Source of the DNA: an uncultured Clostridia bacterium | GTDB taxonomy: Bacteria > Bacillota > Clostridia > Oscillospirales > Oscillospiraceae | Assembly (NCBI GenBank): GCA_945873695.1 | Contig: CAMCDX010000007.1 | Coordinates: 1 to 35,238, forward strand | Direction of reading: 5' to 3' | DNA: 35,238 nt | In this document: in pieces, positions 1 to 35,238 of the stretch | How positions within the stretch are numbered: the first letter of the stretch is position 1 | Layout of the letters: every line of letters starts with the position of its first letter | The notes under the pieces: generated by a model | Database searches by the model: none | Seen by the model: the letters and a program-made list of their open reading frames with translations, nothing else | What the model was told of the DNA's origin: nothing | Translations under genes and position numbers: made by a program

Positions 1-52
1 CCCCTGCAAAATGCAACCCAGTTGCTTTAAGCAGAGGTTTTTCGACAAGCTG
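1..52 (+). repeat. 52-bp dispersed box, copy A
   Basis: This 52-bp segment recurs in inverted orientation at 26438-26489 with one mismatch. It contains a small hairpin (GCAAC, loop CCA, GTTGC, positions 13-25) enclosed by CTGC/GCAG (positions 4-7 and 31-34). It ends in GTTTTTCGACAAGCTG, directly followed by an intrinsic terminator. The left end is at the window edge, so the element may extend further. I see no protein-coding reason for the conservation. It could be part of a dispersed palindromic repeat or the 3' part of a structured RNA. Confidence 0.8.
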
Positions 53-83
53 AGGACCGGCTCTTGTGAGCCGGTCCTTTTTA
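53..83 (+). terminator. Intrinsic terminator after repeat copy A
   Basis: A perfect 10-bp stem (53-62 with 69-78) and a 6-nt loop are followed by a run of five T on the plus strand. It would end a plus-strand transcript entering from the left of the window or arising in the repeat. On the minus strand the same hairpin lies just beyond the DUF6881-like gene but lacks a U tract. Confidence 0.8.
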
Positions 84-91
84 TGTTTGTA

Positions 92-367
92 TCAGAAAAA
101 CATCCCCATGAAGCCGTCGGGCATCTGACGGCTCTGATCCCAGATATCGTCAAACTGCACCCGGTTCAGAGCCGTCACATCGCCCTCGGAGCCGGCGGCC
201 TGCCGAGGGTCCATGGGAGGCTCGTCCAGGTCGTCATAGGGCTGGTACAACCCCACCCGGAATACCTCCACCTTCCGCCGGGGGCAGCCCCGGCTGTCCA
301 GCTCCAGATACAACTTCCAGGGCTCGTCCGGCTCCTCGTGGTCCCATTCGATCACATAATACTGCAT
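92..367 (-). CDS. DUF6881-like small protein
   Basis: A 91-residue acidic protein rich in aromatic residues. It begins MQYYVIEWDHEEPDEPWKLY, and the later pattern (ELDSRG, RRKVEVFR) resembles the DUF6881 domain, for which no biochemical role is established. The ATG at 367 is preferred over upstream in-frame starts because a GAGGAG ribosome binding site lies just before it and because longer versions overlap the upstream gene. It starts 10 bp after the alanyl-tRNA editing gene, so the two are probably cotranscribed. No signal peptide or membrane segment is visible. The family call comes from pattern recognition only. Confidence 0.65.
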   Translation of the reverse strand: MQYYVIEWDHEEPDEPWKLYLELDSRGCPRRKVEVFRVGLYQPYDDLDEPPMDPRQAAGSEGDVTALNRVQFDDIWDQSRQMPDGFMGMFF

Positions 368-377
368 ACGATTCTCC

Positions 378-1526
378 TCACTTACTGAAAAAACGCTGGA
401 TATCGGCCTGAGATGCCTGGACACTGCCCTGGGCGAAGCCATTCCGGCCGCCGCCCCGGCCGTTCAGAGCCTTATTCAGATCCTTCACCAGAGCGGAGAT
501 ATCCTGAGCGTCGGGGTGGACCAGGGCGTAGGCGTATTGTCCGTCCTCCCCGGCGAACACAGCGGCCAGGCCGCCGGCACGCTTCGCCACGGTATCTGCC
601 AGACGGCGCACGCTGTCGCCCTTCATGGCGGGCTGGAACAGCACCACATCGCCGGCGCCCTCGTTCTCCTTAGCGATGGCGTCAAACACAGCCTCCTCCA
701 AATGGGTGGTCCGGGCCTTGGCGGCGGACAGTTCCGCCTCCAGCCGCTCCACCGCCGCCAAGGTGTCCAGAGGTTTGACACTGAGCTGCTGGCCGATGGC
801 TTTGGCCTGGTCGTAGGTCCCGCCCAGGTAGTCCAGGGCCCGTTTGCCGCAGAGAATCTCCAGCCGGACGCCCTCCCGGAACTTCTGGCAGGAGAGGACC
901 TTAATGAGGCCCACCTGGCCCGCCCGCAGGACATGGGTACCGCAGCAGGCGCAGCAGTCGGCCTCCGGGAATGTGACGATGCGGACCTGGCCCGTCAGCT
1001 CCTTTTTGCTGCGGTAGTCCAGAGCCGCCAGCTCTTCGGGGGAGGGGTAATCAATCTCCACCTCCCGGTCCGCCCAGATGACCTCATTGGCTTTCCGTTC
1101 CGCGTCCAGGGCCTGCTCCCAGGAGATGTCGGCGTTGTAGTCGATGGTGACGGTGTCCGCCCCCATGTGAAAGCCCACGTTGTCGCAGTGGTAGTCCCCG
1201 CAGAGGATGCCGGAGATGATATGCTCACCGGAGTGCTGCTGCATATGGTCGAACCGCCGTGCCCAGTCGATGCGCCCGGTGACCATCTGTCCGGTTTCCA
1301 CAGGCTTATCACAGGTGTGGAAAATCACCCCTCCTTTTTCATGAACATCGGTAACCTTCGCATCGTTCAGAGTGCCATGATCCGCGGGCTGACCGCCGCC
1401 CTCGGGATAGAAGGCGGTGCAGTCCAGCACCACCTGAAAGCCGTTTTTTCCGGCTTCGCAGGACAAAACGGTGGCGGGGAAGTCCTTGATGAAGGGGTCA
1501 ATGTAGTAGAGCTTTTCCGTTTCCAT
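378..1526 (-). CDS. Alanyl-tRNA editing protein (AlaX-type, with DHHA1 domain)
   Basis: A 382-residue free-standing editing protein of the alanyl-tRNA synthetase family, predicted to hydrolyse mischarged Ser-tRNA(Ala) or Gly-tRNA(Ala). The N-terminal part has the AlaX/AlaRS pattern (AFYPEGGGQPADHG, about residues 38-51). The zinc-binding site is visible as HSGEH (H98, H102) and CCACCGTH (C194, H198). The C-terminal part ends in a DHHA1-like glycine-rich stretch (GRGGGRNGFAQG). There is no aminoacylation domain, so it is a trans-editing factor rather than a truncated AlaRS. The ATG at 1526 follows a GGAAG ribosome binding site; the longer 402-residue reading has no better site. It lies 22 bp downstream of a GNAT gene, probably in one operon. 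Confidence 0.88.
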   Translation of the reverse strand: METEKLYYIDPFIKDFPATVLSCEAGKNGFQVVLDCTAFYPEGGGQPADHGTLNDAKVTDVHEKGGVIFHTCDKPVETGQMVTGRIDWARRFDHMQQHSGEHIISGILCGDYHCDNVGFHMGADTVTIDYNADISWEQALDAERKANEVIWADREVEIDYPSPEELAALDYRSKKELTGQVRIVTFPEADCCACCGTHVLRAGQVGLIKVLSCQKFREGVRLEILCGKRALDYLGGTYDQAKAIGQQLSVKPLDTLAAVERLEAELSAAKARTTHLEEAVFDAIAKENEGAGDVVLFQPAMKGDSVRRLADTVAKRAGGLAAVFAGEDGQYAYALVHPDAQDISALVKDLNKALNGRGGGRNGFAQGSVQASQADIQRFFSK

Positions 1527-1548
1527 GTGGAAAACTTCCTTTCGATTG

Positions 1549-2307
1549 TTATAGGAGCGGTTCACCTTGCGGCGAGCATCGGACAAAGGCCCGGTACGGA
1601 TCTCCCGGCGTATAGCCCAGCCGTTCCGCCAGGGACAGGGAGGAGGCGTTGTGGGCGTCCCAGCTGGGGTATATCCCCCGGTCCAGACATTCCAGGATCA
1701 GCGCCGCACCGCAGGCCCTGGCAAGGCCATGGCGGCGGAAGTCTGGATGGGTGTCGATTTCAATTTCAATCCCGCCGTCAAAAGTGGCATAGGAGGATGC
1801 TCCGGCCACCAGAGTGTCTCCCCGCAGGACGGCAAAGCCCAGCCCCAGGGCTTGGAAGCACGCCCAGGTGGGATATTGGGATACTAGGTCCTGACTCCAG
1901 GTATTTTCTAAACACAAATTGTATAATTTTTGATTAATTATCCGAACAGTATAAGAATTTGGCAGGCTGCTGGCGTATATTTGCAGAGCTTTCCGGTCAA
2001 AAATGGTGTCTTTCCGGGTGGCGTAGCGGGTGATGGGCTGAATACCCCGGCCAAACCGGGCGGCGATTGCGGCTGCCCAGGCGTCGTTTTGGGGAATCAG
2101 CAGGGGAACGGAAACGGCGTCCAGCAACGACTTGTCAGGGCTTCCGGCGAAAAAGGAGAAGTCTCCCAGGACCGCCGCGGCGGAGAGCATGGATTCGGTA
2201 GTGTATACGTTCCCCATGCGACCTTGCAGACAGGCCCATAGAATGCCCTCCGGCCAGGCACCGAACAGGGGCGCGGCCGGGGACGGGACAGACAGCTTTC
2301 GAATCAT
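1549..2307 (-). CDS. GNAT-family acetyltransferase
   Basis: A 252-residue protein whose C-terminal half carries the GNAT acetyl-CoA binding pattern (about residues 187-197, HPDFRRHGLARACG), followed by the usual AGxxNxxSxxLxxxxGY-like helix (DAHNASSLSLAERLGY). The N-terminal half is not recognisable, as in two-domain GNAT proteins of the PF12746 type. The start at 2307 is chosen because its ATG overlaps the TGA of the upstream NagZ-like gene as ATGA, implying translational coupling. The substrate is unknown. A short stretch at about 1900-1970 is much more AT-rich than the rest of the gene, but the frame stays open through it. Confidence 0.75.
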   Translation of the reverse strand: MIRKLSVPSPAAPLFGAWPEGILWACLQGRMGNVYTTESMLSAAAVLGDFSFFAGSPDKSLLDAVSVPLLIPQNDAWAAAIAARFGRGIQPITRYATRKDTIFDRKALQIYASSLPNSYTVRIINQKLYNLCLENTWSQDLVSQYPTWACFQALGLGFAVLRGDTLVAGASSYATFDGGIEIEIDTHPDFRRHGLARACGAALILECLDRGIYPSWDAHNASSLSLAERLGYTPGDPYRAFVRCSPQGEPLL

Positions 2308-3479
2308 AGAATGCCATCCAGAAGCCCCAGAAATTGCTTCCATCGCAACACCCGGCGGCAGGCTGCGTCGATGACATCCTCGGAGAGCATGCCGTTTTCC
2401 ACGGCGTCGATGACCTTGGGAATCTGGGCCCGATAGTCAGTGGTGAGGACCAGATCGTTGCCGGCCTGGAGGGCCATGACAGCCACGGCCCCGTCGGCGG
2501 CGTAGGCGCTGACAGCGTCCATGGCCAGGTCGTCGGTCATCACCACACCGTCGAAGCCCAGTTCCTCCCGCAGGATGCGGTGGACAGCGGGGGAGAGGGA
2601 GGCGGGCAGGTTCGGGTCCATACACTCCACAATGTTGTGGGAGACCAGTACGGAAGTCAAGGCGCCGCCGCTGTCAAAACCGGCGGAGAAGGGGAGGAAG
2701 TCCCCGCTGATGAAATCCTCATAGGGCCGATCGTCCACGGCGATGCCGGTGTGGGTGTCGGCGTTGCTGCCGTAGCCGGGGAAGTGCTTCAGCACACTGC
2801 CCATCCCATCTCCGGACATTTTCGCGGTGACGGCGGAGACGTAACTGGCTGTTGATGTTTCGTCTTGCCCAAAAGAGCGGGGATAAATGAAGTCGCCGGG
2901 GTCTGTGGATACATCCGCCACCGGGGCTAGGTTCACGTTGAAGCCCAGAGCCTTCAGCAGCACATCCTTCTCGTGGGCGTCCGCCGTGACGCGGTCCATG
3001 CCGCCCAGGGCGTACAGCCGTTGGGGAGAGGCGAATTTCTCACTGCGGATGTGAGGGTTGGAGCTGACCCGCACCACGGTGCCGCCCTCCTCGTCCACGC
3101 CGATCAGCAGCGGGATGGCGGCGGTGTCCTGGTAGCTTTGGATGGTCTGAATGAGCTCGTTGGCGGTGTTGTCTTTCGTGTCCCGGCCGAAGAGGATGTA
3201 GCCGCCCAGGTGGTAAGTACGCACGTCCTCCACAGCATTCTCCGCCGGGCAGCGGACAAAGAACAGCTGGCCCACCTTTTCCTCCAGGGTCATGGAGTCC
3301 AGCAGAGTATCCACAGGATCAGCGGGCTCAGGCTCCGGTTCCAGCTGAGGCTCCGGGGCGGCCGCTTCCTCCTGAGTGGGGGGAGCGGGGTCCTCTTCCG
3401 AAGAGGCAGCTGTTTCGCCGCAGGCGGAAAGAGACAGCAGGGAACAAGCGGCCAGCAGCGCCGCCAGCAGTCGTTTCAT
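2304..3479 (-). CDS. Glycoside hydrolase family 3 beta-N-acetylhexosaminidase lipoprotein (NagZ-like)
   Basis: A 391-residue secreted lipoprotein. It starts MKRLLAALLAACSLLSLSAC, a signal peptide ending in a lipobox with the anchored Cys at residue 20, followed by a Glu/Pro-rich linker. The GH3 catalytic domain shows KHFPGYGSNADTHTG (about residues 230-245), which supplies the catalytic Asp/His dyad typical of NagZ enzymes, and VVMTDDLAMD (about 312-321), with the nucleophile probably D316. It should release beta-linked N-acetylglucosamine from peptidoglycan fragments outside the cell. The ATG at 3479 has a GGGAGGTG ribosome binding site. Its stop overlaps the start of the GNAT gene downstream. 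Confidence 0.87.
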   Translation of the reverse strand: MKRLLAALLAACSLLSLSACGETAASSEEDPAPPTQEEAAAPEPQLEPEPEPADPVDTLLDSMTLEEKVGQLFFVRCPAENAVEDVRTYHLGGYILFGRDTKDNTANELIQTIQSYQDTAAIPLLIGVDEEGGTVVRVSSNPHIRSEKFASPQRLYALGGMDRVTADAHEKDVLLKALGFNVNLAPVADVSTDPGDFIYPRSFGQDETSTASYVSAVTAKMSGDGMGSVLKHFPGYGSNADTHTGIAVDDRPYEDFISGDFLPFSAGFDSGGALTSVLVSHNIVECMDPNLPASLSPAVHRILREELGFDGVVMTDDLAMDAVSAYAADGAVAVMALQAGNDLVLTTDYRAQIPKVIDAVENGMLSEDVIDAACRRVLRWKQFLGLLDGIL

Positions 3480-3506
3480 AGGCACCTCCCGGAGCTTGAT
3501 GTGGAT

Positions 3507-3535
3507 AGTGTACCACAAAGCGGAGAAAAAAGAAA
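3507..3535 (-). promoter_or_regulatory. Candidate extended -10 promoter for the NagZ-like gene
   Basis: On the minus strand TGGTACACT gives a TGN-extended -10 (TACACT at 3512-3507), 27 bases before the start codon. The -35 region is poor. It lies just after the aspS-operon terminator, where a new promoter would be expected. Confidence 0.35.
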
Positions 3536-3558
3536 GGGCGCGGGTGTTTCCCGCGTCC
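3525..3558 (-). terminator. Intrinsic terminator of the hisS-orf-aspS operon
   Basis: A 9-bp GC-rich stem with one mismatch (3558-3550 with 3544-3536) and a 5-nt loop are followed on the minus strand by TTTCTTTTTT. It lies 20 bp beyond the duplicated aspS tail at 3578-3633, not directly after the functional aspS stop at 3801. This suggests it is the original aspS terminator. Confidence 0.8.
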
Positions 3559-3577
3559 TTTCCGGCTAAAGCAGACG

Positions 3578-3633
3578 TTATTCCTCAGGCTTTACCAGGG
3601 CAATGTGCAGCTCATCCAGCTGCGCCTGGGTGA
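3578..3633 (-). pseudogene. Detached duplicate of the aspS 3' end
   Basis: These 56 bp match 3801-3856, the last 18 codons plus stop of aspS, at 54 of 56 positions. Read on the minus strand they encode a tail ending HIALVKPEE and a stop; the functional gene ends HIALVKPQE. The two copies are in direct orientation, offset by 223 bp. No start codon or rest of the gene accompanies this copy. Confidence 0.9.
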
Positions 3634-3800
3634 TTCCCCAAAAGGCGGGGCCTTTTGGGGAGCCCCTTTGATTTGAAATGCTCGGTGGAAATGAATTCCG
3701 CCTGCGCCAAGGTTTTGCCTGCCGGCAAAACGCTTGACGCGCCTGACGGCGCGGCTCGCCGTTGGCTCGCCCGAAGTCACCGGGAAAAGCTGGCGGTTTC
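3634..3800. repeat. 167-bp palindrome-rich insert between aspS 3' duplicates
   Basis: The segment between the two aspS tail copies encodes no convincing protein. It begins with a strong hairpin (stem 3636-3645 with 3651-3660, loop CGGGG). It also contains TTTTGCC/GGCAAAA and GCGCC/GGCGC inverted repeats and a near-direct repeat GGCTCGCC/TGGCTCGCC. This hairpin-dense composition resembles REP-like intergenic repeats or the remnant of an integrated element. No transposase fragment is visible. Confidence 0.65.
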
Positions 3801-5576
3801 TTATTCCTGGGGCTTTACCAGGGCAATGTGCAGCTCATCCAGCTGCGCCTGGGTGACTTCGCTGGGGGCGTCCATCATCACGTCCTGGGCGTTCTTGTTC
3901 ATGGGGAAGGGGATGATCTCCCGGATGGAGTCCTCGCCGGCCAGCAGCATGACCATGCGGTCCACGCCGGGGGCAATGCCCGCGTGGGGGGGCGCGCCGT
4001 AGGTGAAGGCGTTGTACATGGCGGGGAACTTAGCCTTCACGTCCTCCTCGCCCAGGCGGACCAGCTCGAAGGCCTTGATCATGATCTCGGGGTCGTGGTT
4101 CCGCACGGCGCCGGAGCTGAGCTCCACGCCGTTGCACACCAGGTCGTACTGGTCGGCGGTGATGGACAGGGGATCGATCTCACCCCGCTCGGCCTTCAGC
4201 AGCACTTCCAGGCCGCCGGAGGGCATGGAGAACGGGTTGTGGCAGAACTCCAGCTCACCGGACTCGTCGCCGATCTCGTACATGGGGAAGTCCACGATCC
4301 AGCAGAAGGCGTACTGTTCCTTATCCATGTGGCCGGGGACGGCGGCGCCCAGGGTCTTCACCAGGACGCCGGCGGTCTTCTGGGCGGCACCCAGGGTACC
4401 GGCGGACAGAGCCACGAAGTCGTTGGCCTTCAGGCCCAGAGCGGACACCACGGCGTCCTTGATGGGCTGGACGAACTTGGCGATGCCGCCCACGATTTCG
4501 CCGTTCTCGTCCAGGCGGAACCAGTAGGGCTTGCCGCCGGAGACGACCTCCACGTCGGCCAGGGTCTTGTCGATGAACTTGCGGGTCTCGTGGAAGTCGG
4601 AGACCACCACGGCCTTGACCACGTTGCCCTCGAAGGGGCCGAAGCCGCAGCCGCCCAGAACAGAAGTGACATCCTGCACCGTCAGGTCGATACGCAGGTC
4701 GGGCTTGTCGGAGCCGTACTTCTCCATGGCCTCCAGATAGGGAATGCGCATGAAGGGCGCGCCGCTGGCACGGTCATACTTGCCGTATTTGGCGAAGATG
4801 GGGGGCAGGACCTTTTCACAGACGGCAAACACGTCCTCCTGGGAGGCGAAGGCCATCTCCATATCCAGCTGGTAGAACTCGCCGGGGGAGCGGTCGCCCC
4901 GGGCGTCCTCGTCCCGGAAGCAGGGAGCGATCTGGAAGTACTTATCGAAACCGGAGGTCATCAGCAGCTGTTTGAACTGCTGGGGAGCCTGGGGCAGAGC
5001 GTAGAACTTGCCGGGATGCTTCCGGGCGGGCACCAGGTAGTCCCGGGCGCCCTCAGGGGAGGAAGCGGTCAGGATGGGGGTGGTGATCTCCAGGAAGCCC
5101 TCGGCGGTCATGGCCTGACGCAGGGCGGCCACCACGTTGCAGCGCAGGATGATGTTGCTCTTGACCTCAGGGTTCCGCAGATCCAGGTAGCGGTACTTCA
5201 GCCGCAGGGCCTCGTCGGCCTCCCGGCTGCGGTTGATCTGGAAGGGCAGCTCGTTGTGGCGGCAGCGGCCCAGGACCTCCACCTTGGCGGGGACAACCTC
5301 AATGTCGCCGGTAGGAATTTTGCTGTTCTTGGAGTCCCGCTCCCGGACGGTGCCCTCCACGGAGATGGTGGATTCCTTGGTGATGGCCTTGAAGGTGTTC
5401 ACCATGTCCTCGGTCTCGGCCACCACCTGGGTGGTGCCGTAGAAGTCCCGGACGATCACGAAGGCCAGGCTGGCGGAGACCACGCGGACGTTCTCCATCC
5501 AGCCCACGATCTTGACCTGTTTGCCGGCGTCAGCGATGCGCAGTTCGCCGCAGGTGTGGGTACGATTCTGCATCAT
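3801..5576 (-). CDS. aspS: Aspartate-tRNA ligase
   Basis: A 591-residue bacterial-type class II AspRS that charges tRNA(Asp), and possibly tRNA(Asn) if nondiscriminating. The order is an N-terminal OB-fold anticodon-binding domain (about 1-110), the catalytic core with motif 2 (FRDEDARGDRSPGEFYQLD, about 220-238), the bacterial GAD insertion (about 290-410), and motif 3 (GIAPGVDRMVMLLAG, about 531-545). The length is normal for the family. There are two consecutive ATGs at 5576 and 5573; an AAAGGA ribosome binding site lies upstream. It is the last gene of the T-box-led hisS-orf-aspS unit and has a 23-bp AT-rich dyad before it. Its 3' end is duplicated just downstream. Confidence 0.97.
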   Translation of the reverse strand: MMQNRTHTCGELRIADAGKQVKIVGWMENVRVVSASLAFVIVRDFYGTTQVVAETEDMVNTFKAITKESTISVEGTVRERDSKNSKIPTGDIEVVPAKVEVLGRCRHNELPFQINRSREADEALRLKYRYLDLRNPEVKSNIILRCNVVAALRQAMTAEGFLEITTPILTASSPEGARDYLVPARKHPGKFYALPQAPQQFKQLLMTSGFDKYFQIAPCFRDEDARGDRSPGEFYQLDMEMAFASQEDVFAVCEKVLPPIFAKYGKYDRASGAPFMRIPYLEAMEKYGSDKPDLRIDLTVQDVTSVLGGCGFGPFEGNVVKAVVVSDFHETRKFIDKTLADVEVVSGGKPYWFRLDENGEIVGGIAKFVQPIKDAVVSALGLKANDFVALSAGTLGAAQKTAGVLVKTLGAAVPGHMDKEQYAFCWIVDFPMYEIGDESGELEFCHNPFSMPSGGLEVLLKAERGEIDPLSITADQYDLVCNGVELSSGAVRNHDPEIMIKAFELVRLGEEDVKAKFPAMYNAFTYGAPPHAGIAPGVDRMVMLLAGEDSIREIIPFPMNKNAQDVMMDAPSEVTQAQLDELHIALVKPQE

Positions 5577-5612
5577 AGTTGGTTGTTCCTTTCTGTATTT
5601 CGATTATGATTT

Positions 5613-5635
5613 GTATATTTTAAATACAATATTAC
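5613..5635 (-). promoter_or_regulatory. 23-bp AT-rich dyad upstream of aspS
   Basis: On the minus strand this reads GTAATAT, 9 bases, AAATATAC: an imperfect inverted repeat of 23 bp, 36 bases before the aspS start. The same length and half-sites occur before mscL (10361-10383) and dut (21760-21782). It may be an operator or part of a promoter; no regulator is identified. Confidence 0.45.
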
Positions 5636-5644
5636 GAAACGGAT

Positions 5645-6163
5645 TTAATTTGCGGCCTGTTCCCACAGCGCATGAGCCATTTCCTGTCCAATTTCTTTAC
5701 TGTTCTTCATCAGCAGCGGCAGGGAAACGCTGTGTGTAAAGTCCTCGTAGTGCCAGGCATCCACGCAAAATGATAATTCTTCTGACCGCCAGACCTTCTG
5801 CCCGTTATCCTGAGCAAAGCCGATGATCATATTTCCAATGTCGCCATCCTCCAGAGTCTTGGAGGTGTTGACGGCGTTCTGTAAAAACGGCAGGATTTGC
5901 AGCAGCGGATTTAGAGGAGAACGGCGAAAGCGAAGCCCCTGGATTTGGCTCCAGAATGCGTCGAATCCCGGTGTTCCGGCCGAAAAGCGAAGACGGCGGC
6001 TGTTGTGGTCTCTGCCGTCGAACTGAATCAGCAGGACATCTGCCATATCCGGTTCCAGGTCCGGGAAAAGCGTCTCGACGCCTACCGGGCGGCTGTACCA
6101 GCCACACCAGCAGACCAGCGCCAGCAGCACCGCTGCAGCCGCGATTTTCCAGCGTTTTTTCAT
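5645..6163 (-). CDS. Hypothetical membrane-anchored protein between hisS and aspS
   Basis: A 172-residue protein of unknown family. Residues 1-4 are basic (MKKR) and residues 6-22 form one hydrophobic segment, so it is either an uncleaved N-terminal anchor or a signal peptide. The remainder is predicted outside the membrane and has no motif I recognise. The start at 6163 follows GAAAGGAA at normal spacing. It begins 36 bp after the hisS stop and ends 68 bp before aspS, so it should be cotranscribed from the T-box leader. By eye it is less GC-rich than hisS and aspS, which would fit later acquisition. A link to translation is not implied by its sequence. Confidence 0.75.
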   Translation of the reverse strand: MKKRWKIAAAAVLLALVCWCGWYSRPVGVETLFPDLEPDMADVLLIQFDGRDHNSRRLRFSAGTPGFDAFWSQIQGLRFRRSPLNPLLQILPFLQNAVNTSKTLEDGDIGNMIIGFAQDNGQKVWRSEELSFCVDAWHYEDFTHSVSLPLLMKNSKEIGQEMAHALWEQAAN

Positions 6164-6199
6164 ACGAATTTCCTTTCGCCCTCGACACGGACGGGCATA

Positions 6200-7558
6200 T
6201 CATCCCAGGATAACAGCGCCCTTTTCTTTCTCCGCCAGGCCCGCCTTGATGCGGTAGATGGTGGCGGCGGGCTCCAGCTTGGTCTGCTCGCCGGTGGTCA
6301 TGTCCTTGCAGGCCACCACGCCGGCGTTAATCTCGTCCTCGCCCAGAAAAATGACGTAGGGGATGCCCAGCTTGTCGGCGTAGGAAATCTTCTGCTTGAA
6401 CTTCTTCTCCTCGCAGTGGAGCTGGGTGCGGATGCCGTTCTCCCGCAGCTGCGTTGCCAGGGAGATGGCGGCGGACAGGTCCTCGGTCATGGGCAGGATC
6501 AACACGTCGGCGGGGGCGGTGGGCAGCTCCGGGTTCAGCATCCCCTGTTCGCCCAGAACGTAGAACAGCCGGGTGAGGCCGATGGAGATGCCCACGCCGG
6601 GGAGCTGGCGGTCAGTGTAGTACTCCGCCAGGTTGTCGTAGCGGCCGCCGGAGCAGACGGAGCCGATCTCCGGGTGGTCCAGCAGGGTGGTCTCATACAC
6701 GGTGCCGGTGTAGTAGTCCAGGCCCCGGGCGATGGTCAGGTCCACGGCAAAGTTCTCGGCGGGGACGCCGAAGGCGGCCAGGTACTTCACCACGGTGTTC
6801 AGCTCCGCCAGGCCGGTATCGAACACCTCATTCCGGCCCTGATAGCCCTCCAGCGCCGCCAGCACCTCCTCGTTGGTGCCGGTGATGGCGATGAACTTCA
6901 GGATCTCGCCGGCCTGCTCTTCGGACAAGGCAATTTCTTCGTCCATGAGAATAGCCTTCACCTTTTCGGGACCGATCTTGTCCAGCTTATCCACGGTGCG
7001 CATGATGTCGCCGGACTTTTCCGTCAGGCCAAGCATGGCATAGAAGCCGTTCAGGATCTTCCGGTTGTTCACCCGGATCTGAAACCGTTTCAGGCCCAAG
7101 GTGGAGAAGGTCTTATAGATGATGGCGGGAATTTCCGCCTCGTTGGTGATGGACAGCTTACCGTCGCCGATAATATCGATGTCCGCCTGATAGAATTCCC
7201 GGAACCGGCCCCGCTGGGCCCGCTCGCCCCGGTAGACCTTGCCGATCTGGTAGCGGCGGAAGGGGAAAGAGAGGTCGTTGTAGTGCAGGGCCACGTACTT
7301 GGCCAGGGGGACCGTCAGGTCGAACCGCAGGGCCAGGTCGGCGTCGCCCTTCTGGAAGCGGTAAATCTGTTTCTCGGTCTCGCCGCCGCCTTTGGCCAGC
7401 AGCACGTCGCTGGATTCGATGACGGGGGTGTCCAGAGGGGTGAAGCCATAGAGGGAGTAGGTGCGGCGCAGCACCTCCATAATGCGCTCCATCTGCTGCT
7501 GGGGCGCGGGGAGGAGCTCCATAAAGCCGGACAGCGTCCGGGGAGTCATTTTAGCCAT
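6200..7558 (-). CDS. hisS: Histidine-tRNA ligase
   Basis: A 452-residue class II HisRS, normal for bacteria. Motif 2 is at about residues 106-123 (YRGERAQRGRFREFYQAD). The histidine-specific signatures are GLDYYTGTVYE (about 278-288) and CSGGRYDNLAEYY (about 299-311). The C-terminal anticodon-binding domain follows (VLILPMTED onward). The ATG at 7558 has an AAGGAG ribosome binding site; a much longer upstream reading runs through the T-box leader and is rejected. It is the first gene behind the promoter and T-box at 7701-7975, followed by the hypothetical membrane protein gene and aspS. Confidence 0.96.
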   Translation of the reverse strand: MAKMTPRTLSGFMELLPAPQQQMERIMEVLRRTYSLYGFTPLDTPVIESSDVLLAKGGGETEKQIYRFQKGDADLALRFDLTVPLAKYVALHYNDLSFPFRRYQIGKVYRGERAQRGRFREFYQADIDIIGDGKLSITNEAEIPAIIYKTFSTLGLKRFQIRVNNRKILNGFYAMLGLTEKSGDIMRTVDKLDKIGPEKVKAILMDEEIALSEEQAGEILKFIAITGTNEEVLAALEGYQGRNEVFDTGLAELNTVVKYLAAFGVPAENFAVDLTIARGLDYYTGTVYETTLLDHPEIGSVCSGGRYDNLAEYYTDRQLPGVGISIGLTRLFYVLGEQGMLNPELPTAPADVLILPMTEDLSAAISLATQLRENGIRTQLHCEEKKFKQKISYADKLGIPYVIFLGEDEINAGVVACKDMTTGEQTKLEPAATIYRIKAGLAEKEKGAVILG

Positions 7559-7700
7559 GGTCGTTCTCCTTCTTTCAATAGGTTGATCGGTAAAAGTTTC
7601 GCCGGCCGCTTGTGCCCCGAAGGTGGATTTCAAAGGCCGTGGGGTCTGGGGTGAAACCCCGATGGGGGCGGGCAAGGCCTGCCAAACTGTTTTGGGAATC
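7559..7700 (-). other. hisS 5' untranslated region after the T-box terminator
   Basis: These 142 bp lie between the T-box terminator and the hisS start. They contain the hisS ribosome binding site and a short GGGG/CCCC hairpin at about 7653-7665. I see no gene here. Confidence 0.6.
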
Positions 7701-7739
7701 AAAAAGAATGCTCCCGTCCCAAGGCTTTGGGACGAGAGC
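7701..7739 (-). terminator. Regulated terminator of the T-box leader
   Basis: A 13-bp stem with one mismatch (7739-7727 with 7722-7710) and a 4-nt loop are followed on the minus strand by ATTCTTTTT. It lies directly after the T-box sequence, as expected for the terminator that competes with the antiterminator. Confidence 0.88.
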
Positions 7740-7940
7740 GAAAACCGCTTCGTGGTGCCACCCAAATTCGGGGCGTGACGCCCCCTTTGGCCTCCTGGTA
7801 CGGGGAGGGTGCCGTGGGCGTTTCCGCCCCCGCTCCGCCGCTGTCCTTCGTCCAGGCCGACCAGGGCGCTCTCAGCGCCGCGTCCCTCTCTGTGGGTCGG
7901 GTATTGGAGTACTGCTGCGGCATCCATGCGGTAAAATCCA
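7701..7940 (-). ncRNA. T-box riboswitch leader of hisS-orf-aspS, specifier GAC
   Basis: The conserved T-box sequence GGGTGGCACCACG is on the minus strand at 7763-7751, followed by a long terminator stem. Stem I is readable. Its base is GCCGC (7921-7917) with GCGGC (7841-7837). The specifier loop has AGTA (7913-7910) opposite CGAAGGACA (7850-7842). The AGAGAG bulge and a GCTG-GAG distal region lie between. The codon just before the base stem is GAC (7845-7843) followed by A, which is Asp rather than His. Uncharged tRNA should favour the antiterminator and permit transcription into hisS. Confidence 0.9.
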
Positions 7941-7946
7941 AAATAG

Positions 7947-7975
7947 ATTCTATGCGCTTTTGCGCAAAATGTCAA
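7947..7975 (-). promoter_or_regulatory. Promoter of the T-box-hisS operon
   Basis: On the minus strand a perfect TTGACA -35 (7975-7970) and TAGAAT -10 (7952-7947) are separated by 17 bp. The -35 overlaps the stop codon of the MgsA-like gene. Transcription would start near 7940, just before the T-box stem I. Confidence 0.88.
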
Positions 7976-8385
7976 GCGATGGGCCGGCTGGAGGGATTCA
8001 CGATGCAGCGCCAGTCCAGGTCGCCCCGGGCCAGGCCCAGCACCAGCATCTCCGCCGTGGCGATGTTGCTGGCAAAGGGGATGTTGTTCTGGTCGCACAG
8101 GCGGGAGATATAAGAGATGTCGCCCGCCATGTTTTCGCTGCTGGGGTCGTTGAAGAACAGGACCATGTCAAACTCGTTATAGGCGATCCGGGCACCGATC
8201 TGCTGGCTGCCGCCGTGGGCGTAGGACAGGAAGCAATGGACCTTCAGGCCGGTGGCGTCGGCCACCATGTGGCCGGTAGCGTTGGTGGCGTAAATTTGAT
8301 GCTGGGACAGAATGCCGGCATAGGCCGTGCAGAACTGTACCATCAGGTCTTTTTTATTGTCGTGAGACATCAGAGCGATGTTCAT
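7972..8385 (-). CDS. Methylglyoxal synthase-like protein lacking catalytic residues
   Basis: A 137-residue protein with the MGS-like fold pattern: SHDNKK near the N-terminus (H8, D9, K12), YATNATG (32-38), FFNDP (77-81) and NIPFASNIATAEML (101-114). Methylglyoxal synthase converts dihydroxyacetone phosphate to methylglyoxal. Aligned from memory with E. coli MgsA, the general base in GGDQQ is Ser here (GGSQQ, S60), the PHDPD segment with the active-site His is NMAGD, and SGP of the phosphate loop is SYA. It may therefore be inactive or bind another ligand. The start at 8385 has an AAAGGAG ribosome binding site. It lies 16 bp after the MinD-like gene and is probably cotranscribed with it. Confidence 0.72.
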   Translation of the reverse strand: MNIALMSHDNKKDLMVQFCTAYAGILSQHQIYATNATGHMVADATGLKVHCFLSYAHGGSQQIGARIAYNEFDMVLFFNDPSSENMAGDISYISRLCDQNNIPFASNIATAEMLVLGLARGDLDWRCIVNPSSRPIA

Positions 8386-8401
8386 GGGGTCAGACTCCTT
8401 T

Positions 8402-9154
8402 CTATTTGATCCGCAGCAGGGGGACTCTGCCGCCCTGGATGCGTTTTGCGATGTTGCGGTACGCGGAAGAGCACAGCTGTCCTTCGGCCAACAGGATGGG
8501 GACGCCCCGGTTCAGGCACAGGGGGAGAGCGTCATCCTCCGGGACCACGCCCAGGAGGGGAAGCCCCGCTTTGTCGATGGCATCGTCGATGGTGGCGTGA
8601 AGCTGGCGGAGCATCTTCTTCCGCACCCGGTTCACCACCAGGTGCAGGGACCCAACGGGGAACCGCTCCAGTTCCATAACGGTATGCTGGGCGTCCCGCA
8701 GGGAAGAGGCATCGGCGGTAGTGACCACCACGCAGCGGTCGGCGCCGCAGGTGGCCAGCCGGAAGCCGGAGCCCAGGCCCGCCGGCGCGTCCAGCAGGCA
8801 GTAATCATATCGCTTTCGGACCTCGTGGAGCAGGTCGATCATCTGCCCCTCCGTCACCGGACGGCCCCGGCTGCGGGCGGGAGCTGTCAGCAGAAAGAGT
8901 CCGGGAAGCTTGGGGTGCTCCACCACGGCGGAGTCCAGAGAACACCGCCTCTGGGCCACGTCGGAGAAATCCATCAGCGCCCGGTCAGTAAGGCCCAGGG
9001 CCAGGTCCAGGTTCCGCAGGCCCACGTCGCAGTCCAGGCACAGCACCCGCTTCCCGGCCTGGGCCAGGGCGGCGCCGACGCCGGAGACAAAGGAGGTCTT
9101 GCCGGTTCCGCCCTTTCCGGAGACGACGGCGATACACTGACCTGAGGATTCCAT
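8402..9154 (-). CDS. MinD/ParA-family P-loop ATPase
   Basis: A 250-residue ATPase of the MinD/ParA/Mrp class. It has a deviant Walker A (SGKGGTGKT, signature Lys14 and P-loop Lys19), the switch I-type DCDVGLRNLD (41-50), which matches MinD better than ParA, and Walker B CLLDAPAG. MinD proteins recruit partners to the membrane to position division. The C-terminus (AYRNIAKRIQGGRVPLLRIK) could form a short basic amphipathic helix, but no clear MinD targeting sequence is seen. No minC or minE lies nearby. The ATG at 9154 has a strong AAAGGAGGT ribosome binding site and a promoter upstream. It pairs with the MgsA-like gene; mgsA beside minD is a neighbourhood familiar from Clostridia. Confidence 0.82.
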   Translation of the reverse strand: MESSGQCIAVVSGKGGTGKTSFVSGVGAALAQAGKRVLCLDCDVGLRNLDLALGLTDRALMDFSDVAQRRCSLDSAVVEHPKLPGLFLLTAPARSRGRPVTEGQMIDLLHEVRKRYDYCLLDAPAGLGSGFRLATCGADRCVVVTTADASSLRDAQHTVMELERFPVGSLHLVVNRVRKKMLRQLHATIDDAIDKAGLPLLGVVPEDDALPLCLNRGVPILLAEGQLCSSAYRNIAKRIQGGRVPLLRIK

Positions 9155-9201
9155 GGAAAGACCTCCTTTTAGTAAGTTTATGTGGGCAAGCCGACAATTC
9201 T

Positions 9202-9231
9202 ATTATAACGGATTCTTTTTGATTTTTGCAA
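9202..9231 (-). promoter_or_regulatory. Promoter of the minD-like/mgsA-like genes
   Basis: On the minus strand TTGCAA (9231-9226) is followed after 18 bp by a perfect TATAAT (9207-9202). It overlaps the 3' end of rsmG and is about 50 bases before the MinD-like start codon. Confidence 0.65.
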
Positions 9232-9898
9232 ATGGTCTGGGGTATTTTTTCGGCGATTCTTTGATTTTTTTTATAAAAATCAGCCGGTGGCGGACATCTG
9301 TGCCCGGGATGACGTAATCCTTTACCTCCGAGACCTGTCCACCCAGGGTCGAGATGGCCTTTTTGGCGGCTTCCAGCTCTGCGTCAGAGTCCACGGATTT
9401 CATGGACAGGAAGGTGCCGCCCACCTTCACAAGGGGCAGGCACAGCTCAGTGAGCATCTGGAGATTGGCAACTGCCCGGGAGGTGACGATGTCAAAGGAC
9501 TCCCGCCGGTGGGCCGCGAATTCCTCGGCCCGGGCGTGAACGCAGTCTACATCGGCCAGACCCAAGTCGCCGCAGACCTCTTTCAGAAAGTCGATGCGCT
9601 TATTCAGGGAATCCAGCAGGGTCAGGCGGATGGAGGGCTCCAGAATGCGCAGGGGCATGCCGGGGAAGCCGGCGCCGGTGCCCACGTCCACCACCGACTT
9701 GCCCCGCAGGTCCGTCAAGGTCAGGAGGGCGGCGCTGTCCAGAAAGTGGAGGGCGGCGATGTCGGCAGGTTCCGTGATAGCGGTCAGGTTCATGACCCTG
9801 TTTTTTTCAATCAGAAGTTCGGCATAGCGCATCAGAGCGGGGACGCCGTCAGTGGACAGCCCCAGGGTGGTGAGACCGTCTCGCAGGAGCTGTTCCAT
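9203..9898 (-). CDS. rsmG: 16S rRNA (guanine527-N7)-methyltransferase RsmG
   Basis: A 231-residue SAM-dependent methyltransferase (older name GidB) that modifies G527 of 16S rRNA. Diagnostic features are NLTAITEP (37-44), HFLDSAALL (51-59), the SAM-binding VVDVGTGAGFPGMPL (69-83), and TSRAVANLQMLTE. The last 20 or so residues are lysine-rich. Its ATG shares one base with the stop of mscL (TAATG), so translation is probably coupled. In many Firmicutes rsmG follows mnmG and precedes noc/parAB; here it lies on the far side of serS from parAB, with mnmG absent from the window. Confidence 0.95.
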   Translation of the reverse strand: MEQLLRDGLTTLGLSTDGVPALMRYAELLIEKNRVMNLTAITEPADIAALHFLDSAALLTLTDLRGKSVVDVGTGAGFPGMPLRILEPSIRLTLLDSLNKRIDFLKEVCGDLGLADVDCVHARAEEFAAHRRESFDIVTSRAVANLQMLTELCLPLVKVGGTFLSMKSVDSDAELEAAKKAISTLGGQVSEVKDYVIPGTDVRHRLIFIKKIKESPKKYPRPFAKIKKNPL

Positions 9899-10344
9899 TA
9901 TTTCTGTTCCTTCAGCAGGTCCCGGATCTCCGTCAGCAGCTTCTCCTCAGCGGAAGGCTCGGGAGGAGCGGGAGGCGCGGCGGGAGCCTCTTCCTTCTTG
10001 CGGTGCAGGCCGTTGATAAACTTGATGAGGCAGAATACGGCGAAGGCGATGATGAGGAAGTCCAGAATGGTGGCCAGGAAGGCGCCGTATCGGATGGCCA
10101 CCTCGGTGGCGGGGTCGATGGCGCCGTCAGCGCCGGCCACAGCGGCCTTCAGGACAATCTTCCAGTTGGAGAAGTCCACGCCGCCGGTGAGCATGGAGAC
10201 GGCGGGCATGATGACGTCATTCACCAGAGAAGTGGAGATCTTGCCGAAGGCGCCGCCGATGATGACGCCGACGGCCATGTCCATCACGTTGCCCCGGGCG
10301 ATAAATTGCTTGAATTCCGCGATAAAGCCGGTATCTTTTGCCAT
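9898..10344 (-). CDS. mscL: Large-conductance mechanosensitive channel
   Basis: A 148-residue MscL channel that opens under membrane tension to release solutes. The N-terminal [20 protein letters not shown] helix and first membrane segment (about 21-47, glycine/alanine-rich, [11 protein letters not shown]) are characteristic. The second membrane segment is at about 86-112. The cytoplasmic tail has a Pro/Ala-rich linker (119-133) and a terminal charged helix ([16 protein letters not shown]). The ATG at 10344 follows AGAAAGGA. It overlaps rsmG by one base. A 23-bp AT-rich dyad lies directly upstream and overlaps the stop of the SLH gene. Confidence 0.96.
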
Positions 10345-10360
10345 AAAATCAATCCTTTCT

Positions 10361-10383
10361 GTATAATTTTATAAAAATATTAC
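10361..10383 (-). promoter_or_regulatory. 23-bp AT-rich dyad upstream of mscL
   Basis: On the minus strand this reads GTAATAT, 9 bases, ATTATAC, 16 bases before the mscL start. The TAA within the first half is the stop of the SLH gene. It matches in length and half-sites the motifs before aspS and dut. It may carry an operator or promoter. Confidence 0.45.
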
Positions 10384-11378
10384 AACTCGCTATTACATGC
10401 GCCAATGCGCAGAGCCGGGTCCAGCACCCGGGCCAGCATGACAGCGGCCTGGGCGCGGGTCAGGGAGGCGGTGCCCCGGAAGGAGCCCAGGGCGTCGGCG
10501 CCGTTGAGGATGCCTGCCCGGTACAGGGAACGGATGGCGGCGGTCTGCTGGTAGTCGTACCGCTTACCGGGCACGTCGGGGATGGCGGGGTCCTGATTCA
10601 GCACCGGCAGGTCGCCGCACACCGACCACAGCAGGGCGGCGAAGTCCTCCCGCCAGGCGGAGCCGTCAAAGTCCGGCGACTCCATGTGGGGGGTGGTGAG
10701 GAGGTCGATGTTCTCCCGGTAATCGAGGTAGTAGCTGGCGGGGAACCACCACTGGTCCCAGGCTCCCGCCTCCCTGGCGGCCTGACAGGACCACATGTAG
10801 CCGTTCAGGTGGCTGGCCAGCTCCCGCATGTCCGCCTCCTCCACGATCCATAGCCCTCCCCCAAGTTCAGGAAGGACCCAGCTGGCAGCTTCGTAATGGA
10901 AACCGCTGTCAGGGAAGCCTATCTCCACCCGCAGAGGAAAGGGCGGCGTGAAATCCTCCCGGAAGGAAACGCTGAGATAATGGCCGTCGAAAAACCAGCT
11001 GTTCCCTTCTACGTCCGACAGATTCCCCACCTGCTTGCCGTCGCCGTCGTAAAACCGGACGTAGTCGTCGGCATCGGCGGGGAGGGTGGGGAGGACCCCG
11101 TCACCGCCTTTTAAAATATGGTGGAGCCGGGCGGACAGCACTGTCAGTTGGGCGTAGGTCAGGGGAGCGTTGGGGGAGAAGGCGGTGTCCGACGTGCCGT
11201 TCAGAAGTCCTGCCTCGTAGCAGAGCTTCACGGCGTCATAGCACCAGCTGTCCTCCGCAACATCGGCGAATCCGGTGTACGCCCGGCTTTTCGGGACCTC
11301 TGTATCCCTTGCGCCGCAAGGGATACAGAGAATGGACAGGAATGCAGCCAACAGAAGGGCCGAAATCGTACGCTTCAT
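10380..11378 (-). CDS. Secreted SLH-domain protein
   Basis: A 332-residue exported protein. Residues 1 to about 24 form a signal peptide (MKRTISALLLAAFLSILCIP). One S-layer homology repeat follows directly (FADVAEDSWCYDAVKLCYEAGLLNG), and a second, divergent one ends the protein (IRSLYRAGILNG, then SLTRAQAAVMLARVL). The intervening 200 residues are rich in Trp, Asp and Tyr and belong to no family I recognise. SLH repeats usually anchor proteins to secondary cell-wall polymers. The ATG at 11378 with AAAGGAG is preferred over a longer reading without a signal peptide. It lies 53 bp after serS and before mscL. Confidence 0.85.
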   Translation of the reverse strand: MKRTISALLLAAFLSILCIPCGARDTEVPKSRAYTGFADVAEDSWCYDAVKLCYEAGLLNGTSDTAFSPNAPLTYAQLTVLSARLHHILKGGDGVLPTLPADADDYVRFYDGDGKQVGNLSDVEGNSWFFDGHYLSVSFREDFTPPFPLRVEIGFPDSGFHYEAASWVLPELGGGLWIVEEADMRELASHLNGYMWSCQAAREAGAWDQWWFPASYYLDYRENIDLLTTPHMESPDFDGSAWREDFAALLWSVCGDLPVLNQDPAIPDVPGKRYDYQQTAAIRSLYRAGILNGADALGSFRGTASLTRAQAAVMLARVLDPALRIGACNSEL

Positions 11379-11431
11379 CGCTCCGCTCCTTTCTATCCGC
11401 TGGAAACGGGCCCGGAATCTGGAAAGTTTCC

Positions 11432-12736
11432 TTACTTCTTCGGCACCAGCTTGTCCTTCCCGCCCATGTAGGGCCGCAGGACTTCGGGGATGACGACGGT
11501 GCCGTCGGCCTGGAGGTTGTTTTCCAGGAAGGCGATCAGCATCCGGGGAGGCGCCACGCAGGTGTTGTTCAGGGTATGGCAAAGCTGCATCTTGCCGTTC
11601 TCGTCCTTGTAGCGGATGCGGAGTCGGCGGGCCTGGGCGTCGCCCAGGTTGGAGCAGGAGCAGACCTCAAAGTACTTTTGCTGGCGGGGAGACCAGGCCT
11701 CGATGTCACAGGATTTCACCTTCAGGTCCGCCAGATCTCCGGAGCAGCACTCCAGCTGCCGGACGGGGATGTCCAGGGAGCGGAACAGCTCTACGGAGTA
11801 ACGCCACAGCTTCTCATACCAGTCCTTGGACTCCTCAGGCTTGCAGACCACGATCATCTCCTGCTTTTCGAACTGGTGGATGCGGTACACGCCCCGCTCC
11901 TCGATGCCGTGAGCGCCCTTTTCCTTGCGGAAGCAGGGAGAGTAGGAGGTCAGGGTCTGAGGCAACTTTTCCACGGGGATGATCTGATCAATGAAGCGGC
12001 CGATCATGGAGTGCTCGGAAGTGCCGATCAGGTACAGGTCCTCGCCCTCGATCTTGTACATCATGCCGTCCATATCGGTCTGGCTCATGACGCCCTCCAC
12101 CACGTTGCCGTGGATCATAAAGGGGGGAATGCAGTAGGTGAAGCCCTTACCGATCATAAAGTCCCGGCCGTAGGCCAGCACAGCCTCATGGAGACGGGCG
12201 ATGTCGCCCAGCAGGTAGTAGAAGCCGTTGCCGGAGACCCGGCCGGCGGCATCCAGGTCGATGCCGTCAAAGCTCTCCATGATCTCAGTGTGGTAAGGGA
12301 TGGGGAAGTCAGGAGTGACCGCCTCACCGAACCGCTCCACCTCCACGTTGCAGGAATCGTCAGGGCCCAGAGGCACGGAGTCGTCGATGATCTGGGGGAT
12401 CACCAGCAGCCGCTTGTGGAGCTCGTTTTCCAGTTCCGCTTCCAGCTTCTCCAGCTCCGCCAGCCGGTCCGCCTGTTCCTTCACCTGGGCCTTCACAGCC
12501 TCAGCCTCTGCCAGCTTGGAGGGGTCCTTCTTGGCCTGGCCCATCAGCACGCCGATCTGCTTGGACAGCTGATTACGGTTGGAGCGGAGCTGGTCGGCCT
12601 CCACGATGGCGGCACGGCGCTTGGCGTCCAGGTCGATGACCTCATCTACCAGGGGCAGCTTGGCGTCCTGGAACTTTTTCTTGATGTTTTCCTTGACAAT
12701 GTCGGGATTTTCCCGAATAAATTTGATATCCAGCAT
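11432..12736 (-). CDS. serS: Serine-tRNA ligase
   Basis: A 434-residue class II SerRS with the N-terminal tRNA-binding helical arm (about 30-110, heptad-like Lys/Glu/Leu-rich) and a catalytic domain containing TSEHSM, motif 2 (FRKEKGAHGIEERGVYRIHQF, from about residue 268) and EVCSCSNLGDAQARRLRIRY. Motif 3 is atypical: NNTCVAPPR (390-398), where most bacterial enzymes have NGSGLAVGR. The overall C-terminal part recalls eukaryotic cytosolic SerRS. The start at 12736 has an AAAAGGAG ribosome binding site. A parS site lies about 35 bp upstream. No T-box is visible here, unlike at hisS. Confidence 0.95.
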   Translation of the reverse strand: MLDIKFIRENPDIVKENIKKKFQDAKLPLVDEVIDLDAKRRAAIVEADQLRSNRNQLSKQIGVLMGQAKKDPSKLAEAEAVKAQVKEQADRLAELEKLEAELENELHKRLLVIPQIIDDSVPLGPDDSCNVEVERFGEAVTPDFPIPYHTEIMESFDGIDLDAAGRVSGNGFYYLLGDIARLHEAVLAYGRDFMIGKGFTYCIPPFMIHGNVVEGVMSQTDMDGMMYKIEGEDLYLIGTSEHSMIGRFIDQIIPVEKLPQTLTSYSPCFRKEKGAHGIEERGVYRIHQFEKQEMIVVCKPEESKDWYEKLWRYSVELFRSLDIPVRQLECCSGDLADLKVKSCDIEAWSPRQQKYFEVCSCSNLGDAQARRLRIRYKDENGKMQLCHTLNNTCVAPPRMLIAFLENNLQADGTVVIPEVLRPYMGGKDKLVPKK

Positions 12737-12771
12737 GGTTTTCTTCTCCTTTTATCGTAAAACGAATTGCA

Positions 12772-12787
12772 TGTTTCACGTGAAACA
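12772..12787. promoter_or_regulatory. parS: parS site between serS and the coiled-coil gene
   Basis: The sequence TGTTTCACGTGAAACA is a perfect 16-bp palindrome and matches the bacterial chromosomal parS consensus, the nucleation site for ParB sliding clamps. It lies 1.4 kb downstream of parB in the intergenic space before serS. Confidence 0.93.
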
Positions 12788-12794
12788 TGGGGAT

Positions 12795-13316
12795 TTACTT
12801 GTTCAGCACAGCCTCCTTCAGCTGCTGGTAGCGCTGGGAGGGAGAGGTGACGCCGTCAATGCCGTCCTTTGACAGCAGACCCACCAGACCGTCGTCCTCC
12901 ATACGCTGCATGGTCTGGCGGCAGGCGTCATAGTCGGCGGCGGCGTACTGCTGCTGCAGGATGTACAGGGCGGTCATGGCCTCGGTGTTCTTGCTGGCGG
13001 CCTCGGTCTCGTTCTTCGCCTCCGACAGCTGCTTTTCCAGGTCTTCCGCCTGGCCTTTCAGCTGAGAGAGCTCCTCCTGGAGCTGGATGATCTTGTCCTG
13101 GGTATCCTGAATCTCCTGCATGGCGGACACGGAGTTCTGGAGCTGGCCCAATGCCTCGGTATTGCTGCGCTGGTGCATAAAAAAGGACAGGGCCATCAGC
13201 AAAAACGCGGCAATAAAGAGGATCATGATATAGACAACGACGGGCTTTTTGCCGGAGGGGGCCTTCTGCACCGGGGTTTCTTCCGCCTCGCCGCTGCTTC
13301 GCTTCTCTAATTTCAT
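12795..13316 (-). CDS. Membrane-anchored coiled-coil protein downstream of parB
   Basis: A 173-residue protein with a short basic, Lys/Glu-rich cytoplasmic N-terminus, one membrane segment at about residues 25-47, a coiled coil (about 55-115, Gln/Leu/Glu-rich heptads), and a small C-terminal helical region containing YAAADYDACRQTMQRMEDDG. The family is not recognised. The start at 13316 has GAAAGGAA. It begins 25 bp after parB and lies between parB and a parS site, so it should be cotranscribed with parAB. This position makes a role in segregation or in attaching the origin region to the envelope conceivable, but nothing in the sequence proves it. Confidence 0.8.
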   Translation of the reverse strand: MKLEKRSSGEAEETPVQKAPSGKKPVVVYIMILFIAAFLLMALSFFMHQRSNTEALGQLQNSVSAMQEIQDTQDKIIQLQEELSQLKGQAEDLEKQLSEAKNETEAASKNTEAMTALYILQQQYAAADYDACRQTMQRMEDDGLVGLLSKDGIDGVTSPSQRYQQLKEAVLNK

Positions 13317-13341
13317 AGGTATACAGTTCCTTTCAAAGGAT

Positions 13342-14217
13342 TTAAGAGTTTTTCTTCATCCGCAAGAGGGCCAGGGCCTCCAGGAGGTCATTCAAATCGT
13401 CCAGGCCGTAGTATTCCAGCTCAATGCGGCCCTTTTTCCGGCCGGTAACGATGCGGACGCCCCGGCCCAGCTTGCTGGAGAGCTCCTTCTGCGCCTCGGC
13501 GGTGTAGTCCACACCGGCGGAAGGGGCTTTTTTCGGCGCTTTCTTTTCAGCGGCCAGCTTTTTCGCCAGGGCCTCCGTCTGCCGGACAGACAAGCCGCCG
13601 GCCACCACGGCGTTGGCGGCGTTTTCCTGGACGGCGGGGGAGAGGGGCAGCAGCGCCCGGGCGTGGCCTGCGGAGAGCTTGCCCTCCTCCACCAGTTTTC
13701 GCACCGGCGGCGTCAGACCCAGCAGCCGCAAGGCGTTGGTGACGGCGCTGCGGGATTTGCCCACCCGCTGGGCAGCCTCCTCCTGGGTCATATGATAGTT
13801 GTCAATGAGGGCCTGGAAGCCGGCGGCCTCCTCCATGGGGTTCAGGTCCTCCCGCTGGAGGTTTTCGATCATGGCCAGCTCGGCGGCCTTCCGGTCATCG
13901 GCTTCCATGACGATGGCGGGAACCTCCTGGAGCCCTGCCAGCCGGGCGGCCCGCCAACGGCGCTCACCGGCGATGATCTGGTAATAGCCGGAGGCCAGTT
14001 TCCGCACCGTCAGGGGCTGGATAATGCCGTGCTCCCGGATGGACTCCGCTAGTTCCGCCAGTGAAGCCTCGTCAAAATACTTCCTGGGCTGGGAAGAACA
14101 GCTTTCCACCTGGGAGATGGGCAGCATGAGACTGCCGGAGGTCTCCGCTTTCAACACGTCGTCGCCCAGCAGAGCGCCGAGTCCCCGGCCCAGGCCGGAG
14201 GGCTTTTTGGATGCCAT
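13342..14217 (-). CDS. parB: Chromosome partitioning protein ParB (Spo0J)
   Basis: A 291-residue ParB CTPase clamp that loads at parS and organises the origin region. The N-terminus has the ParA-stimulating pattern LGRGLGALLG (9-18). The CTP-binding boxes are GERRWRAAR (84-92) and ENLQREDLNPMEEA (118-131). A helix-turn-helix follows (MTQEEAAQRVGKSRSAVTN, 143-161). A Lys/Ala-rich linker leads to the C-terminal dimerisation domain. The ATG at 14217 has an AAAGGAG site. It lies 22 bp after parA. Three parS-like palindromes lie within 1.4 kb on either side. Confidence 0.97.
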   Translation of the reverse strand: MASKKPSGLGRGLGALLGDDVLKAETSGSLMLPISQVESCSSQPRKYFDEASLAELAESIREHGIIQPLTVRKLASGYYQIIAGERRWRAARLAGLQEVPAIVMEADDRKAAELAMIENLQREDLNPMEEAAGFQALIDNYHMTQEEAAQRVGKSRSAVTNALRLLGLTPPVRKLVEEGKLSAGHARALLPLSPAVQENAANAVVAGGLSVRQTEALAKKLAAEKKAPKKAPSAGVDYTAEAQKELSSKLGRGVRIVTGRKKGRIELEYYGLDDLNDLLEALALLRMKKNS

Positions 14218-14239
14218 GACAAATTCTCCTTTCGAAGGG

Positions 14240-14998
14240 TCATCCCTGCTGCTTCTTCAAAAACTCAGCAGCCAGGGCGGTATAGGCCTCGGCGCCCCGG
14301 GAGGAGCGGTCGTAGGCAGTGATGGGCTTTCCGTGGCTGGGGGCCTCGGAAAGCCGGACATTGCGGGGAATGACAGTAGCGTAGACCTTGCCGGGGAAGT
14401 AGTGTTTCACTTCCTCCGCTACCTGCAGGGCCAGGTTGGTCCGGCCATCAAACATGGTCAGCAGAACGCCCTCCAGCTCCAGCCGGGGATTCAGTGACCG
14501 GCGGACGATGCGGACGGTGTTCATCAGGTCGGAAAGGCCTTCCAGGGCAAAGTACTCGCCCTGCACCGGCACCAGAATGGCGTCGGCGGCGCAAAGGGCG
14601 TTGAGAGTCAGCAGCTCCAGGGAAGGGGGGCAGTCGATAAAGACAAAGTCATAATCCGCTTTTACTTGCTCCAGCGCCTCCTTCAGCAGGAACTCCCGCC
14701 GCTCCATACCGATTAGCTCGATGCCCGCTCCGGCCAAGGCCTTGTTGGAGGGCAGCACGTCGCCAAATTTGGTATGTACTAGGGCGTCCCGGGTGGGGAT
14801 GTCCCGGATCAAGACGTCGTAAACGCCCTTGGAGACGGTTTTGTCCACGCCCATGCCGGAGGTGGAGTTGGCTTGGGGATCGAAGTCGCACAGCAGTACC
14901 CGCTGTCCGGCCTCGTGCAGGGCGGCGGCCAGGTTGACGCAGGTGGTGGTCTTGCCCACGCCGCCCTTTTGGTTCACGATCGCGATGGTTTTTGCCAC
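14240..14998 (-). CDS. parA: Chromosome partitioning ATPase ParA (Soj)
   Basis: A 252-residue ParA/Soj ATPase. It has the deviant Walker A NQKGGVGKTTT (9-19, with Lys11 and Lys16), the DFDPQANSTSGMG signature, and Walker B FIDCPPS. With ParB it drives segregation of the origin and, in Firmicutes, modulates DnaA. The start codon is GTG at 14998, with AGGTG seven bases upstream; no ATG in frame gives the conserved N-terminus. A promoter with TATAAT lies at 15054-15082 and a parS-like site just upstream of it, so ParB spreading could repress this operon. Confidence 0.96.
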   Translation of the reverse strand: MAKTIAIVNQKGGVGKTTTCVNLAAALHEAGQRVLLCDFDPQANSTSGMGVDKTVSKGVYDVLIRDIPTRDALVHTKFGDVLPSNKALAGAGIELIGMERREFLLKEALEQVKADYDFVFIDCPPSLELLTLNALCAADAILVPVQGEYFALEGLSDLMNTVRIVRRSLNPRLELEGVLLTMFDGRTNLALQVAEEVKHYFPGKVYATVIPRNVRLSEAPSHGKPITAYDRSSRGAEAYTALAAEFLKKQQG

Positions 14999-15053
14999 AG
15001 AGGCACCTACTTTCCAAAATCCACAGGAGTTTGCGTATGTTTACACATGGCAT

Positions 15054-15082
15054 ATTATATCAAGGCGGATAGAGGCTTGCAA
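15054..15082 (-). promoter_or_regulatory. Promoter of the parAB operon
   Basis: On the minus strand TTGCAA (15082-15077), a 17-bp spacer and a perfect TATAAT (15059-15054) lie about 55 bases before the parA GTG. A parS-like palindrome begins 25 bp upstream of the -35. Confidence 0.75.
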
Positions 15083-15106
15083 GGTCAAACAAGAAAAATT
15101 TCAGAA

Positions 15107-15122
15107 GGTTTCACGTGAAACA
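15107..15122. promoter_or_regulatory. parS: parS-like site upstream of the parA promoter
   Basis: GGTTTCACGTGAAACA matches the parS palindrome at 15 of 16 positions, differing only in the first base. It is 31 bp from the next site. It could serve both ParB loading and autoregulation of parAB. Confidence 0.8.
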
Positions 15123-15133
15123 TTGTCTGGATG

Positions 15134-15175
15134 GACGAAAAAAGAAAGCCCATGTTTCACGTGAAACATGGGCTT
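15134..15175 (-). terminator. Terminator of the amylase gene, formed by a parS palindrome
   Basis: Positions 15146-15175 form a perfect 30-bp inverted repeat. On the minus strand, just after the amylase stop, it is followed by TCTTTTTTCG, so the transcript would form a long stem with a U-rich tail. The central 16 bp of this stem are an exact parS site. Confidence 0.75.
15153..15168. promoter_or_regulatory. parS: parS site inside the terminator palindrome
   Basis: TGTTTCACGTGAAACA is an exact copy of the site at 12772. Seven further base pairs of symmetry on each side extend the palindrome to 30 bp. Confidence 0.92.
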
Positions 15176-15180
15176 GTAGA

Positions 15181-17055
15181 TCAAAGCAGCAGCACTCCGC
15201 CTCTGGGGGGCAGGTCCAGGGTCAGGGCGCCCTTCTGAACAGGGAAGACTTGGCCGGAGAGCAGATCCCGGGCGGAAGTACCCTCCCACGCCAGCGTCAG
15301 CCGGGTGGGTTGGTCCCCGGCATTGGTCACCGTTACCAAAGTCTGGTCCGCGGTCTCCCGGGCAAAGGCCAGCAGAGGGCCGGAGGTGTAGAGATAGCGG
15401 ATAGTACCTTTTTGAAGAGCAGGATTTTCCTGGCGGAGGCGGCCCAACAGGGTAAATCGGGCCAGCAGGTCCCGGTCACCGCCCTCCCGGGGGTAGGTGC
15501 TCCGGTTGAAGGGGTCCTCCCAGCCCTCCAGCCCCAGTTCATCGCCGTAGTAGACGGTGGGGGAGCCGGGAAAGGTAAACAGCACCAGGGCCGCCAGCTT
15601 CACCAGCGCGGTACCGGCGGCGCGCTGCTCGGGGGAGAGGCGGAAGTTGGCCCGCTCCTCCTTGGAGGCGGGAGCCATCCCGGCGCCCAGCACCGTCAGG
15701 ATGCGGGTGGTGTCGTGGGTGCCCAGAAAGTTCATAGCGGAGTAAAAAGCGGCGGGCGGGTAGTTCTCCCGAATGGTTTCCATAGATTCCCGGAAGCCGT
15801 CCGCGTCACCGCCCTGAAGATAGGCCAGCAGCGCCGTCCGGAAGGGGTAGTTCATCACGCCGTGAAGTTCTCTGCCCAACAGGTATTTCCGCCGCTGGGA
15901 GTAGGCGATCTTGGTGCTGGCGTCCTCCCAGACCTCACCCAGCAAAAGGGCGTTGGGGTCCGTCTCCTCCACGGCGGCCCGGATCTTCTCAATGAACCAG
16001 CCCGGCAGCTCGTCGGCCACGTCCAGCCGCCAGCCGGAGGCTCCGGCCTTCAGCCAGCGGCGAATAATGGAATGGGGGCTGTCAATGATGTAATCAATGT
16101 AGGCAGGGCTGTCCTCCCGCACCGCAGGCAGGGTGCGGATGCCCCACCAGGCATCGTAGTCATCGGGCCAGGGGTGAAAAGAAAACCAGTCGTAGTAGGG
16201 ACTGTCCTGGCTCTGGGCGGCACCCAGAGTGGGGTAGAAGCCGTCGGCGTTGAAGTACAGGCTCTGGGAGCCGGTGTGGTTAAACACGCCGTCCAGCACC
16301 ACATGCATCCCCCGGGCCTTTGCCTGGGCGCAGAGGGAGCGAAAGTCCTCCTCCGTACCCAACAGAGGGTCGATCTTGGTGTAGTCAGCGGTGTTGTAGC
16401 GGTGGTTGGAGGCGGACTCGAAGATGGGGCACAGATACAGCGTGGTCACGCCCATAGTCCGCAGGTCGTCCAGTCTGGAGGCAATCCCCCGAAGGGTACC
16501 GCCGAAAAAGTCCCGGTTTCGGATCTCACCGTCAGGGTCCGGCCGCCACTCCGGCGTCTCCGCCCAGTCCCCGTGGACCCAGCGGTTCCCCACCAGTCCC
16601 TCCGGGGTGGCGGCGTCATCCGGCAGACGACAGAAACGATCTGGAAAAATCTGGTATGTGATACCGGCGCCGAACCACTGGGGTGTATGGCTTTCCTCAT
16701 AAACAGTCAACTGCCAGGAGGCCGTCTCGCCGTCGCTGCGGTAGCCGGTCCGGTCCAGGTCACAACCGGACCCGTCCTCCCGCCAGAAGCGGAAGTGGTA
16801 CCACACCAGCTCCGGCTCCGCCGGGGCGGGGAGGGTGATGGAGAAGCGGAGCCGGTCCGCCTCGGGGCCGTCGCAGATCAGCTCGTGCTCCTCGCTGGTA
16901 CCGGCGAACTCCCGGTCCAGCAGGATGGCGCAGTGGGTGAAGCCCTCCGCGAGCAGAGGACGGCAGTAAAAGGTGACGGATTGCCCGCAGACAACGGCGC
17001 CGAAAGGCGTTTTGCAAAGGTCGCAGCGGGGATCGAAAACAAACGGTTCGCTCAT
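15181..17055 (-). CDS. GH13 alpha-amylase/neopullulanase-type glycoside hydrolase
   Basis: A 624-residue cytoplasmic enzyme acting on alpha-glucans or maltodextrins. An N-terminal beta domain of the neopullulanase type (about 1-125) precedes the (beta/alpha)8 barrel. The four GH13 regions are visible: DGVFNHTG (His about 260), GWRLDVADE (nucleophile Asp about 344), LLGEVWE (acid/base Glu about 373) and FLGTHDTTRI (Asp about 448). No signal peptide is present. The ATG at 17055 with AAGGAG is chosen over a longer reading that overlaps the PBP2 gene. It starts 49 bp after the PBP2 stop and is closed by the parS/terminator hairpin, so it is the last gene of the mre transcript or has its own promoter. 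Confidence 0.93.
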   Translation of the reverse strand: MSEPFVFDPRCDLCKTPFGAVVCGQSVTFYCRPLLAEGFTHCAILLDREFAGTSEEHELICDGPEADRLRFSITLPAPAEPELVWYHFRFWREDGSGCDLDRTGYRSDGETASWQLTVYEESHTPQWFGAGITYQIFPDRFCRLPDDAATPEGLVGNRWVHGDWAETPEWRPDPDGEIRNRDFFGGTLRGIASRLDDLRTMGVTTLYLCPIFESASNHRYNTADYTKIDPLLGTEEDFRSLCAQAKARGMHVVLDGVFNHTGSQSLYFNADGFYPTLGAAQSQDSPYYDWFSFHPWPDDYDAWWGIRTLPAVREDSPAYIDYIIDSPHSIIRRWLKAGASGWRLDVADELPGWFIEKIRAAVEETDPNALLLGEVWEDASTKIAYSQRRKYLLGRELHGVMNYPFRTALLAYLQGGDADGFRESMETIRENYPPAAFYSAMNFLGTHDTTRILTVLGAGMAPASKEERANFRLSPEQRAAGTALVKLAALVLFTFPGSPTVYYGDELGLEGWEDPFNRSTYPREGGDRDLLARFTLLGRLRQENPALQKGTIRYLYTSGPLLAFARETADQTLVTVTNAGDQPTRLTLAWEGTSARDLLSGQVFPVQKGALTLDLPPRGGVLLL

Positions 17056-17104
17056 AACAGAGACTCCTTCGATGGTTGATAGGGATGAAAGCGGACGGGA
17101 GCGG

Positions 17105-19270
17105 TCACTGGAGCAGTTGGCCCTCACCGATGACGGCGGTGCCGAGCTCGTCGGGAGTAAAATAGGCATTGAGGATCTTCACGGCGGTGGAGGCCAGAGC
17201 GGCGCCGGAGCCGCCCTGCTCGATGACGATGGACACCACGATCTCCGGGTCCTCGTAGGGGGCAAAGCAGACAAACACGCCGTTGTTGGTGGTCTCCTTG
17301 TTAATCTGGGCGGTGCCGGTCTTGGCGCCGGCGGACACCACGCAGTCCTTGAAATAGGGGGCCAGACTGCCGGTGGTCAGACCGTGCATGCCCGCCTTGA
17401 CAGCCTCCAGATTCTCCTGGCTGATGTCGATGGTGCGGACGGGATCGCGGCTGCCCACCGCCACCACCTCGCTGTTGTCGTAGGTCTTGACGGTCTTCAG
17501 CAGGTGGGCCTCGCAGAACTTGCCGCCGGAGACCAAAGTGGAGATGTAGTTGGCCAGCTGAAGGGGGGTGAACAGGTAGCTGGACTGGCCGAAGGCCGCC
17601 CAGGGGGCCTGATTCTCACCCCGCTTGTTCTCCGCGATATTGCCGGCGTAATCGCCGATCTCGATGCCGGTGTGCTCTCCCAGGCCGAAGGCCCGGGCAT
17701 ATTCGTTCAGCTTGTCCAGCCCCAGGCGGTAGCCCATCTCCGCGAAGAAGTAGTTGCAGGAGACAGTGATGGCTTCGGAGACATTGATCTTGCCGTGGCT
17801 GCCGGCATACCAGCAGTTGGCGTAGCTGTTAGGGTCACCGGGATAGCGCCAGGTCCGGGGGGAGTTCAGCTTCTGATAGGGCTCGATAACACCCTCCTCC
17901 AGGGCCGCAATGGCGGTGAGGGGCTTGAAGGTGGAGCCGGGGGCATATCCGTTCTGGGTGGCCCGGTTGAACATCGGCTTGGCCGGATCGGATTCCAGCG
18001 TCGTATAGTTTCGGCGGTAAGTGGACAGATCATAGGTGGGGTAGGAGGCAATGGCCAGGACCTCTCCGGTACCCACGGCCTCCACCACGGCGGCGGCGCC
18101 CCGTGTGGTGCTGCCGTCTTTGGCGTTCATGGCGGCGACGGTCTCCGCCAGGGTGTCCTCCACCACCTGCTGAAGCCCCAGGTCGATGGTCAGCTCCACG
18201 GTGTTGCCGGGCTGAGGCTCCTTTTGATAATAGATGCCGGTGACCTTGCCCTCGCTGTTGGTGGAGACGATGCGGGTGCCGTCGGTGCCGTGGAGGTACT
18301 TCTCAAAAGCCAGCTCCACACCCTCCTTGCCTACAATAGCGTTCATGGGATAGTCGGCGTACAGGGGATTATCCAGGTCCTCCTTGTACAGGGTGCCCAC
18401 GGTGCCCAGAATATGGGTGGCGTAGGAGGTCTCATACTTTCGGACGAAGGAGCTGGAGATCTTGGCGCCGGAGTAACCGCCGTCGTTGATGAGGGAGATG
18501 AACTCCGTGCTGACGTCCTCCGCCAGCACATAGGCGTCATTGGTGCCCAGCTTGCGGATGGCCAGCTCATACTGGACGCCCAGCACCAGCCGGGCCTCGT
18601 CCCGGGAGTAGCCCTCCGGGACCTGAAAATCCTCCCGCATCCAGTCGATCAGCCGCGGTACCGTGATGCCCGCCTCCACCAGCAGGTGACTGGTGAGGTG
18701 CTCCGCCTTCAATGTCTTCAGCAGCGCGGAACCGTCCGGGGCAGTGGTCCCGCCGGAATCACCGGCGGTCTCCGCGTCTTCCGCCGCCACCACCTCGGGA
18801 TGGACGGCCAGGTAGGCGGCCAGAGCTTCTTTGGTAGGCTTCAAGTCTTTTAAATAGGAGAGAAAACGAGCCTTCTGGGTGGAGGAGACGCTGTCTACCG
18901 TAAAGGCAAAGGGTGCCTGCCGGGTGACGGGCAGGTTGTCCACCCAGTCCACCCCCTGCTCCCGGCACAGCTCCAGCAGCCGCAGAAGGGCGTCGTTCTG
19001 GTCCTCACCATCCTTCAGCAGGGAGGTGTCAAACGTCAGGGAGTAGGTGGAGCGGTTGGAGACCAGAGGCCGGCCGCTGCGGTCGGTGATGATGCCCCGG
19101 GAGGCCTCCACCTTCTCCTTCTTGGCAATGGTGTTGACGGATTTCGTCAGGTAGTACTCGTGGTCGTTGACCTGGATGTCGAACAGCATCCCCAGATAGA
19201 CGACCAGGGCCAGGGTAAACAGGCCCGCCAGCACATACAGACGGCGATTGTTGGTTTCTTTGTGGTCCAT
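17105..19270 (-). CDS. Penicillin-binding protein 2 (elongation transpeptidase)
   Basis: A 721-residue class B PBP that cross-links peptidoglycan during cell elongation together with MreC, MreD and RodA. It has a short cytoplasmic N-terminus, one membrane segment (about 10-29), a dimerisation domain with SRGIITDRSGRPL, and a transpeptidase domain with STFK (active Ser about 446), SCN (about 503) and KTG (about 650). The start at 19270 has an AAAAGGAG site. It follows mreD by 13 bp, the classic mreC-mreD-pbp2 order. mreB and rodA are not in the window. Confidence 0.95.
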   Translation of the reverse strand: MDHKETNNRRLYVLAGLFTLALVVYLGMLFDIQVNDHEYYLTKSVNTIAKKEKVEASRGIITDRSGRPLVSNRSTYSLTFDTSLLKDGEDQNDALLRLLELCREQGVDWVDNLPVTRQAPFAFTVDSVSSTQKARFLSYLKDLKPTKEALAAYLAVHPEVVAAEDAETAGDSGGTTAPDGSALLKTLKAEHLTSHLLVEAGITVPRLIDWMREDFQVPEGYSRDEARLVLGVQYELAIRKLGTNDAYVLAEDVSTEFISLINDGGYSGAKISSSFVRKYETSYATHILGTVGTLYKEDLDNPLYADYPMNAIVGKEGVELAFEKYLHGTDGTRIVSTNSEGKVTGIYYQKEPQPGNTVELTIDLGLQQVVEDTLAETVAAMNAKDGSTTRGAAAVVEAVGTGEVLAIASYPTYDLSTYRRNYTTLESDPAKPMFNRATQNGYAPGSTFKPLTAIAALEEGVIEPYQKLNSPRTWRYPGDPNSYANCWYAGSHGKINVSEAITVSCNYFFAEMGYRLGLDKLNEYARAFGLGEHTGIEIGDYAGNIAENKRGENQAPWAAFGQSSYLFTPLQLANYISTLVSGGKFCEAHLLKTVKTYDNSEVVAVGSRDPVRTIDISQENLEAVKAGMHGLTTGSLAPYFKDCVVSAGAKTGTAQINKETTNNGVFVCFAPYEDPEIVVSIVIEQGGSGAALASTAVKILNAYFTPDELGTAVIGEGQLLQ

Positions 19271-19283
19271 GGGTCGCTCCTTT

Positions 19284-19796
19284 TCAATCGTCGAACCGGG
19301 TCCGGCGGAAAACAGTCAAAAACAGCAGCGTCACGGGGAGGGACCACACCACCGTGACACAGAACTCCCGCAGCATCAGAAAAAGGCCGCTGCTCCAGGC
19401 GGACCGGCCGGTGGCCCACAGCAAAAAGCAGTGGAACACGTCCGTCAGCAGAAAACCGATGGCGGACACCACCAAGGAGCACAGAAATCCGGCGGGCAGC
19501 AGACTCTGGGACACCAGGGCGCCGCACAAGCCCACCAGGGGGAACACCAGCGTGTAAAAGCAGGGAATGGGTCCGGGCAGCAGGCTGTCGCAGGTCACAC
19601 CCACCGCCAGCCCGTAGATGGCGCCGGCCACGGGTCCCTCATAGGTGGCCAGCACCGCCGGCAGGACGGGATAGAGGAAGGGGATCACGCCCCAGAGGGT
19701 GAAGCGCTGCAATACCAATCCCTGGGCCAGAAAGCAGAGCAGGGTGGCGGCGGCGTACAGGGTCCATTTGAAGATGGTCTCGTTGCGGGCCAGCAT
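19284..19796 (-). CDS. mreD: Rod shape-determining protein MreD
   Basis: A 170-residue integral membrane protein with about five hydrophobic segments. Family marks include the region around YGLAVGVTCDSLLPGPIPCFYT, where the DxL motif of MreD is expected, and the LREFCVTVVWSLPV segment near the C-terminus. MreD links MreC to the elongation complex. The start at 19796 has AAAGGAGGT. It sits between mreC and the PBP2 gene with short gaps. Confidence 0.92.
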   Translation of the reverse strand: MLARNETIFKWTLYAAATLLCFLAQGLVLQRFTLWGVIPFLYPVLPAVLATYEGPVAGAIYGLAVGVTCDSLLPGPIPCFYTLVFPLVGLCGALVSQSLLPAGFLCSLVVSAIGFLLTDVFHCFLLWATGRSAWSSGLFLMLREFCVTVVWSLPVTLLFLTVFRRTRFDD

Positions 19797-19840
19797 GGGC
19801 GGGACCTCCTTTCGTCAAAAATAGGGAAAACGGGGGAAAA

Positions 19841-20680
19841 TCAGGGTACGATGTCAAAGGATTTGATGATGAAGACCTCCGTCAGCCCGTCAAAATCCAC
19901 GGCGGGAGCCAGGATGGCATAGGAGGTGGTGCCGGAGTCGTCCTTCTGGACCTCCTCCACAGTGCCGATGACCAGGCCGGAGGGGTAGTAGCCGCCCAGG
20001 CCCGAGGTCTCTACCAGGTCGCCCCCCAGCAGCTGGCAGCCGGCGGGCAGATAGTCCAGCCGCAGCCGCCGCTCCTCCATGAGGGAGAAGTCGCCTACCG
20101 CCAGGCCCAGGTCCTTGGTGCGGAACACCTGGGCGCCCAGGGAGGTATCGGTGTCCACGATGGTCAGCACCGTGCACCAGTTGTACCCCACCTCGCTGAC
20201 CACGCCCACCAGGGCGCCGGTCTCGTCGATGACGCAGTCCTTCACCTCCACGCCGTGCTTTGTGCCCTTGTCCAGCGTTAGGGAGGAGGTCCAGTTGGTG
20301 ACGGTGTGCTCGGTGATATAGGCGGACTCAAACTCAAAGTCCTCCCGCTTTTTCTGGAGGTTCAGCAGTTCCCGGAGCCGCTCGTTCTCGGCGCTGTCCT
20401 CCTCCGCCTGACGGATGGCCTTTTCCATTTCTGCCAGCTGTTTGCGGAGGGCGGCGTTTTCCTCCTCCAGGGCGGTGTTGTCCTTATAATAGTTCTGCTT
20501 GTCGTTGAACCAGGTGGCAACCGAGGTGTAGGCGGAGCGGAAGGGGGAGGCCAGGACCCCCGCCAGATTGGACAGGGGAGCGGAGGTATTGCTGAAAAAG
20601 GACATGACGGCCAAAGCCACGGAGATCACCGCCGCGGCGAACAGCACCCATAATCCGTGATTTTTCAGGAAGTTTTTCAA
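19841..20680 (-). CDS. mreC: Rod shape-determining protein MreC
   Basis: A 279-residue bitopic protein: an N-terminal membrane segment (about 10-28), a coiled coil (about 65-110, EEENAALRKQLAEMEK), and the beta-rich MreC domain with TLDKGTKHGVEVKDCVID and GDLVETSGLGGYYPSGLVIG. It scaffolds the elongation machinery outside the membrane. The start codon appears to be TTG at 20680, with GGAGG eight bases upstream; no in-frame ATG lies in a suitable place. Maf is 20 bp upstream and mreD 44 bp downstream. Confidence 0.95.
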   Translation of the reverse strand: MKNFLKNHGLWVLFAAAVISVALAVMSFFSNTSAPLSNLAGVLASPFRSAYTSVATWFNDKQNYYKDNTALEEENAALRKQLAEMEKAIRQAEEDSAENERLRELLNLQKKREDFEFESAYITEHTVTNWTSSLTLDKGTKHGVEVKDCVIDETGALVGVVSEVGYNWCTVLTIVDTDTSLGAQVFRTKDLGLAVGDFSLMEERRLRLDYLPAGCQLLGGDLVETSGLGGYYPSGLVIGTVEEVQKDDSGTTSYAILAPAVDFDGLTEVFIIKSFDIVP

Positions 20681-20700
20681 GGATGCGCCTCCTTCGAGGA

Positions 20701-21279
20701 TCAGTCAAAAAAGCGGACGCCGAATTGGGCCAGCATCCAGCTCAGCCGCAGCACCGGCAAGCCCATCACGTTGAAAAAGTCGCCGTCGATCTTTTCCACC
20801 AGCAGGGAGCCCTTGCCCTGGATGCCGTAGGCCCCGGCCTTGTCCATGGGCTCGCCGGTGGCGATGTAGCCCAGCAGCTCCGCCTGGCTGGCGGGACGGA
20901 AGAAGACCTCCGTGGACTCGCTCTCCGTCAGGCAGCGGTCTCCCTGCCGCACCGTCACGCCGGTGCAGACGGTGTGGCGGCGGCCCTGAAGGGCCGTCAG
21001 CATCCGCAGGGCGTCCGCCTGGTCGGCGGGCTTGCCCAGGCGCGATTCGTCCAGAAAGACCATGGTGTCGGCGGTGATGACGATCTCCTCCGGCGTGCAC
21101 AGCTTTGCAGCCGCGTCCGCCTTTTCCCGGGAGATGTATTCCACCACCTGCCGGGGGGACAGCCCGGCGGGGTAATCCTCCTTCGTCTCCGGCACCCGGA
21201 TGTCAAACTCGGTGACGCCCATGAGGCGCAGCAATTCCTGCCGCCGGGGAGACCCGGAGGCCAGTACGATGTTAGCCAT
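20701..21279 (-). CDS. maf: Maf-family nucleotide pyrophosphatase
   Basis: A 192-residue Maf protein, a house-cleaning hydrolase of dTTP, UTP or modified nucleotides. The N-terminal phosphate-binding motif SGSPRRQELL (8-17) is intact, as are ITADTMV (68-74, Asp71 as probable base), LGKP (81-84) and GEPMDKAGAYGIQG. The full length is normal. The start at 21279 has AAGAGGAAAT. Maf next to mreBCD is a conserved neighbourhood in Firmicutes. It follows dut by 21 bp, so two nucleotide-sanitising enzymes are paired here. Confidence 0.95.
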   Translation of the reverse strand: MANIVLASGSPRRQELLRLMGVTEFDIRVPETKEDYPAGLSPRQVVEYISREKADAAAKLCTPEEIVITADTMVFLDESRLGKPADQADALRMLTALQGRRHTVCTGVTVRQGDRCLTESESTEVFFRPASQAELLGYIATGEPMDKAGAYGIQGKGSLLVEKIDGDFFNVMGLPVLRLSWMLAQFGVRFFD

Positions 21280-21300
21280 GATTGATTTCCTCTTGCTCGT

Positions 21301-21732
21301 TTATTTGCCGGTGGAGCCGAAGCCGCCCCGGTCTCGTCCCTCCAGCCGCTCCACCCGGGTAAAGACCAGGGGGGGCTGGTTTTTCATGATGCGGAACTGG
21401 CAGATGCGGGCGTTCTTCTCGATGGTCACGTCCCGGGTGGCGTAGACAGGCATCCGCCACTGGTCGTTGTCCCCGCAGTAGGAGCAGTCCACCACGCCCA
21501 TGGAGTTGGTCTGCAAAATGCCGTAGTTTTTGAAGGTAGAGCTCCGGGGCGTGATGTGGGCTTCGTAGCCCTCCGGCAGGGCGATGGCCACGCCCAGGGG
21601 GATCAGCCGGAACTCCCCTGCCTTCAGCTTGACCTCCTCGGCGGCGTGGAGGTCGATCCAGTCGGATTTCCCCTCTACGTAGCACAGCTCGTCAATGCCG
21701 TCCACAAAGTATTTTACCTTGATTTCTTCCAT
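21301..21732 (-). CDS. dut: dUTP diphosphatase-family protein
   Basis: A 143-residue trimeric dUTPase-type protein hydrolysing dUTP to dUMP. The motifs are DLHA (27-30, motif 1 less typical than AGxDL), PRSS (62-65, motif 2), GVVDCSYCGD (79-88, motif 3 with the Asp and Tyr), ARICQF (108-113, motif 4) and GGFGSTGK (136-143, motif 5). The ATG at 21732 is preferred: GGAG lies six bases before it, and the slightly longer reading would start with TTG inside that site. A 23-bp AT-rich dyad lies 27 bases upstream. It is followed by maf. Confidence 0.9.
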   Translation of the reverse strand: MEEIKVKYFVDGIDELCYVEGKSDWIDLHAAEEVKLKAGEFRLIPLGVAIALPEGYEAHITPRSSTFKNYGILQTNSMGVVDCSYCGDNDQWRMPVYATRDVTIEKNARICQFRIMKNQPPLVFTRVERLEGRDRGGFGSTGK

Positions 21733-21759
21733 GTGAAACTCCAAAGTTGATCATAAAAC

Positions 21760-21782
21760 GTAATATAAAAATAAAATATTAC
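21760..21782 (-). promoter_or_regulatory. 23-bp AT-rich dyad upstream of dut
   Basis: This is the most symmetrical of three related motifs: GTAATAT, 9 bases, ATATTAC. It lies between the U32 gene and dut, in an AT-rich 81-bp gap. It may be an operator, or contain the -10 region for dut-maf-mreCD. Confidence 0.5.
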
Positions 21783-21813
21783 AATTTGTATTGAAATGCC
21801 GGGCGAATGGGGC

Positions 21814-23925
21814 TTACTCCACGCCCCGCTCGTATAAGCCCCGGGTAAATTCCCCGGGCGCCTTTTCGCCCTTCAGATATCCCCGGAACACCCGGACACA
21901 TTCCTCCGCCGTCTCGGTGGTGAACCGCAGGCGGGCGAAGCGGAGCCCCAGCCGCTGGTGATCCGGCCGGTCCGCCAGCCACAGTACCCGGCTGTTCTGC
22001 ACCTCCGTTCGGTGGCCGTAGGCCGGCAGCAGGGGGAAGGCGGCGCCGGTGCGGTCCCGGAGGACGTGGCCCTGGCGGCAGGGACCGCCGTCGGGCACCA
22101 CGGCGCCGTCCCGGTCCCGGCGGCAGCCCAGGCTGTTCTGCACCAGGCAGTTTTCTGTGATCATCAGCGGCAGGCGGCCGTAGACGATAGCCTCTGTGGG
22201 CAGGACCTTCCGCAGGTCCCGGATCTGGGCAAAGCGCAGCTCAAAGGATACACAGGCCGAGGAGAGGCCCTTTCCCCGCAGGTATTCCAGAGAGCGGCTG
22301 TTGAATACGTTGAGGCCGTAGTCGCCGTACAGGTTCAGACCGGTGTCCCGGACCAGGGGCAGGTGGCCGATGTTGCCGATCAGAACGCCGGTGACGCCCA
22401 GAGCCTTGGCCCGGTCCAGCATCTGCAGCAGCCGCGCCTCGTCCCGGTCCCGCCAGACCCGGGGCAGGACGGCGCACCACTCGGTGTCCCCCTTGGGCAG
22501 GGCGGTCATGGCCGCCAGCTCCTCCAAGGGCAGGCAAACCCGGGCGGGGCCCAGGTCCAGCAGGGCCTCCGACAGCTGGGAGGCAGTGGACAGGGAGAGG
22601 GTGTAAGTGGGGCTTTCGCCCCGGCAGTCGATGTCCGGCAGTTCCGGCTCCGGCAGCTCCCGGCGGTCCGGCACAGCGGTCCGGGCGGCGGTCAGAGCCG
22701 CCAGGGCGTCCCGCCGCAGGGCGTTGACGGCGCTGGCGGGCAGGGACAGGCCCTCTTCCACCTCCGCCGCCACCGCTTGGCAGCGGTAGCCGGTGCCGCC
22801 GGTCTTCTTCAGCCGCTCCTCCACGTCGGAAGCGGTGAGGCTGCGGTTCCGGGCGGCCTCCGGCACCGGGCCGTTGACGGTGACGGTATGGCCGTCTTCG
22901 TCAGACGCCGTCAGGGTGCAGGGAGCTCCGGCGGCAATGCCGCAGGCAAACGTCACGGGAACGGTACGCAGGTCATCCTTCTCATAGGCGGCCCGGGCCG
23001 TGTCGAATAAGTCCTTGGGGTCCTGGGCGCCTTCCGGCCGGGTGCCGAACATCCCCGCGCCGTGGCGGCCCTGCCAGTACCAGTCGGTGAAGCCGGAACG
23101 GGAGAAGGCCTGGGCCAGTTCCGCCTCCTCGGCGGCGGTGGGCCGGCGGCCCTCCTCCAGCAAACGGGCGTAGACGCGGGTGATGACGGCCACGTACTCC
23201 GGCCGCTTCATCCGGCCCTCCAGCTTCAGACAGGAGACGCCCATCTCCGCCATGTCCCCCAGCTCACAGGCCAGACAGCTGTCCTTCAGACTCAGGGGGT
23301 ATTGCTTCCCCGCGGCGCCGTCCACCCCGTAGGGCAGTCGGCAGGGCTGGGCGCAGCGGCCCCGGTTGCCGGAGCGCCCGCCGATGAGGGCGCTCATGGC
23401 GCACTGGCCGGAGTAGCACATGCAAAGGGCGCCGTGGACGAAAACCTCCACCTCAGCGGGGCAGCTTTCGCAGATGACTTTCGTGTCCTCGGCGGAGCAC
23501 TCCCGGGCGATGACCACCCGCTCGCAGCCGTCGGCGACCATCTCGTTGGCGCCGCCGGAGGTGAACAGGCTCATCTGGGTGCTGGCGTGGAGGGGCTGGT
23601 CCGGCAGCGTTTTCCGCAGCAGGTCAAAAAGGCCCCAGTCCTGGACCAGAATGGCGTCCACCCCCAGGCGGCAGGCGGTTCGGGCCGTTTCCAGCGCGCG
23701 GGGCAGCTCCCGGTCTGTCAACAGGGTGTTTAGGGTCAAAAAGACCCGGACGCCCCGCTGGTGGCAGTAGGTCAGCGCGTCAGCGAACTCCTCGTCGGAG
23801 AAGTTTTTGGCGCTCCGGCGGGCGTTGAAGTCCCCCCAGCCCAGGTACACCGCTCCGGCACCGTTCTGAACGGCGGCCCGGAGGGCTTCCGGGGACCCGG
23901 CGGGGGAGAGGAGTTCCATGTTCAT
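21814..23925 (-). CDS. U32-family peptidase / rRNA hydroxylation-type protein
   Basis: A 703-residue U32 protein. The N-terminal TIM-barrel-like part begins ELLSPAGSPEALRAAVQNGA, typical of the family. The signature is EVEVFVHGALCMCYSGQCAMS, followed by GNRGRCAQPCR (about residues 150-195), giving clustered cysteines likely to hold an Fe-S centre. A DUF3656-like insertion and a C-terminal half follow, as in E. coli RlhA, which is needed for a 23S rRNA hydroxycytidine; other members are annotated as collagenase-like proteases. The start at 23925 is set by an ATGA overlap with the zapA stop. A longer open frame upstream is a shadow of zapA. Confidence 0.88.
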   Translation of the reverse strand: MNMELLSPAGSPEALRAAVQNGAGAVYLGWGDFNARRSAKNFSDEEFADALTYCHQRGVRVFLTLNTLLTDRELPRALETARTACRLGVDAILVQDWGLFDLLRKTLPDQPLHASTQMSLFTSGGANEMVADGCERVVIARECSAEDTKVICESCPAEVEVFVHGALCMCYSGQCAMSALIGGRSGNRGRCAQPCRLPYGVDGAAGKQYPLSLKDSCLACELGDMAEMGVSCLKLEGRMKRPEYVAVITRVYARLLEEGRRPTAAEEAELAQAFSRSGFTDWYWQGRHGAGMFGTRPEGAQDPKDLFDTARAAYEKDDLRTVPVTFACGIAAGAPCTLTASDEDGHTVTVNGPVPEAARNRSLTASDVEERLKKTGGTGYRCQAVAAEVEEGLSLPASAVNALRRDALAALTAARTAVPDRRELPEPELPDIDCRGESPTYTLSLSTASQLSEALLDLGPARVCLPLEELAAMTALPKGDTEWCAVLPRVWRDRDEARLLQMLDRAKALGVTGVLIGNIGHLPLVRDTGLNLYGDYGLNVFNSRSLEYLRGKGLSSACVSFELRFAQIRDLRKVLPTEAIVYGRLPLMITENCLVQNSLGCRRDRDGAVVPDGGPCRQGHVLRDRTGAAFPLLPAYGHRTEVQNSRVLWLADRPDHQRLGLRFARLRFTTETAEECVRVFRGYLKGEKAPGEFTRGLYERGVE

Positions 23926-24260
23926 CCCCGGTTCTTGTTCAGGTTGTCCAGCTTCTGCTGCAGGCGGAAGACCTCCCGCTTCAGGTCGCTGGCCTCCGCC
24001 TGGGCCCGGCTGGCCTCGTCCAGATAGCCCTTGATCTGGCTGCGCAGCTGCTCGGAGGCCGCCTGGGCCCGAAACAGCTCGTCGGTGATGTTGGCGGCGG
24101 TGAGGATGGCGGCGTCGCTGCGGCCCACCTTGGCGCTGGAGAGCACCTCGTCCATCTTCTGGCTGACATAGGCGCCTACCTTCTGCATGTAGGCCGGAGA
24201 CTCCTCCGCCACGAAGGTGTATTCCTCTCCGCAGATGCTGACGACCACGCGGTTTGCCAT
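23922..24260 (-). CDS. zapA: Cell division protein ZapA
   Basis: A 112-residue FtsZ-ring stabiliser. The N-terminal globular part (VVVSICGEEYTFVAEESPAYMQ) matches ZapA, and residues about 70-110 form a coiled coil (SDLKREVFRLQQKLDNLN). ZapA tetramers bundle FtsZ filaments. The ATG at 24260 has a strong AGAGGAGGAA site; the longer reading extends into the divergent promoter region and is rejected. Its stop overlaps the U32 start (ATGA). It is divergently transcribed from dnaD. Confidence 0.92.
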   Translation of the reverse strand: MANRVVVSICGEEYTFVAEESPAYMQKVGAYVSQKMDEVLSSAKVGRSDAAILTAANITDELFRAQAASEQLRSQIKGYLDEASRAQAEASDLKREVFRLQQKLDNLNKNRG

Positions 24261-24324
24261 GAAACATTCCTCCTCTTTTGTATTTCTTGGAAAAGGGCGA
24301 AGCCCGCCCATTTTTACAGCGTAC

Positions 24325-24333
24325 AGTATACCA
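24325..24333 (-). promoter_or_regulatory. Extended -10 promoter of zapA
   Basis: On the minus strand TGGTATACT provides a TGN-extended -10 (TATACT at 24330-24325), about 65 bases before zapA. The -35 is weak. A small GC-rich hairpin followed by UUUU lies in the leader at about 24293-24311 and could attenuate. Confidence 0.55.
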
Positions 24334-24420
24334 TACACGGTCCGCCTGCGCCAGAAGAAATGGCGGAATTTATAAAAAATTCGGAATTGAAGACTGGCAC
24401 CTGTATTCGATAACCGGGGC

Positions 24421-24449
24421 TTGTCCTTCCGGAGAAATTCGTGTAGAAT
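24421..24449 (+). promoter_or_regulatory. Promoter of the dnaD-helicase loader operon
   Basis: TTGTCC (24421-24426), a 17-bp spacer and TAGAAT (24444-24449) lie 31 bases before the dnaD start. An upstream in-frame ATG at 24457 would coincide with the expected transcription start, which supports the later start codon. Confidence 0.75.
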
Positions 24450-24480
24450 AAGGGGCATGACAAAGGAGAGGAGGGCTATC

Positions 24481-25404
24481 ATGGCAAGCGTGCTGATCCA
24501 TACGGCAGACGAGAGCGTCACCGTCACCGCCCAGGCGGCCAAGCGGCTGCTGGAACGGGGCGACGGCGACGCGGCGCTGCTGTACCTGGCCCTCCTGCGC
24601 CACCACGGCAACGCCGCCCCCCGCTCCCTGGCAGGGGAGCTGCGGTGGGACCGGCTCCGCATCGAGGCGGCGGAGAAGACCCTGCGGGAGCTGGGGCTGG
24701 TGGCCCCGGCGGCGGAGGACCTGCCCCCGGAGCCCGCCGACGAGCGCCCCAGCTATGGCCGGGAGGACATCGCCGACCGGCTGGAGAAGAGCGGGGAGTT
24801 CCGCACCCTCACCGCCGAGGTGGAGCGGAAGCTGGGGAAAAAGCTCACCACGCCGGACATCGGCGTGCTGCTGGGGCTCCAGGATTACCTGGGCCTGCCC
24901 GGCGACGTGATCTACCTGCTGGTGTGCCATTGCGCCGAGCGGGTTCAGCGCCGGTTCGGTCCGGGCCGCCGGCCGGGGATGAAGCAGATCGAGAAAGAGG
25001 GCTACGCCTGGGCCCGGATGGGCATTGACACCCAGGCGGAGGCCGCCGCGTATCTGAAAAAGTACGCGGAGCGGCAGGAGGCCCTGCCCCGGTACATGCG
25101 GGCGCTGCAGCTGGGGGACCGGCTGCCCTCGGCGTCGGAGGAGAAGTATTTGGTCTCCTGGCAGGAGATGGGCTTTTCATCGGAGGCGGTGGCCCTGGCC
25201 TACGACAAGACAGTGCTGAAGTGCCACGAGCTGAAATGGCCCTACTGCAATGGTATTTTGAAGCGCTGGCACGAGGCGGGCCTGCATACGGTGGAGGAGA
25301 TCCAGGCCGGAGACCGCCCCGCCGTCCGCAGACAGGAGCAGCCGGCGCGGAATGGCGACGAGCTGCGAAAATACGTGCAGGACCTGCACAGAGACAGGGG
25401 GTAA
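24481..25404 (+). CDS. DnaD-domain replication protein
   Basis: A 307-residue DnaD/DnaB-type primosome protein of Gram-positive bacteria. The N-terminal part is winged-helix-like (about 15-80, with RSLAGELRWDRLRIEAAEKTLRELGL). The C-terminal DnaD domain includes YLLVCHCAERVQRRFG and ends with the signature-like KWPYCNGILKRWHEAGLHTVEEI (about 255-280), matching the YxxxILxxW motif of that family. It remodels DNA and helps deliver the helicase loader. The ATG at 24481 follows GGAGGG. It is followed after 6 bp by the loader gene; the two are the only plus-strand genes seen. Confidence 0.92.
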   Translation: MASVLIHTADESVTVTAQAAKRLLERGDGDAALLYLALLRHHGNAAPRSLAGELRWDRLRIEAAEKTLRELGLVAPAAEDLPPEPADERPSYGREDIADRLEKSGEFRTLTAEVERKLGKKLTTPDIGVLLGLQDYLGLPGDVIYLLVCHCAERVQRRFGPGRRPGMKQIEKEGYAWARMGIDTQAEAAAYLKKYAERQEALPRYMRALQLGDRLPSASEEKYLVSWQEMGFSSEAVALAYDKTVLKCHELKWPYCNGILKRWHEAGLHTVEEIQAGDRPAVRRQEQPARNGDELRKYVQDLHRDRG

Positions 25405-25410
25405 GGCTTC

Positions 25411-26406
25411 ATGGCATACGATGGGAAGACCCTGCGCCTGGCCCTTCAGGAGTTTGAAAAGGACCGGGTCCAGCGGGCGGCGGAGGAGGAAAACCGGCGG
25501 GAGCGCATTTTCCAGCGCCAGCCCCGCCTGCGGGAGATCGAGCGGGAGCTGCGGTCCACCATGAGCCGCATCATCACCGGCGCCCTCCGCCGGGGCACGG
25601 ACCCCGGCCCCGCTATCCAGGCTCTGCGGGATGAAAACCTGAGCCTTCAGGCGGAGAAGCGGGAGCTGCTGAGGCGGATGGGCCTGCCCGCGGATTGCCT
25701 GGAGGAAAAGCCGAAGTGCGCCCTCTGCGGCGACACCGGCTACCGGGACGGCAGGATGTGCGGCTGTCTGCGGCGGTATTACGCCAGAGAGCAGCAGAAG
25801 GAGCTGAGCCGGATGCTGGACCTGGGCGGTCAGAGCTTTGACACCTTCTCCCTGGACTGGTATTCAGACCGCTATGACGCTGAACGGGGCTGCGCGCCCC
25901 GGCAGCATATGGAGACGGTTTATGATGTCTGCGCCGACTATGCCAACCAGTTTGGCAAGCGGCCGGGCAATCTGCTGCTGTTCGGCGCGCCGGGACTGGG
26001 GAAGACCCACCTGTCCGCCGCCATCGCCCGGGAGGTCAGCGACAAGGGCTTTTCCGTGGTGTACGACACTGCATCCCATGTGTTCGAACGGTTCGAGACC
26101 CAGAAATTCGGCAGGGAGGACGAGGAGGTCCAGTCGGACGTGGAGCGCGTTTTGGAGTGCGACCTGCTGATTCTGGACGACCTTGGCACGGAGATGACCA
26201 CCGCCTTCGTCCAGAGTGCCCTGTACCAGATCGTCAACACCCGGCTGATCGAGCGACGGTCCACCATCCTCAGCACCAACCTGATGCCCGGCGACATCAG
26301 CCGCCGGTATTCCCCTCAGACGGCCTCCCGTATTGAAGGGGAATACCAGATCCTCCCCTTTGTGGGCGAGGATATCCGCAAGCTGAAAAAAGAGGGAAAG
26401 CGTTAA
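25411..26406 (+). CDS. DnaI/DnaC-type helicase loader ATPase
   Basis: A 331-residue AAA+ protein that loads the replicative helicase. The N-terminal region is a charged helical domain (1-95) with a Cys cluster resembling the DnaI zinc site (C103, C106, C117, C119: CALCGDTGYRDGRMCGC). The ATPase core has Walker A GAPGLGKTH (192-200), Walker B LLILDDLG (252-259) and sensor 1 ILSTNL. The late arginine-containing SRIEGEY segment matches the sensor 2 end. The ribosome binding site AGGGGG overlaps the end of dnaD. Its stop is the left border of the symmetrical repeat element at 26405-26691. Confidence 0.94.
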   Translation: MAYDGKTLRLALQEFEKDRVQRAAEEENRRERIFQRQPRLREIERELRSTMSRIITGALRRGTDPGPAIQALRDENLSLQAEKRELLRRMGLPADCLEEKPKCALCGDTGYRDGRMCGCLRRYYAREQQKELSRMLDLGGQSFDTFSLDWYSDRYDAERGCAPRQHMETVYDVCADYANQFGKRPGNLLLFGAPGLGKTHLSAAIAREVSDKGFSVVYDTASHVFERFETQKFGREDEEVQSDVERVLECDLLILDDLGTEMTTAFVQSALYQIVNTRLIERRSTILSTNLMPGDISRRYSPQTASRIEGEYQILPFVGEDIRKLKKEGKR

Positions 26407-26434
26407 AAAACGAAGCAGCCTGATGGCTGCTTCG
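26405..26434 (-). terminator. Intrinsic terminator for the VanW transcript
   Basis: On the minus strand a perfect 10-bp stem (26434-26425 with 26420-26411) with a 4-nt loop is followed by TTTTTT. It follows the 52-bp box directly, in the same arrangement as at the left end of the window. Confidence 0.85.
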
Positions 26435-26437
26435 CTT

Positions 26438-26489
26438 CAGCTTGTCGAAAAACGTCTGCTTAAAGCAACTGGGTTGCATTTTGCAGGGG
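26438..26489 (-). repeat. 52-bp dispersed box, copy B
   Basis: This is the inverted copy of positions 1-52, with 51 of 52 identical. Read on the minus strand it precedes the terminator at 26405-26434 with a 3-base gap. The terminator stems of the two copies are unrelated in sequence. Confidence 0.9.
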
Positions 26490-26661
26490 GAGTACGAGGG
26501 GGCGGGAGCCCATTCGTGTGGAATCAAATGCCTGCAAAAAGCCTGCGCCAGCAGGCGTTTGCGCCGCGCAGCGGCAGATTTTCGGGCAGCAGAGCGGCCA
26601 GAAAATCGAGGTATTGTGAAGGCGTCGAAAAAGTCCGTCGGACTTTTTCGACAGCCTGAAA

Positions 26662-26691
26662 CGAAGCAGCCTGATGGCTGCTTCGTTTTTT
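26662..26691 (+). terminator. Intrinsic terminator of the dnaD-loader operon
   Basis: A perfect 10-bp stem (26662-26671 with 26676-26685), loop TGAT, is followed by TTTTTT on the plus strand. An upstream 13-bp hairpin at 26624-26652 may add to the effect. Confidence 0.87.
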
Positions 26692-26693
26692 GC

Positions 26694-28463
26694 TTATTCT
26701 GTCGGCTCCTCCGGCAGGACCACAATGGGGGCCTCCGGAGTCTCCTCCGCCGGGGGTTCCACCGGTGTTTCCGGGGTGGTTGGGGTAGTGGGCGTCTCAG
26801 GCGTGGTGGGCGTGACGGGGACCTGCTCTCCGGGATTCACCGCCGGGACTTCCGGGGTGATGGCGGGTCCCTTCAGGATGACCTTGTTCCGGGCCTTGTA
26901 GTCGCTGGTGTCCTCGTAAGCGGAGGAAATCAGCTTGCCGTTGGCGTCATACAGGTGCCGGTAGGTCCGCCACTTGGAGCCGGTATAGGGGGTGGTCTTG
27001 ACCTGCTCTGTACCGGGGGCCAAGGTGGGATCGTCCTCGTAGACCACCTGGAAGGGGGTGGTGGACAGCTGCTCGTTGGTCATCTTGGCGGTAACGCCGG
27101 TGACGTTGGTGCCCAGCAACTTCACCGTCAGATAGTCGTTCTTGTATTCCGTGACGATCTTGATGGGGTAATCCGTATCGTTGGTAAACTTGTAGTCCGG
27201 GCCGCCCCAGGACACGGTGGCGTCCATACCGGCGGGGATATAGGTGGGGATATAGCGGTGGGCATGCCGCTCCGTAATCTCCAGGTTGCTCCGCAGGCAG
27301 GCTAAGTACAGCGTAGAGGAGGTCTGGCAGATGCCGCCGCCGATCTCATCCACCGTCTCGCCCTTCACGTAGGCGGGGGCGGGCTGGTAGCCCCGGGCGG
27401 CGGTCCGCTGGCCCACCACCTCGTTGTAGGAGAACACGTCGCCGGTGTTCATCACATAGCCGTTGATGGCGGAGGCGGACAGCTTCACGTTGCTCTTCCG
27501 GGCGGCGGTGCCCTTCACGTGGGTCCGGCACTCGCCCAGTACGTCCCGGAACAGCACATCCTTCAGCTTCTCCGCGGTCACACGGGGATATTCAATGGTG
27601 GCGTCGATCTCCACGGTGCTGCCGGCTTCCGCGGCGTCCAAGGCCTTCTGGGCGGCGGGCACATCAAAATCCGCTCCCAGCTGTTCCGGCGTGATGGAGT
27701 CCGTGGCGGCGTCGTAGCCGGCGTTCTTCATCTCCCCGGCGATCTCGTCATAGACCTCCTGGGCGGTGAGGACCTGGGCGGGGATGGTGGTGAAGGAGAA
27801 GGGGACCTGGCAGCCTTCCAGACTGTATGTACCGTCTGACACGACATTCAGCAGGGCGGTCTTCAGAGCGGCATCGTTCAGAGTCCGGCCATCCCGGGCC
27901 TTGGCGATGAGGACAGCGTCGTCCGTCAGTTCGTAAGAACCGTCCACCGGCTCCTGGGAGAGCTCCCCGGAGAGCCCGGCCACCGTTTCATCCAGGGTTT
28001 CCCGGTCCATGTCCGGCCAGTTGGCGCCGCCGGGCCAGCGGCCCGTCACATAGGCAAGATAGGCCCAGCCTTTTCCCAGGAAAGACCGCTGCTGCTCGGT
28101 GTCCATCCAGAACTGGGCGTCGCCGGCGAAATCCTCCGCCTTGTAGCCCAGGTCCGCCACGGTGATGGCGGCGGTGGTTCCCGTTTCTTCATCGGTGAGG
28201 GTAATCTCCTGGGCCAGCAGTTCTGTCTCCAGCTTCTCCTGGGCCTCGCTGACAGTCAGACCGCCCACGTCGATGCCGTTGATATGGCGGTTGGGCGCAA
28301 AGGTGTCCAAAGAATTGGCATAGGCGCACAGGCCCACATAGGCGGCGATCACTGCCGCCAAAAGCACGCCGGTTACGATCAGCGCGGTCTTTCCGCCGCC
28401 GCTTTTTTTCAAACGGGCGCCGCCGGTCTTCTGGACCGCGGCTTCGTTGGTGTTCACTTCCAT
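26694..28463 (-). CDS. VanW-family cell-surface protein
   Basis: A 589-residue membrane-anchored extracellular protein. A Lys/Gly-rich cytoplasmic start is followed by one membrane segment (about 26-47). Next come two PG_binding_4-like regions (INGIDVGGLTVSEAQEKLE onward), the VanW domain (NTGDVFSYNEVVGQRTAARGY ... GGGICQTSSTLYLACLRSNLEI), a G5-like segment (EQVKTTPYTGSKWRTYRHLY), and a Pro/Thr/Glu-rich tail suited to crossing or lying in the wall. VanW proteins occur in some vancomycin-resistance clusters, but most are ordinary surface proteins of unknown function. The ATG at 28463 has AGGAGGA. No van genes are nearby. Confidence 0.9.
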   Translation of the reverse strand: MEVNTNEAAVQKTGGARLKKSGGGKTALIVTGVLLAAVIAAYVGLCAYANSLDTFAPNRHINGIDVGGLTVSEAQEKLETELLAQEITLTDEETGTTAAITVADLGYKAEDFAGDAQFWMDTEQQRSFLGKGWAYLAYVTGRWPGGANWPDMDRETLDETVAGLSGELSQEPVDGSYELTDDAVLIAKARDGRTLNDAALKTALLNVVSDGTYSLEGCQVPFSFTTIPAQVLTAQEVYDEIAGEMKNAGYDAATDSITPEQLGADFDVPAAQKALDAAEAGSTVEIDATIEYPRVTAEKLKDVLFRDVLGECRTHVKGTAARKSNVKLSASAINGYVMNTGDVFSYNEVVGQRTAARGYQPAPAYVKGETVDEIGGGICQTSSTLYLACLRSNLEITERHAHRYIPTYIPAGMDATVSWGGPDYKFTNDTDYPIKIVTEYKNDYLTVKLLGTNVTGVTAKMTNEQLSTTPFQVVYEDDPTLAPGTEQVKTTPYTGSKWRTYRHLYDANGKLISSAYEDTSDYKARNKVILKGPAITPEVPAVNPGEQVPVTPTTPETPTTPTTPETPVEPPAEETPEAPIVVLPEEPTE

Positions 28464-28530
28464 GAAGTCCTCCTGTTGCTGCACATTATGAGACAAGCCG
28501 TTTACACACAGCCTATTCATCTGGATACCC

Positions 28531-28539
28531 ATTCTAACA
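28531..28539 (-). promoter_or_regulatory. Candidate promoter of the VanW gene
   Basis: TGTTAGAAT on the minus strand gives a TGN-extended -10 (TAGAAT at 28536-28531), 67 bases before the start codon. No good -35 is seen at the usual distance. Confidence 0.45.
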
Positions 28540-28596
28540 CACTTATGGTGGAAAGAGTATTACAATCCAGTAACAACAGGGGATTATTCAGGAAAT

Positions 28597-29403
28597 TCAG
28601 GAGGACCCGCCCTGCTTGGGGATGCGAATGGTCAGCAAAATGGCGTCTTCGGTGTCCTCCCGGCGGCTCTCCGCCCCCACACCGGCATCCCGGATGAGCC
28701 GGAGGCCCCGGTCCACGCTGTTGAGAAACAGCCGCACGTCCTTGATGATGTAGGTCCGCCGGTGGGCGGGCGGGGTGGTTTGGAGGACGGCCAGCCGCCG
28801 TTCCACATATTGCTCCGCCTGGACCACGTTCAGATGGTGGGCCGCCATGTACCGGGCGGCGGAGAGCCGCTCCTCCTCGTCCTCCAGCCGCAGGAGGCAG
28901 CGGGCGTGGCGTTCTGTCAGGCCGTTTTCCGTCAGTATCTCCCGGCAGGCTGGGGACAGCCGCAGCAGCCGCAGCTTGTTGGCCAGGGCCGAGGGGGAAC
29001 GTCCCAAAAGGGCGGCGGCCTCCTCTTGGGTGCAGCCGGTCTGGCGGATGTAGGCGGAGATGGCCGCTGCCTCCTCAAAGTAGTGGAGGTCCCGGCGCTG
29101 CAGATTCTCCACCAGGGCCAGCAGGGCGGAGCGGCGGTCGTCCGCCGCCGTCTCCAGGCAGGGCACTGTCTCCAGCCCCGCCAGCTTTGCCGCCCGCAGC
29201 CGCCGCTCGCCTGCCACCAGTTCCCAGCCGCCGCCGGTCCGCCGTACTGTCAGGGGCTGGAGAATGCCGTGGCGTTTCACCGATTCCGCCAGCTCCCGCA
29301 GTCCCTCCTCGTCAAAGGACTTTCGGGGCTGCATAGGGTTGGGCCGGATGGCGCCGGCGGGCAGCTGCAATACCCGGCGCTTGTCCCTTCCCGGCAGGTT
29401 CAT
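28597..29403 (-). CDS. Noc-like ParB-family DNA-binding protein
   Basis: A 268-residue ParB-family protein distinct from parB in this window. It has the ParB/Srx fold boxes GERRLRAAK (65-73) and ENLQRRDLHYFEEA (99-112), then a helix-turn-helix (CTQEEAAALLGRSPSALANKLR), and a C-terminal region ending in TIRIPKQ as in Noc-type proteins. Noc blocks division over the nucleoid in B. subtilis. The N-terminus (MNLPGRDKRRVLQLPAGAIR) lacks the phenylalanine-rich amphipathic helix that anchors B. subtilis Noc, so membrane binding is doubtful. The ATG at 29403 has GAGGAGGTG. It lies after the prmA terminator and before vanW. Confidence 0.83.
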   Translation of the reverse strand: MNLPGRDKRRVLQLPAGAIRPNPMQPRKSFDEEGLRELAESVKRHGILQPLTVRRTGGGWELVAGERRLRAAKLAGLETVPCLETAADDRRSALLALVENLQRRDLHYFEEAAAISAYIRQTGCTQEEAAALLGRSPSALANKLRLLRLSPACREILTENGLTERHARCLLRLEDEEERLSAARYMAAHHLNVVQAEQYVERRLAVLQTTPPAHRRTYIIKDVRLFLNSVDRGLRLIRDAGVGAESRREDTEDAILLTIRIPKQGGSS

Positions 29404-29487
29404 GGAACCACCTCCTCGTTTTTCCCTCATTGTAGCGATTTCGGACGGAAAAGAAGGGGGAAGTGTGTCGAGGCCGCCGGTTTCCGC

Positions 29488-29516
29488 AAAAAAAGCGCGC
29501 GGCAAAAGCCGCGCGC
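29488..29516 (-). terminator. Intrinsic terminator of the DUF1836-degV-prmA operon
   Basis: On the minus strand a perfect 9-bp GC stem (29516-29508 with 29503-29495) and a 4-nt loop TTTT are followed by seven T. It lies 28 bp after the prmA stop. Confidence 0.93.
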
Positions 29517-29543
29517 AGGAATCGTGATGGGTTTTGCGCCGTG

Positions 29544-30497
29544 TCAGCGGCAGAGGTAGGAGAACCAGCCCTCGGAGGCGTGGGTCTCCAAAATCTCCAG
29601 TCCCGCCTCCCGGAGCTTTCCGGCCACCTCTTCCGCCCGGTCGTCGATGATGCCGGAGCAGAGGAACACGCCGTTTTCCTTCAGCAGGGGCCGCACCGCC
29701 GGGGCCAGGGCGATGATGACATCCGCCACGATGTTGGCCACCACCAGATCGTAGCCAGTGCCGATCTCCGCCTGGAGGGCGGCGTCCGCCAGGATATCGC
29801 CCACTTTCACAGTGTACGTGTCCGGGCCGATGCCATTGAGGGAGGCGTTTTCATAAGCCACTTTCAAACACTTGTCGTCGATGTCGCAGGCGAAGGCGCT
29901 GGCGGCCCCCAGCCGCAGGGCGGCAATGGAGAGGATGCCGCTGCCGCAGCCCAGATCCAGCACCTTCTCGCCGCCGCGGATGCGCCGCTCCAGAGCGGTG
30001 AGGCACAGCCGGGTGGTGGCATGGCTGCCGGTGCCGAAGGTCAGGCCCGGGTCCAGGATCAGGGGGACACGGCCTTTCGTGTCCGCCGTTTCCCACTGGG
30101 GGATCACCAGCAGCCGTTCCCCGATCTCCATGGGCTTGTAGTACTGTTTCCAGTTGTTCTCCCAGTCAGCGTCCTCCAGATTCTCCAGGGTCATCAGCAG
30201 GGTGCCGCAGTCGTTCCGGCGCCGCTTCAGGTCCTCCAGAGCGATGCGGACCTCGCCCATCTTGGCGAAGCCTTCCTCGTCGGCCTCCAAATAGAAGGTG
30301 ACACGGGACTTGCCCTGCATCTGCTTTTCCAGGTCCTCGTCCACGTAGTCCCAGTATTGGTGGTTGTTCTCCAGAAAGTCCTGGAATTCGGTTTCGTCGT
30401 CGATGACCACGCCGTCGATGCCCAGGGAGGAGAGCAGCGTCTCCACCGTGTCAAGGCCGGCGTGGACAGTGTCGATGTGCAGTTCCAGCCATTTCAT
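29544..30497 (-). CDS. prmA: Ribosomal protein L11 methyltransferase PrmA
   Basis: A 317-residue SAM-dependent methyltransferase that trimethylates L11. The N-terminal substrate-binding domain begins MKWLELHIDTVHAGLDTVE. The catalytic part has the PrmA-specific LILDPGLTFGTGSHATTRLCL, SAM motif VLDLGCGSGILSIAALRLGA, and NIVADVI, which corresponds to the N-I-x-A motif of the family. The length matches Firmicutes PrmA. The start at 30497 has AGGAGA. It lies 25 bp after degV and ends at a strong terminator. Confidence 0.96.
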   Translation of the reverse strand: MKWLELHIDTVHAGLDTVETLLSSLGIDGVVIDDETEFQDFLENNHQYWDYVDEDLEKQMQGKSRVTFYLEADEEGFAKMGEVRIALEDLKRRRNDCGTLLMTLENLEDADWENNWKQYYKPMEIGERLLVIPQWETADTKGRVPLILDPGLTFGTGSHATTRLCLTALERRIRGGEKVLDLGCGSGILSIAALRLGAASAFACDIDDKCLKVAYENASLNGIGPDTYTVKVGDILADAALQAEIGTGYDLVVANIVADVIIALAPAVRPLLKENGVFLCSGIIDDRAEEVAGKLREAGLEILETHASEGWFSYLCR

Positions 30498-30522
30498 CCT
30501 TTGTGTCTCCTATACGCGGATT

Positions 30523-31395
30523 TTATCTCTTGGTGCCGACAAAGAACAGCGCCATGGTGCCGGGACCGGAGTGGTTGCCGATGACCGGGCCCACGTAGTT
30601 GATGTAGATGTCCTTGTTGCCGAAGCGGCGGGTGATCTCGCCGGCCACGAACAGGGCGTCGCCCTCGCAGTCGCCGTGGCTGATGAATACCGGGCCGCTG
30701 GCCGGGTCCACGGCGGTTTCCGCCATCCTGTCCACCAGGGCCAGCAGGGAGGCCTTCCGGCCCCGGGCCTTGGAGACGGGCACAAGACGTCCTTCATCGT
30801 CCACATGCATCACCGGCTTGATGGACAGCATGGTGCCGAACAGGGCCGTGGCGCCGCTGATGCGGCCGCCCCGCTTCAGGTGGTTCAGGTCATCCACGGT
30901 GAACCAGTGGCAGATACTGCCCTTGGTGGCCTCGGCGTAAGCCCGGACCTCACCGATGGAGCGGCCCTTCCGCTTCTCCTGCACGCACAGGTACAGCAGC
31001 AGGCCCTGTCCCAGGGAGGCGCACAGGGAGTCCACCACGCAGATCTTCGCCTCCGGGTATTCCTGCCGCAGTTCGTCCGCGGCAATGACGGCGGACTGGT
31101 AGGTGGTGGAGAGGGCGGAGGAGAAATTGATGCACAGGATGTCCTTGCCATCGTCCAGCACCTTCCGCATCTCCACCTCAAAGTCACCCACATTGACGGC
31201 GGAGGTGATGGCAGTCTCCCCGGCCCGGATGCGGGCGTAAAAGTCTTCAAAGCCGATGTCCCGGCCGTCCAGCCAGTTGCGGTAGACGTTGTCGCCCATC
31301 TGCAGGCTCAGGGGCAGAACTACCAGGCCCAGGTCCTTGGCGGTCTTGGCCGTCATATCGCAGCAGCTGTCTGTCATGATGACAAAATCACGCAT
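30523..31395 (-). CDS. DegV-family fatty-acid-binding protein
   Basis: A 290-residue DegV protein. The N-terminal IMTDSCCDM (6-14), the central NFSSALSTTYQSA (about 90-102) and RISGATALFGTMLSIKPVM match the family, which binds long-chain fatty acids; some members are FakB proteins that present the fatty acid to the kinase FakA. No fakA is in the window. The start at 31395 has AAAAGGAG, which overlaps the end of the DUF1836 gene, with only 3 bp between the genes. Confidence 0.93.
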   Translation of the reverse strand: MRDFVIMTDSCCDMTAKTAKDLGLVVLPLSLQMGDNVYRNWLDGRDIGFEDFYARIRAGETAITSAVNVGDFEVEMRKVLDDGKDILCINFSSALSTTYQSAVIAADELRQEYPEAKICVVDSLCASLGQGLLLYLCVQEKRKGRSIGEVRAYAEATKGSICHWFTVDDLNHLKRGGRISGATALFGTMLSIKPVMHVDDEGRLVPVSKARGRKASLLALVDRMAETAVDPASGPVFISHGDCEGDALFVAGEITRRFGNKDIYINYVGPVIGNHSGPGTMALFFVGTKR

Positions 31396-31398
31396 ACG

Positions 31399-31965
31399 TT
31401 ATTTCAACTCCTTTTTGGATTTATCCTTCCCATGGGGATGGGTGGCCTCGCCGGCGGCTTCCTTCCGCTGGCGCAGCAGGGTCACGTACCGGCTGCTGGC
31501 CACGCCGGCGGCGTAGCTCATCAGGGCGAAGTGGATGGTGGCGTCCGCCAGGTCCGCGCCGTCGGCGTAGCTGGCCATCTCGTCGGCGGTCATGGCCAGG
31601 GCGTTGTCCAGGCTGTCCCGGAAGGCCTCATAGCCCTCGGCCACCGAGCTCCGGCCCACCAGCTCCTCCTGAAACAGCAGGTCTATGTCCCGGGCGGACA
31701 TGACCCGCTTCAGCACGCAGATGGCAGTCAGATAGGCCAGGTGGTCCCGGCTGTATTTCTTGCCCACCGCCCGGGGCAGCAGGCCGTTTTTCGTGTAGTT
31801 GTTCACCATGGCGGCGGTAAGGCCGTCGTCCTCGTCAAAGCGGATCACCTGCCGGTCCATGTAGCTGAGCACCTGGTCCATGTACAGGGCGAAATCCGGC
31901 AGCTGGTCCCAGGGGACCGGCCGCTGAGACCGCAGCTGTTCCATCAGCCGCTTTAAATCATCCAT
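31399..31965 (-). CDS. DUF1836-family putative regulator
   Basis: A 188-residue protein of the DUF1836 type, with a predicted N-terminal DNA-binding helix-turn-helix resembling MerR proteins (MVNNYTKNGLLPRAVGKKYSRDHLAYL). The rest is helical; the C-terminus is Lys-rich. The function is unknown; cotranscription with degV hints at a regulatory partner. The ATG at 31965 is preferred because AAGGAG lies seven bases upstream; the GTG six bases earlier is too close to it. A near-consensus promoter lies 44 bp upstream. Confidence 0.85.
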   Translation of the reverse strand: MDDLKRLMEQLRSQRPVPWDQLPDFALYMDQVLSYMDRQVIRFDEDDGLTAAMVNNYTKNGLLPRAVGKKYSRDHLAYLTAICVLKRVMSARDIDLLFQEELVGRSSVAEGYEAFRDSLDNALAMTADEMASYADGADLADATIHFALMSYAAGVASSRYVTLLRQRKEAAGEATHPHGKDKSKKELK

Positions 31966-32008
31966 GCGCACACTCCTTCATCTGTTTCGGACAGGTCCAT
32001 ATAAAAAA

Positions 32009-32037
32009 ATTATAACACGGCGATATGATTTTGTAAA
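32009..32037 (-). promoter_or_regulatory. Promoter of the DUF1836-degV-prmA operon
   Basis: On the minus strand TTTACA (32037-32032), a 17-bp spacer and a perfect TATAAT (32014-32009) lie in an AT-rich gap after mnmE. This is one of the best promoters in the window. Confidence 0.87.
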
Positions 32038-32069
32038 CTGGGCTTTGAGAGGTCAAAAATCATATTTTG

Positions 32070-33449
32070 TCACTTTCCTACGCAAAACCGCTGGAAGATG
32101 CGGGAGACGATCTCCTCCTTGGCGGCGCGGCCCGTCAGCTCGCCCAGGGCGTCCAGCGCTTCCTCCGCGTCGGTCAGCACCGCGTCGGGGGTCAGGCCGC
32201 TCTCCAGAGCGTTCTTGGCCCGGCGTACCGCGTCCCGGGCCCGGCGGGCGGCCTCCTCCTGCCGCTGGTCCGTCAGCAGAGAGCCGGCCTCTTTCGGGTC
32301 CCCGGCGGGGAACAGGGCGGCCACAGTGTCCTCCAGAACATGCAGGCCCTCGCCGGTGACGGAGGAGAGATAAACGGCGCCCGCCGGATCTCCGCCCGTA
32401 CCCGGTACTTTCACATAAGCCGGCGGATGATACAGGTCCAGCTTTGAAAAGACAACAAGAAAAGGCTTTCCGGAAGCGCGGGCAAGGCGGAGGGTCTCAT
32501 CGCTCTCCAGTGTCGGAATCGTGGAGATATCGATGACCACCAGTACCAGATCGGCGGCCTCAATAGCCTTGCGGCTGCGCTCCACGCCCATTTGCTCCAC
32601 CACGTCCGCCGTGTCCCGGATGCCGGCGGTGTCGATGAGCCGCAGCAGCACCCCGCCGCAGAGGACGGACTCCTCCACCGTGTCCCGGGTGGTGCCGGGA
32701 ACGTCGGTGACAATGGCCCGCTCATATCCCGCCAGGGCGTTGAGCAGGGAGGACTTGCCCGCGTTGGGCCGGCCCACGATGGCCGTCCGCACACCGGATT
32801 TCAGCACCTTTCCCCGCTGGCAGGTAGCCAGCAAAGCGGTGAGCTTTTCGTCAGCGGAGGACAGGGCTTCCGCCACTTGTTCCGGCTGGACGTCCTCAAT
32901 GTCCTCGTCGGGGTAGTCCACCACGGCGTAGAACCGGGAGGTGATCTCCAGCAGGGCGTCCTGGATGGGCTCCAGGGTCCGCCGCAGCCCTCCGTCCAGC
33001 TGGGCGGCGGCGTTCCGGGCGGCGGCGGCGGTCTCCGCATCGATCAGGTCCACCACGGCCTCCGCCTGGGTCAGGTCCAGGCGGCCGTTCAAAAAGGCCC
33101 GTTTCGTGAACTCACCGGCCCTGGCCTGCCGGGCCCCGGCGGCGAAGAGGGCGCTCAAAAGCTCCCGCAGCACCACGGGGGAGCCGTGGCAGTGGAACTC
33201 GGCGGAGTCCTCGCCGGTATAGCTGTGAGGCCCGGGGAAGCGGACGGCCAGCCCCCGGTCGATGACACGGCCCTGGGTGTCCAGCATGTCGCCGTAGATC
33301 ATTTTCCGGGCCTCCTGCCCGGAGAACGCCTTGCCCTTCAAAGGCCGGAACACCCGGTCGCAAAGGGCGAAGCAGCCCTCGCCGGACACCCGGACGATGC
33401 CGATGGCGGTGGGGTTCCCGCCGGTGGCAATGGCGGCGATGATGTCCAT
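32070..33449 (-). CDS. mnmE: tRNA modification GTPase MnmE
   Basis: A 459-residue MnmE (TrmE), which with MnmG installs the carboxymethylaminomethyl group at wobble uridine 34. The N-terminal folate-binding domain starts DIIAAIATGGNPTAIGIVRVSG. The helical domain is interrupted by the G domain, with GRPNAGKSS (226-234), TTRD, DTAGIRDT and SKLD motifs. The C-terminus is the conserved FCVGK, carrying the family Cys. The ATG at 33449 directly abuts the TGA of the GNAT gene upstream, so translation is probably coupled. mnmG, often next to it, is not here. Confidence 0.97.
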   Translation of the reverse strand: MDIIAAIATGGNPTAIGIVRVSGEGCFALCDRVFRPLKGKAFSGQEARKMIYGDMLDTQGRVIDRGLAVRFPGPHSYTGEDSAEFHCHGSPVVLRELLSALFAAGARQARAGEFTKRAFLNGRLDLTQAEAVVDLIDAETAAAARNAAAQLDGGLRRTLEPIQDALLEITSRFYAVVDYPDEDIEDVQPEQVAEALSSADEKLTALLATCQRGKVLKSGVRTAIVGRPNAGKSSLLNALAGYERAIVTDVPGTTRDTVEESVLCGGVLLRLIDTAGIRDTADVVEQMGVERSRKAIEAADLVLVVIDISTIPTLESDETLRLARASGKPFLVVFSKLDLYHPPAYVKVPGTGGDPAGAVYLSSVTGEGLHVLEDTVAALFPAGDPKEAGSLLTDQRQEEAARRARDAVRRAKNALESGLTPDAVLTDAEEALDALGELTGRAAKEEIVSRIFQRFCVGK

Positions 33450-33905
33450 TCAGCTCAGCTCCTTTTCCATCACATAATTGGTCAAGACCTGGCCCCGGCG
33501 TTCTACCTGCTGGGACCGCAGCGCCCGGTAGCCCCGTTTTTCAAAGAAGGGCCGGGCAGTCTCGGAGGCGTGGACCGTGACCCGGTCCACGGGATATAAA
33601 GTCTCCAGAAAATCACAGATGACGGCGGCGACACCCCGGCGCTGGTGGTCCCTGTGGACGTACAGCAGGTCCAGATATCCGTCTGGCCCGATGTTTCCAA
33701 AACCCAGAATGGCGCCGTCCTCCTCCGCCACCAGGGTGGTCCGGCTTCGGAGAGAGGCGTCCCAGGCGGCTTCATCTGGCTTCCGGGGCGCCCAGGCGTC
33801 CAGCTGGGCGGGGGTGTAGTTCCCGGCGCAGACGGTGTGGACCGTGTTGTAGAACAACTCCAGCAGCACCGGCAGGTCCCGGGCGCGATAGAGGCGCAGC
33901 CGCAT
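33450..33905 (-). CDS. GNAT-family N-acetyltransferase
   Basis: A 151-residue single-domain GNAT protein. It begins RLRLYRARDLPVLLELFYN and has the motif A region LDLLYVHRDHQRRGVAAVICDFLE and the C-terminal ASETARPFFEKRGYRALR, all typical of the YafP/PhnO-like group. The acetyl acceptor is unknown. The ATG at 33905 is preferred because AGAAAGG is at normal spacing; the ATG at 33914 lies directly on that site. The gene ends exactly where mnmE starts. It follows the pnp terminator, so it may have a promoter in that short gap or be read through. Confidence 0.85.
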   Translation of the reverse strand: MRLRLYRARDLPVLLELFYNTVHTVCAGNYTPAQLDAWAPRKPDEAAWDASLRSRTTLVAEEDGAILGFGNIGPDGYLDLLYVHRDHQRRGVAAVICDFLETLYPVDRVTVHASETARPFFEKRGYRALRSQQVERRGQVLTNYVMEKELS

Positions 33906-33929
33906 GACATCCATCCTTTCTTTATTGTT

Positions 33930-33968
33930 GGTAAAAGTAAAGCGGAGCGGGCCAGTGCCCGCCCCGCT
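33930..33968 (-). terminator. Intrinsic terminator of pnp
   Basis: On the minus strand a 12-bp stem with one mismatch (33968-33957 with 33952-33941), loop ACTG, is followed by TTACTTTTACC. It lies 19 bp after the pnp stop. Confidence 0.8.
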
Positions 33969-33987
33969 GAAACACTTGGGGAAAAAT

Positions 33988-35238
33988 TTACTTGATGCGC
34001 TCGCCGTTGGCTTCCTTGGCGGCGATCTCCCGCATGGCGTCCTTATGAGACAGGTTCACACGGCCCTTTTCGTCGATGTCGGTGACCTTCACCCACATCA
34101 TGTCGCCGATCTTGCAGGCGTCCTCCACCTTCTCGATGCGGTGGTCGGCCAGCTTGGAGATGTGCACCAGGCCGTCCTTGCCGGGGGCCAGCTCCACGAA
34201 GGCGCCGAAGGTCATCAGGCGGACCACACGGCCGTAGTACAGGGCGCCCACCTCGGGCACGAACACGATGTCGTCGATGCACTTCTTGGCGGCGTCGCAG
34301 CTCTCGGGGTTGGGAGCTGCGATGAAGATGGAGCCGTCATCGTTGATGTCGATCTTGGCGCCGGTGTCGGCCACGATCTTCTGGATGACGGAGCCGCCCT
34401 TGCCGATGACGTCCCGGATCTTGTCGGGGTCGATGTGCATGGTGATCATCTTGGGCGCGTACTTGCTAACCTCCTTGCGGGGCTCGGCGATACAGGGCAG
34501 CATGATCTGGTCCAGGATCTGGCAACGGGCATCATAGGTGATGTCCAGGGCGTTCCGGATGATCTCCATGGTCAGGCCGTCGTTCTTCAGGTCCATCTGA
34601 ATGGCGGTGATGCCCTTCTTGGTGCCGGCCACCTTGAAGTCCATCTCGCCGTGGAAGTCCTCCACGCCCTGGATGTCGATGAAGGTGGTGAAGGAGCCGT
34701 CGTCGTCCTGGATCAGGCCGCAGGAGATGCCGGCCACGGGGGCCTTGATGGGCACGCCGGCGTCCATCAGAGCCAGGGTGGAACCGCAGATGGAACCCTG
34801 GGAGGTGGAGCCGTTGGAGCTGACAACCTCAGACACCACGCGGATGGCGTAGGGGAACTCCTCCACGGAGGGGATCACGGGCAGCAGAGCGCGCTCGGCC
34901 AGGGCGCCGTGACCGATCTCCCGGCGGCCGGGGGAACGGGCGGGCTTGGCCTCGCCCACGGAGTAGCCGGGGAAGTTATAGTGGTGCATATAGCGCTTCT
35001 CGGTCTCTTCCCAGATGGTGTCCAGCTTCTGGTTGGCGGACAGGGTGTCCAGGGTGGCGACGGAGAGGACCTGGGTCTGGCCGCGGGTGAACAGGCCGGA
35101 GCCGTGGACCCGGGGCAGCACGCCAACCTCGGCGGCCAGAGGACGGATCTCGTTCTTCTGGCGGCCGTCCACGCGGTGGCCCTCCAGCAGCCAGGCCTTG
35201 ACGATCTTCTTCTGGAACTTGTAGGTGATCTCCTCCAG
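33988..35238 (-). CDS. pnp: Polyribonucleotide nucleotidyltransferase, 5' part outside the window
   Basis: The C-terminal 416 residues of PNPase, a phosphorolytic 3'-5' exoribonuclease of mRNA turnover. The frame stays open to the window edge, so the start and the first RNase PH domain are missing. Visible are the second RNase PH domain ([20 protein letters not shown], and [13 protein letters not shown]), the KH domain ([15 protein letters not shown]) and the S1 domain ([26 protein letters not shown]). The product ends shortly after the S1 domain, without a long tail. An intrinsic terminator follows. Confidence 0.97.

Follow-up and report, generated by a model that had tools for sequence, protein, structure and literature searches.

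The closest described systems belong to the IS1182 family of insertion sequences. As set out in the accessible parts of PMC5678879 and PMC4923244, IS1272 and TnSha1 insert in hairpins that have no common sequence, several of which are terminators confirmed by RNA-seq, and they remove the target stem-loop wholly or partly, without duplication. Three older copies of IS1272 are reported in non-hairpin targets in the available text of PMC5678879, which also draws duplication of the whole stem-loop as an alternative path, taken when the stem is joined by the element ends at its 5' feet. The direct repeats recorded in ISfinder for the IS1182 family range from 2 to 60 bp, according to the portion of PMC7335449 at hand, and some members of the family target palindromes (Siguier et al., as cited in the accessible parts of PMC5678879 and PMC4923244).

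The window analyzed here, the whole stretch of 35,238 nucleotides, is contig C7 from base 1 of an Oscillibacter-like draft genome (1.77 Mb, 138 contigs). It holds two copies of an element that is very probably an IS1182-type MITE targeting terminator hairpins and duplicating them whole. Window positions 1–53 and the reverse complement of 26437–26489 are identical at 52 of 53 bases (98%). The original prediction had taken positions 1–52 and 26438–26489 as a conserved 52-bp box placed before intrinsic terminators with unrelated stems. The near-identity is real, with one mismatch, and both boxes do continue into a terminator-type hairpin and a T run whose stems are unrelated. The box is a true repeat but not the unit: it forms the final 52 bp of an element 221 bp long.

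Copy 1 consists of this right end (1–52, + strand; 0 mismatches over C7:1–53) and is cut off because the window begins at base 1 of the contig. Its right-hand hairpin, A-GGACCGGCTC-TTGT-GAGCCGGTCC-T, lies at 53–78 (+ strand) and is followed by a T run to 82. This intrinsic terminator was also found by a consensus terminator scan, the range of which was limited to positions 1–20000.

Copy 2 is complete and occupies 26438–26658 on the − strand. It is short (221 bp) and non-coding, with a left terminal inverted repeat CAGGCTGTCGAAAAA at 26644–26658 (− strand) and a right terminal repeat TTTTTCGACAAGCTG at 26438–26452 (− strand). Inverted, the right repeat matches the left end at 13 of 15 bases (terminal inverted repeats CAGGCTGTCGAAAAA / CAGCTTGTCGAAAAA). 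Terminal inverted repeats and mobilization in trans are general features of bacterial MITEs. A subterminal palindrome of terminator-like shape, GTCGAAAAAGTCC-GAC-GGACTTTTTCGAC, is located at 26624–26652 (− strand), and the left end that contains it (26610–26658) folds strongly, with z = −7.3 and none of 200 shuffles as good.

A hairpin adjoins copy 2 on each side. The right-hand hairpin (26408–26437, − strand) runs on into a T run to 26405. The left-hand hairpin (26659–26688, − strand), overlooked by the original prediction, is 97% identical to it, and the pair forms a 30-bp target duplication with 1 mismatch (L011). The two flanking genes are convergent. The gene for a DnaC/DnaI-type AAA protein (25411–26406, + strand; PF01695, PF00308) ends at the right-hand hairpin, and that for a VanW/G5-domain protein (26694–28532, − strand; PF04294, 8.5e-49; PF07501) ends at the left-hand hairpin. 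Among the GTDB records for relatives of the DnaC-type protein (22 loci), the nearest named ones were Oscillospiraceae MAGs, including Oscillibacter and Dysosmobacter.

Two further features of the window were seen. Three GTTTCACGTGAAACA sites (12759–12791, 15094–15126 and 15140–15172), which we take to be a parS-like motif, lie around a ParB gene (13342–14217) and a ParA-type gene (14240–14998); together these make up a chromosome-partition locus. A 56-bp direct repeat (3578–3633 and 3801–3856; 96% identity, 223 bp apart) is perhaps a partial duplication of a gene end.

Searching the genome with the 52-bp box, allowing up to 3 mismatches, returned 62 right ends, against 0 for the reversed control pattern. 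A genome with just the two copies had been named as evidence against a mobile repeat, and with 62 right ends the mobile reading stands. The 49-bp left end gave 83 matches and a 15-bp terminal-repeat pattern 99, some of these last being other families or chance. When compared at 30 nt, the fetched loci comprised 96 distinct left flanks and 62 right flanks. The left flanks were recounted at 150 nt, which gave 97; three of these (L020, L024 and L159) are false because the palindromic left end had matched on the opposite strand, leaving 94 distinct left flanks. Many contigs of the bin begin or finish within the element. The exact box core had no match in the genome_contigs and viral_contigs collections, both of which may omit records of this genome.

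There are 36 complete copies: 32 of 221 bp, three of 222 bp and one of 150 bp, lengths being given without the final base of the search pattern, a base that is part of the target. The 32 equal-length copies differ on average by 1.73 of 222 bases and at most by 6, with variants at positions 204–205. Judged from the assembled genome, the element is mobile, and its copies look like a recent burst.

The neighborhood of the element edges was then scored for stem-loops anchored within 3 nt of the edge, using a cut-off score of 7. An abutting hairpin was found at 60 of 62 right flanks and at 90 of the 95 left flanks scored; of the five left flanks that fell short, two are false matches, hence 90 of 93. 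Random window positions reached the same score in 81 of 20,000 cases. The flanks without a scoring hairpin are the left flanks of L003 (which has a 6-pair hairpin), L042 and L141 and the right flanks of L003 and L020. Copies lacking terminators, the other observation that the original prediction held would count against mobility, are thus the exception. As in IS1272-type insertion, the target is a hairpin without a common sequence. The two sides are also similar in T content beyond the hairpin (3.5 and 3.7 of 6), which is what bidirectional terminators would give.

The gene context of the complete copies was taken from a codon-model gene call trained on two window genes. A count based on the longest open frames was set aside, since G+C-rich sequence such as this has long antisense frames. 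Of the 36 copies, 17 have convergent neighbors, 12 have co-directional ones and none has divergent ones; in 7, the two sides could not both be scored. All scorable copies are located at a gene 3' end, and both orientations of the element relative to the flanking genes occur.

In 29 of the 36 complete copies, the two flanking hairpins are one duplicated sequence of 15–40 bp (median 28). The element therefore has the target site duplication of a MITE, and the length of the duplication agrees with the long, variable direct repeats of the IS1182 family. Removal of the hairpin without duplication, the IS1272 type of outcome, does not describe these copies, in which the hairpin is kept and duplicated. 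Duplications were scored as matches minus three times mismatches, with a threshold of at least 10. Mismatched flank pairs reached this threshold in 0.3% of 6,980 cases, some of which share a real flank. The maximum among them, 28, is expected from two copies with a common left flank. With dozens of near-identical copies, site-specific hairpins abutting nearly all of them and the duplication of these hairpins, the suggestion of a mobile palindromic repeat that targets terminators has held up.

For the center of the duplication, the single-copy site was rejoined by a script and the best hairpin was sought blind to the duplication. The duplication center falls exactly on the hairpin dyad in 23 of 29 cases and within 1 nt of it in 28. 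The sole exception is L058, with a left flank of just 55 nt that shifted the script frame by 5 nt. Agreement is looser at the ends of the duplication: in only 13 of 29 cases do both come to within 2 nt of the maximal stem. The duplication length correlates with the maximal hairpin span with r = 0.66; a value of 0.98, obtained by seeking the hairpin within the duplication, is circular, and 0.66 is the independent one. This lower precision arises because terminators have A/T tracts with more bases able to pair, and the duplication often ends inside these tracts. The duplicated sequence extends symmetrically around the hairpin and holds the G–C stem together with, mostly, a few A–T pairs.

Seven complete copies are without a good direct duplication (L008, L019, L020-, L026, L037, L042 and L052). 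In L019 and L052, the hairpins on the two sides are similar, with sequence differences or a small indel between them. Separately, the flanking hairpins of L022 and, by eye, those of L301 in another species were seen to match better with one copy inverted. Such an inverted match may have been left by hairpin processing or by template switching.

Loci of the DnaC-type gene were fetched from 29 relatives. The VanW-type neighbor is present and convergent in 8 of them. The distance between the two genes is 71 bp in G064 (L257), 120 bp in G006 (L270) and 189 bp in G028 (L250), and 488–1039 bp in the other five; it is 294 bp in the genome of the window. Sequence resembling an element end was found 3' of the DnaC-type gene in none of the 29 relatives, for which 190 to 1502 bases were available. 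In G064, one bidirectional terminator hairpin, AAACGCCGCCCGGATGGGCGGCGTTT, separates the convergent genes, and in G006 one strong hairpin lies between them. Because their stems differ from those in the window, these two loci represent the unoccupied state in other species and not the parent sequence.

The original prediction had also offered a structured RNA 3' module, that is, a conserved, non-mobile 3'UTR element standing before terminators and serving RNA stability or regulated termination. Such a module would suit the position of the scorable complete copies at gene 3' ends, where they are probably transcribed, and the strong fold of the left-end palindrome. The box itself is predicted to fold as had been described, but the fold is weak (−12.7 kcal/mol, z = −1.5) and barely beats shuffled sequence, 19 of 200 shuffles folding as well; the element copies are too alike to show any covariation. 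The copies occur in both orientations relative to genes, and the same hairpin on both sides of most complete copies contradicts a 3' module. Moreover, near-identical sequence at dozens of sites, together with the unoccupied orthologous site, points to recent insertion. An RNA module is very improbable, and this part of the original prediction was given up.

In the original prediction, the repeat targets, or travels with, terminators. The first half fits the hairpins described above. The second would make the hairpins part of the mobile unit, so that hairpin, element and hairpin travel together or are spread by recombination between terminators. Tandem elements with shared hairpins at L058 and L037 are compatible with this, as are three pairs of sites that have a hairpin-sized stretch in common but not the sequence beyond it: L020- and L037 share 40 nt beside the element on the left, L031 and L052 share 31 nt on the right, and L017 and L141 share 17 nt on the left. 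These are the only flank pairs (94 left, 63 right; same flanks excluded) that share at least 14 nt, and three are too few for a cargo. In addition, the sequence of the 221 bp is nearly constant and the orthologous sites have a single hairpin without an element. The terminator as cargo looks less fitting and is, in our estimate, highly unlikely; the terminator as target of the MITE is retained.

The shared stretches fit occasional recombination, conversion or assembly joins, and suggest that sites can on occasion exchange a hairpin or copy it from one another. L008 and L023 have in common all 300 nt of the left flank shown, with different right hairpins, which fits recombination or an assembly join. 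The tandem array at L058 reads element-hairpin-element-hairpin. At L037, the order is hairpin-element-hairpin, after which another family begins whose ends are similar (CAGCCTGTCGAGAAACCC); this family is also seen at L163, at a contig end of C55. A duplicated hairpin seems to remain a target, giving arrays that resemble repeats and spacers.

The original prediction had found no transposase nearby, and for three transposase models this extends to the whole bin: searches with PF01609, PF05598 and NF033551 gave no match there. Elements with the same ends and IS1182 transposase genes were found in relatives. TCAGNNTGTCGAAAAA ends are present in 48 of 86 genomes of the genus, the genome of the window included. 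A hairpin stands directly outside these ends in 25 of 30 cases (31 ends in 30 loci, one flank being too short), compared with 304 of 20,000 control positions. Among the 25, at least L195 seems to be a palindrome within an element. As for the misses, L175 and L192 look like chance matches in genes and L190 (+) faces the interior of an element; the others are L176 and L183. The IS1182 model matched 39 of 86 genomes at E ≤ 0.001, with 6 above the curated cut-off; the weak matches may be other families.

Two relatives link the ends to a transposase. In G031 (L183), an element with the same ends contains a transposase gene in pieces, with matches to DUF772 (5e-17), DDE_Tnp_1_6 (9e-24) and the IS1182 model; no hairpin adjoins the left end of this copy. 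In G025 (L242), the first 18 bp are identical to those of the MITE, a hairpin precedes them, and the N-terminus of an IS1182 transposase (NF033551, 5.7e-40) follows up to the contig end. The MITE thus shares its ends with a transposase-bearing element in G025, a copy that runs off its contig; the G031 copy is broken. G025 also contains two MITEs that match that of the window in 193 of 223 and 191 of 225 alignment columns; the hairpins flanking one of them are unlike, and the other is interrupted by a contig end.

The genome of the window has a second family, found at L161 and L153 (contigs C38 and C67), whose first 19 bp are those of the MITE and are followed by a terminator-like palindrome. 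Both contigs stop after the outer 52 bp, which also include a stretch resembling that of the G025 element. This family is probably the end of a missing insertion sequence, and the candidate autonomous element has the left end CAGGCTGTCGAAAAAGTCCAGCTGTGGCTGG... On the evidence of the common ends, the MITE would be moved by a transposase of the IS1182 family.

A series of short elements with similar ends, mostly abutted by hairpins, was also noticed in the genus (L167, L169, L173, L178–L181, L185, L190, L194 and L195). In these, an inverted copy of the end comes at once after the end (GTCGAAAAAGTCTTTTCGAC and the like). They are apparently further MITE families with the same kind of target.

G078, a genome in 2 contigs, has an IS1182-type insertion sequence, mostly of 1,570 bp, in which the transposase frame is open (match to NF033551 at 442.6 bits). 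Fifteen regions were fetched; 12 contain the left end and 11 both ends. The hairpin is kept and duplicated (23–30 bp) in 7 of these 11 copies, and the other 4 have unlike flanks. G061, which represents another species, has four MITEs about 68% identical to that of the window (161–165 of 237–244 alignment columns). Its hairpin duplications are an exact one of 27 bp, an exact one of 30 bp and one of 25 bp with 1 mismatch; the fourth has an inverted loop.

These genomes bear on the possibility that contig-end repeats were misjoined during assembly and so produced apparent flanking duplications. The bin is fragmented (138 contigs), and many of its contigs start or end in the element, a setting in which misjoins could arise. 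Nevertheless, wrong joins would yield unlike flanks and not identical hairpins. The pattern recurs in the bin G061 and in G078, and hairpin duplication in a genome of 2 contigs strongly argues against an assembly origin. We give an artefact next to no credence.

The structured RNA module, the hairpin as part of the unit and the assembly artefact were all rejected.

For the IS1182-type MITE, the following course of insertion may be envisaged. What the transposase recognizes in the palindrome would be either an extruded hairpin or cruciform or a symmetric site in duplex DNA. Both 3' ends of the element would be linked to the stem, each at one of its two 5' feet and the two on opposite strands. 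Gap repair would then copy the whole hairpin and leave a target duplication of about the length of the hairpin.

In a variant of this scheme, the same MITE would have a transposase that reads dyad symmetry in duplex DNA, for example as a dimer bound to two half sites, or the edges of the A- and T-tracts, with no hairpin extrusion. Of the 32 equal-length copies, 27 have A as the first target base, and the ends often lie within an A/T tract and not at the end of the maximal stem, as such a transposase would predict. The joining points, on the other hand, are spaced 15 to 40 bp apart with no evident common sequence, which would be hard for a rigid dimer, and there are duplications with G–C outer pairs (CGCAGAG...CTCTGCG and GAGCGTG...CACGCTC). 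Recognition of the duplex is unlikely on this balance but is to be taken seriously.

With the hairpin duplicated by the MITE, each flanking gene would keep a stem with its own T tract; insertions would then be cheap, and copies would be expected to accumulate at gene ends. The doubled terminator might further insulate both neighbors and make terminators a safe harbor, enabling a density near one copy in every 19 kb (94 left flanks over the 1.77 Mb genome). We consider the chances of this last proposal to be evenly balanced. Duplicating the terminator rather than destroying it would be a simple reason for the abundance of the element. In annotating such genomes, it would account for twin terminators and for contig breaks at the ends of genes.

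Target duplications are normally fixed in length, reflecting the geometry of the transposase. Here, the length varies yet the duplication is centered on a hairpin, so that dozens of natural insertions are available to test the use of DNA secondary structure by DDE transposases. If the present interpretation is true, the element is a natural counterpart of the hairpin-deleting IS1272 and provides a large natural data set for 'pathway b' of that family. The data also bear on why some IS1182 relatives delete the hairpin and others duplicate it.

Group IIC introns also insert beside intrinsic terminators. They are 2–3 kb long, encode a reverse transcriptase and move by RNA-based retrohoming, with no target duplication. 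The element in the window is like them in its siting at terminators only. It is short, non-coding and intergenic, like BOX, RUP, SPRITE and other small repeats as presented in the accessible part of PMC10969869. SPRITE contains terminator-like sequence, whereas in the present element the terminator is the duplicated target, and the same part of PMC10969869 describes no MITE with terminator hairpins as target duplications. In the open-access literature, judged by titles and abstract openings, no whole-hairpin duplication by a MITE was found, and the available text of PMC3196728 has nothing on whole-hairpin duplication.

The nearest likeness is to IS1272, TnSha1 and TnSha2 of staphylococci, which, in the accessible descriptions, belong to the IS1182 family, use hairpin targets, insert in both orientations per target and have some copies directly downstream of genes. 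Long, variable direct repeats and palindromic targets, as outlined in the parts of the family accounts at hand, are further points in common with the IS1182 family, the presumed family of the transposase. The available portions of PMC7335449, PMC5678879 and PMC4923244 describe neither a long repeat that is a hairpin nor a burst of MITEs in terminators. Hairpin targeting in the IS1182 family is already known, because IS1272 and TnSha1 insert in hairpins. Unlike IS1272, which deletes the stem-loop in the accounts accessible to us, the element in the window keeps and duplicates the whole hairpin. What is new here, as read from the sequences compared, is this opposite outcome, duplication, at scale, in a MITE as well as an insertion sequence, and centered on the hairpin.
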